64,000 bases of DNA from positions 1-64,000 of the forward strand of contig CADBYS010000011.1 in the NCBI GenBank assembly GCA_902798965.1, in the 5' to 3' direction. Below the pieces are notes generated by a model, which had not been told where the DNA came from, ran no database searches, and was given only the letters and a program-made list of their open reading frames with translations. Positions 1-64,000 of the stretch are shown piece after piece (the stretch's first letter is position 1; every line of letters begins with the position of its first letter). The DNA comes from an uncultured Bacteroidales bacterium. Lineage in GTDB: Bacteria > Bacteroidota > Bacteroidia > Bacteroidales > Paludibacteraceae. Position numbers and translations under genes: made by a program.

Positions 1-481
1 ATAGGCTTTCGTTTAACCACTCTTTGATTCTTGATATATCCTCTAATTCTTTTTGTTTCAATGCCAAATACGAATCACGCACATACAATATGCCCTTTTT
101 CTCTATTAAGTTCATATACTTAACCAAATCGGATGGTGACAATCCGATAAGTTCCCATCTACCGATATATGTTTTATACCACGCTCCCATAATAGCAAAA
201 CAATTATCGACACTAATGTAATATTCTTGTCGCCACGTGTCACCTCGTGTTCCAATAGTAATCCTGTCGTTATATAAGATTGCTCTGTCTTTCTCTGATT
301 TCTGATCAAGGTTATAAGAGGTGATCATTGGAGAATATAAGAGAAAAGAAGAATTGTTTACAATTTCATCCGGCGAGAATCCAATCTTATTTCCCGCTTC
401 CCCGTCTCTCACAAACATATCACCACTAATCCCATTAGTGATATATTCATACCTTCCGTTAATAAATCTAATTGCTTCCAT
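1..481 (-). CDS. Hypothetical protein, 3' end outside window
   Basis: An open frame runs leftward from an ATG at 481 to the window edge without a stop, giving 160 residues of an incomplete protein. It starts MEAIRFINGRYEYITNG and is rich in aromatic residues, with the stretches RQEYYISVDN and YKTYIGRWELIGLSPSDLV. The last third is a charged, probably helical region. I recognise no family. Its start is preceded by an A-rich stretch, usual for Bacteroidales ribosome binding. It lies downstream of the ORF6N gene on the same strand and is probably a cargo gene of the same mobile region. Reading frame and start are seen directly; the function is unknown. Confidence 0.6.
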   Translation of the reverse strand, partial: MEAIRFINGRYEYITNGISGDMFVRDGEAGNKIGFSPDEIVNNSSFLLYSPMITSYNLDQKSEKDRAILYNDRITIGTRGDTWRQEYYISVDNCFAIMGAWYKTYIGRWELIGLSPSDLVKYMNLIEKKGILYVRDSYLALKQKELEDISRIKEWLNESL

Positions 482-571
482 ATTGCTTCTTTCTGTTTGC
501 TTATTCTTGAAATTTCCTACGTTTCAGTGCGAATAGACAAATAGCAAACGCTAATTAATAATCCATATGTC

Positions 572-591
572 CGCAGAGACGCTTCTCTGCG
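572..591. terminator. Hairpin between ORF6N gene and next gene
   Basis: CGCAGAG and CTCTGCG form a perfect 7-bp stem with a 6-base loop, in the 164-base gap downstream of the ORF6N gene. No clear T-run follows on either strand, so it may be a weak terminator or a processing hairpin. Nothing else is visible in the gap. Confidence 0.3.
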
Positions 592-645
592 ATCCGGTTT
601 TACGTCATGGATGGGACGGTATTTTTAGGATCACAAATAGTGATA

Positions 646-1638
646 TTATATCTTACTCAGCAATTCATCGGTGGTCCAACTGTCAATCTTCGTAAAGCCA
701 AACCACTTCTTACCAAGATCCTTGATGGATGCGCCTATCAGATATACCGTATCATCAATGCACAGGAATCGGTCGTGCGCACGATTGAACTGCTCAACCT
801 CTATTGGTGCGAATTGTGCGTTGTGTTTGTCGAAGTCAAGTGACAACTGGCGTGATATATTTTTTGTATAGACCTTTGCGGTCACACCATTGTTGCGTTT
901 GTCTAACATCGCCAAGACCGTTTCGTCGATATAATTATCAATCAATACGATACGTCTCTTTGCTTCACGAATACGTTCCGTGACGAATTTGTAGGCATCG
1001 AAAATCTGACCATCAAAGAGGATGCCCTCTGTTGGTTTCGTGTTATCATCGTCCAAACGGCGGAATATCTCTTCTACTTTCTGATCCGTGGATTCTTGAT
1101 GAGCGAGTAAACTTAATTGTGTCCGTTCCATTACTTCCAAACGTTGGAACACTTGTGCGTTTGAAGCAAGGAATCGGCGCATAGCAACAAAGGCACGCAT
1201 GATTTGGATATTCACACTAACGGCCTGCGGTGAGCGAAGAACACCGCTAAGCATTGCGACACCACTTTCGGTGAAGGCGTAGGGCCGTTTGCGTGTACCT
1301 CCCCAACCTGATATCGCAATTTGCGATTTCAAGATTTTGTCCCCACTTGATATCGCAATTTGCGATTTCAAGTTTTCGCTATTGTTGGATGTCACAATTT
1401 GTGACTTCCAATTCTCGAACTCTTCCTTAGAGAGTTGGAACATAAAATCATCCGGAAAGCGTTCTATATTTCGTTTTACCTGCTCATTCAAACGGAAAGT
1501 CTCCACACCATATAGCCGTGCCAAATCGCGGTCAAGCATGACTTGCTTGCCACGGATGACGTGGATGAGGTTCTCAATATTCTCCAGTGGTTGCAATGAT
1601 ACCTGTTCTGCTTTGACTATGTCGTTCTTCTTAGCCAT
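646..1638 (-). CDS. ORF6N domain-containing protein with C-terminal PLD-like domain
   Basis: A 330-residue protein. Residues 19-150 match the ORF6N DNA-binding family found in phages and mobile elements (RGKQVMLDRDLARLYGVET, NEQVKRNIERFP, then RPYAFTESGVAMLSGVLRS). A coiled linker follows at about 155-200. The C-terminal part (about 205-330) is the PLD-like domain often attached to ORF6N in Bacteroidota, with the motif HDRFLCIDDTVYLIGAS. The function of the family is not settled; a role in phage or element biology is usual. Odd here is a 13-residue unit (LKSQIAIS...) present three times at residues 77-114, where relatives as I recall them have one. A 40-codon gene lies just upstream and probably shares its promoter. 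Confidence 0.85.
   Translation of the reverse strand: MAKKNDIVKAEQVSLQPLENIENLIHVIRGKQVMLDRDLARLYGVETFRLNEQVKRNIERFPDDFMFQLSKEEFENWKSQIVTSNNSENLKSQIAISSGDKILKSQIAISGWGGTRKRPYAFTESGVAMLSGVLRSPQAVSVNIQIMRAFVAMRRFLASNAQVFQRLEVMERTQLSLLAHQESTDQKVEEIFRRLDDDNTKPTEGILFDGQIFDAYKFVTERIREAKRRIVLIDNYIDETVLAMLDKRNNGVTAKVYTKNISRQLSLDFDKHNAQFAPIEVEQFNRAHDRFLCIDDTVYLIGASIKDLGKKWFGFTKIDSWTTDELLSKI
1297..1410. repeat. In-frame 39-bp tandem repeat inside ORF6N gene
   Basis: Three copies of a roughly 39-bp unit encode KSQIVTSNNSEN, LKSQIAISSGDKI and LKSQIAISGWGG. Each copy carries the near-palindrome ATCGCAATTTGCGAT or a degenerate form of it. Because the unit is a multiple of three, copy number can change without breaking the frame. 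Confidence 0.8.
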
Positions 1639-1657
1639 ATCTTAATATCATAAATGG

Positions 1658-1780
1658 TCACAAATTATTGACAGATTGTTGACGAATCTGCTCGCGCCAT
1701 TTCTCGCGGGCATCAATCATCTGCTGAAACGCATTGGCATACTCATCTGGGCTGTTGTAATGTACAAAGACATCCTCCAT
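1658..1780 (-). CDS. Small 40-residue protein upstream of ORF6N gene
   Basis: A short frame from ATG at 1780 to TGA at 1658-1660 encodes MEDVFVHYNSPDEYANAFQQ followed by a helical, charged tail (MIDARE, WREQIRQQ). Support for it being real is its place: it is the first frame after a clear TAACTTTG promoter at 1806-1813 and is followed 19 bases later by the ORF6N start on the same strand. No family recognised. It could be a small partner of the ORF6N protein or a leader peptide. Confidence 0.5.
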   Translation of the reverse strand: MEDVFVHYNSPDEYANAFQQMIDAREKWREQIRQQSVNNL

Positions 1781-1805
1781 ATTCGTCAAATTTCATTTTT
1801 GCCTA

Positions 1806-1880
1806 CAAAGTTACGAAAAATTTTTCAAATATGCAAGAGTGGGATGCAGATTTTTGAAAAAAAAGGGGAGAAAAGTGAAA
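1806..1880 (-). promoter_or_regulatory. Bacteroidota promoter with conserved upstream block
   Basis: Read leftward, the -7 box TAACTTTG is at 1806-1813 and a TTGCATA -33 element lies about 20 bases before it. Further upstream is a block CACTTTTCTCCCC, a T-run, then ATCTGCATCCCACTC. The whole arrangement recurs at 3417-3490 and 29530-29608. It drives the 40-codon gene and the ORF6N gene. Confidence 0.7.
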
Positions 1881-1914
1881 AATGTAGCCAAAGAGGTTAT
1901 TTTAGTCAACAATT

Positions 1915-2052
1915 CTACTTCACTTGTTTTAGGATATCTTCCGGGTTTGTGCCGATCCGGGTGATGGTACAAAGTTTCTTCCCCATATCCTTCAGCGAGT
2001 GTCCGCAATGATAAACCGTGTCATCAACTATCAGCCAACGGTCGTGTGAGGC
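1915..2052 (-). pseudogene. C-terminal fragment of an ORF6N/PLD-type protein
   Basis: Read leftward from 2052, 45 codons encode a PLD-like tail containing ASHDRWLIVDDTVYHCGHSL and KDMGKKLCTITRIG before a TAG stop. It aligns with the tail of the intact ORF6N protein (HDRFLCIDDTVYLIGAS, KDLGKK) but is closer to a second fragment at 6508-6642. There is no start codon and no N-terminal domain. The frame directly upstream belongs to a different gene (2024-2335), so a deletion joined two unrelated genes near 2050. Confidence 0.65.
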
Positions 2053-2335
2053 TTTTGCCCATTTCGAGCAACAGACCTTGATAGTATGAATGGTTGAAAG
2101 TCTTGACGATTTCGGAATCTTGATTGTGCTCGTCTTGAACGATGATTCCGTTGTTCTCTAACTCTTGTCGATGAGATTCAAGCGCATAGAGACCGGGCTT
2201 GATTCGGTAGATGCCTTTCGTGTTGCGAACGATGCGGCGTATAGACGCAAACGGGGTCTTTGAACCCCATGAGCAATCTTCAATAAAGAAGACATTCTGA
2301 TTGTCAGGTTTATTGGCAAATAATAGTCGGTTCAC
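2024..2335 (-). pseudogene. Truncated nuclease-like gene fused to foreign end
   Basis: The 103-residue frame contains RRIVRNTKGIYRIKPGLYAL and FNHSYYQGLLLEMGK. From memory these belong to a longer Bacteroidota family related to restriction nucleases, in which both segments sit in the middle of the protein. Here the frame starts inside the end of the DpnD/PcfM-like gene and stops right after GLLLEMGK, with an unrelated tail SLTRPLADS. Both ends are therefore missing and I call it a remnant. The family assignment is recognition only and should be treated as tentative. Confidence 0.45.
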
Positions 2336-2474
2336 CTATAAAATCGTCGGCACTAAGAACGATATCACCATTGCGGTAAAGTCCTTGCGCAATGCGTACC
2401 GCATCGTTCGAATTTTCAGCGTCAATGGCGACTTCTTTATGAAGCGTTTCTTCGATGATAACTTTGTATTTCAT
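2310..2474 (-). CDS. DpnD/PcfM-like small protein
   Basis: A 54-residue frame from ATG at 2474 to TAA at 2310-2312. It reads MKYKVIIEETLHKEVAIDAE, then SNDAVRIAQGLYRNGDIVLSA and a short tail. The opening VxIxETL pattern, the alternating helix and the GDIVL turn fit the DpnD/PcfM-like C-terminal family, found as stand-alone small proteins on Firmicutes and Bacteroidota plasmids and conjugative elements. The role is not known. It overlaps the first codons of the degraded gene 2024-2335 by 26 bases in another frame. Confidence 0.6.
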   Translation of the reverse strand: MKYKVIIEETLHKEVAIDAENSNDAVRIAQGLYRNGDIVLSADDFIGEPTIICQ

Positions 2475-2498
2475 TGAAAAATTTCCTCATAGTATCAC

Positions 2499-2617
2499 AA
2501 AACAAGCGTCCACTGCGAAGCGATCGGCAGAATAAACGCCTTTTATGTCTTTCTTATCGTTGTTCTCGCTGGCGATTGTTTCCAGCGCTCCGTCGCGTTC
2601 GGCAAATTGTGCTAACG
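2499..2617 (-). repeat. Dispersed terminator-containing repeat, copy 1
   Basis: This block recurs at 57749-57844 with near identity over about 95 bases, and its end recurs at 3508-3541. Read leftward it ends in a GCGT...ACGC hairpin followed by TTGTTTT, as in a factor-independent terminator. This copy has about 20 extra bases between the two hairpin arms. It follows the 3' end of the gene at 2643-3395. Confidence 0.65.
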
Positions 2618-2642
2618 CTTTACCGTCTCGGAGAGGATGGTA

Positions 2643-3395
2643 TTACTCTTTCTTTATGAACTTAACGATACAATCAATGCAAATTGGTTTGTCGGATTGC
2701 GGGTCAATAAAGACGTTTGCAGGGTGCATGTCCTCGAGGTGCAAGCGGTCACTGATATCACCGAACTTGTAATACACCTTTGCCTCGACTCCTTTAGCAA
2801 TCATGGGACCATATACGGACGTGAACACCTTTTCCGGATTCGAGAACCAGATACCTTTAGCACGAGCCCATTGTTCAACAGCCTCCTCTTGCTTGGCATC
2901 TATTTCCCAGTTTGTTGGGCTGCTTGTTTTGCATTTAAGAGAAAAGCGACCTGGTTCAAAGCTTGCTCGCGCGTAGCAGCATACGGCGTACGCCCCAATG
3001 AGCGGCGAATCTGCAAGGCAGAGGCCTGCATGCTCTTGTTGATTAAATCGATCAAGATTTGTTCTTCCATTGAGTATATCGTTTATATAGTTATCTATCA
3101 GTTGCAGCGTGTGCTCCGAAAAACCGTTGTAGGTGATGGAGGTGTTGATTTGTTCTTGGCGTGTCGGCCACATGTCATTCCTCATTTCTATTCGATCGGT
3201 TGACTCCCACTCTGCCTCCCCATCGAGCACGTCATTAACTACCTCAATTATCTCCTCGTCTGACCATCCAAGACCTGAACGACGGAACTCCTCCAATAAC
3301 TGTGGAGCCCAGCGCGGATCAATCAGCTCTGTCCAGCCTCTGTCCTCCAGATAATTGAGGGCTACGCATATCGCTGTTGGATATTGTTCGTTCAT
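2643..3395 (-). CDS. Putative polyvalent-protein-kinase-like protein
   Basis: A 250-residue protein with a good promoter (TAACTTTG at 3417-3424) 22 bases before its ATG. The N-terminal half is acidic and not recognised. The C-terminal half (about 165-245) contains ARAKGIWFSNPEKVFTSVYG, then EAKVYYKFGDISDRLHLEDM followed by HPANVF and ICIDCIVKF. The H-x-x-D/N plus CID arrangement resembles the polyvalent protein kinase-like domain of phage and conjugative-element proteins, usually one part of very large multidomain proteins. Here it stands alone. Catalysis is doubtful because no N-terminal lobe is obvious. The assignment is tentative. Confidence 0.5.
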   Translation of the reverse strand: MNEQYPTAICVALNYLEDRGWTELIDPRWAPQLLEEFRRSGLGWSDEEIIEVVNDVLDGEAEWESTDRIEMRNDMWPTRQEQINTSITYNGFSEHTLQLIDNYINDILNGRTNLDRFNQQEHAGLCLADSPLIGAYAVCCYARASFEPGRFSLKCKTSSPTNWEIDAKQEEAVEQWARAKGIWFSNPEKVFTSVYGPMIAKGVEAKVYYKFGDISDRLHLEDMHPANVFIDPQSDKPICIDCIVKFIKKE

Positions 3396-3416
3396 GTCTT
3401 TGCAACTTTAAGCTGC

Positions 3417-3490
3417 AAAGTTACAAAAAAAAAATGAAATATGCAAGAGGGAAGGGCAGAATTTTGCAAAAAAGGGGGAGAAAAATGAAA
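3417..3490 (-). promoter_or_regulatory. Promoter of 2643-3395 gene, conserved block
   Basis: Leftward-reading -7 box TAACTTTG at 3417-3424, a TTGCATA element about 20 bases upstream, then the block CATTTTTCTCCCCC with TTTTTTGCAAAATTCTGC. It is the second member of the promoter family also seen at 1806-1880 and 29530-29608. Confidence 0.7.
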
Positions 3491-3505
3491 ATTTTAGCAG
3501 AATAG

Positions 3506-3587
3506 AGAAAAACAAGCGTCAATATACGCCTTTTATATGTCATTGGTATTATCTCCGCAGACGGGAAAAATTCCTATACGGAGAAAT
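3506..3587 (-). ncRNA. Predicted small RNA ending in the repeat-type terminator
   Basis: A leftward promoter (TAACTTTG at 3594-3601) has no gene in front of it. About 80 bases later, at 3508-3541, lies the third copy of the dispersed repeat end: a GCGT...ACGC hairpin followed by TTGTTTTT. The transcript would also contain CTCCGTATAGG...CTGCGGAG, which can fold. Promoter, short body and terminator together suggest a small RNA, although a short peptide starting MTYKRRILTLVF is possible. Confidence 0.35.
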
Positions 3588-3593
3588 ACGCTA

Positions 3594-3625
3594 CAAAGTT
3601 ACAAAAAAAAATGACATTTGCAAAC
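3594..3625 (-). promoter_or_regulatory. Orphan leftward promoter
   Basis: TAACTTTG (read leftward) at 3594-3601 with TTTGCAAATG about 20 bases upstream. No protein gene follows for about 190 bases, so it probably drives the predicted small RNA at 3506-3587. Confidence 0.5.
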
Positions 3626-3662
3626 AATTTGCTGTATTTTTGCAAAATTTCTGAATATAGCA

Positions 3663-3691
3663 CAAAAAAAGCCGCAACCGCGGCTCTTTTT
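3663..3691. terminator. Bidirectional terminator
   Basis: AGCCGC, an AACC loop and GCGGCT form a perfect GC-rich stem at 3670-3685, flanked by an A-run on the left and a T-run on the right. It can end transcription in both directions, mainly for the leftward gene at 3772-4206. Confidence 0.75.
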
Positions 3692-3730
3692 GAGAATTCG
3701 GATCAATATATCAATTATCAATCCATCAAT

Positions 3731-3795
3731 TACCTTTCACTTTTCACCTTTCACTTTTCACTTTTCACCTTTCACTTTTCATCTTTCACCTTTCT
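3731..3795. repeat. Heptamer tandem repeat at a gene end
   Basis: About nine copies of a 7-base unit, CTTTTCA or CCTTTCA, run in series and overlap the last codons (RKVKDEK) of the leftward gene at 3772-4206. Related heptamers lie at 4311-4344 and, inside a gene, at 63346-63378. Confidence 0.7.
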
Positions 3796-4206
3796 CATCC
3801 CCCGATAAATCTCCGTGTACATCCAATTATAGAAATGGTAGTACTTCGTACAACCTTTCGGAATCGTTGCCCGGTACTCCGCGTACTTCTGTTGCCATAT
3901 CCGGGCTTGCTCTATGTCATCCTCTGTAAATTCCTCGGGATGATAGCACACCCGCTCGATGTCGTGCGCCATCCGCTGCGCCGCCTTGATCATCTCCCTG
4001 TTCCGCGTCGCACCCTCACTCCACGCCCCTTCATGGAAGTGGTACGTATATACCAGATGCACCTTACATCCGTCCTCATCTATCCATTTCTCTCCCCAGT
4101 AATGCCACTTGCACACCAATCGTGCCCTATTAGCCTGCCCGTCCTTTACACTGTCCAGTGCTCCACGCACTTCATTAATAACTTCAGTAAATGTTACTTT
4201 TGCCAT
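3772..4206 (-). CDS. Hypothetical protein, 144 residues
   Basis: The frame opens MAKVTFTEVINEVRGALDSV and then reads RARLVCKWHYWGEKWIDEDG. It is rich in Trp, Tyr and His, and charged, with CTKYYHFYNWMYTEIYRG near the end. The family is not recognised by name. The stop lies inside a heptamer repeat tract, so its last codons may vary between strains. A terminator at 3663-3691 follows. No TAnnTTTG promoter is visible directly upstream. It is probably cargo of the mobile region. Confidence 0.6.
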   Translation of the reverse strand: MAKVTFTEVINEVRGALDSVKDGQANRARLVCKWHYWGEKWIDEDGCKVHLVYTYHFHEGAWSEGATRNREMIKAAQRMAHDIERVCYHPEEFTEDDIEQARIWQQKYAEYRATIPKGCTKYYHFYNWMYTEIYRGMRKVKDEK

Positions 4207-4310
4207 AATCTTTGTTATTAGTTTAATTCGTTTAATTTGTGAACCTAAAACATGTTCACCGGAATAGTTTTAATAGTTTTTGATTGTTGACTGAAAAAGT
4301 CCATCGTCGG

Positions 4311-4344
4311 CTTTCGACTTTCGACTTTTGACTTTCGACTATAA
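4311..4344. repeat. Heptamer tandem repeat (CTTTCGA type)
   Basis: Four to five copies of CTTTCGA or CTTTTGA in series. The same mixture of units occurs inside the alpha-galactosidase gene at 63346-63378. The rest of the 4207-4622 gap holds only this tract, two near copies of GGTGAAATC just after it, and the large hairpin at 4534-4618. Confidence 0.7.
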
Positions 4345-4533
4345 AACATGGGGTGAAATCCTGGTGAAATCATGGGTTTATCGTGGGTATCCTAGACTTT
4401 AGTCCTACCCAAAGCCCGATCAAACCCTGACCTCACCCTTACCATCTTTTGCATTTTTCTCGCATTTTTGCGAGAACTGCCACGTCGTTTGTTAGGCCAG
4501 ATGCTATCCAATACAATTTTTGTCATGAGACTG

Positions 4534-4618
4534 TGAGACTCTGAGACTCTTTTTGCAACAAGCAGGTAATCTGTATGTTGCACGCATGGATATGTCTAAA
4601 AAGAGTCTCAGAGTCTCA
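4534..4618. repeat. 21-bp perfect inverted repeat
   Basis: TGAGACTCTGAGACTC plus TTTTT at 4534-4554 is exactly complementary to 4598-4618. Each arm is itself a tandem octamer (GAGACTCT). Inside the 43-base loop a second pair, TGCAACA at 4554-4560 and TGTTGCA at 4576-4582, can form an inner stem. The structure begins right after the stop codon of the DUF3987 gene. It may be that gene's terminator or a recombination site. Confidence 0.65.
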
Positions 4619-4622
4619 TTAC

Positions 4623-5901
4623 TCAACATGCTTTTCGGTAATGTCCGTACTCTATTTTCGTGATATATCCTTCTTCCAACCATCGGTCATTCCATCGTAT
4701 TACAGTTGCTCGTGAGACGCCCTGCGCTTTCGCTTCGGATATAAGTTCTTGCAGTTTGTACTCAGGTTTCAGCTGCTCATACAGCAACTTCCTCTGATCT
4801 ATCGGTTTAATCTCCGGCACCACATCTTGTTTGTCCCCGTCAATCATCCTGTACGCAGCCGCCATATGTAGCAGCATCTTATTCCCGATCATCTCCGCCG
4901 TCTCATAATCCTCGTCGCTACAATAAATAGTATCGACCAATTTTGGGCGATTTTTGTCTCCGCTTTCTACATAGTCTGTTTTCTGTATTCTGTCAGTGCA
5001 ACGGTCTGTATTCTCCATCCTCATCGCCGTCAGTATCATCGCCATCCGTTCTATCTGTACCGCCATGCGTATCACAGCCGAGTGGAAGTTTTCTCCTAAC
5101 AGCCCGATCAGCGCCAAGCCTCTCTTTCTGGACGTCGGTCAGGCTCCATTCGCGCTCTTCACCATTCTGCAGCGCCTCGTACGTCCGCAACATCCGCTGC
5201 CCCACGATCTTTGGCACAGCACTCTGCCCGCCTTTTGAGTTCACATACCGCTTGTCAAAGCCATTCGAGCCCTTAATCACCACGGTCAGCAATCGCGAGA
5301 AGTATCCGTTCTCGACCGAAGGCACGAGTGCGCGATATTGCCCGAACGTACCGGTGAGCAACATAGAGACTCGCGGGTTCTTGATCTCCGACGCACCTTT
5401 GACGCGGTTGCGGGAGATGGGTTCGTGTTCTGCGGCTTTGCGGAGCGTAGTGTTGTAATTCGCTGTCCCGCCTTTCCAAATGTCGGTTATCACACTGCCT
5501 TCGCTCTCGTGCAGGTAGCCGCAGCCGTTCTGCTCCTCAAGCGCTTTGTAGAAGGCTGCCAACGTGCTGTCACCGGCAATTAGCATCGGATACTGCTCGT
5601 CAATCACGCGCACCATCTCCAAGGCTTGATTAGCGATACCCTTTCCCGAAGCCGCAGCCGCCAAGATGAAACATTGCAGGTTGGCGTAGTACTTCTTGCC
5701 CGTCGGACCGTAGCGGAAGTACAGATTAGGCACACACGCGCTCGCTGCGGCAAGTGTAGCCATGAGGATGATGTCCTGCTCCTCGGGTGTTGAGGCCAGC
5801 GACAACATCTGTTGCAAACTCTCAGGAAGTTGTTGCATGTCGAGATGTTCAACAATGCGGAGGTCTGCCTGTCCCTCCAGCGAACTAAGGTTTTTGATCA
5901 T
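4623..5901 (-). pseudogene. DUF3987 replication-type protein, frameshifted
   Basis: Two overlapping frames make one protein. The first (5901 down to about 5117) reads from MIKNLSSLEG through NLYFRYGPTGKKYYANLQCF, AAAASGKGIANQALE, GDSTLAAFYKAL, HESEGSVITDIWKGG and RVSMLLTGTFGQYRALVPS. The second continues ALIGLLGENFHSAVIRMAVQ to a C-terminal HTH-like stretch (SRATVIRWNDRWLEEGY). This is the DUF3987 primase/helicase-associated family of Bacteroidota mobile elements. The frame must change near 5117 and no slippery heptamer is visible, so this is a one-base frameshift or an assembly error. The iteron-like repeats upstream (6050-6245) support a link with element replication. Confidence 0.75.
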
Positions 5902-6049
5902 AAAAATTGAGTTTTTTAATTGTTAATACTATTTGTGAGTGGCTCTTTTTGTTGTATCAAAATTCGCTCATTTGGAATTTTTGATAATTTTGGGTTATTT
6001 TTGACCGACCAAATCCATTGTATTCCGTTAGTTCCGTGAATTTAGTACT

Positions 6050-6245
6050 CCCCTCTATATAGTAGCCATTTTGCGTAGGTTTTCGTGTGAGTAGAAAAGT
6101 AATGCCCTCTATAATATAGTCACATGAGGGTGACGTTTAGGGTGCGCTGAAAAACACATGCCCCTCTATATAATAGGAGCAGGGTGTCAGCCTTCAGTTT
6201 TAAATCAAATAATTGAGCGTCAAACGCATACCCCTCTATATTATA
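6050..6245. repeat. Four iteron-like direct repeats
   Basis: Four copies of CCCTCTATA followed by a TATAG-type end start at 6051, 6105, 6162 and 6232. Each contains a small CTATA...TATAG palindrome, and the spacers (about 40-55 bases) are unrelated. They lie upstream of the DUF3987 gene. They could be replication iterons or regulator binding sites. The rest of the 5902-6450 gap shows nothing further. Confidence 0.65.
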
Positions 6246-6451
6246 GCCATTTTAGTATAACCTTTAGCTGATTATTTCGATTGATTGAGGTAGTAAAATG
6301 AGGCTCTTGTTAAGGATCTTTAACATTTTTGCAACGCATTGTTGGCATTACAGAAATAGGATTTGACAATCAGATAAGTAGCTGGCATAATTCTCCCGAT
6401 ATTGGTGCACTGTTAGCATCCGAAACAGCCTGATTTAGGTCCCCAATAGAC

Positions 6452-6493
6452 AAAAAAACAGCCAAAATTGCAAAAGAAATCACAATTTTGGCT
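6452..6493 (-). terminator. Leftward factor-independent terminator
   Basis: AGCCAAAATTG (6460-6470) pairs perfectly with CAATTTTGGCT (6483-6493). Read leftward, the stem is followed by GTTTTTTTG. It would end leftward transcripts from the decayed gene at 6508-6642. Confidence 0.75.
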
Positions 6494-6507
6494 ATAGGTA
6501 CAAAAAT

Positions 6508-6642
6508 TTAGGGCTTTTTTAGGTTGTCTATGAATTCCTTTCTGCTTATCATATTTGCTTCAAAATTTTTTTGGACTGCCCCCATCCGCATGATAGCGCA
6601 GAGTTTCTTTCCCATGTCCTTGAACGAGTGCCCGCTTGTGAC
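6508..6642 (-). pseudogene. Second C-terminal fragment of a PLD-type protein
   Basis: Leftward codons from 6642 read VTSGHSFKDMGKKLCAIMRM, then GAVQKNFEANMISRKEF and a TAA stop. This matches the fragment at 1915-2052 (HSLKDMGKKLCTITRIG) more closely than the intact ORF6N protein. The frame is blocked by TAA immediately upstream at 6643-6645, where the tRNA-like sequence begins. It is a decayed 3' end cut at the proposed element boundary. Confidence 0.6.
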
Positions 6643-6648
6643 TTAACT

Positions 6649-6666
6649 CGAATCCCTCTCGCCCGA
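6649..6666 (+). other. tRNA 3'-end-like sequence, possible attachment site
   Basis: CGAATCCCTCTCGCCCGA looks like the T-loop and acceptor strand of a tRNA, but the rest of the tRNA is absent and the preceding bases do not make a T-arm. Such partial tRNA ends mark attachment sites of integrated elements. It lies exactly where the decayed mobile genes on the left stop and an ordinary gene on the right begins. No second copy was seen in the window. Confidence 0.4.
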
Positions 6667-6715
6667 GTTGCATTTTTCATTTTTTTGCCTGCTATTTGGC
6701 AGAAAAATGCTTCGC

Positions 6716-6750
6716 ACTCTTGCAAATATCAAAAAAAAGTCGTACCTTTG
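6716..6750 (+). promoter_or_regulatory. Promoter of the endonuclease gene
   Basis: TTGCAAA at 6720-6726 and TACCTTTG at 6743-6750 make a standard Bacteroidota promoter, 21 bases before the ATG at 6772. Confidence 0.75.
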
Positions 6751-6771
6751 TAGCAAAATCTAAGCACACAG

Positions 6772-7674
6772 ATGTCAACACGTCGGAAAAAGAAGAATAA
6801 AGGATATTACCGCCTTCCGGTGACTATCGTTTCAGTTGTAGTCTGCCTTATAGGGGCAGTTTCGTATATCATATCTTCTGTTAATGCGCATCCTACCCGC
6901 AGTAAGGCGGCTCCTAATGAGCACGTTGCTGTCGCGGAAACGCCCGAGTTGCCAAGATCAAACACTATTGATGCAGAAACTCCTCGTTACGAGCTTCCGC
7001 AATTATTTGTTGAGCGCCGACAACAAGTCATAGAGCATCTCGCCTATACCGTAAGTTATAATCAGGATTGGCATTTGCCGAACTGGGTAGCTTACGAGTT
7101 GACCAATCATGAGACGTATGGTGAGAGTTCGCGCACGAACAAGTTTCTTCCCGACCCATTGGTTGAAGGAGATCCGGTTATAACCAAGGACTATAGTAAT
7201 TCCGGTTATGACCGTGGTCATATGGCTCCGGCGGGTGATATGAAATGGTCGGAACAGGCCATGAAGGAATCATTCTACATGACGAACATGTGCCCGCAAA
7301 ACCATAATAACAATGCCGGCGATTGGAAGGACTTGGAAGAACTGGTGCGGGATATAGCATCTACGTATGGGAACGTATATATTTGCTGCGGACCTATCGT
7401 TACGGATATTACTAACACGATTGGTTCGGTTCGCAAAATTGTTGTTCCGCAATCTTTTTATAAAGTGCTCCTGCGCCAAAAGAAAGACGGTTCATGGACA
7501 TCTATTGGTTTTGTCATGCCGAATGCTCCCGGCAACCGTCCCCTTATGACATACATGCACTCCGTGAACGAAATAGAAAACCTCACCGGCATCGATTTCT
7601 TTTATAATCTTCCCGATTCGATAGAAGACCTCATCGAAACCGATTATACAATATCAGATTGGACAATAAAATAA
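6772..7674 (+). CDS. DNA/RNA non-specific endonuclease (NUC1 family)
   Basis: A 300-residue protein that cuts DNA and RNA without sequence preference, probably outside the cytoplasm. Residues 1-12 are very basic and are followed by a hydrophobic segment at 16-36, a signal anchor or signal peptide. The nuclease domain spans about 75-290 with the catalytic motif YDRGHMAPAGDM (His150 as general base) and the metal-site region TNMCPQNHNNNAGDW around 171-185. Its promoter is at 6743-6750, and a channel gene follows after 31 bases. Likely roles are nutrient scavenging from nucleic acid or attack on competitors. Confidence 0.9.
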   Translation: MSTRRKKKNKGYYRLPVTIVSVVVCLIGAVSYIISSVNAHPTRSKAAPNEHVAVAETPELPRSNTIDAETPRYELPQLFVERRQQVIEHLAYTVSYNQDWHLPNWVAYELTNHETYGESSRTNKFLPDPLVEGDPVITKDYSNSGYDRGHMAPAGDMKWSEQAMKESFYMTNMCPQNHNNNAGDWKDLEELVRDIASTYGNVYICCGPIVTDITNTIGSVRKIVVPQSFYKVLLRQKKDGSWTSIGFVMPNAPGNRPLMTYMHSVNEIENLTGIDFFYNLPDSIEDLIETDYTISDWTIK

Positions 7675-7705
7675 TAAATTATAAAACTAAGCGCACGAAA
7701 CAGCA

Positions 7706-8488
7706 ATGAGAGATTTTATCAGACGCGTATTTTTGAACGACCACGTCATCCTGAGTGTCATATTGCTCAATGCGATTGTTATCTATTTGCAGGAGTCGGG
7801 CATCAGCCACCCTCTTATCATCGGTGTGGATGTTGCCTGCACGTTGATCTTCCTGATTGAGATGCTCATCAAGCACCTCACGTTTGGCGTGAAGGAGTAT
7901 TGGCGCGATGGCTGGAACAGGATGGACGGTATATTGGTTATCATCTCCCTGCCCTCGCTCATCACACCATTCTTCGATGCCTCGTCGTTTGATTTCTCTA
8001 TCCTGCTGACGCTGCGACTGATGCGTGTGCTGCGTTTCTTCCGTGTGCTGCATTTCTTCCCCAAGATCACCCAGATCGGCGCAGGTCTCAAGCGCGCGTT
8101 GCGCGATTCGGGGGTAGTGCTGGTCGGGTTCTTTATCCTCCTGTTTATCTTCGGCATGATCAATTGCAGTCTGTACCGGGAGGTGGCACCGCAGTACTTC
8201 GATACGCCGCTTAACTCCATTTATTCGGTCTTCCGCGTCTTTACTGTCGAGGGCTGGTACGAGATCCCCGATACCATCATGGCTGCCACCTCTCCGCTTA
8301 TCGGCAAACTGTCGCGACTGTATTTCTGCTTCCTGTTAGGCGCGTTCGGCCTGTTGGGGATGTCGTTCATCAACTCGGTGTTCGTAGATGCGATGGCCGA
8401 GGACAATAATGACGATGTCAAGCTCCAGCTCGACCGCATTGAGCGCCGCCTGGAGGAGATGGAGCAGAAGCTGCTCGAGAAAAAATAA
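7706..8488 (+). CDS. Voltage-gated-type ion channel (ion transporter family)
   Basis: A 260-residue membrane protein with the six-helix plan of single-domain bacterial sodium channels. S1-S3 lie in about 12-100, and S4 is the arginine ladder LTLRLMRVLRFFRVLHFF at about 100-120. S5 is VVLVGFFILLFIFG. The pore loop FRVFTVEGWYEI replaces the TLESW filter of NaChBac, and S6 is FLLGAFGLLGMSFINSVF. A C-terminal coiled coil (about 232-260) would hold the tetramer. It sits 31 bases after the endonuclease gene, probably in one transcript, and ends at a strong terminator. Ion selectivity cannot be told from sequence. Confidence 0.85.
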   Translation: MRDFIRRVFLNDHVILSVILLNAIVIYLQESGISHPLIIGVDVACTLIFLIEMLIKHLTFGVKEYWRDGWNRMDGILVIISLPSLITPFFDASSFDFSILLTLRLMRVLRFFRVLHFFPKITQIGAGLKRALRDSGVVLVGFFILLFIFGMINCSLYREVAPQYFDTPLNSIYSVFRVFTVEGWYEIPDTIMAATSPLIGKLSRLYFCFLLGAFGLLGMSFINSVFVDAMAEDNNDDVKLQLDRIERRLEEMEQKLLEKK

Positions 8489-8506
8489 CCGACATAAGTC
8501 TTATCC

Positions 8507-8543
8507 ATAGCCGGAACACCACGAAAATGTTCCGGCTATTTTT
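8507..8543 (+). terminator. Factor-independent terminator
   Basis: A perfect 12-bp stem (ATAGCCGGAACA with TGTTCCGGCTAT) and a 9-base loop, followed by a T-run. It ends the endonuclease-channel transcript. Confidence 0.85.
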
Positions 8544-8629
8544 ATGCCCCTCCGCGACGATTTGCCTACCTTTATCGAACTTATAGCAACTTTTTATATT
8601 CTATTTTTAAGATTTTATTTCCTGTTTTT

Positions 8630-8669
8630 AACTTCTATTTTTTAGATTAGAACACTTTTTGTATATTTG
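8630..8669 (+). promoter_or_regulatory. Promoter with AACTTCTATTT upstream element
   Basis: TATATTTG at 8662-8669 with the element TAACTTCTATTTTTTAG upstream. The same upstream element occurs before the -7 boxes at 14333 and 27589, and a variant occurs at 24290. It drives the AAA ATPase gene. Confidence 0.65.
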
Positions 8670-8717
8670 CAGCCGAAGTTGGGAATATTGTGTAATTTTT
8701 TAAAATAGGAGGTTTGT

Positions 8718-10457
8718 ATGAAGAAAAATTTTAGTGAATGGAAAAGTGAAAACGTGAGTGTAAAGAAAACCCGTGCAGCCAAGCGTGAGACTGTCGGCAA
8801 ACCGTTGGACGAGTTTCTGAGCTCCAAGTGTATCCTTGAGTTGATGGAACATATAGCCAGTTCATCGTGCAGCGCAGGTGCGCCCAAGCATGCACTGGCG
8901 CATCCTGAAGTGGCGTTGTATACGAATGAACTTGCCGACCGGTTGTCCATGACCCCGTTGCAGGCTTTTCTGTTGGCGCAGTTTGTTAACCTGTATCCGG
9001 ATTCGGAAATCTCGACCAAGGATATTGCCAGGCATCTGAATTGTACGAACCTCTCTGTCATGGCATGTTACAACGACATCATGGCGCTTCGGGAAAAGAA
9101 GTACATCGGGGAAACCAAATCCAGAGAAAACATCGTGTTTTTCATCCCGATGCGCACGATCAAGGCGTTCCGCGAGAACCAGAACGTGGCTCCGATGGAT
9201 TACAGCAACCTGAGCGGTGATGACCTGTTCAGCGAGATCTATAATACGTTTGGCGCATTTTTTGATGATATAATTAATTATTCGGAGTTGAACGAAACGC
9301 TCGCTGCTATCGTTAACAGCAACCCACAACTGGCGTTCTGCCGGCAGATCAATTCATACAACCTCTGCAAGGACGATTGGCTGCTGCTTATGTTCGCGTG
9401 CCATAAATTCTATATGAGCCGCAGCAACACCATCGAGCCGGACGATTTGCGCCAACTTTACCCGATGCGTTCAGGCATGAAGGTTATGCGCCAGATGCGC
9501 CAGAACAACCATCCGTTGCTCAAGCAGGAACTGCTGGAGCCTGCAGGTGGCGTGTTGGCTACTGACCAGGAGTGGTGCCTGTCGCACCGGGCTGCCATAG
9601 ACCTGATGGCCGAACTGTGCCCGAACCTGTCGGAGGGAGCCAAGCGCGATGTCATCAGCGCCGATACTATCGGTACAAAGGCATTGTATTACCCCACCAA
9701 GACAGCTCGCCAGATCAGCGAACTGGAGGATCTGCTCGCTCCTGAGAAGTTCGCCCGCGTACAGGAGAGCCTTATGGCGCACGGTATGCGCAAGGGGTTT
9801 GCGTGCCTGTTCTACGGCGCACCGGGCACCGGCAAGACCGAGACTGTGCTCCAGCTTTCCCGCAAGACCGGACGGGATATCATGCAAGTGGATATGTCAC
9901 AGATGCGCGACAAGTATGTAGGCGAGAGCGAGAAGAACGTGAAGGCCATCTTCACTCGCTACCGCCGGTTGTGTCAGGAAGCCGAACTCACCCCCATTCT
10001 GTTGCTCAACGAGGCGGATGCACTGCTCAGCGTGCGCCTCGAGCGGATGCGCGATGCCGTTGATCAGATGGCAAACACCATGCAGAATATCATCCTGCAG
10101 GAGATGGAGAACCTCGATGGCATCCTGATTGCCACCACCAACCTTACCCAAAATCTGGACTCGGCTTTCGACCGCCGATTCCTCTATAAGGTGGAGTTCC
10201 AGAAGCCGACCGCCGAAGAGGGTAGGCATATATGGCAGGCGATGCTGCCGAACTTGAGCGACGAGAATGCCCGTTCGCTCGCCTCGAAGTACGATTTCAG
10301 CGGCGGTCAGATCGAGAATATCGCCCGCAAGCAGGTGGTGAACAACATCCTGCACGGCAATGATGATCTGGACATGCAACTCATCCGGTCGGCTTGCGAC
10401 CAGGAGCGCCTGAACCGCCAGAACGGCGAACGTATCCGCATCACAGGTTTCTGTTGA
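8718..10457 (+). CDS. AAA-family ATPase, 579 residues
   Basis: The C-terminal half is a single AAA module: Walker A GAPGTGKT at 367-374, Walker B ILLLNEAD at about 427-434 (Asn in place of the first acid), sensor 1 ATTNLTQNLD and an arginine-finger region FDRRF near 485. The N-terminal 330 residues include a possible winged-helix stretch (TKDIARHLNCTNLSVMACYN, 99-118) and are otherwise not recognised. ATPases of this layout are common single genes in Bacteroidales; the substrate is unknown. It has its own promoter and converges with the gene at 10487-10846. The rather high GC suggests core rather than recently acquired DNA. Confidence 0.8.
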   Translation: MKKNFSEWKSENVSVKKTRAAKRETVGKPLDEFLSSKCILELMEHIASSSCSAGAPKHALAHPEVALYTNELADRLSMTPLQAFLLAQFVNLYPDSEISTKDIARHLNCTNLSVMACYNDIMALREKKYIGETKSRENIVFFIPMRTIKAFRENQNVAPMDYSNLSGDDLFSEIYNTFGAFFDDIINYSELNETLAAIVNSNPQLAFCRQINSYNLCKDDWLLLMFACHKFYMSRSNTIEPDDLRQLYPMRSGMKVMRQMRQNNHPLLKQELLEPAGGVLATDQEWCLSHRAAIDLMAELCPNLSEGAKRDVISADTIGTKALYYPTKTARQISELEDLLAPEKFARVQESLMAHGMRKGFACLFYGAPGTGKTETVLQLSRKTGRDIMQVDMSQMRDKYVGESEKNVKAIFTRYRRLCQEAELTPILLLNEADALLSVRLERMRDAVDQMANTMQNIILQEMENLDGILIATTNLTQNLDSAFDRRFLYKVEFQKPTAEEGRHIWQAMLPNLSDENARSLASKYDFSGGQIENIARKQVVNNILHGNDDLDMQLIRSACDQERLNRQNGERIRITGFC

Positions 10458-10486
10458 TGCGGATGCTACAACTAAGCTGCTCCGGT

Positions 10487-10846
10487 TTATGCTTGAGCAG
10501 CTTTTACTTTTGTGATGATGGCTTCGACTTCCGACTTGTCCATCTTCCATTCGTGGCTGAAATATTCCGCCAGGAACTCCGCCGAATACTCTTTGTTCAG
10601 GAAATAGTGAATGGTGCCGGCATGGAAGTCCCCGTAGCTCTCGACTTCCTCGACCGGAAAACCGCAATGGGTCAAGCTCCAGTCCATATAGAAGAATTCC
10701 TCCGGGTACTTGTCAACTATTTCCTTTGCGAATCCTTGCTTGATCCACATGTTCTTATGCTCGTCGGAGTGGATGAAGCGGTCACGTTCCTGCTCGCGCT
10801 TGCGGGCAGCTTCTTGGTCGTTATATGCGGCAAAGAGTGATGTCAT
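10487..10846 (-). CDS. Hypothetical protein, 119 residues
   Basis: A charged, mostly helical protein beginning MTSLFAAYNDQEAARKREQE, with Trp, Tyr and Phe in the middle (EEFFYMDWSLTHCGFP) and ending KVKAAQA. No family recognised. The only visible promoter (11046-11053, leftward) is almost 200 bases upstream, leaving a long leader that holds a 20-codon frame. It converges with the AAA ATPase gene. Confidence 0.55.
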   Translation of the reverse strand: MTSLFAAYNDQEAARKREQERDRFIHSDEHKNMWIKQGFAKEIVDKYPEEFFYMDWSLTHCGFPVEEVESYGDFHAGTIHYFLNKEYSAEFLAEYFSHEWKMDKSEVEAIITKVKAAQA

Positions 10847-10893
10847 AAATTATATGTTTTAATTATAAAGTTAGCCCGCAATACGCTCAGATA

Positions 10894-10956
10894 TCATACA
10901 CTTTCACTGATACGATTCAGAATATCTTCAATTAAAACGAACGGATTGTTTATCAT
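10894..10956 (-). CDS. 20-codon frame in the leader, possible gene remnant
   Basis: ATG at 10956 to TGA at 10894-10896 encodes MINNPFVLIEDILNRISESV. The start resembles, in my memory, the first residues of the small helix-turn-helix excisionases of Bacteroidota elements (NPF...RLxxIE). It could be a truncated gene or a leader peptide for 10487-10846. Weak evidence only. Confidence 0.25.
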   Translation of the reverse strand: MINNPFVLIEDILNRISESV

Positions 10957-11045
10957 AAGCTTTTGATATTAAATATATTTCGCTATCATTATGCAAAATT
11001 ACCAGAAATCAATTACCAAAAACCGGTAAAATTGCTAATCCGCTG

Positions 11046-11085
11046 CAAAGATACTACTTTTTTTGATATTTGCAAATTTTTCGGC
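11046..11085 (-). promoter_or_regulatory. Leftward promoter
   Basis: Read leftward: TTTGCAAATATC, then TATCTTTG at 11046-11053. It belongs to the gene at 10487-10846, with a leader of almost 200 bases (10847-11040). Confidence 0.6.
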
Positions 11086-11167
11086 AGAAAAAGTTTGAAA
11101 ACTTGCTATTTTTTTGCATTTCATTATTTTTTGCTCAAAACACACTTACATATTCAGTTATGTTACA

Positions 11168-11914
11168 CTATATCTCATGGTAACTGTAGAGCACATCTCC
11201 TTCGCCGCCATAGTAATCGGGGAAGGCTCCTTCACAGCAATCTTCATCGGTCACCTCATAGCGGCTGTCTTCATCGCGCTCGAAGAACCGCAATGCGTAT
11301 CGTTTGTACCGCCAATCTATGACGTACGGCTCGAAATACACACCGCCGATCTCGTATATATATTCCTCGCTGTTCATATCGTACACGGAATGGAGATCTA
11401 CATTTTTATCGCACTGCAGATGAATGCCGAAATAATCGTCGGTTATATCTATCCAGCCTACTTTATCGCCGATGATAACATATATGTCACCGGGTCTGCC
11501 GAGATAGGTGTGTAACTTTTCGACGATATCTTCATGCGCGTCCTCTTCGTCCTCGAAGAACCAATCATGATACAAGTCGTTGTACATATCAATCAGGTAT
11601 TGCTCGAACTCTTGGCGCAAGTCGGCGGGCAGCTTGTCGTAATCATCGTCATACTCCGCGCTGAAATCTATACCTTTCTCTTTCAGGAACAGATACAGTT
11701 CATCCCCGTCATCCACGCCCATGAACGCATATTCCAATCGTTGACTGTCCGTATCGAGCAGCGTGCCGGTTTCTTTGTCCCGGATCTCATATTCGAAATC
11801 GGCATCGCAGCCGTATATACTGACATCCGTCAACCGGAAGTCAGTGATATGTATGGTTATGCTCTCCTTTGAGAAGAGTTTGATAATCGGTTTCGCATCC
11901 ATGACGGGTATCAA
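11168..11914 (-). CDS. Acidic hypothetical protein, 248 residues
   Basis: Strongly acidic, with runs such as EDEEDAHEDI and ERDEDSRYEVTDEDC and the central segment GDIYVIIGDKVGWIDITDDY. No signal peptide or membrane segment, so it is cytoplasmic. Family not recognised. It is the last gene of a leftward series (13382 to 11168) that also holds a lipoprotein and an Api92/YubB-like protein. High acidity and this company fit an immunity or antitoxin-like role, but that is inference. Confidence 0.55.
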   Translation of the reverse strand: MIPVMDAKPIIKLFSKESITIHITDFRLTDVSIYGCDADFEYEIRDKETGTLLDTDSQRLEYAFMGVDDGDELYLFLKEKGIDFSAEYDDDYDKLPADLRQEFEQYLIDMYNDLYHDWFFEDEEDAHEDIVEKLHTYLGRPGDIYVIIGDKVGWIDITDDYFGIHLQCDKNVDLHSVYDMNSEEYIYEIGGVYFEPYVIDWRYKRYALRFFERDEDSRYEVTDEDCCEGAFPDYYGGEGDVLYSYHEI

Positions 11915-11968
11915 TTATTTTGCAGATTGCGGATAGTGTTTGTCGCGATAGGCTTTAATTTCATTTTG

Positions 11969-12427
11969 CTATTTTAACAATACAAAACACCGGTCAATCT
12001 CTTGCGGCAAGATTTCTTCATAGCAATCCACGAAGATACGCAGGTAATACTCTTGGCTGACGATATGTACAAACACGCTATCCAACGCTGATTCGGTGTG
12101 ATTCAGTTGATTGACAAACTCCTCGGAGGCACCTGATCGGAGAGGCAAAGTCTGCTGATGCAGGTAGGTCTTGGCGTTCTGCAATCGATGCCAGTATCTT
12201 GCTGAATATTCGGGCGGGAAGTCGGGATGTATTTGTGCTCCTATCTCTTCCGCCCAATCGCAGTTGTACGGGCGATAGTAAAGCGTGTCCAACTTTGCCC
12301 AATCTACCGTGGAGCAACAATAGAACTGCTTTAATTCGTTTTGTGCTATGTTCTTGCTGTCTTGTTTAGAACAAGAAGGAAAAATCAATAAAACAAAGAG
12401 GAAAAATGAGATTAACCGATTAGTCAT
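11969..12427 (-). CDS. Putative lipoprotein, 152 residues
   Basis: A signal sequence MTNRLISFFLFVLLIFPSCS carries a lipobox (FPSC), so the mature protein should be lipid-anchored at the cell envelope. The rest is a helical, Tyr/Trp/Cys-containing domain ending EIDRCFVLLK. No family recognised. It is 34 bases downstream of the Api92-like gene. A decayed copy of its last codons and 3' flank is found at 27662-27710, upstream of another cluster of small genes. Confidence 0.65.
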   Translation of the reverse strand: MTNRLISFFLFVLLIFPSCSKQDSKNIAQNELKQFYCCSTVDWAKLDTLYYRPYNCDWAEEIGAQIHPDFPPEYSARYWHRLQNAKTYLHQQTLPLRSGASEEFVNQLNHTESALDSVFVHIVSQEYYLRIFVDCYEEILPQEIDRCFVLLK

Positions 12428-12461
12428 AATTGGAAGGATTTAAAACATGTATTCTATCAAT

Positions 12462-13382
12462 TCAGGAATGCAAAGTGATGTCCAGTGCTTTGAGAAAATC
12501 TTTGACATAACCGGTCATGACCTTGCCTACTGCGGAATATTCTTGATAGCCCTCATCTTCTTCTGCTTTTTCGAATTCCTTCCGATACTTTTTATAATTG
12601 CGATCCTGCCACGGGTTTTTCATTGTGATTTCATTGTTTTGCCCATTGAATTGATACCAGAACTCATACTCCTCATTATCGTTTCCATACGCATAGACTG
12701 TAAGTCCGTCAATGCTGTTCATATACCTCAAGAAGACATCCGGAATAAGTGCGTAGACGTTCATTTCAATAGCAAGACATAGACTGTCCCCCGTTTCCTT
12801 ATACAGTCTCCAAACATCAAAAGGAGCAGGCCAAGTACATCCGTAGTTTGTGCGACACCAATCGAGCCAGCCGATGATTCCATACTTATGTTTTTGGTAT
12901 GATTTGGCCTGATAATAGTTGTGTCGATATAGCCGGTATGCGTCTTTCAATTCCGGATGCAGCAACTTCATGGCGTGATTGTAACAAGGAATTCCGTATA
13001 GTTCTTCGTCAAATACATCTTTGTGGGCATCAATAAAGTCTTCCACTTCTTTCTGCCGCGCATTAAAGATCCGGCTATCAATCATATCGTACGGTCCAAT
13101 TCCTTCTACGTACCACGAATAAAAATCCTTTACTGTGTCCGACGTGTCGTAAGTAAGGTATGTTCGGGGCATGGGGATGTATGAGGTCATAGAGATGGGA
13201 TAGCCATGATCATTGAGGCGGTTCACTATCTCAGCGCCGCTCATTGAATCGGAAACACGTTTTTTCACTCTGCTGCCCTCAAGGCCGCGATTGATAAAGT
13301 CCACAATAGATTGTTTGGACCCTTTTATGAAAATAAAATTACTTATATCCGCCATAGGTCTATTAATTGATTTGTCATCCAT
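12462..13382 (-). CDS. Api92/YubB ferredoxin-like domain protein
   Basis: The chosen start is the ATG at 13382 because a TATCTTTG promoter lies at 13408-13415; the frame is open for another 35 codons upstream but that would precede the promoter. The 306-residue protein has the N-terminal motif FIFIKGSKQSIVDFINRGLE and ends with a domain around GIIGWLDWCRTNYGCTWPAP and SIDGLTVYAYG, like the ferredoxin-like domain of Api92/YubB proteins. It is closely similar to 25399-26310 and more distantly to 23609-24250. Such proteins occur on plasmids and phages; the function is unknown. Confidence 0.65.
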   Translation of the reverse strand: MDDKSINRPMADISNFIFIKGSKQSIVDFINRGLEGSRVKKRVSDSMSGAEIVNRLNDHGYPISMTSYIPMPRTYLTYDTSDTVKDFYSWYVEGIGPYDMIDSRIFNARQKEVEDFIDAHKDVFDEELYGIPCYNHAMKLLHPELKDAYRLYRHNYYQAKSYQKHKYGIIGWLDWCRTNYGCTWPAPFDVWRLYKETGDSLCLAIEMNVYALIPDVFLRYMNSIDGLTVYAYGNDNEEYEFWYQFNGQNNEITMKNPWQDRNYKKYRKEFEKAEEDEGYQEYSAVGKVMTGYVKDFLKALDITLHS

Positions 13383-13407
13383 ATTGTTTACATATTTAAT
13401 TTTGTGG

Positions 13408-13440
13408 CAAAGATAATACTTATTTTCCCCAGCCGGCGTC
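13408..13440 (-). promoter_or_regulatory. Internal leftward promoter
   Basis: TATCTTTG (leftward) at 13408-13415 lies between the stop of 13420-14265 and the ATG at 13382. It supports the shorter start of the Api92-like gene. No clear -33 box, since the region is coding. Confidence 0.5.
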
Positions 13441-14265
13441 TTTGAGTTTATTGACGACCAACTCAAGACTTTCCCATACATCCACATAAGGAATGCCTTC
13501 GCAAAGGAATCGTTTGTCGCTTTCCGACAATTCTTTGGGAAGTAGTCCTATGAGATACAAGCGACTGCCCTTATATTGATGAGATTCATAGCAATTCAGC
13601 TCAATTTCCTCAACATACGTAACTGCTGCAGCATGCAAAATAATGGACTTGCTCCAGAATTCGTCCAACCGGCTTCCGACATTGTAAAAACGAGGCGCCT
13701 CTGTCAATCTAACCAACTTGCCATCTGCCGGCTCTTCGTTAACTTTAGGTGCTCGGAAAAATAGATGATTGTTTTTCGCCTTGTCTGAGCCTTCTATCTT
13801 CACATTCTCGTAATAGTTGTTGATATAAAAATCATAATTCTTAGCTACGACGGAGTCTCTTTCGTCAATGCGCAGTAATTCTATTTCATCTTCAAACCGA
13901 ATCTCTTTTTTGCCACGCTCGTAATCTCCGAAAGATAAAACACATTTGTAAGTATCATAACTATTTGCCCATTTGGAAATATGATACGTTTTTCTCCACC
14001 ATCTAAAGTCGATGTTCTTCTCTCCTCCTTTGGTAAAAATTACCCCGTCAGCATTCTCTTTTTGCGCCCAATCGTACTTACAACCAATAAAATAGAACGG
14101 GGAGCAAAAACTCCTTTCTTTCACATATTCCTTGCGAAACTCCCTCTCTATTTCTATTACCAAATAAGGAGAGATACACCGCTCTATGCCATCCACTCCG
14201 CAGATGTCATTACTACACGCATCATAATTGAGCAGCTTAGATGGGATTTTCAGTAGTTTATCCAT
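13420..14265 (-). CDS. Hypothetical protein with a shared C-terminal domain
   Basis: 281 residues, no signal peptide. The last 130 residues (NNYYENVKIEGSDKAKNNHL, then FFRAPKVNEEPADGKLVRLT and PYVDVWESLELVVNKLKDAG) align clearly with the C-terminal part of the LRR protein at 40475-41794 (NNYIENVDVV, NHLIFKAPLP, CYVDVWEDYDFVLQKLLQAG). The N-terminal half differs completely. This shows a modular, so far unnamed domain with interchangeable N-termini. Its promoter is at 14333-14340. Function unknown; the setting suggests a defence or immunity role. Confidence 0.6.
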   Translation of the reverse strand: MDKLLKIPSKLLNYDACSNDICGVDGIERCISPYLVIEIEREFRKEYVKERSFCSPFYFIGCKYDWAQKENADGVIFTKGGEKNIDFRWWRKTYHISKWANSYDTYKCVLSFGDYERGKKEIRFEDEIELLRIDERDSVVAKNYDFYINNYYENVKIEGSDKAKNNHLFFRAPKVNEEPADGKLVRLTEAPRFYNVGSRLDEFWSKSIILHAAAVTYVEEIELNCYESHQYKGSRLYLIGLLPKELSESDKRFLCEGIPYVDVWESLELVVNKLKDAGWGK

Positions 14266-14332
14266 ATGCTATTAAATTTTAAAAATTTCGCCCGTTTTTG
14301 TCCGGCATTGGGCACTTTCCGATTTTGCGCGG

Positions 14333-14377
14333 CAAAGATAATACTTTATTTTCAAACTAAAAAATAGAAGTTAATTT
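14333..14377 (-). promoter_or_regulatory. Leftward promoter with AACTTCTATTT element
   Basis: Read leftward: AACTTCTATTTTTTAG, then TATCTTTG at 14333-14340. Same extended architecture as 8630-8669 and 27589-27640. The upstream element overlaps the end of the nuclease gene at 14371. Confidence 0.65.
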
Positions 14378-16497
14378 TTTTTGCAATTAGCACTAATTAG
14401 CCATAAAGGTTTACCGATTTGCTTACGTGCGACATACATTTCATGCAGGAAATATTCCCAAATAAATACCATTGCCATGGTGTCTAATTCGCAGTAACGC
14501 AACAGAGCAGTCCGCAATGCCTGATCCATTTGACCATCACAAAACATGAGTTTGCTATAGGCAGTTAAGGCTGCCCCTCCGTTAGCTACTGTCATGTCAT
14601 CCACCGATTCGGATTGCGAATCCTCTAATTTTTGTGCTTGTTCTTCATTCAACCCTAAATACGTTGCGACGGAAGGCAACAGATGGTAAGGATTATCAAT
14701 TGTTCCATCCGCCATGCGGCTTATCCATGCAATGGGCTCATCTGCCGGAATATTCTGGCTTGGAATATCTTTTCCATAAATCTTCTGACTATATTTGTTT
14801 TGCAGATAAGAGGAACTATTCAGTACTGCCGGCAGCACTTGTTTGATAGAGTTGGAACCGTGCATTTGGCTATAGCAATAATAGAATCTCCTTACTATAT
14901 CGCATAAGTCAATCATATCACGCTCACCTATTCGTTTGTCCCCTTCATGCGTAATACTATTGATAAATTCAATCAATTCCTCTTTATCCGGTTCATTACT
15001 AACCACTAACTGGCGCTTAATTTCATTCAGGATGTTGTTTTCATGGTGAGAATAGCGGAAGATAGTACCATTGTCCTTCTCCAATTGGGATTTTAGCGCA
15101 CGAACGAAATCGAAATTCGGGAATGCGTTTACGTCGTTATTCAACCATTGTCCTGCATGCTCAATAGAAAAAGCACCATCTACATTAGGGGTAATGATGT
15201 GATGTGAGAATTGGAATGCTACCTGTTCGTATGGATGCATACCTTTGTAATACGGCAATGCCACCGCAGTTGTCTCAAAATCAATCATGTGATACGGAGG
15301 ACGTATATCGTGGGCTTTAATATATGCCTTAATCCCTTCGCAATCCAGATATGTGTCGCCTTGCAAGTCGTTTCTAAAATCCTCCATCAGTTCTTTGTTC
15401 TGCGTGGCGATAGCTATTTGTAACCAACGACGATCCGAAGAAGATAAGCCATCTTCGGGTTTGGTATTATGCTCCCGTTTGACCTGTTCTTCGGTTATTT
15501 CGTCAAGATAATACGATTTTACCCTAATCATATCGTCCTTTTTGCGGAAGTCCCACAATTCCGAAATCAGAGGTTTAGGGGATTTGGAAGGCGCAAACTT
15601 AGCCTTGTCAAGCCAGCACTCATCTCGCCCGTCTTTCATGCCCGCTTGAGTTGGATTGCAGAACTCACATTTGAAGCAACTACTCGATAGATCTGAAGCG
15701 ATGCGTTGGTCATTCGTCCAAGCATCACACATCTCTTTAACGAAATCAACAAACTTTATATTGCCCAAATACTCTGCTTGCTCTCCACTTGTGCCGCTGA
15801 TAATAGATTGAACTACGTCCTCGGCGTCAAAAGCCGTCAGTATTTCCACTTTGGACGATTCCAATTTCTGTTTCACTTCCGGATTGACCTCGATGGATGT
15901 GCGACTGTTCTCCTTGCGGATCTTGAATAGTTGGTTCAGATTGTCCACATCAGCAATGCGACTTTTATCAGCAAGCATTAGATAGCTGCGTACCTCATAT
16001 TTCGGTTCCGCGAGTGATACCACATATCGTTGGAACGCCAAATCATAGAGGTATTCCCGCCAAGTTGTATTTATGCTTTTTTTCTCACTTTTTCCCATCC
16101 AACTGTCTTTATTAGGGTTGAAGGATTTCGCTTTCACTTCGATGAGGTCTATACGATTTCCTGTTTTGCGCACAATATCTGCGCGGATGAACATATTCTC
16201 AAATCCAAACGCTGCCTCAGCAATCACTACGTTTTTATCACCGGCCAAGAGTTCTTCCGTTTTCGTTAACGCTTCGTGGTAGTCTGTCACATCATGCAGA
16301 TCCACATCCACATGCGTATAAATTTTGGCTAATTCGCCTACTTGGAATCCGCCTTCCGCTAATGCCGCTAAGAAATCGTTCTCGTCATTGCTGTTGGCGT
16401 ACCATTCCGGATGCCGCGCGTAATACAACTTCGTCGGACAAGACAGGGCTATCTTGAATACCGACTTGGTAAACGGTTTGTTGGTAGTGATGTTCAT
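14371..16497 (-). CDS. Cas4-like nuclease fused to DUF2779 exonuclease domain
   Basis: A 708-residue protein. The N-terminal part (1-300) is a RecB/Cas4-type nuclease: Asp107 in FIRADIV and EVK at 120-122 form the PD-(D/E)xK core, and Cys20 with Cys274, 277 and 280 (Cys294 is a further candidate) fits the Fe-S cluster site of Cas4 and AddB. The C-terminal part (about 400-700) is DUF2779, an RNase-H-like exonuclease fold with IDFETT (Asp406, Glu408), RDMIDLCD around 526-533 and CELDT near the end. It ends the McrBC operon, 118 bases after mcrC. Likely it degrades DNA in the same defence reaction. Confidence 0.8.
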   Translation of the reverse strand: MNITTNKPFTKSVFKIALSCPTKLYYARHPEWYANSNDENDFLAALAEGGFQVGELAKIYTHVDVDLHDVTDYHEALTKTEELLAGDKNVVIAEAAFGFENMFIRADIVRKTGNRIDLIEVKAKSFNPNKDSWMGKSEKKSINTTWREYLYDLAFQRYVVSLAEPKYEVRSYLMLADKSRIADVDNLNQLFKIRKENSRTSIEVNPEVKQKLESSKVEILTAFDAEDVVQSIISGTSGEQAEYLGNIKFVDFVKEMCDAWTNDQRIASDLSSSCFKCEFCNPTQAGMKDGRDECWLDKAKFAPSKSPKPLISELWDFRKKDDMIRVKSYYLDEITEEQVKREHNTKPEDGLSSSDRRWLQIAIATQNKELMEDFRNDLQGDTYLDCEGIKAYIKAHDIRPPYHMIDFETTAVALPYYKGMHPYEQVAFQFSHHIITPNVDGAFSIEHAGQWLNNDVNAFPNFDFVRALKSQLEKDNGTIFRYSHHENNILNEIKRQLVVSNEPDKEELIEFINSITHEGDKRIGERDMIDLCDIVRRFYYCYSQMHGSNSIKQVLPAVLNSSSYLQNKYSQKIYGKDIPSQNIPADEPIAWISRMADGTIDNPYHLLPSVATYLGLNEEQAQKLEDSQSESVDDMTVANGGAALTAYSKLMFCDGQMDQALRTALLRYCELDTMAMVFIWEYFLHEMYVARKQIGKPLWLISANCKKN

Positions 16498-16614
16498 GAT
16501 AGTTGCAATATATTAGTTTGTTTCTTTGTATATCTTCACTTCAGTATTTATTCCTCCATCGTCACATAACGTGATTTAGATAGGTTCATATGAGTTTATT
16601 TTGAAATAAAATAT

Positions 16615-18042
16615 TTATTTTTCTATTCCCGCGTACTTTTTTAGTCTTTTAATCATAGCCTCCACATTACTATTTAATCCATCTACAGAAGTGTTATCAT
16701 ATTTATCCTCATTCGATGGATCTACTTCGGGACAATATACACCATCTACAATAAATTTAATAGGATGCGGTTCTATAGAATTTTCATTTATGAATAAATT
16801 CTCTGAAGAATATGATTCAATGTGTTGAGTGATATCCTCCAACAAGGGATAGAGCAAACCTCCCATTATCACTTTCCCTATACAACGATTGACATATTGA
16901 ATATAGGTATGAATCTGAAAGAAGTCAGAACGATCAACGTCTGAGTCTTTAACCTGCCGCCTTTTGCCTCTCATTCGTTTGTATTTGGCATCAAACACCA
17001 TATATTCTTTCGTGCCATCATCCTTCTCTTTCTCTAAAATAATATCCGGAATAATATTGCGCTGATAAAAAGTACCCTTATAAGTTATATAAGTGCATTC
17101 TTCTACTGAAAGTACACGCCAGTCGGTATCAGCAAATCCTTCAGCTAATTTCTTTCGCAAAAAAGCTTCCCATATCTCTGCCATATCCACAAATACACAA
17201 TCCGTTGTATGCTTGTCTGCTGCATTATACCCTATTTGACGATTTTTGATGACCGACCAACTAAAATCAACTAATGGTTTCCAAATTAGATAAATACTTT
17301 TGTATCGAATACGTTGATAATCCAATTCCGTTATATCAAAAACTTGACCTTTGTATTGGCTATTTAGCGTATTTATCGTATCTTGGATGGCAGGTGGGAG
17401 AGAGTAACCAAATCCTACTTTCGTTTCTTCTTTCTTCACTTTCTTTGTTATCCGCTTCTTAGATAGGATTAGATATGCCTGATAAACAATTCGACAAATG
17501 GTATCATCGAACGTTTTTTCAAAGATATTCGTACAAACTTCTCGTCTTGTCATCCAAGAAGTAATCGTTCTGGGTATATCTAATGCCCCTTTAATCGATA
17601 CGCCTTGGTAACCTTTTTTTACATTAGTATGCGGTAAACCATATCGATTGGCTTGTGCACATCTTTCCACCCACATCTTCGCCTGCAAGATATTCAGAAG
17701 GCTGCTAAACCAATCTGGTGAGAAATTGGGGCTTGCATTGTGAATGGTATATTTAATATTATAGACATCTGCCAGAATAGCCAACAATATATTTTCCCCG
17801 AAGCGTGGACGAATAGAAATCTCTGTCCCTCCAATATAAGCCAATCCTATATAACGTCCAGCCAACCATTGGAACGATTGACTAACGTTGTCATAACGTT
17901 GGACTGAGATTGGTTCATAGTCTTCACTCTCGCCATTTTGTTGTTCAAAAGACTTGCATAAAGTTTCTAAGTCCTTTTCTATATTTGGCAATGAGAACTC
18001 GAATGGTGAACAGTCTCTGGCTGTACATATTTTCTTGACCAT
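16615..18042 (-). CDS. mcrC: McrC-type restriction nuclease subunit
   Basis: 475 residues. The N-terminal part contains the McrC-like segment GRYIGLAYIGGTEISIRPRF (about 62-81). The C-terminal PD-(D/E)xK nuclease core is IIPDIILEKEK (Asp333) with FDAKYK (Asp351, Lys353). McrC is the nuclease partner of McrB; the complex cuts DNA carrying modified cytosine. It lies 21 bases after the McrB-like gene, in the same operon. Catalytic residues are all present, so it looks functional. Confidence 0.85.
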   Translation of the reverse strand: MVKKICTARDCSPFEFSLPNIEKDLETLCKSFEQQNGESEDYEPISVQRYDNVSQSFQWLAGRYIGLAYIGGTEISIRPRFGENILLAILADVYNIKYTIHNASPNFSPDWFSSLLNILQAKMWVERCAQANRYGLPHTNVKKGYQGVSIKGALDIPRTITSWMTRREVCTNIFEKTFDDTICRIVYQAYLILSKKRITKKVKKEETKVGFGYSLPPAIQDTINTLNSQYKGQVFDITELDYQRIRYKSIYLIWKPLVDFSWSVIKNRQIGYNAADKHTTDCVFVDMAEIWEAFLRKKLAEGFADTDWRVLSVEECTYITYKGTFYQRNIIPDIILEKEKDDGTKEYMVFDAKYKRMRGKRRQVKDSDVDRSDFFQIHTYIQYVNRCIGKVIMGGLLYPLLEDITQHIESYSSENLFINENSIEPHPIKFIVDGVYCPEVDPSNEDKYDNTSVDGLNSNVEAMIKRLKKYAGIEK

Positions 18043-18063
18043 ACTAAATTACTCTTCGATTTA

Positions 18064-19998
18064 TTATTCATTGGAGTCCGACTCATTAGAACTTTTTGTT
18101 AATACAAAAGCCTTTTGACATTTATCTATAAACTCTTTCTGCTTACTTGGATCCATCGTTCCACAATAGGCTTCCAAAGTAGGTCTGATACTAATCTGCC
18201 ACAACACATTCTTGGCTGTGTTCCAATCAGCATTCTTCTTTGCTTTTATTTGGTTGTAAATATCTACTATTTCCGCAAAATAAGTATGACCGATCCAATA
18301 ACTTTCACCAAGGTTTTCATTATTTTTAATAACGTTATTTAATTTGGTGCATTGAGAACAATACACATCAATAGTCTCAGGAGTAATGCCAATAGCGTTT
18401 TTGGTTTCAATTATATGCGCTAAAGTATCCACATTGTACGTGCTTAGTTGCCAAATAAACCGTCGACGCAAAGCGAAATCCACTTGCTCCAAAGAGAAGT
18501 CAATCTGGTTCATAGTGCCAATAAAGTACATATTTTCGGGTACATTGAGATCAATTGTACCATTATTATCCTTAATAGATAATTCTACACCTTTTCCTCT
18601 ATAGGCAGGTTCCATCGCTGTTAATAATTCTCCAAATACGCGAGAAATATCTACACGATTTATTTCGTCTAAGATAATAATATGTGGTAGTTCATCATTC
18701 TGAATGTTATCAATAAGTTCCAAAAGCCATCCTTTCTTGATTGCAACTGAATTGTTTTTAATCGTCTTACCGATGATAAAATCATCATAAGTATAATTAG
18801 GATGGAATTGAAGGGAATGGATATGCTCATTGCAAGTGTTTGAAAATTTCGAGAAAGTTTCTTTTGTTATTGTTCTAGCATTTCTTAATTCTCTTACAAT
18901 TATATGTTTCGCAATTTCTCTAGCAGAATAAGACTTACTTGTTCCCGGAGGACCATACAGAACCAAAGCCTTTTTATATTCTAGTAGTTCTTCTAAAGAA
19001 AGGTCTCCTTTTAGATTGGACGTCGTATCTTCCCAAAATGGCTTTATATCTGGATGCCAAAATGGATTATTATTCCACTTGAGAATTAATCCTTGACTAT
19101 ATTTATAGCCCTGATCATTGTTCTGATTATTGTCCTGATCTTTGCCGTTCATTAACACATTTAGCAATGCTTTTCTAATCTTATATAGATCCTGGTCAAG
19201 CACAAAATTCTCATGCTTAAACGTTTCTTTGCTTCGCAAGTTCTCTCCCTCTATTAAGCATCTTAAATTTTTCTGTATCTTCTTTTTGTTTTGATAAGAC
19301 GGAATAGGGAGAAAATTTTCGGGGTCGCAAAAGTATAATAGAACATTAGCTACATTGGAATTCCTATCATCTTCTTCTTGCTGTTTACTCCAATAATTTA
19401 TTATTTCTCTCTTGGCAATTTCTGTTGTCACTGTTTCTTTCAAGTCTTTCAAATAGATGGCCATGTCGACAATTTGGGACATAGCACCTAATGGATCTCT
19501 TGTAAATGTTTGCCCTATTGCCCAAACGCATTTGATATTAGAGAAATAATCTACCTGTGCATTTCCTACATAATACTCATTGGGAACAGGTTGCATATTC
19601 AAACGGTCACTACCCAAATACATCAACCAATAGCAATGCAATAGGATTTTGATGACTACCTCTTTATCCTCTGTTTCCTTCCAGAGTGAGTCATTAACAT
19701 TAAAAATATTGCTTACTCCATACTTGTCTTTTGCTTCTTCTGCATTATTATTTTTGTTTTTTGGGTTTACCTTCTCCAAAAAACGTTGGGTTTTTTCAAG
19801 ATTTCCCTTAGTAAACAATCCTCCGTCTGTTGGTTTTGTTAAAAGGGCGCCATCATTTACAATACAGCTTTCGACAAATTCTTTAAACAAACCTTGAGGT
19901 TGTTGTCTCTCTTGCTGTTCCTTTTTATTTTCAGCCATCGTTATAAAAAAATATGCGGTTAATACTCTTTGTTTGCTTATTGGACCTTCATTATTCAT
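18064..19998 (-). CDS. mcrB: McrB-type GTPase/ATPase subunit
   Basis: 644 residues from the first ATG at 19998, which overlaps the preceding stop by 8 bases; an ATG at 19938 (MAENKKEQQE) is an alternative start. The N-terminal 330 residues form a long unrecognised region likely to read the DNA modification. The AAA module has Walker A GPPGTSKS at 349-356 (Ser in place of the usual Gly), Walker B IIILDEINR at about 440-448, sensor FIGTMNQID and RRRF at 511-514. With McrC it should form a modification-dependent restriction enzyme against foreign methylated DNA. Low GC compared with the housekeeping genes suggests transfer. Confidence 0.85.
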   Translation of the reverse strand: MNNEGPISKQRVLTAYFFITMAENKKEQQERQQPQGLFKEFVESCIVNDGALLTKPTDGGLFTKGNLEKTQRFLEKVNPKNKNNNAEEAKDKYGVSNIFNVNDSLWKETEDKEVVIKILLHCYWLMYLGSDRLNMQPVPNEYYVGNAQVDYFSNIKCVWAIGQTFTRDPLGAMSQIVDMAIYLKDLKETVTTEIAKREIINYWSKQQEEDDRNSNVANVLLYFCDPENFLPIPSYQNKKKIQKNLRCLIEGENLRSKETFKHENFVLDQDLYKIRKALLNVLMNGKDQDNNQNNDQGYKYSQGLILKWNNNPFWHPDIKPFWEDTTSNLKGDLSLEELLEYKKALVLYGPPGTSKSYSAREIAKHIIVRELRNARTITKETFSKFSNTCNEHIHSLQFHPNYTYDDFIIGKTIKNNSVAIKKGWLLELIDNIQNDELPHIIILDEINRVDISRVFGELLTAMEPAYRGKGVELSIKDNNGTIDLNVPENMYFIGTMNQIDFSLEQVDFALRRRFIWQLSTYNVDTLAHIIETKNAIGITPETIDVYCSQCTKLNNVIKNNENLGESYWIGHTYFAEIVDIYNQIKAKKNADWNTAKNVLWQISIRPTLEAYCGTMDPSKQKEFIDKCQKAFVLTKSSNESDSNE

Positions 19999-20722
19999 AT
20001 TTTTTGGACAACATGTGTGCTATTCCTGCAAAGAAGCCACTGGGTCTCTGAGGCATATCTTCTCCGGCAGACTGCAGAATAGCATTTGCATCCTTCTTTG
20101 CTTCGGTCATGAATATTGCGCATTCTTTATCACGAAAACCGCGGATACATCTGTCCACAATCAGTTTGTATAATTCCAAATCAGACTCCATGAGCTTAGC
20201 CATTGTGAAATCCGGCTCTTGCATACATTTTGCTACAAGGCTGATATATTGCTCATCCGACAATGCAATTTCTACCACGTCATTTATCATTTCCTCCGAT
20301 TTGTCATAACTGAAATGCTTTACCTCAAAACGATATACGTTTATTGGATGATGCAGATCCACATAGCGCAATTCATACACGCCATCATAATCCAAAGGGA
20401 AACGGGCATCAAAATAAGCGTTATGCAACCATTCTATCCAATCCTGTTCGGTTTGATAATCACACTCTGCTTCAAATGTAATTCGTTCCTCCTTTTCAAA
20501 CTCGGTATATTCAGCTATTTGCTCATCCGTTAACGAGATTTCCATAGATTCTTCTACTTCCGGATAGAAGATCTCTGCATTGTAATGCTTTGCAGTCTTT
20601 TTGTTCGTGAAGAACTTTTGGGCTTCTTCAACACACCAATCGTTGTACGCCTTGAGTTGTTGGCGATACATTTCCACTAATTCCTTATCGGAATATTCTT
20701 CTTTTCCTACTCTAAGTGACAT
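19991..20722 (-). CDS. Hypothetical protein upstream of mcrB
   Basis: A 243-residue acidic, helical protein (MSLRVGKEEYSDKELVEMYR; later LDYDGVYELRYVDLHHPINV). No membrane segment. Family not recognised. Its stop overlaps the mcrB start by 8 bases, which suggests translational coupling and a functional link with the restriction complex, for example a regulator or accessory subunit. It follows the WG-repeat peptidase gene by 85 bases on the same strand. Confidence 0.55.
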   Translation of the reverse strand: MSLRVGKEEYSDKELVEMYRQQLKAYNDWCVEEAQKFFTNKKTAKHYNAEIFYPEVEESMEISLTDEQIAEYTEFEKEERITFEAECDYQTEQDWIEWLHNAYFDARFPLDYDGVYELRYVDLHHPINVYRFEVKHFSYDKSEEMINDVVEIALSDEQYISLVAKCMQEPDFTMAKLMESDLELYKLIVDRCIRGFRDKECAIFMTEAKKDANAILQSAGEDMPQRPSGFFAGIAHMLSKKYE

Positions 20723-20807
20723 AGCGATACGTTCTTTTATAAGTTAATTACATTCTGACTCACAACTGCCCAAGCATATTTCTTAGGCTTTAAAATAGAT
20801 CTGGGCA

Positions 20808-22160
20808 CTAATGGATACGGTTTCCGTACTTGTCTATGATATATTCCTTCCCAGATTTTTTAACCCGATATGTTCCATCACTTTTTATCGCAATCTGCTC
20901 ATAGATAAGCGGTACTTGTTCTATTCCTTGTCTATTTACAAGACCACATTGACATGGAGGAAAATCAGGACAAACAACCATTATCAGTTCATTCGCATCC
21001 ATAGTATAAACGAATCCATACTTAATTGGAACTATTATATTTTGTTGCTTATCAACAACACCCCATAGACCGTTTCGACATATTTTATATAAACCATCGA
21101 CATTTTGTTCAATACATGGAGTATTATCTTTCCTCAAAAGAGGGATATCATTACTACCCTGCTTGTACGTCTTATTATTTGGCGACACAATCACGTTCTT
21201 TTCTGAAAATAAAGTATAAGCGTGACCATCACATCTAAATCCATCTGCGATGTAAATATTCTTTAGTTTCTCATAAGAATAAATACGACCTCGCTCTTGC
21301 ATAAAATCAAATACACACCTTCCTCTCCAATCTCCATCCAATCCTAAGGTTTCTGTCTGTTTGTCATAGAAGAATCCATGCCACTGAGGGATAACTTTCT
21401 TTCCTCCAACTACTATCGAGCCTGATAATCCACTTTGCGGTAAGGATATCGTACCGTTCCAGCACGATGGAATGACATAATCTTCCAGTTGAATCTTGTA
21501 CGATTTCAAGTAGTCACGCAATGATGCCTCTCCCTGCAGATACTGATCCATCAACGCTGCACCATATCTATAGCATGTCTTTTTACTGCTTACATCTTTA
21601 TGCGCCCAACCATAATAACTACTCCGAGTCTCTTTCAAATAGAGAAGCATACCAAACTCTGCTAATGGCTCCTCCACAAAAAGTACATAGGGCATACGCT
21701 TATGTCTTGGGCGATTGAAATAGGCATGCATCGTTTCATGAGCAAGGGTAGAGACAAGTAATTCGTCCATACATTTACCATTATACTCTGTCTGCATTTC
21801 TTCCGGGAAGAGCTTGATGATATTATTTTTAGGATCATACAGACCACGCAGCGGCATATTACGCCACAACTCTTTTTCTCTACGAATAATCCTAATATCA
21901 TCGCGGATATCTGTAAACTCCATACTATCTCGATCCGTTATTTCTTCTAATCTATCTATCCAATATTTTTCTGATTCTTCTAAATATGACGGAATAGATC
22001 TTTGCTGGATTCCCGGCTCGATAATAACCTCTACATTCAGTTTGGTTAAAATTTCATCCAACGAATGATATCTCCCAAGCACAAAGGTTTTTTTTGCGCA
22101 ACGCTTTAATAAACTAAGTTGTTCTTTTGACAACAATGATTTCTGATCTGTGATTTGCAT
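20808..22160 (-). CDS. Zinc metallopeptidase-like protein with WG repeats
   Basis: 450 residues. The first half has a zinc-peptidase motif HETMH (141-145) and a following glutamate-rich helix FVEEPLAEFG (about 161-170) that could give the third zinc ligand. The C-terminal part has WG-type beta repeats (NGLWGVVDKQQNIIVPIKYG, QCGLVNRQGIEQVPLIYEQI, EYIIDKYGN). No signal peptide, so it should act in the cytoplasm. Coupling of a HExxH domain with WG repeats suggests binding of a partner protein by the repeats and its cleavage. Flanked by small immunity-like genes and the McrBC operon. Confidence 0.7.
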   Translation of the reverse strand: MQITDQKSLLSKEQLSLLKRCAKKTFVLGRYHSLDEILTKLNVEVIIEPGIQQRSIPSYLEESEKYWIDRLEEITDRDSMEFTDIRDDIRIIRREKELWRNMPLRGLYDPKNNIIKLFPEEMQTEYNGKCMDELLVSTLAHETMHAYFNRPRHKRMPYVLFVEEPLAEFGMLLYLKETRSSYYGWAHKDVSSKKTCYRYGAALMDQYLQGEASLRDYLKSYKIQLEDYVIPSCWNGTISLPQSGLSGSIVVGGKKVIPQWHGFFYDKQTETLGLDGDWRGRCVFDFMQERGRIYSYEKLKNIYIADGFRCDGHAYTLFSEKNVIVSPNNKTYKQGSNDIPLLRKDNTPCIEQNVDGLYKICRNGLWGVVDKQQNIIVPIKYGFVYTMDANELIMVVCPDFPPCQCGLVNRQGIEQVPLIYEQIAIKSDGTYRVKKSGKEYIIDKYGNRIH

Positions 22161-22279
22161 GACATTTCTTTTTTAAAGTTTCACCTACTTTTCTCGGATC
22201 GTCTTATCTCACGTCCGTTCATAGCCACGGGGGCACGATTATTTCAAAATACTATTACGGCTTACTCCGTGCACCGCTC

Positions 22280-22552
22280 CTAATTGGTAAACATGTGTCC
22301 GGAAATGGGGATTGCATTGTCGGAATCTTTCAATTCATCTATAAACTGCTCCACAGGGAAGGTTTCTTCACGGAGGGCTTCCATTAGCTGTTCAGGTGTT
22401 TCCGAAACGCAATACGGAGTCAATTCTCCGGCTTCCAACACACTGATTTCCGTGCAATTGCCATTTTTGAAGAAATGCACGATGTAGTTCGAGTTGATGT
22501 AAAACTCATTCGCCCTTGCAGGCTGAATCGGTGTAACCTTGATGATTTTCAT
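22280..22552 (-). CDS. Hypothetical protein, 90 residues
   Basis: Small protein: MKIIKVTPIQPARANEFYIN, then NYIVHFFKNGNCTEISVLEA and an acidic helical tail. Not recognised. It belongs to a leftward series with near-identical spacer sequences; the leader GGTAAAAACTTAAAA before its ATG resembles those of 22588-23037, 20808-22160 and 57087-57479. Confidence 0.5.
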   Translation of the reverse strand: MKIIKVTPIQPARANEFYINSNYIVHFFKNGNCTEISVLEAGELTPYCVSETPEQLMEALREETFPVEQFIDELKDSDNAIPISGHMFTN

Positions 22553-22587
22553 AATACTCTTATTTTTTAAGTTTTTACCTCCACTTC

Positions 22588-23037
22588 TTATTCAGCCATC
22601 ATGTCAGCTCCGAGGTTCCATATGATATTAGCGAGTGTATCGCCCATAATCATTGACTCTACCCTGATTAAGCTATACCACGAAGCGCTTTCTACTTGAA
22701 TAAAACCATTATATTGGTCATCCTTGCCATGCAACACACTGTCAACCAATGTATCAGTAGAGATATCGTCAAGGGAGTCCCAGGGCGAATTGGCCATCAG
22801 GATATAGGGCTTATTGTCAATAACTGCCAATGCTCCTACTTTCGATTCCATAACACCCTCTCCTGTGTTAATATATCCATAGATAGGTTCTTCATCGCGC
22901 AAGTCGATGAATGGAGCCGGTTGACCTTTTGTACGCGCCAAGATGTATTGTTTAATGAGTTCCGGAGCTTGATCCATAATGCTACTATGAGCGCCATTCC
23001 ACTCATTGAATTTGTTCTGAAGTTCTGCGTTTTCCAT
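22588..23037 (-). CDS. Hypothetical protein, 149 residues
   Basis: Soluble acidic protein (MENAELQNKFNEWNGAHSSI; middle part EPIYGYINTGEGVMESKVGA and LAVIDNKPYILMANSPWDSL). Not recognised. It follows 23063-23581 by 25 bases, with the leader AGTAGGCAAAAACTTAAAA before its ATG. Member of the small-gene series. Confidence 0.55.
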   Translation of the reverse strand: MENAELQNKFNEWNGAHSSIMDQAPELIKQYILARTKGQPAPFIDLRDEEPIYGYINTGEGVMESKVGALAVIDNKPYILMANSPWDSLDDISTDTLVDSVLHGKDDQYNGFIQVESASWYSLIRVESMIMGDTLANIIWNLGADMMAE

Positions 23038-23062
23038 AATTCTGATTGTTTTAAGTTTTTGC

Positions 23063-23581
23063 CTACTCTTTATCGGATTTTCGGCTTACTTCCGTAACCT
23101 CGGGGATTTCATAACCCCACAGTTCTATTTCTTTGTGCACTTTTGCAAATCCTTGCATCGCCTTCTTCTCGCCCATTGTTTGCAACGTATACAGCATGAT
23201 CTCATAAGCGCATCCCGCTTCCATGTTTTGCGACTCAGAGGTAACGCGGCAGCCTTCTTCCAATTCTATAAGCAGCATATTCAGAAAAATCCTACGGGCA
23301 TCACTGGTGCTCAGTTTCCCAACCGTCTTTCCGTGCTCCTGTGCGTAGCGCGGGATGTAATGTACCGACTCCTTCGATATGTAATCGGCTATAACGTGCC
23401 ACCTGATCTCGTTATGAACGCAGTGCAAGAAGAAACCATGCATATCCACTTGTTCGTCAGATGGGGCTTTATCCCCGGGATAAACGAAATGGTTGGCAGT
23501 TTCGAGCTCAATAACCCAATCCCGCAATGCGAGAATGGCTGCCTGACAAAATTGATTAGAAAGAATTTTGTTAAAAGTCAT
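23063..23581 (-). CDS. Hypothetical protein, 172 residues
   Basis: Helical soluble protein: MTFNKILSNQFCQAAILALR, GFFLHCVHNEIRWHVIADYI and SDARRIFLNMLLIELEEGCR. Not recognised. Its last codons (SRKSDKE) and the following leader are repeated almost exactly at 57487-57515, in front of the lipoprotein gene 57087-57479, where no matching gene body exists. This indicates that an end of a related gene was left behind by recombination. Confidence 0.55.
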   Translation of the reverse strand: MTFNKILSNQFCQAAILALRDWVIELETANHFVYPGDKAPSDEQVDMHGFFLHCVHNEIRWHVIADYISKESVHYIPRYAQEHGKTVGKLSTSDARRIFLNMLLIELEEGCRVTSESQNMEAGCAYEIMLYTLQTMGEKKAMQGFAKVHKEIELWGYEIPEVTEVSRKSDKE

Positions 23582-23608
23582 ATTTATTGTATTTTCCTAT
23601 TTTTTTGA

Positions 23609-24250
23609 TTATTGTTCGTTCTCCCACAACTCTTTGGTCAGTTCATCTGAGAATGTATCCATGTAGTGCTCTTGAACCATATCGGCGGCTTCAATCTGCA
23701 AATCGAGCTCCTCATAATCATCCGGATTCAAGGTTTGCTTGTATTGCTCATGCAACCGATCCTGGTACGGGTCAATGAGCGAAAGAGCCTGCAGTCGGCC
23801 GTGGAACAGATAGGTCCACCCGTCAGGCGGCATAGAGCCGAAAGCATATACGGTCACATCGTCCAAGCCGTTGATCTGTTTCAAGAACGCGATAGGCGGC
23901 GCCTCCTGCGTATCGAGCAGAGCAAAGATGCACAGATAGTCATCCCGGTCGTACAGCAATTGCCATTCGTGGAACGGCTGCGGTCCGCGGCAGCCATAGT
24001 GCCGGTCGCACCAGGCAATACCTTCTTTGAGCTGCGCGGCATCATGGATGTCAATATCCGGTAGCGGCAGATAGGAATCCATACCGATCGCTTCTTTCAG
24101 CCCGTTCAACAGCTGCACAATCTGTTCACCGCTCATCTCAGCGGACACACGTTCGGCAGCCGCAGCGCCCTGAAGACCTCGGTTCAGAAATTCCACAACG
24201 ACCGGCTTTTTGCCCTTGAAGAACACTTCGCTAAATACGTAATCCGCCAT
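23609..24250 (-). CDS. Api92/YubB-like domain protein, short form
   Basis: 213 residues starting MADYVFSEVFFKGKKPVVVE with FLNRGLQG and SYLPLPDIDIHD, then WCDRHYGCRGPQPFHEWQLL and NGLDDVTVYAFG. These line up with 12462-13382 and 25399-26310, but about 60 residues of the middle are absent. The C-terminal domain looks like the ferredoxin-like domain of Api92/YubB proteins. It is the first gene after the promoter at 24290-24297. Three diverged paralogues within 14 kb argue for repeated gain or duplication. Confidence 0.6.
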   Translation of the reverse strand: MADYVFSEVFFKGKKPVVVEFLNRGLQGAAAAERVSAEMSGEQIVQLLNGLKEAIGMDSYLPLPDIDIHDAAQLKEGIAWCDRHYGCRGPQPFHEWQLLYDRDDYLCIFALLDTQEAPPIAFLKQINGLDDVTVYAFGSMPPDGWTYLFHGRLQALSLIDPYQDRLHEQYKQTLNPDDYEELDLQIEAADMVQEHYMDTFSDELTKELWENEQ

Positions 24251-24289
24251 AGGGTAATCTATTTATGTATTCTTTTATGTTCATGCCCA

Positions 24290-24345
24290 CAAAGTTACAA
24301 AAAAAATCTGAATTTAACAAATGGAAGTTCATTTTTTTGCTGTTT
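24290..24345 (-). promoter_or_regulatory. Leftward promoter of the 22-24 kb series
   Basis: Read leftward: GAACTTCCATTTGTTAAATT, then TAACTTTG at 24290-24297, 39 bases before the ATG at 24250. A variant of the AACTTCTATTT promoter group. It may drive the whole leftward series down to the McrBC operon. Confidence 0.6.
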
Positions 24346-24440
24346 TTATGCGTTTTTTTTCATTTTTTACTCAAAAAGCCTATTTTATCTGTCGCAGCAA
24401 GGCAAAAAATTCCTTGCGAGCTAACCAATTGACACCATTA

Positions 24441-25325
24441 TCATTTTTCGTTCACTTTAGCCAGTTTGTTCATCACATCCCAAAACACTCTCGGCAAGCG
24501 CATACGCATCTCTTCAATGATCTCGTCAGGTATCTCTTTGTAGTATGCCTGCGCGATGCCACCGGTGATGCAAGCCAGCGTGTCGGAGTCGCCGCCCAGA
24601 GAAACAGCAAGGCGAATAGCAGATACAAAGTCATGGCTGTCAAGAAAGGCAACAATAGCCGGCGGAACGGTGCCTTGACAGGACACATCCCATCCGTAGC
24701 GGGTGCGGATCTCATCGCAACTCGTGTGCAGATCATAGTAGAAGCGTTCTTCAATATAGGAGCGAATCTTTTCTTTGTCAGCGCCATGCAGAGCAAGGAA
24801 GATAGCCGCAGCTGTGGCTTCAGCGCCACGTATGCCTTCCGGGTGATTGTGCGTTATAATAGCACTCCTGCGTGCCAAGTCAATGGCTTCGTCCATGGTT
24901 CTTGCCACCCATCCGCAAGCCGACACGCGCATCGCAGAGCCATTACCCCACGAGTAGTACGGTCTGCGAATGCCTGCCATTCGAATGATCTCTTCCGGCT
25001 TCTCTCCGGCCTTGATATGAGGTGCATATAAGTCCATATTCTTGTAGTATGGGCAAAACAACCAATCTTTGAACGAAGGTCCATAGCCGATATTAGGAAT
25101 TAAATGCGCCCATCTGACCATGCTCTCTTCCAATTTGATCTGCGAGCGGTCTGCATCTGTCAGCAGCCATTCCGCCACAGCCATCGTCATCACCGAATCA
25201 TCGGTCGGACGGCTTATGTCCGAGAACAAAGGAAAATCGGTCGTTTTGATGTTATTAAATTCATAAATAGAGCCGACGGTATCGCCGATTACGGCACCAA
25301 GGCAAGGAAAAACAGGTGTATTCAT
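24441..25325 (-). CDS. ADP-ribosylglycohydrolase family protein
   Basis: 294 residues from the ATG at 25325 (MNTPVFPCLGAVIGDTVGSI). An upstream ATG at 25412 would overlap the previous gene and adds a hydrophobic segment that relatives lack. The family removes ADP-ribose from proteins or nucleic acid using two magnesium ions. Metal-binding motifs are present: TDDSVMT at 41-47, SWGNGSAMR in the middle and LGGDSDTLACITGG near the end. The enzyme looks intact. Placed among small unknown genes, it is a good candidate for immunity against an ADP-ribosylating toxin, since such hydrolases are known immunity proteins. Confidence 0.85.
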   Translation of the reverse strand: MNTPVFPCLGAVIGDTVGSIYEFNNIKTTDFPLFSDISRPTDDSVMTMAVAEWLLTDADRSQIKLEESMVRWAHLIPNIGYGPSFKDWLFCPYYKNMDLYAPHIKAGEKPEEIIRMAGIRRPYYSWGNGSAMRVSACGWVARTMDEAIDLARRSAIITHNHPEGIRGAEATAAAIFLALHGADKEKIRSYIEERFYYDLHTSCDEIRTRYGWDVSCQGTVPPAIVAFLDSHDFVSAIRLAVSLGGDSDTLACITGGIAQAYYKEIPDEIIEEMRMRLPRVFWDVMNKLAKVNEK

Positions 25326-25398
25326 ACGTTTACTTTTTAGAATCAATATTGTTAATAATGCATTGATAATATCAATTATTAATTGCATGGTATCCATT

Positions 25399-26310
25399 TT
25401 AATGCGTAGCATTTAGCTCTTCATCCAGTTCTTTCCGAAAATATTGGACATACCCCTCCAGTACCTTGTAAGTAGCGTCGGCATCAACCGTCTTGGGGTT
25501 GTAATCCGGTTGCTGCTTGAGTGCTTCTTTATATTCTTCAAGCCTCGGATCTGTCAGCACATCTTTCTCTGTCAGTTCGTCTGTCCGACCATTGTACTGA
25601 TACCAACGTTGATATGCCGGAGGATTAAAGCCATAGGCATAGACGGTAATGCCATCCATACCGTTGATGTATCTCATGAATGTAATAGGCCTCATAGTGG
25701 TATCTATCTGTGTAGAGAGGCACAAACATTCTTTCTTGTCGTATTGGACATTCCATATATCCAAAGGTTCATTATAGGGACACCCATAGTGCTTTATACG
25801 CCATTCTTCCCAACCTACAACGCCATACTTGCGCTGTTGATACGCTGCAGCTCGATAGTAGCCGCGCCTGTATTTACGATACGGCTCTACGAGTTCGGGA
25901 TGAATGGCTTTCAGCGCCCTATCAAAATCGGCAAGCTCATAACTGCCGATTTCGTCAGCAGTAAATCGCTCCGGATGGGCTTGAAGATAGTCGTATATTT
26001 CTTGCTTTCTGACCTTCATTAAGTCCATATCATAGTCGCCGACGTTGTTAGGGCAGCCGCCTTCATACCAATCGCAGAAACTCCAAGGTTCATCGGATGT
26101 ATCATAATTGAGGTAGGTTTGCGGCATAGGCAGATACGAATGCATGGAAATGGGACAGCCCGGTTCAATCAGGCGGTTGGCTATCATGGCCACGGACATG
26201 TCCGTAGAGACGCGCACAACGGACTTGCAGCCCTTTAGGCCGCGATTGATAAAGTCCACAATGGAATGTTTTGTTCCTTTGATAAAAATGATATTGATTG
26301 TTCTCGACAT
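25399..26310 (-). CDS. Api92/YubB ferredoxin-like domain protein
   Basis: 303 residues beginning MSRTINIIFIKGTKHSIVDF and INRGLKG, with SYLPMPQTYLNYDTS, GVVGWEEWRIKHYGCPYNEP and NGMDGITVYAYGFNPPAYQR. It is closely related along its whole length to 12462-13382. The C-terminal domain fits the ferredoxin-like domain of Api92/YubB proteins; the N-terminal motif is specific to this set. It starts 3 bases before the stop-side neighbour 26314-26709, as in an operon. Function unknown. Confidence 0.65.
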   Translation of the reverse strand: MSRTINIIFIKGTKHSIVDFINRGLKGCKSVVRVSTDMSVAMIANRLIEPGCPISMHSYLPMPQTYLNYDTSDEPWSFCDWYEGGCPNNVGDYDMDLMKVRKQEIYDYLQAHPERFTADEIGSYELADFDRALKAIHPELVEPYRKYRRGYYRAAAYQQRKYGVVGWEEWRIKHYGCPYNEPLDIWNVQYDKKECLCLSTQIDTTMRPITFMRYINGMDGITVYAYGFNPPAYQRWYQYNGRTDELTEKDVLTDPRLEEYKEALKQQPDYNPKTVDADATYKVLEGYVQYFRKELDEELNATH

Positions 26311-26313
26311 AGG

Positions 26314-26709
26314 TTATAGTTCTTCATTAAATTGCTCCCATTCGTTCTTGTCCGCTACCACTAATAGGAACTTGATGCCCTCATATGGCAGATAGGCGTT
26401 ATACGGCATGTCGTAGTAACGGGTTTCCTGTTCGCCGGTTTCGAAATTGCCGATGATATAGAAGTCCTTGACAGTCCAGTTGCCGGTTTGCAACAGGTAA
26501 TAGATACCATCGTACAGCAACGCCAATTCGCCGTTGTCGTTTCGTACTATCGCTTCCGCGTTATCGATGATTTGCTCCGCACGCCGGCTGATAGCATGAC
26601 GCTCGTCATCGGTAGTGATCCTGTTTTGGGCAGACTCATCCACTTGATTACATACTTTGATAGCAACGATAAGATTGGTGGGGTGCCAATTGCTTTTGTT
26701 TGTATCCAT
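26314..26709 (-). CDS. Hypothetical protein, 131 residues
   Basis: Soluble protein: MDTNKSNWHPTNLIVAIKVC, a helix around AISRRAEQIIDNAEAIV, then beta-rich ELALLYDGIYYLLQTGNWTV and KFLLVVADKNEWEQF. Not recognised. It ends 3 bases before the start of the Api92-like gene, so the two are probably translated together. Confidence 0.55.
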   Translation of the reverse strand: MDTNKSNWHPTNLIVAIKVCNQVDESAQNRITTDDERHAISRRAEQIIDNAEAIVRNDNGELALLYDGIYYLLQTGNWTVKDFYIIGNFETGEQETRYYDMPYNAYLPYEGIKFLLVVADKNEWEQFNEEL

Positions 26710-26739
26710 AGTAGTTGATTTTATCTATTGTGCGCCAAA

Positions 26740-27189
26740 CTATCCTATTACCCCTATTGCTTTCAGTCCACAAAGCGCCAAGGCGAGTATGCCGAGCAAT
26801 ACGCCGATGAAGACCAGTTCTATTAGCAGGTCGCTTAATGTTGAGCGTTCGAAGGAGGATATTGCATAACTGCGCTTTTCGCGCGAAAACAGACCTATGA
26901 GCATTTCTCCGTAGTAGCGGAACGGGAACGCAAGGGCATACAGATCCGGTCGGAGGGCTTCCATCGCTGCCATAATCACTGTACGATGTTCGTCAAAGGG
27001 GTTCTTCATCGCCCAAAATTGGCTGAGGGCGGTTTTCTTGTCGTGCAATTTTTCCTGAAAGAATTCCTTCCATGTGTCCGGCTCACCGTGGTAGCCGTAC
27101 AATATATCTCCATTCTCCAGTACCTGATGATTCTCGGGGCGCTCGAGCAACTCGTCAATCGACGATTCCATGTTTTTCTTCTTTTTCAT
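26740..27189 (-). CDS. Hypothetical membrane protein, 149 residues
   Basis: An N-terminal soluble part (MKKKKNMESSIDELLERPEN, DILYGYHGEPDTWKEFFQEK), a weakly hydrophobic middle and a strong C-terminal membrane segment LIELVFIGVLLGILALALCG. Not recognised. It starts 7 bases after the next membrane protein gene (27197-27538), which suggests a two-gene membrane pair. Confidence 0.55.
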   Translation of the reverse strand: MKKKKNMESSIDELLERPENHQVLENGDILYGYHGEPDTWKEFFQEKLHDKKTALSQFWAMKNPFDEHRTVIMAAMEALRPDLYALAFPFRYYGEMLIGLFSREKRSYAISSFERSTLSDLLIELVFIGVLLGILALALCGLKAIGVIG

Positions 27190-27196
27190 GCGCGTA

Positions 27197-27538
27197 TTAT
27201 TTATTAATGGGTGTTATCAACCATATCATAACTATTTCGTTGCATGCCACCAGTGCGGTGAGCCATATCGCTCGCCAAATCAAATGAAATACGGTGGCTC
27301 CATTCGGCACGACATGCTCAATCTCCGCAAACTCCTGCATCAGGTTCAGGAAACATAGTGCCAAATATCCTATCAGAAGTGTCCCTATTAGAGAGAAAAA
27401 CACGCCCATACCCGAATGATTCAGCACATAGCAATAAATGGGATTGCCGATGATGAAGATCCCGTTGGCGATCAAGAACAGCCAATACAGCCCGTCCTCG
27501 CATGTTCGCAACACATTCCGTAATCGATAGTTTACCAT
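27197..27538 (-). CDS. Hypothetical membrane protein, 113 residues
   Basis: Three hydrophobic segments (GLYWLFLIANGIFIIGNPIY, GVFFSLIGTLLIGYLALCFL, AIWLTALVACNEIVMIWLI). Not recognised. First gene after the promoter at 27589-27596 and probably first of a five-gene leftward operon ending with the ADP-ribosylglycohydrolase. Together with 26740-27189 it could protect against an envelope-targeting toxin; this is only inference from the setting. Confidence 0.55.
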   Translation of the reverse strand: MVNYRLRNVLRTCEDGLYWLFLIANGIFIIGNPIYCYVLNHSGMGVFFSLIGTLLIGYLALCFLNLMQEFAEIEHVVPNGATVFHLIWRAIWLTALVACNEIVMIWLITPINK

Positions 27539-27588
27539 AGTACCTCCTTTTTTTGATGGTTAGACTCGTTCAATTGGTTTGTCGGCGG

Positions 27589-27640
27589 CAAATATACAAA
27601 AAGGTTTTAAATCTAAAAAATAGAAGTTAATTTTTTTTCG
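27589..27640 (-). promoter_or_regulatory. Leftward promoter with AACTTCTATTT element
   Basis: Read leftward: TTAACTTCTATTTTTTAG, then TATATTTG at 27589-27596. Nearly the same sequence as the promoter at 8630-8669 that drives an unrelated gene. It begins the 27538-24441 operon. Confidence 0.65.
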
Positions 27641-27661
27641 ATTTTTCGCCTTTTTTCGGCA

Positions 27662-27710
27662 ATTTAATTTTATTTTGCTATTTTAACACTACAAAACACC
27701 AATCAATCTT
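27662..27710 (-). pseudogene. Decayed copy of a lipoprotein gene end
   Basis: Leftward codons ...KIDWCFVVLK then TAG, and the next 20 bases, match the end and 3' flank of the lipoprotein gene at 11969-12427 (EIDRCFVLLK). The frame is broken just upstream. A former paralogue or a recombination scar. Confidence 0.55.
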
Positions 27711-27795
27711 CCTGTTCGGGCTCATTGGCATTCAACTTTTGCAAGTCTTACATGTGTGAAACGGACATGTTTTTTGTTTACTATTCGCATGAGCT

Positions 27796-27836
27796 AAAAA
27801 AAGAAAGCACCGAACTTCCTTTCGGAAATCCGGTGC
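27796..27836 (-). terminator. Leftward terminator after the DUF4143 gene
   Basis: GCACCG (27807-27812) pairs with CGGTGC (27831-27836) with an inner TTCC/GGAA stem. Read leftward it is followed by TTTCTTTTTTT. Ends the transcript of 27974-29242. Confidence 0.7.
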
Positions 27837-27881
27837 ATAGATACAACTTTTTTATGATATATCAAAATTTATTTTAATGAA

Positions 27882-27937
27882 AATGCGTAAAATCGCAAAA
27901 TTTATTTCTTTTGCAATGCGTATATTCGCAAAATTGC
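27882..27937. repeat. Two direct repeats of about 22 bp
   Basis: AATGCGTA...TCGCAAAATT occurs at 27882 and again at 27915, 33 bases apart, in the gap after the DUF4143 gene. The meaning is unclear. The gap 27539-27973 otherwise holds the promoter, gene remnant and terminator listed separately. Confidence 0.5.
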
Positions 27938-27973
27938 CACAATGTTCTCTAAGCGCATCCTTCCTACTGCGAT

Positions 27974-29242
27974 TTACGGTCGCAAGCAACCGATAGGTAC
28001 GATATATACACCATCCTCTCGGCGGTAGGCGTATTGACCGCCTGTAATCACCATCAGGAATGCCGGTTCGCCGATCTTGGATGTGTCCACCGCCTTTGCC
28101 AAGGTCTTCAAGTTCTCGGAGGCATCATCTATCTCCTTGCTTCCTGTCTTGACTTCTACGGCAGCCCAACGGCCGTCGTGCAGACGGATAATAAGGTCGG
28201 ACTCCAAGCCCGAGTTGTCGTGGTAATGGAATACTGATCCGCGCAAGGCTTCCGTATAAACGCGTACATCGCGCAAACAAAAGTCTTCAAACAAGAATCC
28301 GAACAGGTTGAAGTCTTCCAGCACGCTTTTCGGCGTGAGTTCCAGTACTGCTGTAGCCAAGCTTGCATCTACAAAATGCCGTTTGTCAGATGTTCGAATG
28401 CCTGTCTTGCTCCGTAATGACGGTTGCCATGCCTTAGCATCTTCGATGATGAATAGTCGTCGCAAAGCGGTCAGATAGTTCGAGAGCGTCTTGTCGGTGA
28501 TTGACACATCGTTAGCGCGCACATCCGCCATGATGGTACTGGCTGCAGTCATGGTCGAGACGTTGCGTGCATAACTGCGAAGTACGGCACGCACACGATC
28601 GGGATTCTTCTCGGAGCCATCTACCTTGTTAACATCGGTGTTTACCAGCTCATCCACAATATTCACGGCTACGTTCAATGCATCGTCTTTCTCGAGCGCC
28701 AATGCTCCAGGCCAGCCGCCACGACACATGGTATAGGCAATATCCTTGATTGAGAGCGGGCTTTCGAAAAGCCCCATCGTTTGCGTACCGTCAAACAGCG
28801 CCTTGAGCGACACTTGTCCGCGCGATTCTTGAGATTCCCACAAACTCATCGGCCGCAGCCGCAATCGGGCAATACGCCCCGTGCCTGTATGTTCAATCTC
28901 CGAATTGTCATCCAACGGAGTAGCCGAACCGGTCAGGATAAACTGATTCATCTGTTGGCGCTGGTCGGCGGCAAAACGTACTGCATCCCACAGAACAGGA
29001 ATCGTTTGCCACTCGTCGAGCATGTGCGGCGTATCGCCTTCCAGCAACAACGATGGCTGTGTGTCGGCCATCTTGCGATACATACTGCGTTTGTCCGGAT
29101 CTTGGATATACACAATACTCTTTGCTACCTGCGCACCCATCGATGTCTTACCGCACCATTTCGGCCCTTCAATGAGAACTGCGGCGCTACTGCGTAGTTT
29201 CCGTTTCAGCTCTTCATCGCCTATTCGTTCAAGATACTTCAT
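27974..29242 (-). CDS. ATP-binding protein with DUF4143 domain
   Basis: 422 residues from the ATG at 29242 (MKYLERIGDEELKRKLRSSA). The frame is open for 47 more codons upstream, but those would read through the promoter (29279-29286) and the iterons. AAA_14-type ATPase: Walker A GPKWCGKT at 26-33, Walker B-like PHMLDEWQ, sensor FILTGSATPL. The C-terminal DUF4143 part has an endonuclease-like motif DLIIRLHDGRWAAVEVKTG. These proteins are common in Bacteroidales and their function is uncertain. Unusual here is the array of four 23-bp repeats just before the promoter. Confidence 0.8.
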   Translation of the reverse strand: MKYLERIGDEELKRKLRSSAAVLIEGPKWCGKTSMGAQVAKSIVYIQDPDKRSMYRKMADTQPSLLLEGDTPHMLDEWQTIPVLWDAVRFAADQRQQMNQFILTGSATPLDDNSEIEHTGTGRIARLRLRPMSLWESQESRGQVSLKALFDGTQTMGLFESPLSIKDIAYTMCRGGWPGALALEKDDALNVAVNIVDELVNTDVNKVDGSEKNPDRVRAVLRSYARNVSTMTAASTIMADVRANDVSITDKTLSNYLTALRRLFIIEDAKAWQPSLRSKTGIRTSDKRHFVDASLATAVLELTPKSVLEDFNLFGFLFEDFCLRDVRVYTEALRGSVFHYHDNSGLESDLIIRLHDGRWAAVEVKTGSKEIDDASENLKTLAKAVDTSKIGEPAFLMVITGGQYAYRREDGVYIVPIGCLRP

Positions 29243-29278
29243 AATCGCGTTGCATTTGTTTATTAACCTAAGCAACTG

Positions 29279-29311
29279 CAAAGGTACTGATTTTATTTGA
29301 TATTCGCAAGC
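29279..29311 (-). promoter_or_regulatory. Promoter of the DUF4143 gene
   Basis: Read leftward: CTTGCGAATATC, then TACCTTTG at 29279-29286, 37 bases before the ATG at 29242. The iterons begin directly upstream at 29315. Confidence 0.7.
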
Positions 29312-29314
29312 AAT

Positions 29315-29406
29315 TCCGAACTTTTTTACGTTTTCACTCCGAACTTTTTGGCTTTTGCACTCCGAAGTTTTCAATTGTATCACTCCGAACTTTTTTATGC
29401 TTATTT
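29315..29406. repeat. Four 23-bp iterons upstream of DUF4143 promoter
   Basis: TCCGAA followed by CTTTTT (GTTTTC in the third copy) starts at 29315, 29338, 29361 and 29384, a period of exactly 23 bases. Read leftward the core is AAAGTTCGGAGTG. The array ends 29 bases before the -7 box. Exact spacing suggests repeated binding of one protein on nearly the same face of the helix. Confidence 0.75.
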
Positions 29407-29529
29407 GGAATATGGTTTGCTTCGCAACTCTTGATACACATCAAATAACTTTGCCACACGTTAATTTTTTTTACAACATTAATTCTTGAGTGACTCATTT
29501 AATTGATATCTTTTCCTCCATTTCCATTA

Positions 29530-29608
29530 AATTTCTCACTTTTCTCCCCGTTTTTTGCAAAAATTTGCACCGAACTCTTGCAAATGTCGATTTTTTTTCG
29601 TAACTTTG
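29530..29608 (+). promoter_or_regulatory. Promoter of the WYL regulator, conserved block
   Basis: CTCACTTTTCTCCCCG, TTTTTTGCAAAAATTTGCAC, ACTCTTGCAAATG and TAACTTTG at 29601-29608 follow in order. Third member of the family at 1806 and 3417. The near-palindrome TGCAAAAATTTGCA could be an operator for the regulator itself. Confidence 0.7.
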
Positions 29609-29632
29609 TAGGTTGTTAAGATTTTTTGTGCT

Positions 29633-30637
29633 ATGCCGGTAATAAAGCAGAAACAGATACGTCACTTCGCGCTGGATCGGTGTTTTCGGAACAAGACGAA
29701 GCGGTACTATATTGAGGACTTGTTGGCGGAATGCAACAAGGACTTGAGACGCTATGACTGCACGCCTGTGAGTGAGCGGACGCTCAAATACGATATCAAC
29801 GAGTTTGAAAGTATCTATCATGTGGATGTGTTGCACTTGCGCGATGCGTATGGCAGGGTGCATTACCGGTATGAGGACACGAATTTCAGTATTCAGCAGG
29901 CGCCGCTGACGGATGAGGAGATCGCCAAGCTGAAAGACACGGTGCTGATGCTCTCGCGGCTGAAGGGATTGCCGCAGTTCGACTGGATGGCAGAGACGTT
30001 GGCGGAGATAGAGACCAAGATGCACCTGAACAACCACACGGAGAGCATCATCGGCTTTGAGGGAAACGATTATCTGCAAGGGTTGGAGCACCTGGAAACG
30101 CTGTTTAACTACATACTGAGCAAGCAGTCGATAGAACTGACATATCAGCCGTTTGGCAAGCCGCTACAAGTGCTGACGCTGCATCCGTACTACATCAAGC
30201 AGCACAACAGCCGGTGGTTCTTGCTGGCGGAGGATGCAAATACAGGGCAAATGATGAACCTGGCGCTAGACAGGATACAGGGTATTGAGCCGAGCCGCGT
30301 GGCGTATAAGGAGACGGATATTGATTTCTCGGAATATTTCGATGACGTTATAGGCGTGAGCATCCCACAAGGCAAAGAGCCGGAACATGTGCTGCTGCGG
30401 TTTGCCCCGAGCCGACTGCCTTACGTGCTATCGAAGCCGCTGCATCCATCGCAGAAGACGAAAGACAAACAGCAAGGACTGATAGAGATAACCGTTATCC
30501 CCAACCGCGAGTTGGAAGCGCAGATCTTGTGGTTCGGCGAGGATGTTGAGGTGCTGAAGCCTGAAGCTTTGAGATTGCAAATACAAGCAAAAATCAAAAA
30601 AATGCATGAATTATATTATAAATATTTGCAAAATTAA
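29633..30637 (+). CDS. WYL-domain transcriptional regulator
   Basis: 334 residues: an N-terminal helix-turn-helix region (about 5-60, with CTPVSERTLKYDINEFESIY), a linker with a conserved Bacteroidota segment PLTDEEIAKLKDTVLMLSRL, and a WYL domain at about 160-245 (IELTYQPFGKPLQVLTLHPY, SRWFLLAEDANTG), followed by the usual C-terminal extension. WYL regulators bind nucleic-acid-like ligands, and several (CapW, BrxR) repress defence operons through inverted repeats. This one lies upstream of a restriction-modification operon, which carries the TGTGCAA-N5-TTGCACA site. A regulatory link is inference. Confidence 0.85.
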   Translation: MPVIKQKQIRHFALDRCFRNKTKRYYIEDLLAECNKDLRRYDCTPVSERTLKYDINEFESIYHVDVLHLRDAYGRVHYRYEDTNFSIQQAPLTDEEIAKLKDTVLMLSRLKGLPQFDWMAETLAEIETKMHLNNHTESIIGFEGNDYLQGLEHLETLFNYILSKQSIELTYQPFGKPLQVLTLHPYYIKQHNSRWFLLAEDANTGQMMNLALDRIQGIEPSRVAYKETDIDFSEYFDDVIGVSIPQGKEPEHVLLRFAPSRLPYVLSKPLHPSQKTKDKQQGLIEITVIPNRELEAQILWFGEDVEVLKPEALRLQIQAKIKKMHELYYKYLQN

Positions 30638-30656
30638 GAAAAAAGTTGTATCTTTG
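30620..30656 (+). promoter_or_regulatory. Promoter of the DUF234-type ATPase gene
   Basis: ATTTGCAAAATT then TATCTTTG at 30649-30656. The sequence before it (AATGCATGAATTATAT at 30601) resembles that before the hsdM operator, but the inverted repeat itself is missing. Confidence 0.65.
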
Positions 30657-30727
30657 CAGCCGAAAATAAACTATATCGGGCTGCGGAATCGCAAAAATAA
30701 GCATTCAAAGCCCATTTAAATGCAATT

Positions 30728-32173
30728 ATGAGCGCAATTGTTGGAAGAAACAAAGAGGTTGACGAGTTGAAAAAACTTGTATCAAGCCCTAAAGCTGAAT
30801 TTGTAGCCATCTATGGTCGTCGCCGTGTGGGAAAGACCTTTTTGGTAGATGAAGTACTTCGCGAGGATATTACTTTTCGTCATGCAGGATTAAGTCCTAT
30901 CGATGAGAATGGTAAGTCGAATAACATGAAGGCACAATTGCTGCATTTCTATCATTCTCTCTTAATCCAAGGTTGGAAAGGCAGAAGCCGCCCGAAGAAC
31001 TGGCTGGAGGCATTCTTTATGTTAGAGCAGCACCTGCAAGCCATTGATATCGGTGCGCGGCAAGTTGTGTTCATTGACGAGTTGCCGTGGATGGATACGC
31101 CGAGAAGCGGGTTTATAACAGCATTGGAGGCGTTTTGGAACGGATGGGCATGTCATCGCACGAATATGATGCTCGTTGTATGCGGTAGTGCCAACTCATG
31201 GATGTTGGATAACTTGGTGAATAATCATGGCGGATTGTATGGGCGCACGACATACGAGATCAAACTTACGCCATTTACTTTAGCTGAATGCGAACAGTTC
31301 TACCAGAGCCAAGGCATACAACTCTCCCGTTATGATATCGCTCAAGCAAATATGATTCTTGGCGGTATTCCGTATTACATGAATTTTTTCGCGCGCGGGA
31401 AGAGCCTTGCGCAGAATATCGACAACCTGTTCTTCGCACCAAACGCCAAACTGAAAGACGAATTTACCAAACTCTTTGCGTCCGTATTTACTAACCCGGA
31501 AGAAATAATGCGTATCGTGCGCTATCTTGCAACCAGGCGAAAAGGATTTACACGTGACAGCATAGCTGAAGGTACGAACATGAGGTGTAATGGGCATCTC
31601 TCCCAATGGCTCAAAGCACTGGTGGCAAGTGATTTTGTAGAGCGATATGTGCCTTTTGGCGAAAGTAAGCGTAATGAACATTACCGTTTGATTGATCCCT
31701 TCTGTTTGTTCTATTTGAAGTTCGTGGATGGGCAGTCGGAAATAGATGATGCCTTCTGGATGAACAATGTCGAAGCACCCAAGATCAAAAGTTGGCGCGG
31801 CTTCGCTTTTGAAGATCTGTGCCTGCGCCATATAGGTGCAATCAAGCGAGCATTACAGATTGCCGGTATTTCGTCTTCGCAATCTGCTTGGGCAGTGAGT
31901 GGCGATGACCAGCAAGAAGGGACACAAATCGATTTGCTTATCCAGCGAAAAGACAATGTGGTGAATATGTGTGAGATGAAATTCTACAGCGATGAGTTCG
32001 CTGTGGATAAATCATACCACACGAGATTGGTGCACAGGATGAACACGCTGATGGAGAAGGTCAGTCGGAAGACAGTTATCCATAGCACGTTGGTAACTAC
32101 TTATGGTTTGGCATATAACCAATACTTTGGGGATTTTGTGAATGTAGTGACCTTGGATGACTTGTTCGGATAA
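30728..32173 (+). CDS. ATP-binding protein, archaeal-ATPase/DUF234 type
   Basis: 481 residues: ATPase core with Walker A GRRRVGKT at 30-37, Walker B VVFIDELPW and sensor VVCGSANSWMLDN, a winged-helix part in the middle (LATRRKGFTRDSIAEGTNMR), and a C-terminal DUF234-like domain with a nuclease-like motif GTQIDLLIQRKDNVVNMCEM. Abundant in gut Bacteroidales, usually as single genes; function unproven. It has its own promoter between the WYL gene and the type I restriction operon. Confidence 0.85.
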   Translation: MSAIVGRNKEVDELKKLVSSPKAEFVAIYGRRRVGKTFLVDEVLREDITFRHAGLSPIDENGKSNNMKAQLLHFYHSLLIQGWKGRSRPKNWLEAFFMLEQHLQAIDIGARQVVFIDELPWMDTPRSGFITALEAFWNGWACHRTNMMLVVCGSANSWMLDNLVNNHGGLYGRTTYEIKLTPFTLAECEQFYQSQGIQLSRYDIAQANMILGGIPYYMNFFARGKSLAQNIDNLFFAPNAKLKDEFTKLFASVFTNPEEIMRIVRYLATRRKGFTRDSIAEGTNMRCNGHLSQWLKALVASDFVERYVPFGESKRNEHYRLIDPFCLFYLKFVDGQSEIDDAFWMNNVEAPKIKSWRGFAFEDLCLRHIGAIKRALQIAGISSSQSAWAVSGDDQQEGTQIDLLIQRKDNVVNMCEMKFYSDEFAVDKSYHTRLVHRMNTLMEKVSRKTVIHSTLVTTYGLAYNQYFGDFVNVVTLDDLFG

Positions 32174-32217
32174 TAAAATTGCGGCTATTTCAAAAAAAAT
32201 GCACGAATTATATAGTC

Positions 32218-32253
32218 TGTGCAAATAGATTGCACAAGGAATTTATAATTTTG
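32218..32253 (+). promoter_or_regulatory. hsdM promoter with TGTGCAA-N5-TTGCACA operator
   Basis: TGTGCAA (32218-32224), spacer ATAGA, TTGCACA (32230-32236), 9 bases, then TAATTTTG (32246-32253). The same layout occurs at 38799 and 42738. The operator covers the usual -33 region, so a bound protein would block RNA polymerase or replace the -33 contact. Confidence 0.8.
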
Positions 32254-32311
32254 CAACGAAAATGAAAAAAATCACTAATTTTGAATTTTTAATTTTGAAT
32301 TTTTAATTGTC

Positions 32312-33811
32312 ATGATTACAGGCGAGATTAAGAATCAGATTGACCGGATATGGGATGTGTTCTGGACATCCGGGATGACGAATCCGATGAACATATTGGA
32401 ACAGATGACGTATCTGTTCTTTATGAAGATGCTGGATGACAAGCAGATTCAGGAAGAGGCGAACGCGGCCGCTTGGGGTAACCGATTGCAGAACCCTGTG
32501 TTTGGTGAGGGCACGTGGCACAATGACGATACAGGTCAGGATGTAGCGTATCAGGATATGCGCTGGTCGGTATTCAAGAACACCGGTGCGGAGAACATGT
32601 TCCGCATGGTCAGGGATAATGTCTTCCCGTTCATCAAGACCATCGGTGCGGGTGACAGCAATGCTTACTCGCGGTTTATGCGGAATGCCGTGTTTATGAT
32701 TCCGAGTCCGCGCGTGTTGCAGCGGCTGGTTGACGGCATTGATGCGTTGGATATGACCGACCGTGACACGATGGGTGACGTATATGAGTACATGCTCGGC
32801 AAGATGGCCAGCTCGGGCACGAACGGTCAGTTCCGCACGCCGCGGCATATCATCCGGATGATGGTGGAGATGATGCAGCCGAAACTTACCGACAGGATCT
32901 GCGACCCGGCTATGGGTTCGGCAGGATTCCTCGTGGAGAGTGCGAAGTATGTTGCCGCGCATTACCGCAGCGAACTGCTGCGACCGGAGAACCTCCGCTA
33001 CTACCGCACGGAGATGTTCAGTGGCTTCGATACAGACGTGACAATGCTGCGTATCGGTGCGATGAACATGATGCTGCACGGTGTGGACGCCCCGAACATC
33101 GTTTGGCAGGATAGTTTGAGCAACGAGAATACGGACGCAAACCGCTATAGCCTGTGTCTGGCTAATCCGCCGTTTGCCGGCAGTCTGGACAAGGATACCA
33201 TCTCCAAGTCACTGTTGCAGGTTGCCAATACTTCCAAGACCGAGTTACTGTTCCTGGCATTGTTCCTGCGTTTGCTCGATCTCGGCGGTCGTTGTGCCTC
33301 AATTGTGCCCGACGGAGTGCTCTTCGGTAACTCCAATGCGCACAAAGCAATCCGCAAGGAGCTGGTGGATCATCAGAAACTGGAAGCGGTAATCTCCATG
33401 CCTTCGGGTGTGTTCCTGCCCTATGCAGGTGTGAGCACGGCTATTTTGATCTTCACCAAGACCAACACGCCTAACTCGACGGATAAGGTTTGGTTCTATG
33501 AGATGCATGCAGATGGTTTCACACTCGATCAGAAGCGTACGCCCTGCACCGAGAACGATATCCCCGATGTCATCAGCCGTTTCCATAACCTCGATGCGGA
33601 GGCTTCTCGTTCACGCAAAGACCAATCGTTCTTTGTGCCGGTAAAAGATATTCGCGACAATGATTACGACTTGACCTTCAATAAGTACAAAGAGGTCGAG
33701 CGCAAAGTGGTTAAGTATGACGAACCGGAAACGATCCTCGCACATATAGACGAGCTGCAATCTCAGATTGCCGAAGGACTTGCTAACCTCCAATCCATCA
33801 TCAATCACTAA
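32312..33811 (+). CDS. hsdM: Type I restriction-modification methyltransferase (HsdM)
   Basis: 499 residues; methylates adenine N6 at the target set by HsdS. Order: HsdM N-terminal helical domain (1-130), then the methyltransferase core with motif I DPAMGSAGFL (198-207) and catalytic motif IV NPPF (285-288). The target-rich C-terminal helices interact with HsdS. All key motifs are present. It is the first gene of an M-S-R operon and ends directly at the HsdS gene. Its promoter has the shared inverted repeat. Confidence 0.95.
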   Translation: MITGEIKNQIDRIWDVFWTSGMTNPMNILEQMTYLFFMKMLDDKQIQEEANAAAWGNRLQNPVFGEGTWHNDDTGQDVAYQDMRWSVFKNTGAENMFRMVRDNVFPFIKTIGAGDSNAYSRFMRNAVFMIPSPRVLQRLVDGIDALDMTDRDTMGDVYEYMLGKMASSGTNGQFRTPRHIIRMMVEMMQPKLTDRICDPAMGSAGFLVESAKYVAAHYRSELLRPENLRYYRTEMFSGFDTDVTMLRIGAMNMMLHGVDAPNIVWQDSLSNENTDANRYSLCLANPPFAGSLDKDTISKSLLQVANTSKTELLFLALFLRLLDLGGRCASIVPDGVLFGNSNAHKAIRKELVDHQKLEAVISMPSGVFLPYAGVSTAILIFTKTNTPNSTDKVWFYEMHADGFTLDQKRTPCTENDIPDVISRFHNLDAEASRSRKDQSFFVPVKDIRDNDYDLTFNKYKEVERKVVKYDEPETILAHIDELQSQIAEGLANLQSIINH

Positions 33812-33817
33812 TTGCCC

Positions 33818-34984
33818 ATGAAGCATAATTGGACATATAAGAAGTTAGGGGAACTGGTAGATGTACTAAATGGTTACGCCTTTAAGAGTTCCAACTATGT
33901 GAAAGATGGTATCCGTGTCATCCGCATTGCTAATGTGCAAAAGGGCAAAATCGTGGATGAGGCGCCTGCTTTCTATCCCTTATCGGCAGAAAGCGAATTG
34001 ACGCGATATATGCTTCACGAGGATGATATATTATTGTCTCTCACGGGCAATGTAGGTCGTGTTGGTCTGCTGCCTAAAGAAATGCTTCCTGCTGCTCTCA
34101 ATCAACGTGTAGCATGTTTGCGTATCAAGGATGATACCTTGATGTTTAAGTTTTTATACCAATTCTTAAACTCGGATTATTTTGAGCAGAAGTGTATAGA
34201 GTCTTCGCGTGGGATTGCTCAATTGAACATGAGTACGGAATGGCTAAAGGATTATCCTTTGCCCGTTCCCACTCTCGATGAGCAGCAAGCCATCGTTCTT
34301 GAGTTGGATGGTATCAATCGTTTGATTGATTTGCAAGAAGAGCAGCTTCGCGAGTATGACCGCTTGGCGCAATCACTCTTCTATACCACTTTCGGCGACC
34401 CCGTCTCCAACCCCAAAGGATGGGAAGTGAAGAAGTTGGGAGAGGTCGCAGAGACGACCTCTGGCGGTACTCCTTCTAAAGCGCACAATGAGTATTATGA
34501 AGGAGGTACTATCCCATGGTTAAGAAGCGGTGAAGTATCACAGGGTTTAATCTACAAGACCGAATTGTTTATAACCCAAGCAGGCTTGGATAATTCCAGT
34601 GCTAAGATTATACCGGTTAATTCTGTTGCGATAGCCATGTACGGAGCGACTGTTGGAGAAGTAGGAATTATCAAAGCACCTATGTCCACTAATCAGGCTG
34701 TATGTAGTATTTTCCCGAATGAGAGTGTGATGCCTATTTATTTATTGTATTTCTTGAGGGTAATGAAACCTCATTACATAAATATTGCAGCAGGTGGAGC
34801 ACAACCTAATATATCGCAAGCTATTATTAGGAATACTAAACTCCCCCTTCCCCCTCTTGCTCTCCAGCAAACTTTTGCTGCGCAGATCGAGGCCATCGAG
34901 CAGCAGAAAACACTCGTGCGCAAGTCACTTGACGAGACACGCACATTGCTTGCGGCTCGCATGCAGTACTACTTCAATTCATAA
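33818..34984 (+). CDS. hsdS: Type I restriction specificity subunit (HsdS)
   Basis: 388 residues from the ATG at 33818, 6 bases after the hsdM stop. Two target-recognition domains (about 1-160 and 205-350), each followed by a conserved helix: EEQLREYDRLAQSLFYTTFG in the centre and QQKTLVRKSLDETRTLLAAR at the end. The repeat of GWEVKKLGE-like starts is typical. It reads the DNA sequence for both methylation and cleavage. A single copy; no inverted partial hsdS genes for phase variation are seen nearby. Confidence 0.9.
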   Translation: MKHNWTYKKLGELVDVLNGYAFKSSNYVKDGIRVIRIANVQKGKIVDEAPAFYPLSAESELTRYMLHEDDILLSLTGNVGRVGLLPKEMLPAALNQRVACLRIKDDTLMFKFLYQFLNSDYFEQKCIESSRGIAQLNMSTEWLKDYPLPVPTLDEQQAIVLELDGINRLIDLQEEQLREYDRLAQSLFYTTFGDPVSNPKGWEVKKLGEVAETTSGGTPSKAHNEYYEGGTIPWLRSGEVSQGLIYKTELFITQAGLDNSSAKIIPVNSVAIAMYGATVGEVGIIKAPMSTNQAVCSIFPNESVMPIYLLYFLRVMKPHYINIAAGGAQPNISQAIIRNTKLPLPPLALQQTFAAQIEAIEQQKTLVRKSLDETRTLLAARMQYYFNS

Positions 34985-35010
34985 TGCACAATTCAAAATT
35001 CACAATTGTT

Positions 35011-35364
35011 ATGAAGACGGATAATATAATAGTCGATAAGAGTAAAAATTTCGCGATAAGAATTGTGAAACTTTATAAGTACCTAAATGAGGAAAAGAAG
35101 GAGTATGTTCTTTCTAAGCAATTACTCCGATCCGGAACAAGTATAGGTGCGAACATAAAAGAAGCTGTTAGAGGTCAGAGTAAAGCTGATTTTACGGCAA
35201 AAATGAGTATCGCTCTAAAAGAAGCCAGCGAGAGTGAATATTGGTTAGAAATACTACACGAGACTGAATATTTAACTGAGCAGCAGTTTGATAGCATATA
35301 CGCAGATTGCAAAGATCTCATTAAAATCCTAATGAGTATTGTAAAATCTGCCCGTAATGAATAA
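35011..35364 (+). CDS. Four-helix bundle protein (S23/IVP family)
   Basis: 117 residues from the ATG at 35011 (MKTDNIIVDKSKNFAIRIVK), with the family pattern LRSGTSIGANIKEAVRGQSK and MSIALKEASESEYWLEIL. The family was first known from intervening sequences of 23S rRNA genes; many free-standing copies lie next to defence genes in Bacteroidota and form helical oligomers. Here it sits between hsdS and hsdR, on the same strand. A role in regulating or assembling the complex is possible but unproven. Confidence 0.85.
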   Translation: MKTDNIIVDKSKNFAIRIVKLYKYLNEEKKEYVLSKQLLRSGTSIGANIKEAVRGQSKADFTAKMSIALKEASESEYWLEILHETEYLTEQQFDSIYADCKDLIKILMSIVKSARNE

Positions 35365-35397
35365 TTATGCATTATGCATTTTTAATTGTGAATTGTC

Positions 35398-38300
35398 ATG
35401 AACTTTGATTTTCTGAACGGCTTGGAAGACTTTAGGCAACTATATGCCTACTGCCGCGATGCGGAGAACTTCCAGTTGGTTGCTCCCGAGAAATCCGTTA
35501 CCGGTGCTAGGAAGGCACTGGAGTTCTGGGTGAAGCTGGTGTATCTGACCAAAGGTTGGGATATACCGCAGCATGCCGGATTGATGGAGCTGGTCAGCAA
35601 TTCGGATTTTGAGGATTATATCGGCGATGAGCAGGTTATCCGCAATATCCACTTCATCCGCCGTATAGGTAACCAAGGAGCGCATGGTCAGACGATCCGT
35701 AAGAACGACTCGTTGCAGTCGTTGGCTTGTCTGCATGCGTTGATAGGCGAGTGGCTGCTGATGGTGGGTGTGATAGACAACATCCCGCATTTCGATCCCA
35801 CACTTGTGCCGAAAGTAGTGACGTTGAGCATCGTTTCACGTGACGGCGATCCGGTGATCAGTACCGAGTCGTTGCAGCAGTTTGCGCAGCGTAGCGAAGG
35901 CAAGCAACTGCACGTCACTACGCCACGAGTGCTCACCGAGGCAGAGACGCGGAAGATGTTCATCGACCTGATGCTGCGTGAGGCAGGTTGGGAGATAATG
36001 AGCACCGCAGGTGCTATCAATGCCGGCAAGGCATGTGTGGAGATTCGTGTGGACGGTATGCCTAACAATGCCGAAGAGGGTTATGCCGATTATGTGCTGT
36101 TCTCGAACGGCGGAAAGCCGTTGGCAGTGATTGAAGCCAAGCGCACGACGGTTGATCCGCATGTAGGCAAGCATCAAGCATCGCTGTATGCCGACGCGCT
36201 GGAGCGGCAGTACGGTGTGCGGCCGGTGATATACTATACGAACGGATTCCGTACGTTTGTGCAGGACGGATTGGGTTATCCGGATAGAGAGGTGTTCTCG
36301 TTCCACACGCAGAAAGACCTTGAACTGATTATGCAGAAACGTTCGCGTCAGGACATAACCGACACGCGCGTAGATCCGAACATTGCCGGACGTGACTACC
36401 AGATAGCGGCTATACACTCTATCTGCCAACACCTGAACAGCAAGCATCGCCGCGGATTGCTGGTGATGGCTACGGGTACAGGTAAGACGCGCGTAAGCAT
36501 AGGTCTGACGGATGTGATCATCCGTAACAATTGGGCGAAGAACATATTGTTCCTTGCCGACCGACGCTCGCTGGTAAAGCAGGCGCACAAGAACTACCGC
36601 AAGCTGCTGCAACACGAGACAACGACTATCCTCTCCGAGGAGCGTCAACCGGATATGCAGGCACGTATCATGTTCTCGACGTATCAGACGATGATACGGT
36701 ACATCGATGCGGATGAGAAGCAGTTCTCCATCGGCAGGTTCGACCTGATCATCATCGACGAGGCGCACCGCTCGGTGTTCGGCAAGTTCGGGAGTATATT
36801 CGACTACTTCGACAGCCTGCTGATTGGCTTGACGGCTACGCCGCGCGAGGATATCGACCGCTCGACGTACGCGCTGCTGCAACTGGATGAAGGAGAGCCG
36901 AACTTCGCCTTTGAGCTGAACGATGCCATCCGTGGCGGATATCTGGTGGGCTATCGGGCATTCCAGCGCTCATCGAAAATCATGACCGATGGCGCTAAGT
37001 ACGACGACCTGACGCCCTCGGAGAAAGCTACCCTGGAGCGCGTGTGGGATTATGAGAAAGCCCGTCAGGCACTTGACCCGCGTGCCGACTACACGCGGGA
37101 TATAGAAGGTTCAGAGATCTACCGCTATCTGTTCAATCAGGATACGATTGACCATGTGCTGCAAGACCTGATGGAGAATGGCTTGCGCATACAGGATGGC
37201 AATGTGTTAGGCAAGTCGATCATCTTTGCCTACAACCACCAGCATGCACAGCAGATAGTGAATCGGTTCCACCAGTTGTATCCGCAGTTGGGAGAGGATT
37301 ATTGTGTGCTAATTGACAACCAAGTCAACTATGGGCAAGACCTCATAGACATCTTCTCCACGCCGCGTGACGAGGCGCAACGGCATATACAGATCGTTGT
37401 ATCGGTGGATATGATGGATACGGGTATTGACGTGCCGGATTGTCTGAACCTTGTTTTCTTCAAGCAGGTACGCTCGAAGATCAAGTTCAATCAGATGATC
37501 GGTCGCGGTACGCGATTGTGTCCGAACGTGTTCGGCGAGGGCAAGGACAAGAAGGAGTTCTTTATCTTTGACTACTGCGGTAACTTCGAGTACTTCTCCC
37601 AGCATCCGATAGGCGCTGAGCCTATGCAGACGCAGACGCTGAACGAGCGGCTGTTCTGTGCACGGCTGGACTTGGCGGTGATGCTGCAAGACGGAAAGTA
37701 TCAGTCGGAAGACTTCACACGGACGATGTGCGAGCAGCTGAAGGACATTCTGCACGCACAAGTGCTGACGCTGAACGAGAGCCATATAGCCGTGCGCAAG
37801 CAACTGGAACGCGTGGTGAAGTACAAGAAACGCGAGAACTGGCAATACGTGAGTGAGGTGGAAGCACAAGGACTGCGCAAGCATATAGCGCGGCTGATCT
37901 TTACCGACGATACGGATTTTGCAGCGAAGAAGTTCGATCTGCTGTGTCTGCTTGAGCAGTTGTCGCTGGTGGATGAAACGGTGGATGGCAGGAAACCGAT
38001 GTTGAAGATCTGCACAATAGCAGAGCTGCTGGAACAGAAGGCTACAATCCCGCAAGTAAGGATGTGTCTGCCTACGATACGCGAAGTGCAGACGCCGGTG
38101 TTCTGGGAGCAGGTGCACACCAATGCCGTGTGTGGCTTGGATAACCTGGAACGCGTGCGCACGGAACTGCGCGGGCTGGTGCAATATATTATCGGCAAGG
38201 AACGCGAGACGTTCGAGATCAACCTGATAGATACGATAACCGACAGAGGCGAGGTGCAGACGCTGCTGCCGCAGATGTCGTACAGGCAACGGGTGTTGGG

Positions 38301-38745
38301 TTATCTGGATGAGAACATCGACAGCCCGGTTATTCAGAAGATATACAAGATGGAGCAACTGACTAATACGGATATCCGCGAGTTGGAGCGTATCTTCTGG
38401 CAGGAACTCGGCTCGAAAGAGGAGTACGTGCAGACCTACGAGCATCAGGATCGTTACCGTATATGGGGCGGTAGGATTGCCGCGTTCCTTCGTTCGGCGA
38501 TAGGTATTGACCGGCAACTGGCGCGGGAGAAGTATATCGAACTGATACAGGGCGAATCGCTGACGCAGGAACAGGAGGAGTACCTGAATGACATCCTCGA
38601 TTATGTCTGCCAGAATGGTGACATCTCCACGCAGACGATGGCTGAGGAACCGTTCTCCACCTTCCCGTGGCAACCCGTCTTTGCCGAGCGGCTTAGCGCC
38701 TTGGTTGGCTACGTGAATACCATGCACAATGTGATTGTGGCATAA
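35398..38745 (+). CDS. hsdR: Type I restriction endonuclease subunit (HsdR)
   Basis: 1115 residues. After an N-terminal DUF4145-like part (1-130) comes the nuclease region with VLFSNGGKPLAVIEAKRTT, then the translocase with GLLVMATGTGKTRVSIGL (Walker A) and LIIIDEAHRS (DEAH), helicase motifs GLTATPRED and MIGRGTRLCP, and a long C-terminal helical region. It cuts unmethylated DNA after ATP-driven translocation. Full length and without breaks, so the system looks active. Confidence 0.95.
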   Translation: MNFDFLNGLEDFRQLYAYCRDAENFQLVAPEKSVTGARKALEFWVKLVYLTKGWDIPQHAGLMELVSNSDFEDYIGDEQVIRNIHFIRRIGNQGAHGQTIRKNDSLQSLACLHALIGEWLLMVGVIDNIPHFDPTLVPKVVTLSIVSRDGDPVISTESLQQFAQRSEGKQLHVTTPRVLTEAETRKMFIDLMLREAGWEIMSTAGAINAGKACVEIRVDGMPNNAEEGYADYVLFSNGGKPLAVIEAKRTTVDPHVGKHQASLYADALERQYGVRPVIYYTNGFRTFVQDGLGYPDREVFSFHTQKDLELIMQKRSRQDITDTRVDPNIAGRDYQIAAIHSICQHLNSKHRRGLLVMATGTGKTRVSIGLTDVIIRNNWAKNILFLADRRSLVKQAHKNYRKLLQHETTTILSEERQPDMQARIMFSTYQTMIRYIDADEKQFSIGRFDLIIIDEAHRSVFGKFGSIFDYFDSLLIGLTATPREDIDRSTYALLQLDEGEPNFAFELNDAIRGGYLVGYRAFQRSSKIMTDGAKYDDLTPSEKATLERVWDYEKARQALDPRADYTRDIEGSEIYRYLFNQDTIDHVLQDLMENGLRIQDGNVLGKSIIFAYNHQHAQQIVNRFHQLYPQLGEDYCVLIDNQVNYGQDLIDIFSTPRDEAQRHIQIVVSVDMMDTGIDVPDCLNLVFFKQVRSKIKFNQMIGRGTRLCPNVFGEGKDKKEFFIFDYCGNFEYFSQHPIGAEPMQTQTLNERLFCARLDLAVMLQDGKYQSEDFTRTMCEQLKDILHAQVLTLNESHIAVRKQLERVVKYKKRENWQYVSEVEAQGLRKHIARLIFTDDTDFAAKKFDLLCLLEQLSLVDETVDGRKPMLKICTIAELLEQKATIPQVRMCLPTIREVQTPVFWEQVHTNAVCGLDNLERVRTELRGLVQYIIGKERETFEINLIDTITDRGEVQTLLPQMSYRQRVLGYLDENIDSPVIQKIYKMEQLTNTDIRELERIFWQELGSKEEYVQTYEHQDRYRIWGGRIAAFLRSAIGIDRQLAREKYIELIQGESLTQEQEEYLNDILDYVCQNGDISTQTMAEEPFSTFPWQPVFAERLSALVGYVNTMHNVIVA

Positions 38746-38798
38746 AAAGATGCCATATTGGCGCATAAATGATACCGAATATGCAGATTTTTGCTGGC

Positions 38799-38834
38799 TG
38801 TGCAAATAGCTTGCACAAGGATGGTGTAATTTTG
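38799..38834 (+). promoter_or_regulatory. DUF2130 gene promoter with the shared operator
   Basis: TGTGCAA (38799-38805), spacer ATAGC, TTGCACA (38811-38817), 9 bases, TAATTTTG (38827-38834). Identical spacing to the sites at 32218 and 42738. Confidence 0.8.
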
Positions 38835-38881
38835 CAACGGAAATTGAAAAACAACTGTTAAACCATTTAATACTTTTGATT

Positions 38882-40282
38882 ATGAAAAATTTGATTTGCC
38901 CCAATTGCGGGAAACCGTTTTCGATTGATGATGCCGACTATGCACAACTGCTTAGTCAAGTGAAGAACGATGAATTCAAGGCTGAGGTCGACTCGCGAGT
39001 GAGCGAGTTGCGTTCGCTGTGGCTGCAGGAACAGGAAGCTGCCAGTTTGAAGGCTGAGAATGCGCATCAGCAGGCGCTGAATGATCAGCAGAAGAAGCTG
39101 CAGGAACGCGAAGCCGAGATACAGACGCTCAAGGAGCGCCTGAGCTCCGTGGAGCAGATCAAAGCTGCCGAGCTCAAGCAGGCCGTGAGCGAGAAGGAGA
39201 CTGCCATGCAGCAGAAACTCAGTGCCGCCGAGCAGAAACTGCAAAAGCAGCTCAGCGATACGGAGCAGAAGATGCAACAGCAACTCAGCGAGGCATTGCA
39301 GAAGATCCGTGATCTGGAAGCGGCGCAACGGGTAGCAGTGCTCGAGGAGCAGCAGAAAGCCGAGGCATCGCTGCGGCAAAAAGAGACCGAGCTGATGAAG
39401 CTGCGCAATGACCAGCAGCTGGCTGCATCGCAGGCGCTCATGCGCGAACAAAATATAAAAGAGCAGTACGAGCAGAAGCTGCGCATGGCGGAAGAGCAGG
39501 TGGCGTACTACAAGGATCTAAAGACCCGTATGTCCACCAAGATGGTGGGCGAGACGCTGGAGATACACTGCTCCACGCTGTTCAACCAGAATCTGCGTCC
39601 GCTGATGCCCAGCGCGTACTTCGAGAAAGACAACGACGCCAGCGGCGGATCGAAGGGCGACTTCATCTTCCGTGACTCGGTGGACGGGCAGGAGTACGTA
39701 TCAATCATGTTCGAGATGAAGAACGAGATGGACGAAACCGCCTCGAAGCACAAGAACGAGGACTTCTTCGCCAAGTTGGACAAGGATCGCCGCGAGAAAG
39801 GCTGCGAGTACGCGGTGCTGGTATCGATGCTGGAGCCGGAAAATGAGCTGTACAACGGCGGCATAGTGGATGTGAGCCATCGGTTCGAGAAGATGTACGT
39901 GATCCGTCCGCAGTTCTTCATCCCGCTCATCACCATGCTGGTGCAGGCGAACAGGAAGACCATCGAACTGCAGCACCAACTGGCAGTAGCCAAGTCGCAG
40001 TCGATAGACGTGACGAACTTCGAGCAGGAGCTGGAGGACTTCAAGGACAAGTTCGGCAGAAACTACCGCCTGGCATCGGATAAGTTCAAGACCGCCATCG
40101 AGGAGATCGACAAGTCGATAACCCACCTGCAGAAGATTCGCGAAGCCCTGGTAGGCTCGGAGAACAACCTGCGTCTGGCGAACGACAAAGCCGAAGCGCT
40201 GACGATCAAGAAGCTCACGCGCGGCAATCCGACGATGAAGGAGAAGTTTGAGCAGGCACGCATCATCACCGGGGACGAATAG
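38882..40282 (+). CDS. DUF2130 coiled-coil protein
   Basis: 466 residues from the ATG at 38882. A short zinc-knuckle-like start ([10 protein letters not shown]), a very long Gln/Glu/Lys coiled coil (about 40-215), then the DUF2130 domain (about 225-400; [53 protein letters not shown]), which has the look of a restriction-nuclease fold. A second helical part ends the protein. DUF2130 proteins are often found near restriction and defence genes; the biochemical role is unknown. Its own promoter carries the same operator as hsdM. Confidence 0.85.
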
Positions 40283-40474
40283 TTCCCGGTGGGTGAAAGC
40301 CTTCAACAATGGGGATCAACAATTAAAGACTATTACCAACTATTCCAATGGACATGGTAGGTCAAAAATTGCCAAAAATTTACCCAAAAGATTGCATGGG
40401 ATGGCATGATTTTTGTGAGCCGTTGTATGACCGGCAAAGTCCGAGAAACTATTAACCGATAAATCAGTACTATT

Positions 40475-41794
40475 ATGGCATACATTGACAAACATGGTGT
40501 TGAGTACACCGACGACAAAAAGACATTAATCCGCTGTCCGCAAGATTTTGAGGGCGAGTATATCATCCCTGATGGGGTGGAAAGGATTGACACTGAAGCA
40601 TTCGCTAATTGTACAAGATTGACTGCTGTGACTATTCCCAGTTGTGTGACAAGGATAGCTGGTGAGGCTTTCCGTGGTTGCCATCAATTACAAGAAGTCT
40701 CATTTTTAGAGGGCAATATATATATCGAACTTGATGCGTTCGCTGATTGTCCATGCCTAAATTCTATTGATATTTCCTCCAATTTACATTTAAATAAAGG
40801 ACGTTATACAACTGATGAATTTTACAAACCTTTTAGGCACATAATAAATATCAATTATGATGGTGATAATGAGTATGCGCCGTGGGGTGCGTTGGCTTTG
40901 AATGGATATAAAGAAGGGCCTTTTTATTTCAAAGATGAAAGTAAAAAGGTTCTATTAGGTTGTGAGAAAAACTATAAAGGAGAAATCGTTATTCCCGAAT
41001 CTGTAGTTGAAATCGGAGAAAGTGCATTTGAATATTGTACACAAATTACAGATATTATTCTCCACGAGAATATTACTCAAATTGGGCTTTATTCCCTTCC
41101 CGACAAATGTACTTTTTATATCCCATCGGGGACGCTTGAAAAGTTTAAGAAGATGAACTCTCAATACTACTATCATTATGAAGAACTTGACATGTATGGT
41201 CAAAAGTACCAGAAGATAGGTAGATTAAAAGAGGGTGAAGTGTCGATTTACAAGGAGGTGCAGGCAAATGGGAAAACGTCATATATATTCCCGGAAGATA
41301 CAAGACGGCTCTACACAGATGGAGCAGGAAGAAATGAACAAATTTATTTTACCGGAGAGCTGCAATCGTTAACCTTGATAGGATATCCGGAAAGAGTATT
41401 CTATATTAACAATTATATAGAAAATGTAGATGTCGTTTGTGAAGAAAATCTGAATAAAAGATACGATAATCATCTAATCTTTAAAGCCCCTCTTCCAAAC
41501 ACAAAACCGGTAATAGGCAAAATTGTTGAACTCACATATTGTGGACAAAACCAAAACTATCGATATACTGAATATGTATGGAGCACCCCTATCGCAATCA
41601 ATGTAGATGACATCGCATGCATAGTTGAGACTCGCTTGCGCTGTTACGAAGGCATGCACAGTGGATGTCGGATCATGTTGCTTGGCGGTAAATCAGATCA
41701 ATTAGCTAAGCAAGAGCTTCCGTGCTATGTGGATGTTTGGGAAGATTATGATTTCGTGTTGCAAAAACTTTTGCAGGCGGGATGGCAGCGATAA
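40475..41794 (+). CDS. Leucine-rich repeat protein with shared C-terminal domain
   Basis: 439 residues without signal peptide. The N-terminal part carries BspA-type (LRR_5) repeats such as IPDGVERIDTEAFANCTRLT, ITRIAGEAFRGCHQLQEV and IPESVVEIGESAFEYCTQIT. The last 150 residues align with the C-terminal domain of 13420-14265, which lacks LRRs. A cytoplasmic LRR protein with this domain is unusual because most BspA-type proteins are secreted. The LRR part probably binds a protein partner. It lies between the DUF2130 gene and the TerY-P operon. Confidence 0.75.
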   Translation: MAYIDKHGVEYTDDKKTLIRCPQDFEGEYIIPDGVERIDTEAFANCTRLTAVTIPSCVTRIAGEAFRGCHQLQEVSFLEGNIYIELDAFADCPCLNSIDISSNLHLNKGRYTTDEFYKPFRHIININYDGDNEYAPWGALALNGYKEGPFYFKDESKKVLLGCEKNYKGEIVIPESVVEIGESAFEYCTQITDIILHENITQIGLYSLPDKCTFYIPSGTLEKFKKMNSQYYYHYEELDMYGQKYQKIGRLKEGEVSIYKEVQANGKTSYIFPEDTRRLYTDGAGRNEQIYFTGELQSLTLIGYPERVFYINNYIENVDVVCEENLNKRYDNHLIFKAPLPNTKPVIGKIVELTYCGQNQNYRYTEYVWSTPIAINVDDIACIVETRLRCYEGMHSGCRIMLLGGKSDQLAKQELPCYVDVWEDYDFVLQKLLQAGWQR

Positions 41795-41824
41795 AGAAAC
41801 AATAAACTTATAATACCACATACA

Positions 41825-42676
41825 ATGAAAACAATTAAATTAGCTGAATTGGAAAATCTTATTAAGGATTATTCCAATCAGGAGTCGTTCAATAAGCCTT
41901 TGATGCTTTGGTTTGCGTCTAACCGCACGTTAGACTGCGTGAAGGCAGATTTGACAAGGGGTGTAAGCAGAACCATTAGTATCATGGGGCATCCTTTTGC
42001 TGGAAAGAAATTGGCTGTTCTTGGAGACGAGGTTGTTAAAATCAGCGATCATCCTGAACTTTTATCCTTAGATGAACTACCGGAAGATTATACTAAGAAC
42101 ACGGAAAGAATCGTTTATCACACTTATTTCAAACAATTAAAACGTGATACATTGGATTACTGCTGCCATCAGGTGAAAAAGCTACAAGTACCGTTCATTT
42201 GTCTTATAAATGATTACGAAGCCGCAGGAGAAGAAACTTATGATAAAGGTTATCTCGCAGAACATTTTGAACAATTCTTTGTACTGAACAGAACTGTCGA
42301 TGAGTGGATTGAATGGGCATGCCAAACAGAGGTTATACAGAATCAACAAGGTGAGGATTTCAATGTGCCCAACATAGTCCCCGAATTAGTTGAATACGTG
42401 AGAACCCATAAAGATCTCTTTATTGAGTCTCCCGCTTTGGATGGCATGCCACAGGAAGCAGTACATACAAGAGAAGCGCGGCTTAATGACATCTCATGTG
42501 AAATGAGGAACTTTCTGTGGGAACCTGATTTTCACCATTTCTTCACAATGATTGACATGGAAGATTCCTCACACAATTCTCCTTTCTCCAAGAGTAAAAT
42601 AGAATATTTTTACTTTACGAAAAGAGAAGACTTCCGACAAATGCTTGAGAACTACTTCAGCAAAAGAAAAGAATGA
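41825..42676 (+). CDS. Hypothetical protein, 283 residues
   Basis: Soluble protein: MKTIKLAELENLIKDYSNQE, KPLMLWFASNRTLDCVKADL, then VPFICLINDYEAAGEETYDK and EHFEQFFVLNRTVDEWIEWA. The middle part, with a strand ending in LINDYE after FICL, could be a nucleotide-binding fold, but no standard motif is visible. Family not recognised. It lies 30 bases after the LRR gene on the same strand, likely in one operon with it. Confidence 0.55.
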   Translation: MKTIKLAELENLIKDYSNQESFNKPLMLWFASNRTLDCVKADLTRGVSRTISIMGHPFAGKKLAVLGDEVVKISDHPELLSLDELPEDYTKNTERIVYHTYFKQLKRDTLDYCCHQVKKLQVPFICLINDYEAAGEETYDKGYLAEHFEQFFVLNRTVDEWIEWACQTEVIQNQQGEDFNVPNIVPELVEYVRTHKDLFIESPALDGMPQEAVHTREARLNDISCEMRNFLWEPDFHHFFTMIDMEDSSHNSPFSKSKIEYFYFTKREDFRQMLENYFSKRKE

Positions 42677-42737
42677 ATAGATAGCACACTATCAATATGA
42701 CGTGTAATCATACAAAAAATGCACGATTTTGGGAGTT

Positions 42738-42773
42738 TGTGCAAATAGGTTGCACAACGATGTAGTAACTTTG
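42738..42773 (+). promoter_or_regulatory. TerY-P operon promoter with the shared operator
   Basis: TGTGCAA (42738-42744), spacer ATAGG, TTGCACA (42750-42756), 9 bases, TAACTTTG (42766-42773). Third copy of the layout. The ATG of the first gene lies 40 bases further. Confidence 0.8.
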
Positions 42774-42813
42774 CATCAGAAAATAAAAAGTTACACCATT
42801 AAATCTAACGACT

Positions 42814-43077
42814 ATGAGAAGACATATCCCATTAGGAAACATCGAAGAGATGCTGGAGTGCGTGGCGGAGATATCCGACCACTTCACCGTGAATGCGGCA
42901 GACATGATGCCGGAAGAGAAGAAGCAGGAGATATGGGAGTCGCTGCTGTATATCTGCGAGAACTACAACGACGGGGACTTCGACTTCGATGATGACCTGC
43001 CTGACCCTGATTACCAGAAAGTGCTCCGGGCAGTTCCGAAGGAGTGTCTGCTGATGGATGGTGCAATAATTAAATGA
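42814..43077 (+). CDS. Small acidic protein, first gene of the TerY-P operon
   Basis: 87 residues, MRRHIPLGNIEEMLECVAEI, then helical segments and a very acidic DFDFDDDLPDPDYQ. Not recognised. It is directly behind the shared operator promoter and 7 bases before the next gene, so it belongs to the TerY-P operon. Confidence 0.55.
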   Translation: MRRHIPLGNIEEMLECVAEISDHFTVNAADMMPEEKKQEIWESLLYICENYNDGDFDFDDDLPDPDYQKVLRAVPKECLLMDGAIIK

Positions 43078-43084
43078 TACAACT

Positions 43085-43843
43085 ATGAAAAACGAACTTC
43101 AAGAACTATACAAGCAAGTACAAGAGGGTTCAACGCGTGCGATGATTCGCATAGCGCGGATATACTATTGGGGATTAGGCGTTGAGCCGGATACACAGAA
43201 AGCAATCGAATGGCTACGTTCTGCCGTGGAGAAAGGACGCAAAGATGCCAATCTTATGCTCGGACATGTATATTATGACATGGAGCGCACTCCGGAAACC
43301 GACCGAAAGGCTTGGGAAGCTTACCAAGCTGCATACGAAGACAATAGTGGCTGCGCGTTCTTCTTGGGACGTATGCTGTACGATAACCGCGTAAGCGGCT
43401 ACGAGGATGATACTGAGCGGTTGGTAGATGCGGGTAAATTTATCGAAGAGGCGTTTTGTAACGATTTTAATTTGATAGAATCCCGATTATACTTATGGAA
43501 GATACTCTCGGAGTTAGGAGATCCGGATATAGCTCAAGACTATTACGACGATGCCGTGGATGATCTCTGTGATTACAAGGATTATAATAACTTGGCATAC
43601 GATCTGTGGAAATTCGGTGAATGCGAGAAGGCGCTGCCGTACATAGAGAAGGCTATGGAAATGGTAGGAGAAGACAAGCTGCTTCCGTATATGATTGACA
43701 CCTATGCCGAGGTGCTGTATGGCCTGGGCAGACTGGACGAGGCGAAGCAAGCATTCGACAAGTGCATGGCTGTGGCAAAGAATCTGGATGAACGCAGGCA
43801 TATACGCGAGACGGAAGAAAAAATCAAACAGAAATTCAATTGA
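43085..43843 (+). CDS. Sel1/TPR-repeat protein
   Basis: 252 residues of paired helices. Sel1-like repeats occupy the N-terminal part (AMIRIARIYYWGLGVEPDTQ, KAIEWLRSAVEKGRKDANLM) and TPR-like repeats the C-terminal part (ECEKALPYIEKAMEMVGEDK, GRLDEAKQAFDKCMAVAKNL). Such repeats bind partner proteins. No signal peptide. Position 7 bases after one gene and 5 bases before the next shows tight operon membership; it could be an adaptor for the kinase/phosphatase module downstream. Confidence 0.75.
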   Translation: MKNELQELYKQVQEGSTRAMIRIARIYYWGLGVEPDTQKAIEWLRSAVEKGRKDANLMLGHVYYDMERTPETDRKAWEAYQAAYEDNSGCAFFLGRMLYDNRVSGYEDDTERLVDAGKFIEEAFCNDFNLIESRLYLWKILSELGDPDIAQDYYDDAVDDLCDYKDYNNLAYDLWKFGECEKALPYIEKAMEMVGEDKLLPYMIDTYAEVLYGLGRLDEAKQAFDKCMAVAKNLDERRHIRETEEKIKQKFN

Positions 43844-43848
43844 GCCGT

Positions 43849-44118
43849 ATGAAACCTATCAAGTATCTTGCTTACGAGTTTCGGGATAAACTCTGCTTGG
43901 AGCATTTCCTGAACAGTTTATCCGAGGCATACAAGGATTTGGGATTTCCTGACCTGACCAAGGATCCGTTGTTTGAATCCGTGTCGGATGAGCATCCCGT
44001 ATATGTGCTGACCCCCAAGGGCGAACCCGTATATACCTTAGCAGACAAGGTATCGGACGAAGTTACGATTGTTAACAAGAGTAATGCAGAAACAATCATA
44101 AAACTATTGGAGGAATGA
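43849..44118 (+). CDS. Hypothetical protein, 89 residues
   Basis: ATG at 43849 (MKPIKYLAYEFRDKLCLEHF). A small two-part protein: a helical start, then a beta-rich end HPVYVLTPKGEPVYTLADKV. Not recognised. It follows the Sel1/TPR gene by 5 bases. A 124-base gap with a hairpin separates it from the kinase gene. Confidence 0.5.
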   Translation: MKPIKYLAYEFRDKLCLEHFLNSLSEAYKDLGFPDLTKDPLFESVSDEHPVYVLTPKGEPVYTLADKVSDEVTIVNKSNAETIIKLLEE

Positions 44119-44181
44119 TGCTCATAGCGCGGTCATAGAGTAGATTATCCATTGTTTTCCTCATAAACCTTACGGAATGTG

Positions 44182-44207
44182 ATTATCGCCGGCACTACAG
44201 CGATAAT
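44182..44207. other. Hairpin between the small genes and the kinase gene
   Basis: ATTATCGC pairs with GCGATAAT around a 10-base loop in the 124-base gap. No T-run follows. It may lower read-through or protect the mRNA. No TAnnTTTG promoter is visible before the kinase gene, so this may set the ratio between the two parts of the operon. Confidence 0.35.
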
Positions 44208-44242
44208 TACGGAACCGTTGCACTAAAAATTGATTGCAAACG

Positions 44243-45523
44243 ATGAAAATGATCCAACTTAACACCGGTATTCGCCTATCGAACGGCAGCGCGGCTGTCA
44301 TCAAGCAGGAACTTGGCCAGGGCGGTCAGGGCACGGTGTATCGCGTGACGGTGAACGGGCGCGACTATGCGATGAAGGTATATACCAAGATGCCGAACCG
44401 GAAGTTCATACAGAACCTTGAAGACAATGTCAGGAAGGGTGCACCCACCAAGCACTTCCTGTGGCCACTGTGGACGGTCAACTCCTCGAAGATATTCGGG
44501 TATGTGATGGACATACGGCCAAAGGAGTATGTGGAGTTCAGCAAGTTTCTGGTAGCCAAAGCGCGCTTCGCCTCATGGAGCGCGATGATCAACGCGGCGA
44601 TACAGATCACGTACGCCTTCCGCGAGCTGCACAGGAAAGGACTGTCGTACCAGGATCTGAACGACGGCAACTTCTTCTTCCATCCCGCAACGGGCGATGT
44701 GCTGATATGCGACAACGACAATGTGTGTCCGCCGGGTACGAACCTGGGCATCAAGGGCAAGTGCCGATACATGGCTCCCGAGGTGGTGATAGGCAACACG
44801 AATCCGAACAACCTGTCGGACTACTTCTCGCTGAGCGTGGTGCTGTTCATGCTGCTATTCAACAACCATCCGTTCGACGGCAAGCGCGTGGCGGACATAC
44901 CTTGCCTCAACGATGCGATAGAGCGGCATGTGTATGGCGAGAACCCTATCTTCATCTTTGACCCCGGCAAGCAACAGAACCGCCCGGTGCGGGGCATCCA
45001 TACGAACGTGATCAACCGTTGGCCGCTGTTCCCGGAGTTTGTGCGGCAGGCGTTCATCGAGGCATTTGACGAAGATGCACTGACAGAGCCTAACCTGCGC
45101 AAGTCCGACAACGACTGGGTGCGGATCCTCACCCAACTGCGCAGCCAGACCATCACGCACAGTTGCGGCAACGAGATGTTTGTGGATATCGACAAGACGT
45201 TCACCATCTGCTTCAACTGCCAGAAGTCGGTGGAGAAGCCGCTGGTACTCAGTATAGGCAAGCAGCGCGTAGCCCTGTACCCGAAGATGAAGATCTATGC
45301 CAACCAGACCTCGGCGAGCGGCGACCTGTTCACCGTGACGGGGGAGGTGGTCGTAAACAAGAACAATCCCAATGTATGGGGCTTGATGAACCGCACGCGG
45401 GATACATGGCGCGCCGTGTATCCCAACGGCAAGGAGCTGGAGGTAAAGCCCAATACAGGACTGCCGATATACAAAGGCGTGGAGGTGCATTTCGCGCACG
45501 ATATACAAGCAACAATACAATAA
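44243..45523 (+). CDS. Serine/threonine kinase of a TerY-P triad
   Basis: 426 residues from the ATG at 44243. Eukaryotic-type kinase fold: Gly loop GQGGQG (25-30), Lys45 in YAMKVY, catalytic loop SYQDLNDGNF (Asp138), DND (157-159) in place of DFG, and APE (178-180). After the kinase comes a zinc-ribbon-like stretch with HSCG...CFNC near 310-332 and a beta-rich C-terminal domain. The kinase with C-terminal Zn ribbon, next to a VWA protein and a PP2C phosphatase, is the TerY-P triad described in analyses of tellurium-resistance-linked systems. The DFG change to DND may affect metal binding. Confidence 0.85.
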   Translation: MKMIQLNTGIRLSNGSAAVIKQELGQGGQGTVYRVTVNGRDYAMKVYTKMPNRKFIQNLEDNVRKGAPTKHFLWPLWTVNSSKIFGYVMDIRPKEYVEFSKFLVAKARFASWSAMINAAIQITYAFRELHRKGLSYQDLNDGNFFFHPATGDVLICDNDNVCPPGTNLGIKGKCRYMAPEVVIGNTNPNNLSDYFSLSVVLFMLLFNNHPFDGKRVADIPCLNDAIERHVYGENPIFIFDPGKQQNRPVRGIHTNVINRWPLFPEFVRQAFIEAFDEDALTEPNLRKSDNDWVRILTQLRSQTITHSCGNEMFVDIDKTFTICFNCQKSVEKPLVLSIGKQRVALYPKMKIYANQTSASGDLFTVTGEVVVNKNNPNVWGLMNRTRDTWRAVYPNGKELEVKPNTGLPIYKGVEVHFAHDIQATIQ

Positions 45524-45537
45524 CCTTTTAAATTTTT

Positions 45538-46296
45538 ATGCATATGAATCCATTGGAAGCAGTAGAGATCGCCCGCAGACAGATGACTTTGTTTTTCATC
45601 GTCGATACATCGGGCAGTATGGATGGCGAGAAGATCGCCGCAGTAAACACCGCTATACGGGAGGTGATCCCGGAGATAGCCTACCTGTCGTCGGAGAACG
45701 CCGATGCCAAGATCAACGTGGCGTGCCTGAAGTTCGCCTCCGATGTGGACTGGCTGTTCCGCCCCACCGATGTGGAGGGGCTGAGTTGGACAGATCTGCG
45801 TGCCGGCGGCATGACGATGTTCGGCGAAGCATGCAACGAACTGGGCAGACGGCTGTCGCGTAACGAGTTTTTGAACTCGCCTACCGGGAACTTTGCGCCG
45901 GTGCTGTTCCTGATGAGCGACGGACAACCGACCGACGAGTACAAGCAGGCGCTGGACAGGCTGAAGGAGAACCGCTGGTTCAAGGTAGCCATCCGCGTGG
46001 CAATAGCCATCGGCGATGATGCCGACAAGCAGGTGCTGGCCGAGTTCACCGGCAGCCCGGAGCTGGTGCTGACCGCCCATACGCCCGAAGCATTGAAGCA
46101 GATGATCCGGTTCGTGAGCGTGACGTCGTCGAAGATTGGTTCGCGCAGCAGCGGCATAGGTGTAGGCGGCAGCAGCGTAAGCGGTGGCGGCAGTGGCGTA
46201 GCCGGACAGGAGACCAAGCAGGCGGAGTTTGCCGAGCAGGTGAAGGATTTCAAGGACGCAAACGATGATTTGGATCAACTGACTGACGGATTCTGA
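45538..46296 (+). CDS. TerY-like VWA-domain protein
   Basis: 252 residues; an ATG at 45544 (MNPLEAVEIARRQM) is an equal start candidate. A von Willebrand factor A domain with a complete MIDAS metal site: DTSGSM at 23-28, then GGMTMFGEAC and LMSDGQPTDE. The tail is flexible and Gly/Ser-rich (SSGIGVGGSSVSGGGSG). It probably binds a ligand in a metal-dependent way and is the switch of the TerY-P triad, acted on by kinase and phosphatase. 14 bases after the kinase gene, 1 base before the phosphatase gene. Confidence 0.9.
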   Translation: MHMNPLEAVEIARRQMTLFFIVDTSGSMDGEKIAAVNTAIREVIPEIAYLSSENADAKINVACLKFASDVDWLFRPTDVEGLSWTDLRAGGMTMFGEACNELGRRLSRNEFLNSPTGNFAPVLFLMSDGQPTDEYKQALDRLKENRWFKVAIRVAIAIGDDADKQVLAEFTGSPELVLTAHTPEALKQMIRFVSVTSSKIGSRSSGIGVGGSSVSGGGSGVAGQETKQAEFAEQVKDFKDANDDLDQLTDGF

Positions 46297-46297
46297 T

Positions 46298-47149
46298 ATG
46301 TATGCTTTTCATGCCATAACACGCGGCTCCTCGCATATCCCGGCAGGTAAGCCCTGTCAGGACTATGCGGCGAGCAGCTATACGAAGGATTACGCCATCG
46401 GCATTGTGGCTGACGGTCATGGCAGCGAGCGGCATTTCCGCAGCGAGCGGGGCGCACGGTATGCGGTAGAGGTGACGATGACCATCCTTGAGGAGCTACT
46501 GACGTCCACCCGGAACATGCGGCAGCTGCCCGAGGGCGACTGGCAGAAGCAGATAGCCGCCAGCATCATCTCGCGCTGGAACGACCGCATCGAGCAGGAT
46601 CAGGCAAAGGACGCCTTCACCGCCGACGAACTGAGCGCGCTGACGGACAGTGACAGGCAGGAGATAGAGGCAGGACGGTGGCAGTTTGCCTACGGCACGA
46701 CGCTGATCGCCGCGGTGCTGACCCGGGACTGCCTGTTCGGCCTGCAGATAGGCGACGGCAAGTGTGTGGCGGTGGATGCCGCGGGACAGATGCAGCAACC
46801 TATCCCCTGGGACGAGCGGTGCTTCCTGAACCGGACGACCTCGCTATGCGACAACGATGCCATCAGCCTGTTTCGATTCGCATACATGACCAGGCATCTG
46901 CCCGTAGCGGTATTCCTGGCCAGCGACGGAGTGGACGACACCTATACGACCGACGAGCGCCTGTACGCCTTCTACCAAGCCTTGTGGAAGATGCTGCAGG
47001 CGGATACTGATAAGGCGGTAGCCGACCTGCAGGACTTCCTGCCCAGGATGTCGGAGCAAGGCTCGCACGACGATATATCCATCGCGGGCGTGCTGTGCAA
47101 GCCGCTGCCCGCATGGCGGAGATTATTCGTCAGGAACTATTTATTGTAA
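46298..47149 (+). CDS. PP2C-type protein phosphatase of the TerY-P triad
   Basis: 283 residues. Metal-dependent phosphatase signature: Asp39 in VADGHGSERH, AYGTTLIAAVL, DGVDD near the middle and GSHDDISIAG near the end. N-terminal CQDYAA holds the usual first aspartate. It would remove phosphates added by the kinase. The start is 1 base after the VWA stop, and the next gene starts 17 bases after its stop. Confidence 0.9.
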   Translation: MYAFHAITRGSSHIPAGKPCQDYAASSYTKDYAIGIVADGHGSERHFRSERGARYAVEVTMTILEELLTSTRNMRQLPEGDWQKQIAASIISRWNDRIEQDQAKDAFTADELSALTDSDRQEIEAGRWQFAYGTTLIAAVLTRDCLFGLQIGDGKCVAVDAAGQMQQPIPWDERCFLNRTTSLCDNDAISLFRFAYMTRHLPVAVFLASDGVDDTYTTDERLYAFYQALWKMLQADTDKAVADLQDFLPRMSEQGSHDDISIAGVLCKPLPAWRRLFVRNYLL

Positions 47150-47166
47150 CAAATACCGATTGAGAT

Positions 47167-48225
47167 ATGAATACCCAAGAACAACTATTGCAGCAGCTGC
47201 TGAGCAAGCATCCCGACTTGCAGCAGCTGAGCGATGCACAGATCAAGAGTGCCACGGCGGATGCGTTCGGCAGCGGCACAGGCGAACAGCGGATAGCCTA
47301 TATGCTGCTGCGTTACGGCAAGCTGAACGATATAGCCACATGGCAGGACGTGCGCGGACTGGTGGACAGTTACACGCGCGTGCTGAACGTGGACGAAGAT
47401 ATGGTGGAGCAGGTGATCGAAACCTGCATGCATGCCATGGGCAAACAGATGCCGTCGCCTGTAGCCGGTGCCAACTACCAATCGGCAAGCCGGCTTGTGC
47501 CATCCGTGCCGCCGCAGCAGAACAACCGGCGCGTAAAGGTGCGCAACCGAGCCGAGCGGCAGCAACAACTCGACGCCCACCCGCAAGTGCCCTATCCGCC
47601 CTATACGCTTTGGGAGAACATGCGGGATTATGCATGGGGAGGGATGTTGGACTTTGTCCTTACCACGGTTATATGGATTTGCGGTGTAATATTCGGCGTA
47701 CCGGCATATCTTATCTCGCTATTCTTCAATTATATTGACAAGGGGCATTGGAACATGTACCTGTGGTGCGCCTATGGTGCGTTGTGTTTGTATGCCTTGT
47801 ATAAAGGAATAGAAAGATATATCGAGCAAAAAAACATTGCAATTCGTGACCATAGAGGGGGATACCATGATGAAGAGCGGCTACAAAAAATTATCGCTAA
47901 CAAAGGCTACACCCGCAAAGCCGAAGAGATCATGCGCGCCGCCTACCGGCAAGCGCGAGCCATCAAGAACGACAGCACGGTGACATACCTCAGTTCAATC
48001 TTTGAGCGGGCATATCAGGATGCGCTGGAGGATGTGATGTGCTACTTCGACGAGGATACCCGATGGTGGTATCTGGAGATTTACGATGGCGAAGGTGGGC
48101 GGTCAGAGTGCTTGCTGTCCTATTCCTGCCTGTATGAGAAGTTCTACGGAAACGAGGCTTTCAACCCCCAAAAATACCAAGCGGATATTTTCGGGCACTT
48201 TGATTTCGGTATACCTGCATGGTAA
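47167..48225 (+). CDS. Membrane protein, fourth gene of the triad cluster
   Basis: 352 residues. A cytoplasmic N-terminal part (MNTQEQLLQQLLSKHPDLQQ), a Pro/Arg-rich linker, two membrane segments (LTTVIWICGVIFGVPAYLIS, MYLWCAYGALCLYALYKGI), and a helical C-terminal domain (YTRKAEEIMRAAYRQARAIK). Not recognised. It could anchor the kinase/VWA/phosphatase complex at the membrane or act as effector. GC drops in the middle compared with the neighbouring genes. A hairpin ends the operon. Confidence 0.65.
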   Translation: MNTQEQLLQQLLSKHPDLQQLSDAQIKSATADAFGSGTGEQRIAYMLLRYGKLNDIATWQDVRGLVDSYTRVLNVDEDMVEQVIETCMHAMGKQMPSPVAGANYQSASRLVPSVPPQQNNRRVKVRNRAERQQQLDAHPQVPYPPYTLWENMRDYAWGGMLDFVLTTVIWICGVIFGVPAYLISLFFNYIDKGHWNMYLWCAYGALCLYALYKGIERYIEQKNIAIRDHRGGYHDEERLQKIIANKGYTRKAEEIMRAAYRQARAIKNDSTVTYLSSIFERAYQDALEDVMCYFDEDTRWWYLEIYDGEGGRSECLLSYSCLYEKFYGNEAFNPQKYQADIFGHFDFGIPAW

Positions 48226-48245
48226 GATTTCGCATGTAAGTACAC

Positions 48246-48283
48246 CAACAGAAAAGCGACCCGAGTGAGTCGCTTCGCTGTTG
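48246..48283 (+). terminator. Hairpin at the end of the TerY-P operon
   Basis: CAACAG...GCGAC pairs with GTCGC...CTGTTG around CCGAGTGA. A G-run and an A-run follow instead of T, so termination strength is uncertain. Confidence 0.5.
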
Positions 48284-48374
48284 GGGGGAAAAACCTAAAG
48301 GTACGATTAGTTCACGAATTAAGCGAAATAATCGTTCGAGTGAAACGAGATAAGAATTAAACGAATGCGATGGG

Positions 48375-50531
48375 TTACTTTATTTGCGCACCGAGGGCGG
48401 TGTAGAGGCGGTTGTCGCGAAAGATGAGAAGTTCACCATTAACAATCATCTTGCGGCTGAGGGCTGATGATTGATTACTGACAGCCTCAGCGCCGGTGGT
48501 GGTGTTGTCGATGTGGGCGGCGAAGAACGCCATCATGTCGCTATACCAGGTTGCGCCGGCTTGGTGCATAAGTTCGGGGTTGAAGATGAGCTCCTTGTCC
48601 GTGCTAAGCAGGTTGTTGTACGGCGCGATGTTCGTGTGCGGCGGGCAGACATTATCCTGCAGGCCTATACATGCCAGCGTGGGTGAAGAGATGGTGGTCG
48701 CGAGGTTCTTGGTATCGAAGTACGAGAGGAAGGCAAACATCTCAGCGTCAGTCATTGTGCCTTGGTTTTCGCGGGCTACGTATGCCGGCCAATTGACGAT
48801 ATCGAAGTAGTCGGGGTAGTCACCCAGGAACGCGATACCCGGAGCGATGGCGCGGAACGGATAGTCGCTCAGTGCTGCAGCTGCGTAAGTGAATGCACCG
48901 CCCTGACTCTGTCCTTCGCCGAAGAGGTTGCGCATGTCGCTCGTGGTGCGGGTTGCCATGAAGCGGATAGCTTGCACGCAGTCCATGAACGCACCGCGGT
49001 AATAGTAGCTGTCCTTGTCGCCGAAGTTGAAGGCAAACCAGTCGCCGTAGGTGTTGATGAAGTCACCCTTGCCGTCGGCTTCGCGCTCGTCGGCAGCACG
49101 GTTGTTGATGCACTGACCGCGGGTAGAGAGGTAGAACTCGGCATAGGTGGGCTCTGCATCGCCGGAGGGGCAATACGGCTTGACATCTTGACCGCCCGGG
49201 CGGTAACCCGAGTCGTAACCCATATAGTGCATAATCACGGGGTGTTTCTGTCCGTCTTGCGGTTCGCAATAGTAGCCGCGAACTACAACGGGGGCGCCTG
49301 TCAAGCCGTCGGGTACGGAGTTCATCTCCACGAGATAGACCTTGCGGGCAGCGGTGGATTTGGCGGTAATCTCGGTGAGCGTGGCGTTCATGTCGATCGC
49401 CTCGAGTTGCGCCTTGGCGGTAGCCCAGAACGTAGCAAAATCGCTCTGTGCGTCGGGGGCGGAAACGATAGCGGAAGGATTGATGCCGAACACGAACGCA
49501 CGTGCCAGATCGTCGTTGACGATGCAGGTAGCCTTGTAGAAGCCTGCAGCGAGGTTGCCGGCGGTGGTAAGAACTATATCTTCGCTGCCATTGGCGGGAA
49601 TCGTGCGCACAGCCATGAGCGTATCTACGGCAACCGACTTGTCGGTAGCTATCTCCACCTCGATATTGGCGGTCACTGCTTCGGCGTAGGGGTTCTCGAC
49701 ATGGATGGTGATGCTCGGCTGAGCCGCGAACACCCAGTCACTGGTCACCGGCACAGAGAGGGTGAGCGTCTTTATGTCAGCAGGGTTGATCAGCAGCACT
49801 TCGGTCAGGGTGTAGTTGCAACCGCTGACATTCACGCCGCGCGCCTGCAGTTCGGCAAGCATATCGGCGGTGATGGTGTAGTCGTAGTAACGGCCGCTTA
49901 TAAATGCCAACGGCGCATCGACCAGTTCATTCCAAGCGGTTGTCTCCTTGAGTTGCAGTTGGGCATTACCTCCCAGGTTGGTGAAACGGCAGCGCAGCAG
50001 TTGTCCTACCTGGGCATTGGCGAAATGACTTGCCTCGATCGTTTGCCATGCACCCCAGTTGCTCGGCATAACCACCGACCCGCTCCAGATAGATTGCGTA
50101 GTGCCGGCAGCGGAGGGAGTGTGCGTGAGGGTGATGAGGTTGGCCGTGTAACCTGCACCTTTCACCACAAGATAGTTGCCGGCAGCAATGCTATCGAGCA
50201 TCGTTTGCGTCAGTTCGATCGTTGCCTTGTGCGGTGCGGTCTGTCCTGCCAAGCCATAGTTGTGCGTATCGGCAAAATCCACCCACGACCACGATGCATT
50301 GACGAACTGCAGATACACCTGCGGCCATTCGGTTCCGGTACTGATGGCGGTGACATACACATTGATCTCGTCACCGGCCACGGCGCCCGACAGAGCAGCT
50401 TTATCGATCAGTGCATAGCCCGACGACCAGTCGTCGGCACAGGTAAACTCCTCGGAGTACAATGTCGTTTCTGTTGCCCATGTCAGCGAGCATATCGCAA
50501 GCAAGGCGATTATGAGAGAAAGTTTTTTCAT
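48375..50531 (-). CDS. Secreted acetylxylan-esterase-type hydrolase
   Basis: 718 residues. Signal peptide MKKLSLIIALLAICSLTWAT; two beta-sandwich, carbohydrate-binding-like regions (about 20-350); then an alpha/beta-hydrolase of the acetylxylan esterase/CE7 type (about 365-680) with nucleophile motif GEGQSQGGA and GLQDNVCPPHTN and HQAG for the acid and histidine. The last about 40 residues (RKMIVNGELLIFRDNRLYTA) match the short C-terminal tail common in secreted Bacteroidales proteins. It removes acetyl groups from plant polysaccharide. Next to a GH26 mannanase, so acetylated mannan is a likely substrate. Confidence 0.8.
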   Translation of the reverse strand: MKKLSLIIALLAICSLTWATETTLYSEEFTCADDWSSGYALIDKAALSGAVAGDEINVYVTAISTGTEWPQVYLQFVNASWSWVDFADTHNYGLAGQTAPHKATIELTQTMLDSIAAGNYLVVKGAGYTANLITLTHTPSAAGTTQSIWSGSVVMPSNWGAWQTIEASHFANAQVGQLLRCRFTNLGGNAQLQLKETTAWNELVDAPLAFISGRYYDYTITADMLAELQARGVNVSGCNYTLTEVLLINPADIKTLTLSVPVTSDWVFAAQPSITIHVENPYAEAVTANIEVEIATDKSVAVDTLMAVRTIPANGSEDIVLTTAGNLAAGFYKATCIVNDDLARAFVFGINPSAIVSAPDAQSDFATFWATAKAQLEAIDMNATLTEITAKSTAARKVYLVEMNSVPDGLTGAPVVVRGYYCEPQDGQKHPVIMHYMGYDSGYRPGGQDVKPYCPSGDAEPTYAEFYLSTRGQCINNRAADEREADGKGDFINTYGDWFAFNFGDKDSYYYRGAFMDCVQAIRFMATRTTSDMRNLFGEGQSQGGAFTYAAAALSDYPFRAIAPGIAFLGDYPDYFDIVNWPAYVARENQGTMTDAEMFAFLSYFDTKNLATTISSPTLACIGLQDNVCPPHTNIAPYNNLLSTDKELIFNPELMHQAGATWYSDMMAFFAAHIDNTTTGAEAVSNQSSALSRKMIVNGELLIFRDNRLYTALGAQIK

Positions 50532-50534
50532 TTG

Positions 50535-51638
50535 TTATTTGCTTGTAATATTTTTCAGGAACAGGGTGCGCGGGGCGTCGTGGAACGCGCGGAAATGGGT
50601 GACGCTCTCGGGGATGGTGGGCGTTGGGCCGAAGAACTCATGCTCGGCGTTGCGCCAAACGAGGGCATACGACAAGGGATAGTCGCAGAGGATGGGCAGC
50701 AGTACCCTATCCCACCACGAGGGGTCAGGCACGTTGGCAAAACCGCACTCGGTGAGGGCGATAAGTTTGTGGTGCTGCGCGGCAAAGCGGCAGAGCATAT
50801 CCAGGTCGGCGCGCGTCTGACGGACGAAGTCTTCCTCCGTGCCCCACTCGTAGGCATCCAGACCGATCAGGTCGATGCACTCATCGCCCGGATACCATTG
50901 CAGGAATTTCTCTTCGGGCATATTGCCGTCAAGGTTGGGGGAATACGACCAAACAATAGAGGGAAAAAGGCTGTTGTTGATATTGTCTTGCGTCAGTTTG
51001 TACAAGGCTTGGTACTCTTCGGCGGTGCAATGCGTGGCACCCCACCAGAACCATGCGCCGTTGTTCTCGTGCCAGGGACGGAAGATGAAGGGGATGGGTT
51101 GGCCGTCGTCGGTATGTAAGGAGAGGAGGAACACGCGCACATGCTCCAACCATGTGAGGAACATCTGATGTTTCTCGCCGCCCGGGAGGATGGCTGCCAC
51201 AGTACCGTCGGTGGCTTCCCAGGCGCTGCCGGCAGGCCACTCTTGCGGCTCTTCGGTATCGGTCAGCGGGTTACGCGGATGCCAACTGATGGTAACGATA
51301 CCGCCACGCTGATGGTGGGCGATGATCTCGCGGCGCATGAGGTCGAAAGGAACAGAGTCGAGGTTCTTCTTGTCACCCATCTCTATGCCGCCAAGCTCGA
51401 AGCCCATGACGGCAGGGTAATCGCCGCAGGTCTCCAGCACATCGCTGCGATTCGGCTCATACGCCCAGCCTATTCCATAGAACGGGTCATCCTGATGACC
51501 GAACATGCAACCTTGTTCTTGCAGCACACGCAGGCGGTGCATGAGCTGCTCACGCGGCATGGGTTGGGGTTTATGACAAGACGAAAAAACGAGTCCGAAC
51601 AGGACTGCAACAAGTGCGATATGCGATGCGTGCTTCAT
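50535..51638 (-). CDS. GH26 endo-beta-1,4-mannanase, lipoprotein
   Basis: 367 residues from the ATG at 51638, supported by a TACCTTTG promoter at 51658-51665. Lipoprotein signal ending LVFSSC. Catalytic residues of GH26: acid/base Glu in RPWHENNGAWFWWG and nucleophile Glu in LTECGFANVPDPSWW. It cuts beta-mannan chains, probably at the cell surface. Its stop is 4 bases before the esterase start, so the two are expressed together. Confidence 0.9.
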   Translation of the reverse strand: MKHASHIALVAVLFGLVFSSCHKPQPMPREQLMHRLRVLQEQGCMFGHQDDPFYGIGWAYEPNRSDVLETCGDYPAVMGFELGGIEMGDKKNLDSVPFDLMRREIIAHHQRGGIVTISWHPRNPLTDTEEPQEWPAGSAWEATDGTVAAILPGGEKHQMFLTWLEHVRVFLLSLHTDDGQPIPFIFRPWHENNGAWFWWGATHCTAEEYQALYKLTQDNINNSLFPSIVWSYSPNLDGNMPEEKFLQWYPGDECIDLIGLDAYEWGTEEDFVRQTRADLDMLCRFAAQHHKLIALTECGFANVPDPSWWDRVLLPILCDYPLSYALVWRNAEHEFFGPTPTIPESVTHFRAFHDAPRTLFLKNITSK

Positions 51639-51657
51639 GAGTGATTGAAATTTGCTG

Positions 51658-51665
51658 CAAAGGTA
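51658..51665 (-). promoter_or_regulatory. Promoter of the mannanase-esterase operon
   Basis: TACCTTTG read leftward, 20 bases before the ATG at 51638. It is divergent from the promoter at 51792. Confidence 0.65.
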
Positions 51666-51769
51666 CGAAAAATAAGCGACAAGCACCGACACAATTTTGA
51701 CTTTTGCTACAACATTTGGTGTTCCGGCGCAAAAAAACGCCTTTTTGTGCATTTTTTTCCTCAAAAACT

Positions 51770-51799
51770 TGCATATATGCGAATTTTTTCGTACCTTTG
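51770..51799 (+). promoter_or_regulatory. Promoter of the outer-membrane protein gene
   Basis: ACTTGCATATATG then TACCTTTG at 51792-51799, 36 bases before the ATG at 51835. It shares the 51666-51770 gap with the divergent mannanase promoter. Confidence 0.7.
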
Positions 51800-51834
51800 C
51801 AAGCGCAAACAGCTTCACTCCCGAATTACATTTC

Positions 51835-53427
51835 ATGCATCGACCTGTAATCATAGCGATAGTCTTATGCCTCCTGGCATCCGCCGTGCATGCCGAGGAC
51901 AGTTTGCCCATCATCGAGGTGAAGGCCGACAGGACGATGATTTATCCCCAGCGCATGGAACTAAGCGGGGAAGAGTCACTGATGGATATACTGCAGATGA
52001 TGCCCGACCTGATGATAAGCGGCTATGAGGATATGCTCGACGATTACAACCTCCGCATTGATAACGTTCCCGTTAACGGCGACGTGCGGTTGGTGCTCAG
52101 TCAGATGAAAGCCAAGGATATTGCCAAGATTCAGGTTTGCACCAATACGGGCGTGGCGAAAGGCACCGTAGGGACGAACAATGTGTTGGATATCAACATG
52201 GTGATACCCGATACGGTGAAAGGTTTCGTGGAAGGGCAAGGCGGCTTTGGCAAACAGTTGGAAGGTAATGGTACGGTGAATGTGCTGTACGGCAGTCAGC
52301 GCACCGACCTCTACGCCAATGCGTCGTATCGATATCAGCAGGGGCATAGGGAATATGTGTCGCTGCATATGACCAACCGCTTTGACAAGCGAAACAGGTT
52401 GCTGACCTACCTCACGCAGCAATATCTTCAGCTGCCGGCTTCTACCTCTCAGAAGATTATGGGACGCGCAAGGTACTTCCATACCTTCAACGACGCGGGC
52501 ACAGAGTTGCTCGTGCTGGGCGGATACCAATATGCCGGCAACTCGCTATCCGTCGACCAACTGCCGATGTTTGTTCTGGAGCTGAATACGCCTCTGCCGG
52601 TGAAAGGGCTAAGCATGATGGCGGGTGTGGAAGGCGATTACCTGATTACCCGGGAAAAGGATACAGACCGCAGCTGGCATGTATTCAACCACGATATCTA
52701 TCTACAGCTCACCTACAGCCTGCCTCAGTGGCGGTTTACGGTGGGTAACCGTGTGATGCTCAATAACTACCGGTTGGCAGATTCGGGAATCGTTCAGAAG
52801 TTTTTTGACGTGCGCAACAACACGAACGCCTGCATCATCTATGTGCCCACCAGCCGGCATCAGATACAGTTAGGCTATTACCGCAAGTACTATAACCCAG
52901 CCTACCTGAGTCTGTTTATGGACGACAAGACGATTCAGAATGAGCAGTGGGCGAAGGCAAAAGGGCTACTGGATGAGAAGGATATCAATCAGATCAAACT
53001 GTCTTACGCCTACAGCCGGCAGAAGCTGACTCTGCAGCCCGAAGCAAGTTATTATATTGTGGAAGACGACGAGAATTTCGGCGAGATAGCTGCATCGGCG
53101 TATTGGCGCACGCAATGGGTGACGCTGACCGGCGGGGCGAACCTGTATATCGCCAAGAGCAAGGTGTTTGCTTCGCTGCGGGTGGCGTCCACCGCCTACC
53201 TACCCTGCAACTGGCAGATAGGGCTGCAAGTCATATACTACACCCCCAAGTCACCGGTACGCACGGTGTACGGCACACCGGTATATGGCTGTCTGTCGGT
53301 AAACAAACAGATAGGCAACTTCCTGAATCTGGGCGTGGACTGGCACGATATGTTTGACTCGTTCTGCAGCAACGTAGCTAAGGTGAACCGACATGCTGCC
53401 ACCGTGAAGATACAATATAGATTCTAA
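51835..53427 (+). CDS. Outer-membrane barrel protein with plug-like domain
   Basis: 530 residues from the ATG at 51835, placed by the promoter. Signal peptide MHRPVIIAIVLCLLASAVHA. Residues about 30-130 look like a TonB-receptor plug (SLMDILQMMPDLMISGYEDM, LRIDNVPVNGDVRLVLSQMK), and the remainder is a series of amphipathic strands ending in the barrel signature HAATVKIQYRF. It is shorter than a normal TonB-dependent receptor, and no TonB box is evident. Likely it moves or binds a small ligand at the outer membrane. It belongs next to the glycoside enzymes by location only. Confidence 0.75.
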   Translation: MHRPVIIAIVLCLLASAVHAEDSLPIIEVKADRTMIYPQRMELSGEESLMDILQMMPDLMISGYEDMLDDYNLRIDNVPVNGDVRLVLSQMKAKDIAKIQVCTNTGVAKGTVGTNNVLDINMVIPDTVKGFVEGQGGFGKQLEGNGTVNVLYGSQRTDLYANASYRYQQGHREYVSLHMTNRFDKRNRLLTYLTQQYLQLPASTSQKIMGRARYFHTFNDAGTELLVLGGYQYAGNSLSVDQLPMFVLELNTPLPVKGLSMMAGVEGDYLITREKDTDRSWHVFNHDIYLQLTYSLPQWRFTVGNRVMLNNYRLADSGIVQKFFDVRNNTNACIIYVPTSRHQIQLGYYRKYYNPAYLSLFMDDKTIQNEQWAKAKGLLDEKDINQIKLSYAYSRQKLTLQPEASYYIVEDDENFGEIAASAYWRTQWVTLTGGANLYIAKSKVFASLRVASTAYLPCNWQIGLQVIYYTPKSPVRTVYGTPVYGCLSVNKQIGNFLNLGVDWHDMFDSFCSNVAKVNRHAATVKIQYRF

Positions 53428-53458
53428 CGAATTACAAATTTATAATTACAAATTTATA

Positions 53459-54727
53459 ATGACAAGTCTTGACCTGAACATGATTCAAACGGCCGGCATA
53501 GGTGCCTTGGCGCTGATGGTAGGTATGGTACTGACGCGAACCGTCAGTTTCTTGCAGCGGTTCTGCATCCCCTCGCCGGTGAGCGGCGGTATCATCTTCT
53601 CGCTGCTCGGCTTGGCGCTATACGGCTGGTTCGATATAGAGATTTCGTTCGACGGCACATTGCGGGATGTGTTTATGCTGGCATTCTTTACCAGCGTGGG
53701 CTTCCAATGCAACATGAGAGTGCTAAAGCAGGGCGGTAAAATGTTGGTGATCATGTTAATCTTGCTCGTGCTCATCATTACGCTGCAGAACCTGATGCCG
53801 TGGGGTATAACGCGACTACTGCATGTTGATCCGCTGATCGGCATCGCGGCAGGCAGTGTATCGATGACGGGTGGTCACGGCACAGCCGGAGGCTTTGCCG
53901 GAGTGCTGGAGCAGATGGGACTGCACGGCGCCGGAACAATAGGCATAGCTGCTGCTACGTTCGGACTAATAGCCGGTTCGATGGTAGGTGGGCCTATGGC
54001 AGAGTTTATGATCCGCAAGCGCCTGACGAACGAGCAGATGCAACCGAAAGACGACGAGATCGACCCGGCTATGGCAGGTATCGAGAATAACGAGGCATCA
54101 CCCGAAGGACGAGCCAAGCGCCTTAGCTCCAACGAACAGGAGTTCCAGCAATATGCCAAGGCGAGTTACTGGATTATCCTGGCTATGGGCGGCGGCACGT
54201 TGATCAGTTGGCTGCTCGCCAAGACCGGCATCACTTTCCCTGCCTATTTCGGTGCCTTGATCTTAGCCGCCATCATCCGCAACACGATAGGATTCTTCCG
54301 CTACAAGGAGGAGGGTGAGTGGGTACGAGCGGACAAACTGCTGGATATGGACCGCATCACGAGTGTGGGCAACATCTGCCTGTCGATGTTCCTCGGTATA
54401 GCCATGATATCCCTCAAACTGTGGGAACTCAGCAGCCTCGCGCTGCCGCTGGTAGTCATCCTGGCTGCCCAGGTAGTGATGATGATCCTGTTCGTGTATT
54501 TCGTAGCCTTCCCGCTGTTAGGCCGCAACTACGATGCTGCCGTGCTCTGTGCCGGCATCTGCGGCTTCGGTCTGGGAGCAACCCCCAACGCCATGGCGAA
54601 CATGAGTGCCGTGTGCTACAAGTACCGCTACACGGTCAAACCCTTCCTGATCGTACCGATCATCGGCGCCATCTTCACCGACATCATCAACACCGCCATC
54701 ATCACACTCTTCCTGAATATTCTGTAA
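53459..54727 (+). CDS. gltS: Sodium/glutamate symporter
   Basis: 422 residues with ten or more hydrophobic segments and the GltS family motifs: PSPVSGGIIFSLLGLALYG, the re-entrant loop SVSMTGGHGTAGGFAGVLEQ and its partner GFGLGATPNAMANMSAV. It imports glutamate with sodium ions through the inner membrane. About 30 bases after the outer-membrane protein gene, preceded by the duplicated AT-rich unit AATTACAAATTTATA. It ends at a strong hairpin. Confidence 0.92.
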   Translation: MTSLDLNMIQTAGIGALALMVGMVLTRTVSFLQRFCIPSPVSGGIIFSLLGLALYGWFDIEISFDGTLRDVFMLAFFTSVGFQCNMRVLKQGGKMLVIMLILLVLIITLQNLMPWGITRLLHVDPLIGIAAGSVSMTGGHGTAGGFAGVLEQMGLHGAGTIGIAAATFGLIAGSMVGGPMAEFMIRKRLTNEQMQPKDDEIDPAMAGIENNEASPEGRAKRLSSNEQEFQQYAKASYWIILAMGGGTLISWLLAKTGITFPAYFGALILAAIIRNTIGFFRYKEEGEWVRADKLLDMDRITSVGNICLSMFLGIAMISLKLWELSSLALPLVVILAAQVVMMILFVYFVAFPLLGRNYDAAVLCAGICGFGLGATPNAMANMSAVCYKYRYTVKPFLIVPIIGAIFTDIINTAIITLFLNIL

Positions 54728-54729
54728 AA

Positions 54730-54763
54730 CAAATCCGTGTAGTCGAATGATTACACGGATTTG
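54730..54763. terminator. Hairpin between convergent genes
   Basis: A perfect 12-bp stem, CAAATCCGTGTA with TACACGGATTTG, around 10 bases. It probably ends gltS and also the opposing gene at 54776. Confidence 0.7.
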
Positions 54764-54775
54764 CAGCATATAGGT

Positions 54776-55567
54776 CTATTTTTCGCAATTATCCAATAGT
54801 CCTTGATAATAGGCTATTTGTTCTTTGATTCGTATTATCTCTTTTTGTGCCATATCGATATCTTTATCAGTAAATGGCATATCTAATTTATCCTTAATGC
54901 AGGCTCTAACTTCGGCTCTATCATATTCTGCATCTGAAATCAAACGCTCACAATAATACCCTTCTTCTTTCAGCTTGCCTATTTCACTTCGTATCTTATT
55001 GCATTCAGCAGAACTAAGTTTCGGATGCTTTATCAAGTTCCACTCTATTTTGTACGAATTTAAACTATGATCATTTTTTGAACATTCTACAAGAACGGGG
55101 TTGGCCTTAACTTCAATAATATCTCCGACTCCTATACTCTGCTTCTTTGAACCTATAGATACAAAGTTATAAAAGGGAATTTTTGAAATCTCTACCGTCT
55201 CCTCTAAAAACTCATTGCGACTTTTGAAATTATAATAGCATAAAAGCCTTGCGTCCTCTTTGTTTATTAGTCGTACAAAGTAAAAGCCTTTTCTTGGTGT
55301 AGTGGTTCCCACGTTATAAGGCCGAGCTCGCTCGTGCATATCTTTTCCGCTATAGCACCAACCATGAATCTCATGAAGATTATAGCCGGCTTCTTTCAGA
55401 TGGCGATATTCTATGACCGATAGTTCAATCCCCATAGGAGGAATACAACTCATCTCAAGACCTTGCTCTATATAAGCATATTTCATCTTATCAAGTCGGT
55501 TCTCCGAATTACGCAGACGTATTACTTCATCAGACCATAATTGCTTATATTCTTCCCATTTTTTCAT
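54776..55567 (-). CDS. Hypothetical protein, 263 residues
   Basis: Soluble protein, helical at both ends (MKKWEEYKQLWSDEVIRLRN; IRIKEQIAYYQGLLDNCEK), with a beta-rich middle (TTPRKGFYFVRLINKEDARL, SIGVGDIIEVKANPVLVECS). Not recognised. Last gene of a leftward series of small unknown genes (57479 to 54776). Low GC relative to gltS, as expected for acquired DNA. Confidence 0.55.
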   Translation of the reverse strand: MKKWEEYKQLWSDEVIRLRNSENRLDKMKYAYIEQGLEMSCIPPMGIELSVIEYRHLKEAGYNLHEIHGWCYSGKDMHERARPYNVGTTTPRKGFYFVRLINKEDARLLCYYNFKSRNEFLEETVEISKIPFYNFVSIGSKKQSIGVGDIIEVKANPVLVECSKNDHSLNSYKIEWNLIKHPKLSSAECNKIRSEIGKLKEEGYYCERLISDAEYDRAEVRACIKDKLDMPFTDKDIDMAQKEIIRIKEQIAYYQGLLDNCEK

Positions 55568-55569
55568 AC

Positions 55570-56217
55570 CTATAGAACCGGAAAAACATTATGCCACATA
55601 AGGTGGTTTTTTGCATATTTCGTAAAGAAATCCATGTGCTCGTCATACCAACTGATATCCGGCGTATATACGAAACGAACAAGACAAGTATCTCCATGGC
55701 GATAGACATTCCACATTTGCAACGTCTCATTCCATAAGAACGGTAGGTGGATTCGCAAATCATAATCGATTATATCCTTCTTTTCCGGAGTCATCCATCT
55801 AATATCAACATGCCCCAAAGACGACGTTTTCTTATCCATGTATAAATAGACCACATGAACTTTAGTGCGTTCCCCAAGCGTGAGTGCGACCGCTACACTA
55901 CGCTTTTGCGGAAACAAGGCACTTTCGCTCTTAAAGAGATACTGTAATAGATAGTCCCCTGTGTTCTCTTTGCTTGCCACAAACTCCGCAAGTTCATCGT
56001 GTATAATGCTTAATAGCCAATGGGATTTCTCCATAGGTTCTAATTCCGGCGTTTCTACACGACTATGGCAATCACAATGTAGGAAACCATCCAATATAAA
56101 TCGTTTCTCGTGGTTGTTTTTATGCACGAATTGAAGTTCGAACAGATCTCCGTCTTGTTGCTTACCATCCTTCCGATAACGCAAAGTCTTCGGGTCTATG
56201 TACTTGATTTTTATCAT
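55570..56217 (-). CDS. Hypothetical protein, 215 residues
   Basis: Soluble protein: MIKIKYIDPKTLRYRKDGKQ, DGDLFELQFVHKNNHEKRFI, a His/Cys pair DGFLHCDCHSR, and RSVAVALTLGERTKVHVVYL. Family not recognised. It stops 2 bases before the ATG of 54776-55567, so the two are translated together. Confidence 0.55.
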   Translation of the reverse strand: MIKIKYIDPKTLRYRKDGKQQDGDLFELQFVHKNNHEKRFILDGFLHCDCHSRVETPELEPMEKSHWLLSIIHDELAEFVASKENTGDYLLQYLFKSESALFPQKRSVAVALTLGERTKVHVVYLYMDKKTSSLGHVDIRWMTPEKKDIIDYDLRIHLPFLWNETLQMWNVYRHGDTCLVRFVYTPDISWYDEHMDFFTKYAKNHLMWHNVFPVL

Positions 56218-56229
56218 TGTACTGACCGA

Positions 56230-56622
56230 TCAATTTCCTATGGAAAAGAAATTAATAATTTTTTGGAACAATGTCTGTTTAATCTCAATTTGATATGCTT
56301 CGTTACCATCAACATTGACTGCTTTACGAGTCCATAGTTTGCTAATTTCTACCTGATACCACTCAACTCCTTCATTGAAACTGGTTTCTATATCTTCGGC
56401 ATAGTTCGATTCTTCCATTTTGTGCGCGTATGCCTTTGCTGCTGCGTCTACTTCATCAAAAGATGCGTGGGGATGTGCTGCAGCCCAATTAGCTCCGGCT
56501 TCAAAATCTCGGGTGGCATCTTCAACCGAGTTCGTATAAGCAATTTCGTTGCCGTTTTCTTTGTCAAACTGAGACTCTGCATATTTGCGTGCAGCCTCTT
56601 TTAATAAAACTGATGTTTCCAT
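56230..56622 (-). CDS. Hypothetical protein, 130 residues
   Basis: Helical and acidic: METSVLLKEAARKYAESQFD, DFEAGANWAAAHPHASFDEV and FNEGVEWYQVEISKLWTRKA. The pattern F-x-x-G-A-x-W resembles small Bacteroidota phage proteins, but no family name can be given. Short leaders separate it from its neighbours. Confidence 0.5.
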   Translation of the reverse strand: METSVLLKEAARKYAESQFDKENGNEIAYTNSVEDATRDFEAGANWAAAHPHASFDEVDAAAKAYAHKMEESNYAEDIETSFNEGVEWYQVEISKLWTRKAVNVDGNEAYQIEIKQTLFQKIINFFSIGN

Positions 56623-56659
56623 ATTTGTGGTTTTTATAGTTAATACATTAATTATGATT

Positions 56660-57055
56660 TTATGAAATCAGCATGGATGCAACTTCATTTTTAATACCCA
56701 TTTCCTTTTGCCAAAGTTTCTTACACAAATCTTCTGTGTATTCGATTGCTTCTTCGGGCGTAGAACAAAAAGCTGATTTGATTATACTCTTATTAAATTT
56801 TTCATTGCAATAAATTTCCACAGCATATCCAAATTCAAAACTGCCCATTGGATCACCTATGTAGGCTACAAAAATATCGATATAATTTACGAACATTGAT
56901 TGAACTGTTTTTCTCAAAGTTAGAGTTTTCCACCAATTGTTGTAATGAGATACGTCGGCTGACGTTAAGCGTATTCTATACTCATCCAATTTTTTTGAGA
57001 AAAATTCGCTACTTTTGCCAAGAAGCACATATGAATATGAAATGTGACGTACCAT
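56660..57055 (-). CDS. Hypothetical protein, 131 residues
   Basis: Soluble protein: MVRHISYSYVLLGKSSEFFS, YNNWWKTLTLRKTVQSMFVN, FEFGYAVEIYCNEKFNKSII, and a helical tail. Not recognised. Member of the 54.8-57.5 kb series. Confidence 0.5.
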   Translation of the reverse strand: MVRHISYSYVLLGKSSEFFSKKLDEYRIRLTSADVSHYNNWWKTLTLRKTVQSMFVNYIDIFVAYIGDPMGSFEFGYAVEIYCNEKFNKSIIKSAFCSTPEEAIEYTEDLCKKLWQKEMGIKNEVASMLIS

Positions 57056-57086
57056 ATAAATTCAATCTGTAATTTTAAGGAAATGA

Positions 57087-57479
57087 TTATAAGTTAAAGA
57101 AATAATATGTTCCCTCATATTTAATGCGATATTGATATTTTCCCCAACTTGTTCCATCATTATAATATGGATTATCAGAAGCTACTTTTGGACTATTATT
57201 GCGATTACTTGTTATTCCAAAATATTTTTCACCAGCTACTACTCTTATGTAAACATACATTGTACTTAAAAGTGCTCCAGATGAACCGGGATGTATATCT
57301 TGTTTTGCTCTATCAGACATTGGACGTGCCACCTCAACGGCTTCCAGATACTCCCATCCTCCCGAACTTTCACTAATTCTAACATTCACGTTTTGATCAT
57401 GAGTGGTACTATTGTTGCCTGTATGTTGGCATGATAGCATTATTAGCGAAACGGAAATAATGAATAATAGTTTTTTCAT
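57087..57479 (-). CDS. Putative lipoprotein, 130 residues
   Basis: Signal MKKLLFIISVSLIMLSCQHT with a lipobox (MLSC), so the protein is likely lipid-anchored. The mature part is Asn/Ser-rich and beta-like (GGWEYLEAVEVARPMSDRAK, YVYIRVVAGEKYFGITSNRN). Not recognised. The leader before its ATG is a near copy of the region after the gene 23063-23581. Confidence 0.6.
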   Translation of the reverse strand: MKKLLFIISVSLIMLSCQHTGNNSTTHDQNVNVRISESSGGWEYLEAVEVARPMSDRAKQDIHPGSSGALLSTMYVYIRVVAGEKYFGITSNRNNSPKVASDNPYYNDGTSWGKYQYRIKYEGTYYFFNL

Positions 57480-57486
57480 TTTGAAA

Positions 57487-57515
57487 TGGATTTTTCGCCT
57501 ACTCTTTATTGGATT
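57487..57515 (-). repeat. Copy of a distant gene end
   Basis: Read leftward, GCCGAAAATCC followed by ATAAAGAGTAGGC and AAAAA is shared, with two differences, with the last codons and flank of 23063-23581 (about 23050-23085). Here it is not in a gene. Confidence 0.6.
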
Positions 57516-57748
57516 TTCGGCACACTCCGCTTAACACACAAGAAAAGCGCGAACATTATTCACGCTTATTCTCTATCACGAGGTTCCGGAAATGACCCTT
57601 CCAACAAGAATAAACAATAACGTTCACGCCCGATATGCTTAACCCTCCCGCCCTATTAGGGGCGTGAACGGATATTAACATACCCACGAGAACGCTTATT
57701 GCACTATCTTGTTTTGGGTTGGTGAAATTTTCCGGATTTCGTGATACC

Positions 57749-57862
57749 AAAACAAGCGTCAATAAACGCCTTTTATGTCTTTGTTGTCGTTTGTTCTCGC
57801 TGCCGACTACAGCGCTCCGTCGCGTTCGGCAAATTGTGCTAACGGATGCCACGCGGTGGCAT
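57749..57862 (-). repeat. Dispersed terminator-containing repeat, copy 2
   Basis: Bases 57749-57844 repeat the block at 2499-2617. Read leftward it ends in a GCGT...ACGC hairpin followed by TTGTTTTGG. A further hairpin, ATGCCAC-GCG-GTGGCAT, adjoins at 57846-57862. It lies downstream of the Bro-N gene and may be its terminator region. The 57516-57748 part of the gap shows no gene I would support. Confidence 0.65.
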
Positions 57863-57887
57863 AAAGCGCACAATTGCCTTCGCTCTC

Positions 57888-57940
57888 CCCAAAGAGTGCA
57901 CTACGTTAGCGCTCTTTGAGGCCCCCGTGAGAGGGGGTTA
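57888..57940. other. Paired hairpins in the Bro-N downstream region
   Basis: CAAAGAG pairs with CTCTTTG at about 57890-57918, followed directly by a C-run/G-run hairpin (GCCCCC, GTGAGA, GGGGGT). With the neighbouring hairpins this makes a highly structured, probably transcribed region. Confidence 0.4.
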
Positions 57941-58002
57941 GTCTCGAAGCAGACCTCCATTTGCCGTCTTAGAGTTGACGCGCCGATAACTTGGCGAGAG
58001 TG

Positions 58003-58896
58003 TTAGTTGTTCTTTGATTTTTTATCTTCTGTGATGTCCTCGACTATTTCAGCTTGCTCTATCGCGGGAATAGTCACATCTAAGGCCAATTTATCATGCG
58101 CATTCGTCGCTGATATAACTGATTGCCCTATACGACTTTCTATATTTCTTCGAGTATCGCGAGCAACTGAACCGCCTTCTTTTGCAATCTTGCGGCTCTC
58201 TTCAAACGTTTCGGGTTTTCTGCTGCGGGATATGGTGGTTGTCGTTACTTCTGCCAACATGTTAAGAACCAATTCAAGATTCGTCATATTGTCGCGTAGA
58301 TTTTCCTTTTTCAACCCTTTTAGGTCTTTGTATTGGCGCACAGACATCCCACTCCATGCGCGTGTCATCTCATTAGTCAGGATAGCGTAGTCTTGTTCTA
58401 ATTCAATGCCGCGCGCTTTCCATTCATCGGTCAACTCTTTACGCATCTCTATAGATTGCAAACGTTGATTTATCCAATTATCAGAGTAGCCTTTGGCTCT
58501 ATAAATATCAGCCGCTCGCATGATAGCCTTTTCGGGATCTGCAATCTCGTCCAAACGCTCACTGCCAACTTGAGCCAACCACATTTTCAATGGCTCTGCT
58601 TTCGGACTAGGGATGGATTGTATCAAACGCAGTATATCACGGGTAGAAAGGACATCCGTCAGGTATTTTTTTCCGTCTGCAGCCTCCAATTTCAGTCCGT
58701 GACAATTTGTCACGACCTCGCTTCCTTCGGCTTTCAAGCGTTGCTTGAGCTTGCGCCAATAGGCATTAGGATCTTTCGACTGAGAGCCTGATAGCACATT
58801 ACATACGTCAGCCACAGAGAAAAACCATTCTTCCTTCTCGTTATCCCATACTGTGCGTATTGTTGTGCCCTCAAATAATTGTAATTTATTTGTCAT
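58003..58896 (-). CDS. Bro-N domain protein, DinD/antirepressor-like
   Basis: 297 residues. The N-terminal Bro-N domain (about 1-120) reads LFEGTTIRTVWDNEKEEWFF, SVADVCNVLSGSQS and YLTDVLSTRDILRLIQSIPS. The C-terminal part holds the DinD-like stretch IAKEGGSVARDTRRNIESRI with NAHDKLAL. Such proteins occur as phage antirepressors or as damage-induced inhibitors of RecA-type functions. A TAACTTTG promoter lies at 58928-58935. Its relatives with ORF6N or Bro-N domains are typical for mobile DNA. Confidence 0.8.
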   Translation of the reverse strand: MTNKLQLFEGTTIRTVWDNEKEEWFFSVADVCNVLSGSQSKDPNAYWRKLKQRLKAEGSEVVTNCHGLKLEAADGKKYLTDVLSTRDILRLIQSIPSPKAEPLKMWLAQVGSERLDEIADPEKAIMRAADIYRAKGYSDNWINQRLQSIEMRKELTDEWKARGIELEQDYAILTNEMTRAWSGMSVRQYKDLKGLKKENLRDNMTNLELVLNMLAEVTTTTISRSRKPETFEESRKIAKEGGSVARDTRRNIESRIGQSVISATNAHDKLALDVTIPAIEQAEIVEDITEDKKSKNN

Positions 58897-58927
58897 ACTC
58901 TGTTAAGATAAGATGTGAATTTGCATG

Positions 58928-58965
58928 CAAAGTTACAAAAAAAATCTGAAATTTGCAAATTTAAT
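58928..58965 (-). promoter_or_regulatory. Promoter of the Bro-N gene
   Basis: Read leftward: TTTGCAAATTTCAG, then TAACTTTG at 58928-58935, 32 bases before the ATG at 58896. Confidence 0.7.
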
Positions 58966-59054
58966 AGCAAAATTTTGTCCCTTTTCTTGAAAAAAGTTAT
59001 GTTTTTTATCAATAAGCCGCAAAACGTACCACTCGGACACAAAAAACGGAAAGA

Positions 59055-59675
59055 TTACTCTATTCCATATAGCCACCTGCTGTAGCAGCGGGGGCAGGGA
59101 ATGACCTCGGTAAGGGCGTCGGATTGGCGGGGGGTGAGGCGGAGAGCAGAGGTGCAGAAATACTCCTCGGCAGCGGACTCGACGCCAAACACACCGTCAC
59201 CCAGCTCGATGACATTGAGATAGACCTCCAGGATGCGCTGCTTGCCCCACAGGAGCTCGATGAGCACGGTGAAGTACGCCTCAAAGAGTTTGCGCGTGTA
59301 GGTGCGTGAGGGCGTGCAGAACACGTTCTTGGCGGTCTGCTGCGAGATAGTGCTACCGCCGGCAACGATACAGCCCCAGCGCCGGTTGCGGTAGAAGGCA
59401 TCGAGCATGTCGCTGAAGGAGAAGCCGCCATGATCGTAGAAGTGCGCGTCTTCCGACTCGATGACCGCACTGATCATATCCGGCGATATCTGCTCAATGG
59501 GCACCCACTCGTGCTTGAGCGGCAGCCTTTCGTTGCGGCTGAAGGCTTCAACCTTTCGCAGGAACATCAGCGGCGTGTAGCGCACCGGCACAAAACTATA
59601 CAGGACAACGAGCACGATGCTCACGGCGAAGAACACCGCTGCGCACGTAGCGCAGAATTTGATAAATGCATGCAT
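59055..59675 (-). CDS. mtgA: Monofunctional peptidoglycan transglycosylase
   Basis: 206 residues, somewhat shorter than typical MtgA. One membrane anchor near the N-terminus (CAAVFFAVSIVLVVLYSFV), then a GT51 domain: catalytic Glu in AVIESEDAHFYDHGGFS and the motif GGSTISQQTAKNVF. It polymerises lipid II into glycan strands at the inner membrane. High GC and conserved motifs mark it as a core gene. It is a single gene with no clear promoter box. The MITE-like element lies 36 bases upstream of its ATG. Confidence 0.9.
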   Translation of the reverse strand: MHAFIKFCATCAAVFFAVSIVLVVLYSFVPVRYTPLMFLRKVEAFSRNERLPLKHEWVPIEQISPDMISAVIESEDAHFYDHGGFSFSDMLDAFYRNRRWGCIVAGGSTISQQTAKNVFCTPSRTYTRKLFEAYFTVLIELLWGKQRILEVYLNVIELGDGVFGVESAAEEYFCTSALRLTPRQSDALTEVIPCPRCYSRWLYGIE

Positions 59676-59710
59676 TGTAAGATAAAATTAAAACAAAAAC
59701 CTAAATAAAC

Positions 59711-59833
59711 CCTTTTGAATGATTTAGGAGTTACACTCCTTGTGCTAATTGCTTCTAAAAAGTCCTCAAAAGTAAACTTTCAGTCCTTTTTATCATCAAT
59801 TATCACCACTCTCCGAGTTAAATCATTCAAAAG
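59711..59833. mobile_element. MITE-like element with 15-bp terminal inverted repeats
   Basis: CTTTTGAATGATTTA at 59712-59726 and its exact complement at 59819-59833 enclose 92 bases with no coding potential. The octamer AAATAAAC stands on both sides (59703-59710 and 59834-59841), as a target duplication would. Size, inverted ends and flanking duplication fit a small non-autonomous transposon. Confidence 0.5.
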
Positions 59834-59910
59834 AAATAAACATACAAAAACATTACAAAGATTCTGAGAGGTCAACAACTGCCAACTACGACCAACAACT
59901 ATTTATAGCC

Positions 59911-60969
59911 TTAACGAAGAGCTTTGCCATGGTCGTCAATCAATGTGCCGAAGCGGTCAGTATATTCGCCAAACGAAGCAAAGAACACATGCTTGGTTTG
60001 TGCCTCAATGGAATAGAACAGCGGCGGAGTGAGTACGTGATAATGCTTGTCCATAAGTCCGCGTTTGTCGTTGTAATCGACATAGGTATAGCAGTCGGTA
60101 TCCTCATATATAGCATTGCCTTCCTTATCCTTACGGCCGGTGTTGTAGTTCAGCGGCTCGATGCGCTTGTAGATAACATGATACACCAGTTTGCCCTCGT
60201 AATCAAACAGGCGCTGAATGCCGTTGCGCTCGGTAGCTATCAGTCCCTCCGACCAATCGACCTCAATCGATTTGTACGCACCGCGTAATATGGGCTTGAG
60301 TTCGTAATTATACACGATGCACTCATCTCCCCTGCGCGTGTTGTACAGGCGACGGCTGTAGCAAGTCTCTATCTGCGAATAGACAGGCTCGAGCATCCAG
60401 CAGCCGGCGGTATCCAGCAAGCCGACATGATCATAATCGACCTTGAGCACAAGGCTGTTGTTGTAATACAGGTACTCATACTGATTGCGGGCAGTCAGTC
60501 CTGTAGCGTTGACCTGCGAACCGTCGCGACGGAAGATGAACAGCGAATCCTGACGCGACATGATACCGCGGTCGCAAGAGAACTGCCAAGCCTTGTCGAA
60601 GTCCAGCGGCGTGATGAGTTCCGCGGTGTTAAGATTGATGAACGCACGGCGGTGGTTCTTGGCAAGGATAGCTATCGTATCGCCCGGAGCGATATGCAGC
60701 CACTCGATGCTATCGACGAGAATCGTGCCGGTCGCGGGATTGTAGATGTGCGCACCATGCTTGTAACGCAGACCGTTGCGACCGATCTCTTCGCCATAGA
60801 GTCTTTTCTCGATTGCTTTCGGAGCGGTGCGGAAACTCCGGCAAAGAGATACGCCTACAGCGATGAGGATAACTGACATACAGATGAGCATCACGCGTGA
60901 TGTGATGGAACGTGCCTTCCATGAGGCAGAGATACGCGCCCAAAGATGGGCGAAAAATGAAGTGTTCAT
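59911..60969 (-). CDS. Membrane-anchored WG-repeat-like protein
   Basis: 352 residues. A basic N-terminus and one membrane segment (VMLICMSVILIAVGVSLC, about 26-43), then a soluble beta-rich part with WG-like repeats (HVGLLDTAGCWMLEPVYSQI, IQRLFDYEGKLVYHVIYKRI, KRGLMDKHYHVLTPPLFYSI). The fold is probably a beta-propeller in the periplasm. No enzyme motif is visible. A TACCTTTG promoter lies at 61004-61011. Confidence 0.65.
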   Translation of the reverse strand: MNTSFFAHLWARISASWKARSITSRVMLICMSVILIAVGVSLCRSFRTAPKAIEKRLYGEEIGRNGLRYKHGAHIYNPATGTILVDSIEWLHIAPGDTIAILAKNHRRAFINLNTAELITPLDFDKAWQFSCDRGIMSRQDSLFIFRRDGSQVNATGLTARNQYEYLYYNNSLVLKVDYDHVGLLDTAGCWMLEPVYSQIETCYSRRLYNTRRGDECIVYNYELKPILRGAYKSIEVDWSEGLIATERNGIQRLFDYEGKLVYHVIYKRIEPLNYNTGRKDKEGNAIYEDTDCYTYVDYNDKRGLMDKHYHVLTPPLFYSIEAQTKHVFFASFGEYTDRFGTLIDDHGKALR

Positions 60970-61003
60970 AATGTTTGAGATTGATTATTTGCGATTTTTT
61001 ATG

Positions 61004-61011
61004 CAAAGGTA
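61004..61011 (-). promoter_or_regulatory. Promoter of 59911-60969
   Basis: TACCTTTG read leftward, 34 bases before the ATG at 60969. The upstream ATTTGTATATATGCG is AT-rich. Confidence 0.6.
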
Positions 61012-61117
61012 CAACAAATTACGCATATATACAAATATTTCGCACGCGAATGTACGAAATAGAAAACAGCGTGTATGAAGTTGCTTCACACACGCCGTTT
61101 TGTACAGAAGTCAGTTA

Positions 61118-62020
61118 TCAGATATCAGAAGTCAGAGGCCAGACGATGAAACTGATGTTTTTGTACGGACGCTCGTCCCAGAGCCCCATCTTTGTGCCGT
61201 TCCCCTCGGCATCCATGCTCCAGCCTTGCGCCGTACTGCCAACAAGATAGATGGCATTGCTAACGCCTATATCAACCAGCGCTTGGGCGAAGTCGTGCAG
61301 CGATTCGGTGCTCTGCGTGGCGACTACGACTATATGCCCGTCGATCTCGCACAAGCCGCGACGGATGGATTTGTTCTTGAGTTCGTTTTCCACCAGTCTG
61401 CCGTTGTCCACCAGCGGGTACTGACGGAAGAAATATCCGCCATGCTCAGTGGCTTGCTCGAATAGCGGCGAGTTGTCTGCCACGCCGACCGTGACTTTGC
61501 CGTCGATGATAGCGCAGTAGCCGCGTTTGCTCAGTCCCCAACTCAGCGGTTGTCCGCGCAGGACGAAGGCGCCTACGATCTTCTTATTATCCGCATGCAC
61601 GTCGGCTGCCTGGAAGAACAGTATATTTCGCTCCCTGTTATCCAACGCGCCGTAGCCTATCTCCAATCGCGGTGTGCTGTTCAGCGGCACATAGATGCGT
61701 AAGGGGATATCGTTCACCGTGGTGTCCTTGGTGATGGTTCCTACAGCGGTTACGGTATCGAGCGATGCCAACCACCCTTGCAGAGGATGAGCTTGGGGGA
61801 CATTCTCCGGGGCGGTAAGACTTGTTTCCGGCTCGAAGATTCCCTGCTCCGGCAACTGCTCGGGGACTTTCGGCCACAGCAGGCACACGACCGCCACGAC
61901 GGCTGCTATGACAGCCAGACTGACTGCCACCACGCGCCACGGGAAGGTGGGTGTAGGCTGCAGGTTGCTGCCACCTATCACGCGAATCTCGCTATCCGAT
62001 ATGTTTTCTTCTCGTATCAT
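61118..62020 (-). CDS. Phosphodiester glycosidase family (NAGPA-like) protein
   Basis: 300 residues. N-terminal cytoplasmic tail, membrane segment (VVAVSLAVIAAVVAVVCLLW, about 30-49), then a domain resembling NAGPA/phosphodiester glycosidase: GAFVLRGQPLSWGLSKRGYC, IIDGKVTVGVADNSPLFEQA, RRGLCEIDGHIVVVATQSTE and DIGVSNAIYLVGSTAQGW. The family hydrolyses sugar-phosphodiester bonds, such as those of teichoic-type or phosphorylated glycans. Its ATG overlaps the stop of the LytTR gene by 4 bases, so it is translated with it. Confidence 0.75.
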   Translation of the reverse strand: MIREENISDSEIRVIGGSNLQPTPTFPWRVVAVSLAVIAAVVAVVCLLWPKVPEQLPEQGIFEPETSLTAPENVPQAHPLQGWLASLDTVTAVGTITKDTTVNDIPLRIYVPLNSTPRLEIGYGALDNRERNILFFQAADVHADNKKIVGAFVLRGQPLSWGLSKRGYCAIIDGKVTVGVADNSPLFEQATEHGGYFFRQYPLVDNGRLVENELKNKSIRRGLCEIDGHIVVVATQSTESLHDFAQALVDIGVSNAIYLVGSTAQGWSMDAEGNGTKMGLWDERPYKNISFIVWPLTSDI

Positions 62021-62382
62021 AGACTGCTTTTCTCAATCAGTTCTTTCAATGCCTTCAGCGCCTCCTTGCTGGCAGAGAGGGTATAGCGGTTCTGCTGACC
62101 ATCCACAAGGATGAGTTGCTGCTTGGGCACATGGATGTAATACACATAGTTGAGGTTGATGATCAGGCTCTTGCCGATACGCACAAACTGCGTGCTCAGT
62201 TCGGGCAGTTGCTCGGCAATCATCCGCTCTACTTGACCCAACTGATAGGTCACCAGCCGCATCTCTCCACCCGTCTGGAAGAAGTTGCAGTAGTTGCCAT
62301 CCGACGAGATGTAGAGGATATGACTTGCCGCTACGCGCAGCAGGTCGTTGGAGGTTGATATGACCAGATGTGTATTCAGCAT
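62017..62382 (-). CDS. LytTR-type DNA-binding regulator
   Basis: 121 residues from the ATG at 62382, placed by the promoter at 62399-62406. Almost the whole protein is a LytTR DNA-binding domain (SHILYISSDGNYCNFFQTGG, FVRIGKSLIINLNYVYYIHV, NRYTLSASKEALKALKEL). No receiver domain, so it is not a normal response regulator. It is translationally coupled to the NAGPA-like membrane protein, which may control it or be its target. Confidence 0.88.
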   Translation of the reverse strand: MLNTHLVISTSNDLLRVAASHILYISSDGNYCNFFQTGGEMRLVTYQLGQVERMIAEQLPELSTQFVRIGKSLIINLNYVYYIHVPKQQLILVDGQQNRYTLSASKEALKALKELIEKSSL

Positions 62383-62398
62383 TGTTGCAATTGCGATG

Positions 62399-62406
62399 CA
62401 AAGGTA
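62399..62406 (-). promoter_or_regulatory. Promoter of the LytTR operon
   Basis: TACCTTTG read leftward, 17 bases before the ATG at 62382, with TTTGCATATATC about 20 bases upstream. Confidence 0.65.
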
Positions 62407-62532
62407 CTGCTTTTTTTTGATATATGCAAATTTTTCTGCGGGTTTTGTACAAAATAGCCGCGAAAATGTATGAAATATCACATGAACAAAAAATCGCGCA
62501 CCCGAAGATGCGCGATCGAAACAGCAAGTCTG

Positions 62533-64000
62533 TTATTTCAAGTAGAAGATCCGCGAGGGGAAGTCTTGCGTATATTCGGTGGAGAGAGGCAGGAGCAGCC
62601 CGACGGACATCAGGTACGCGCCGGTGAACTGCTTGCCGTGGAGGGCACACGGCTCGCCTGCATCCCAGGCACCTTTGGCGTGGTTGTACTGCACGCGGAT
62701 GTTCTTCTCTTCCAATGTATAGACCTTATCGGGATCCAGACCGGCAAAACGGATGCGCTGCGGGGCTTGCTTCATAAAGTTGCTCAGGGAGTAGGCAAAG
62801 ACCACGGCTTGCTTCTTGTCGTCGGTGACGTACATCAGCGCCGCCACGTCTTGCTTGGCGGGAGCCGACTGACTGCTGACAGGCTGATAACTCTGCGGAG
62901 CATTCAAGCGATAAAGGTTGCCGAGCTGGATGATCGGACGCAGACTCTTGTAGTCGGCAAGGGCTATGGTGCATTGCAAACGTTCCTCATCGGTCATGTG
63001 CTTGGGCTGGAGCTCGATACCCAGACGCCCGCTCATCGCTACGTCGCAGCGGAACTTGATCGGTATAACACGGTTGGTCATCTGATAAGGCGAACCGCCT
63101 ATATGTTGCGCCATGGCGTTGGAGGGGAAGAAGTACGACGTGCCCCACTGGATGAATACGCGCTGCAGGGCATCGTTGTTGTCCGAAACCCAGAACTCGT
63201 CGAAGTAAGGCATCAAGCCGTAGTTCGCACGGCCGCCGCCCGAAGCGCAGTTCTGAATGACGATGTCGGGGTACTTGGCGCGGATGCGCTCAAGAACCGC
63301 CAATAGCCCTAAATGATAGTCAATGTAAAGGTTACTTACCTGGCTTTCGACTTTTGACTTTCGACTTTCGACTCTTCCCAAGTTCTGAATCGACGCATTC
63401 GCGTCCCACTTGATGTAGGAGATATACGGATTGCGGGTAAGCAGGTCATCCACCATGTTCACCACAAAGTCTTGCACCTTGGGGTTGGTCATATCGAGCA
63501 CGAGCTGCGTACCGCCGCGCCCGAGTTTGAGCTCGCGTCCGGGCACTTGCAATGCCCAATCGGGGTGCTGCTCGTAGAGCTCGCTGACAGTATTGACTGC
63601 TTCGGGTTCGATCCATATACCGAACTTGATATGGCGCTCTTTGGCTGCTTCGGTCAAGGCTTGCAGACCATTGGGCAGTTTGCGGGTATCCACCACCCAG
63701 TCGCCGAGCGACGAAGAGTCGTTGTTACGCGGGTACTTGTTGCCAAACCAACCGTCGTCCATAACGAACAGCTCACCACCGAAGGCTGCGATGTCGTTCA
63801 TCATATCGATGATGCGCTGCTCGGTGATGTCGAAATAGATGCCTTCCCACGAGTTCAGGAGCACGTCACGTGTAGCGTTTCCGTTATGCAGGTAGCCGCA
63901 GGTGCGTGCCCATTTATGGAACGCACGGCTCACACCGCCCATGCCTTCGGCGCTATAGCTCAGCGCCAGATGGGGAGTCGTGAAGACATTGGCTTTGGAG
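62533..64000 (-). CDS. GH36 alpha-galactosidase, 5' end outside window
   Basis: 488 residues of the C-terminal part; the frame continues past the window edge without a start. GH36 motifs: LNSWEGIYFDITEQ, FVMDDGWFGNK, nucleophile Asp in YIKWDANASI, CASGGGRANYG and acid/base Asp in FWVSDNNDALQR. It releases alpha-galactose from raffinose-type sugars or galactomannan, which fits the mannanase nearby. Odd: directly after SIQNLG the chain reads RVESRKSKVESQVS, encoded by a heptamer repeat (63346-63378) like the intergenic one at 4311-4344. The reading frame is kept. Confidence 0.92.
   Translation of the reverse strand, partial: SKANVFTTPHLALSYSAEGMGGVSRAFHKWARTCGYLHNGNATRDVLLNSWEGIYFDITEQRIIDMMNDIAAFGGELFVMDDGWFGNKYPRNNDSSSLGDWVVDTRKLPNGLQALTEAAKERHIKFGIWIEPEAVNTVSELYEQHPDWALQVPGRELKLGRGGTQLVLDMTNPKVQDFVVNMVDDLLTRNPYISYIKWDANASIQNLGRVESRKSKVESQVSNLYIDYHLGLLAVLERIRAKYPDIVIQNCASGGGRANYGLMPYFDEFWVSDNNDALQRVFIQWGTSYFFPSNAMAQHIGGSPYQMTNRVIPIKFRCDVAMSGRLGIELQPKHMTDEERLQCTIALADYKSLRPIIQLGNLYRLNAPQSYQPVSSQSAPAKQDVAALMYVTDDKKQAVVFAYSLSNFMKQAPQRIRFAGLDPDKVYTLEEKNIRVQYNHAKGAWDAGEPCALHGKQFTGAYLMSVGLLLPLSTEYTQDFPSRIFYLK
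63346..63378. repeat. Heptamer repeat inside the alpha-galactosidase gene
   Basis: Four to five units of CTTTCGA or CTTTTGA, the same mixture as at 4311-4344. They encode RVESRKSKVESQ in a surface loop directly after the catalytic strand. Confidence 0.75.

What the first reader, a model, noticed from the sequence alone, without database searches (positions are those of the whole stretch)
32218..42773. One operator, TGTGCAA-N5-TTGCACA, in front of restriction-modification, DUF2130 and TerY-P units
The same 19-bp inverted repeat occurs at 32218-32236, 38799-38817 and 42738-42756. In all three, exactly 9 bases separate it from a TAATTTTG or TAACTTTG -7 box. The spacers are ATAGA, ATAGC and ATAGG. 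The genes behind are unrelated: type I R-M, a coiled-coil DUF2130 protein, and a seven-gene operon with a kinase, VWA protein and phosphatase. A shared, precisely placed site means shared control, so these three units may act as one stress or phage response. A link between TerY-P signalling and type I restriction through a common operator is not known to me.
Basis: partly seen in the sequence, partly recalled or inferred. Interest (0 to 1): 0.8.

Follow-up and report, generated by a model that had tools for sequence, protein, structure and literature searches.

The report
Shared switch for a defence island
In this uncultured gut bacterium, several unrelated anti-phage gene sets each carry the same short DNA switch just ahead of their start signal, and the evidence points to one neighbouring regulator protein that probably turns them on together, which would make a mixed defence island a single coordinated response.

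Summary
The 19-bp palindrome TGTGCAA-N5-TTGCACA lies at 32218, 38799 and 42738, each exactly 9 bp before a TAnnTTTG box. The genome holds five exact copies. The other two are on contig C22, also at N9, in front of ShosTA-like and AAA-ATPase genes.

Each of the two clusters has its own WYL regulator gene upstream (66% identical). In 178 congeneric genomes a relaxed site-plus-promoter pattern gives 87 sites in 40 genomes. Of these, 72 lie on the same contig and strand as a homologue of this WYL gene, all within 15 kb. Sites within one island share their spacer. A scan for any palindrome beside WYL genes finds the same 7-5-7/N9 geometry, also in other families with altered half-sites. The WYL protein is therefore very probably the binder.

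Genes behind the sites include type I R-M, retron-type RTs, ShosT-like, ATPases, DUF2130, RmuC and TerY-P. The site overlies the -33 region, the -33 box is missing there, and WYL genes have normal -33 boxes. The closest solved relatives are the activators DriD and PafBC, ahead of the repressors BrxR and CapW. Activation is favoured but unproven; the effector is unknown, and the arginine pair linked to ssDNA binding is absent.

The parts
29578..29608 (+). Own promoter of the WYL gene: TTG (29578-29580), N20, TAACTTTG (29601-29608); canonical -33/-7, no close operator match
   Evidence: sequence; N20 measured; best operator match within 400 bp upstream has 4 mismatches (L115)
29633..30637 (+). 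WYL-WCX regulator, 334 aa, proposed binder of the operator
   Evidence: Pfam WYL 5.1e-12 and WCX 5.6e-11; nearest solved structures DriD and PafBC; linkage to sites
30625..30656 (+). Canonical promoter of the ATPase gene (TTTG 30625-30628, N20, TATCTTTG 30649-30656), no operator
   Evidence: sequence printed
30728..32173 (+). ATPase_2 protein, candidate defence gene PDC-S27, lying between the WYL gene and the first operator
   Evidence: Pfam ATPase_2 2.2e-14; PADLOC PDC-S27 1.6e-193
32218..32236 (+). Operator 1, TGTGCAA-ATAGA-TTGCACA
32246..32253 (+). -7 box TAATTTTG of the R-M operon
32312..38745 (+). Type I R-M operon: HsdM 32312-33811, HsdS 33812-34984, 23S_rRNA_IVP-family ORF 34984-35364, HsdR 35398-38745
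   Evidence: Pfam and PADLOC
38799..38817 (+). Operator 2, TGTGCAA-ATAGC-TTGCACA
38827..38834 (+). -7 box TAATTTTG of the DUF2130 gene
38882..40282 (+). DUF2130 protein, 466 aa
   Evidence: Pfam DUF2130 4.4e-88; similar protein behind a site in G007 and G001
42738..42756 (+). Operator 3, TGTGCAA-ATAGG-TTGCACA
42766..42773 (+). -7 box TAACTTTG of the TerY-P-like unit
42814..48225 (+). Seven-ORF unit: 87 aa, TPR/Sel1 252 aa, 92 aa, kinase 44234-45523, VWA 45538-46296, PP2C 46298-47149, 352 aa
   Evidence: ORFs; Pfam; a relative of the TPR protein stands behind a site in G007 and G001

Best explanation
The palindrome is the binding site of the island's own WYL-domain regulator (29633-30637). Shown by computation: the site, a fixed 9-bp spacer and a -7 box form a unit repeated in front of unrelated defence modules of one island; this unit co-occurs with this WYL family; the spacer is shared within an island and differs between islands. 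Inferred: the WYL protein is made at a steady level from a normal -33/-7 promoter. When it meets its effector (unknown, possibly a product of phage attack or DNA damage), a dimer binds the 7-5-7 palindrome across the -33 region. There it stands in for the missing -33 box, in the manner of the WYL activators DriD, SiwR and PafBC, and starts transcription of all modules together. The modules are interchangeable: any gene set that acquires the operator-promoter unit joins the response.
For: Exactly 5 sites in the genome in two clusters, each cluster with its own WYL gene of this family; the genome has 4 WYL proteins in all, and the other two show no N9 palindrome in the 3.2-kb pieces around them. 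Genus, 178 genomes: 87 sites in 40 genomes, control 1; 72 of 87 on the same contig and strand as a WYL homologue of >=38% identity, all within 15 kb, 70 of them downstream of it; genomes with both 32, site only 8, WYL only 1, neither 137. Spacer distance within an island 0.93 versus 2.71 shuffled, 0 of 5000. Sequence-free palindrome scan at distances 0-25: genus WYL loci 20 hits at distance 9 versus 15 at the 25 other distances together; order-level loci 7 (in 6 of 29 loci) versus 18. A site with <=1 mismatch begins within 400 bp after the WYL stop in 16 of 29 genus loci (all within 26 bp of it), in 23 of 29 within 1.4 kb, against 1 of 29 within 400 bp upstream of the start. -33 box: TTG at N20 in 0 of 38 operator promoters, 46 of 178 ordinary ones, and 18 of the 19 WYL genes (of 30) for which a -7 box was seen. 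Foldseek: DriD 1.9e-15 and PafBC 3.5e-14 before BrxR 5.6e-10 and CapW 1.7e-9; profile search in the same order. DriD sites all lie at one distance from the -10, centred on a poor -35 (PMC12340889, section 11 read); SiwR uses a 19-bp palindrome upstream of the -10 (PMC10693628, passages).
Against: No binding or expression data. The WYL regulators of phage-defence genes in the papers I saw are repressors (BrxR, CapW). The missing -33 box is partly forced by the operator sequence, so it is not independent evidence. No member of the 38-row alignment has an arginine at positions 208 or 211, where the aligned DriD stretch has RSWR; I take this to be the arginine pair that PafB needs for ssDNA (R211/R214; PafB itself was not aligned here), so the effector mechanism is probably not that of DriD or PafBC. 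15 of 87 sites are not on a contig with a WYL homologue of >=38%, and 8 of 40 site genomes have none. N9 is not universal: 23 of 29 order-level loci and all 29 phylum-level loci lack an N9 palindrome at the threshold used, the latter with a peak at distance 15. In a few loci of other families the palindrome lies in front of the WYL gene itself (L168, L172, L175), which suggests autoregulation there. Only 23 of 46 loci of the large-collection scan show a WYL match in the piece held.
Confidence: 0.66

Rival explanations
1. The WYL protein binds the same sites but represses: like BrxR or CapW it keeps the whole island silent and lets go on infection, so all modules are derepressed together.
For: BrxR represses a defence island through inverted repeats with a 5-bp spacer and has two boxes in one island (PMC9122601, passages and section 22); CapW represses CBASS (PMC9122588, passages). 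A site across the -33 region could block polymerase. In some other families the palindrome precedes the WYL gene with a TTG at or near the -33 place (L168).
Against: BrxR box 1 lies downstream of the predicted -10 and CapW sites overlap the -10; here the site ends 9 bp upstream of the -7 box. Target promoters lack the -33 box a derepressed promoter would want (0 of 38). No operator with <=1 mismatch within 400 bp in front of the WYL gene in 28 of 29 genus loci. Nearest structures are the activators.
Confidence: 0.26
2. The site belongs to another trans-acting factor, or is a general Bacteroidales promoter element, and the WYL gene is only a neighbour.
For: 15 of 87 sites and 8 of 40 genomes have no WYL homologue of >=38% in reach; 6 viral contigs carry the unit, none with a WYL match; 23 of 46 large-collection loci show no WYL match in the piece held.
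Against: Only 5 sites in the genome; genome-level association 32/8/1/137; palindrome geometry recovered from WYL position alone, with changed half-sites in other families. Some exceptions lie on short contigs or near contig ends, so a WYL gene may be out of view.
Confidence: 0.05
3. The identical promoters are only recent copies spread by recombination, without regulatory meaning.
For: Flanks of some sites are alike, and the same site-gene pairs recur in relatives.
Against: Flanking and intervening bases vary while most half-site bases, the spacer length and N9 stay; the geometry recurs in other families with different operator sequence.
Confidence: 0.03

Closest known systems
DriD of Caulobacter (WYL activator)
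   Same: full-length structural match, best in the PDB; 20-bp pseudo-palindrome; all sites at one distance from the -10, overlying a poor -35; small regulon (PMC12340889, passages and section 11; PMC10693628)
   Different: DriD regulates DNA-damage and division genes, not defence islands; its effector is ssDNA, while the aligned DriD stretch RSWRLDRM is without both arginines RxxR here
BrxR family (WYL repressors of defence islands)
   Same: WYL protein encoded in mosaic defence islands, inverted repeats with 5-bp spacer, two boxes in one island (PMC9122601, passages and section 22)
   Different: repressor; longer 11-bp arms; box 1 downstream of the -10 in front of brxR itself; here 7-bp arms, upstream, fixed N9, and not in front of the WYL gene in the genus; no same-site series before many modules was in the parts I read
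CapW (WYL repressor of CBASS)
   Same: WYL homodimer, palindromes of 19-24 bp, immune operon (PMC9122588, passages)
   Different: site overlaps the -10, represses in both directions, one operon
PafBC and SiwR (mycobacterial WYL activators)
   Same: activator site just upstream of the -10; SiwR palindrome 19 bp (PMC10693628, passages; PMC11804915, passages)
   Different: genotoxic stress genes; PafBC is a heterodimer; other phylum
RptR
   Same: one small regulator for a type I R-M and DarTG2 island (PMC12255303, abstract and outline)
   Different: binds three direct repeats, minimal site the palindrome TAGCTA, and represses; no relation to the WYL protein was tested
Other regulators of immune operons (CapK/CapS, PMC13373217; a single regulatory system coordinating defence in pseudomonads, PMC11888443)
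   Same: coordinate or DNA-damage-linked control of immune genes (search listings only)
   Different: not read; the listed abstracts do not describe a WYL activator with a shared operator cassette

Membership tests
WYL transcription factors | WYL domain with WCX extension | tested here: met
   Pfam WYL and WCX above cut-off
WYL transcription factors | N-terminal DNA-binding winged HTH | tested here: inconclusive
   Model shows H3-19, H27-40, H48-62 and two strands, and aligns over its length with DriD; no Pfam HTH hit
DriD/SiwR/PafBC-type activators | site at constant distance upstream of the -10/-7 box, over the -35/-33 region | tested here: met
   N9 in 5 of 5 own sites; peak at 9; not met in 29 of 29 phylum-level loci
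DriD/SiwR/PafBC-type activators | poor or missing -35/-33 box in target promoters | tested here: met
   0 of 38 versus 46 of 178; partly forced by the operator sequence
DriD/SiwR/PafBC-type activators | arginine pair (RxxR) of the WYL domain linked to ssDNA binding | tested here: not met
   No arginine at positions 208 or 211 in any of 38 rows; A211 in 36 of 38; position taken from the DriD alignment
DriD/SiwR/PafBC-type activators | activation of transcription shown | not testable with these tools
   needs reporter or in vitro transcription
BrxR/CapW defence repressors | linked to phage-defence genes | tested here: met
BrxR/CapW defence repressors | site overlapping or downstream of the -10 | tested here: not met
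   site ends 9 bp upstream of the -7 box
BrxR/CapW defence repressors | operator in front of the regulator's own gene | tested here: not met
   1 of 29 genus loci within 1 mismatch in 400 bp; seen in a few loci of other families
TerY-P triad | VWA (TerY), kinase and PP2C encoded together | tested here: met
   Pfam; PADLOC gave no TerY-P label

The most novel reading that the evidence does not exclude
A Bacteroidales WYL activator acts as the master switch of a modular immune island. Each unrelated defence module (restriction, retron, ShosTA toxin-antitoxin, ATPase systems, DUF2130, TerY-P signalling) carries a standard promoter cassette in which the regulator replaces the -33 box, so modules can be exchanged by recombination and still fire together; the effector is something other than ssDNA bound in the known way.
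Probability: 0.55. Interest if true: 0.84.

Novelty: new variant of a known kind. Interest (0 to 1): 0.72.

Why it matters
How defence islands are regulated as wholes is little known; the island regulators in the papers I read parts of (BrxR, CapW, RptR) are repressors. Here one family links a regulator, a defined operator, a fixed promoter geometry and a list of modules across 40 genomes, and so predicts which uncharacterised genes may be part of an immune response (for instance DUF2130, DUF488, WG-repeat proteins and a 152-157-aa family). If activation holds, it would be an immune WYL regulator that turns genes on, and the operator becomes a search key for new defence genes in Bacteroidales.

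Tried and rejected
Chance repeat: rejected. General promoter element: rejected, since the unit is absent from 138 of 178 genomes of the genus, and the exact palindrome followed within 0-30 bp by TAnnTTTG occurs in only 3 of 393 genomes of the order, the own genome being one of the three (one of the other two matches is at N9, one at N15). Exact palindromes of relatives without a -7 box within 60 nt on either side (7 loci: L041, L044, L045, L051, L052, L053, L059) were treated as chance; three more have a box at other distances only (L042 16 and 29, L043 16 and 40, L050 10). Whether these lie in genes was not tested. A 1-mismatch palindrome on C18 was not followed: it does not fit the operator-plus-promoter pattern within 2 mismatches. 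Sequence search of the single WYL protein against PDB found nothing, so an alignment was used. Rfam showed only a tRNA in four loci with RT genes, so the retron RNA itself was not shown. In one search I used only the 38 WYL matches of >=38% identity; the weaker matches (26-35% identity, most covering only the C-terminal half) were dropped before the count. G154, the one 'WYL only' genome, has a 1-mismatch palindrome 1.2 kb behind its WYL gene (L125). One search covered 29 of 30 genus WYL loci (L138 left out). refound 85 of the 87 sites (two at contig ends, G175 and G187, were not fetched); 8 of the 85 had no ORF of 80 aa or more starting within 420 nt, in three of them a 44-45-aa ORF follows. 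Family names of clusters rest on one or two scanned members each. Of the 46 genome-contig loci, 23 show a WYL match in the piece held; the others may be chance or cut off. Literature searches (only the listed top results were seen) showed nothing on this operator; only open-licence PMC papers are held. The Poisson figure printed for the genus used 16 where the count is 15; it is not used, and one search gives the mended sum.
Full report
WHAT IS THERE. The three palindromes are exactly as described. Searching the draft genome in which the window lies (2.85 Mb, 51 contigs, about 90% complete) gives 5 exact copies and none of the reversed control. The two extra copies are on contig C22, 2.3 kb apart. 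All five have the spacer ATAG[ACG] and stand exactly 9 nt before TAnnTTTG. A relaxed pattern of site plus N9 plus -7 box with up to 2 mismatches returns the same five and nothing else. With the palindrome alone and 2 mismatches the excess is modest (26 versus 11), and with 3 mismatches in the window there is none; the strength lies in exactness plus placement.

THE SECOND ISLAND. On C22 the order is a WYL gene (66% identical to the window's), a DUF4062/HATPase protein, site, a HAD-type protein and a DprA-like protein (best PADLOC matches ShosT and ShosA), site, an AAA_15/AAA_21 ATPase (best PADLOC match NsnB, then AriA and others). In the window the order is a WYL gene, an ATPase (PADLOC PDC-S27), site, type I R-M, site, DUF2130 and two further ORFs, site, a seven-ORF unit with kinase, VWA protein and PP2C. 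The genome has four WYL proteins; two belong to the two site clusters, and the other two show no N9 palindrome in the 3.2-kb pieces around them.

WHO BINDS. In 178 genomes of the genus, the relaxed pattern gives 87 sites in 40 genomes (control 1). 72 of the 87 share contig and strand with a WYL homologue of at least 38% identity, all within 15 kb, and 70 of the 72 are downstream of it. By genome: both 32, site only 8, WYL only 1, neither 137 (Fisher 1e-26, ignoring kinship). Where a contig has more than one site the spacers agree (mean distance 0.93 over 60 pairs in 24 islands; 2.71 when shuffled; 0 of 5000 shuffles as low). So unrelated modules of one island carry the island's own version of the site. 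A scan that was told nothing about the operator sequence, only 'palindrome of two 7-mers 5 apart, at most one mismatch, upstream of TAnnTTTG, near a WYL gene', peaks at distance 9 in the genus (20 versus 15 over the 25 other distances together; 30 loci) and again in order-level loci from other families (7 hits in 6 of 29 loci, versus 18 over the other distances), where half-sites differ, for example TATGCAG/CTGCACA, TACGCAG/CTGCGCA, GGTTCAA/ATGAACC. The operator thus moves and changes with the WYL gene. A site with at most 1 mismatch begins within 26 bp of the WYL stop codon in 16 of 29 genus loci and within 1.4 kb in 23 of 29; in front of the WYL gene (400 bp) it occurs in 1 of 29. In the pattern scan of the genome-contig collection, 23 of 46 loci show a WYL match within the held piece of at most 8 kb.

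WHAT IT CONTROLS. Behind 77 of 85 refound sites lies an ORF of at least 80 aa; these fall into 29 clusters, named here from one or two scanned members each. The largest are AAA ATPases (12), type I methyltransferases (11), reverse transcriptases with a 243-327-nt leader (8; both examples scanned match PADLOC retron types, best RT-Protease_XI), a 152-157-aa family without a match (5), HAD proteins (4, plus the ShosT-like one on C22), DUF2130 (3), the first large ORF of the TerY-P-like unit (3), WG-repeat proteins (3), RmuC (3; the one scanned in PADLOC matches RTasRmuC), MTase-HATPase proteins (3), and helicases (2; RecD-like and PDC-S68 matches in PADLOC). Singletons include an MmeI-type IIG R-M protein, DUF488, Fic, CHAT and DUF3825. 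Many named members are known or candidate defence genes; some (for example a DUF1848 and an FGase protein) are not.

HOW IT PROBABLY WORKS. In ordinary TAnnTTTG promoters of these sequences the strongest upstream partner is TTG at N20 (46 of 178), the -33 box. Of 38 operator promoters none has it, because the operator lies there (Fisher 5e-5). Of 30 genus WYL genes, 19 have a -7 box within 110 nt and 18 of these have TTG at N20, including the window's own; for 11 no box was seen. A steadily made regulator and targets without a -33 box fit an activator that replaces the -33 contact. AlphaFold (mean pLDDT 81.5, pTM 0.54) and Foldseek put the protein closest to DriD bound to DNA, then PafBC, then BrxR and CapW; a profile search ranks them likewise (1.9e-9, 2.8e-8, 3e-4, 2e-3). 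In the literature DriD sites all lie at one distance from the -10 with a poor -35 at their centre (PMC12340889, passages and section 11) and SiwR uses a 19-bp palindrome upstream of the -10 (PMC10693628, passages). The defence repressors BrxR and CapW bind downstream of or over the -10 (PMC9122601; PMC9122588; passages). The position here is that of the activators.

WHAT SPEAKS AGAINST. The -33 argument is weakened because the operator sequence itself excludes TTG at that place. The defence WYL regulators in the papers read are repressors. The aligned DriD stretch has RSWR where none of the 38 aligned members has an arginine at either place; I take these to be the arginines that PafB needs for ssDNA (PMC11804915, passages; PafB was not aligned here), so an ssDNA effector in the DriD or PafBC manner is unlikely. 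The N9 geometry belongs to part of the Bacteroidales: 23 of 29 order-level WYL loci do not show it at the threshold used, and in 29 phylum-level loci it is absent, 9 of them showing TACGCAA-N5-TTGCGCA (or a near match) at distance 15, where the right half supplies a TTG near the -33 position. In L168, L172 and L175 a palindrome is in front of the WYL gene. So related proteins may repress at some promoters, and a dual role is possible. I put activation at about 0.66 and binding by the WYL protein, as either activator or repressor, at about 0.9.

NOVELTY. WYL regulators in mosaic defence islands are known (BrxR). A common, precisely placed operator-promoter unit at up to four places in an island, followed across 40 genomes, with activator geometry, did not appear in the results listed by the searches made. 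Other ways of coordinating immune genes were listed but not read (PMC13373217, PMC11888443). TerY-P clusters that include type IV restriction genes are already in print (PMC4978471, passages). I therefore call it a new variant of a known kind.

Noticed in passing
L034:10638-10843, L210:18-225, L202 (minus strand, first 210 nt): In three genomes two operators stand 206-209 bp apart in front of the retron-type RT; between them lies a conserved acidic ORF of 44-45 aa preceded by AAGGAGG. Its function is unknown; it has its own operator promoter.
   Followed up: partly
L229-L245 (9 of 29 phylum-level WYL loci): TACGCAA-N5-TTGCGCA (two with small changes) at distance 15 from TAnnTTTG; in the two read, in front of a 204-207-aa gene just upstream of a WYL homologue. 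A different geometry in which the site contains a TTG near the -33 place.
   Followed up: partly
L172, L168: In L172 one palindrome lies between divergent WYL and target genes, at distance 9 for the target and 17 for the WYL gene; in L168 it precedes the WYL gene at distance 16, with TTG at the -33 place.
   Followed up: partly
L109, L112, L113, L114 (viral contigs): Contigs of the viral collection carry TGTGCAA-N5-TTGCACA at N9 before small ORFs of 101-124 aa, with alike promoters in three of them and no WYL match; possible use of, or decoy for, the host regulator, or chance.
   Followed up: no
L088, L189, L202, L209, L211: A 152-157-aa protein family without Pfam or PADLOC match (L088 member scanned in both, L063 member in Pfam) stands behind the operator in five genomes: a candidate new defence component.
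   Followed up: no
window 30728-32173: The PDC-S27 ATPase gene sits between the WYL gene and the first operator with its own canonical promoter; in G001 the operator follows the WYL stop directly.
   Followed up: yes
window 34984-35364: A 23S rRNA intervening-sequence-type ORF lies between HsdS and HsdR.
   Followed up: no
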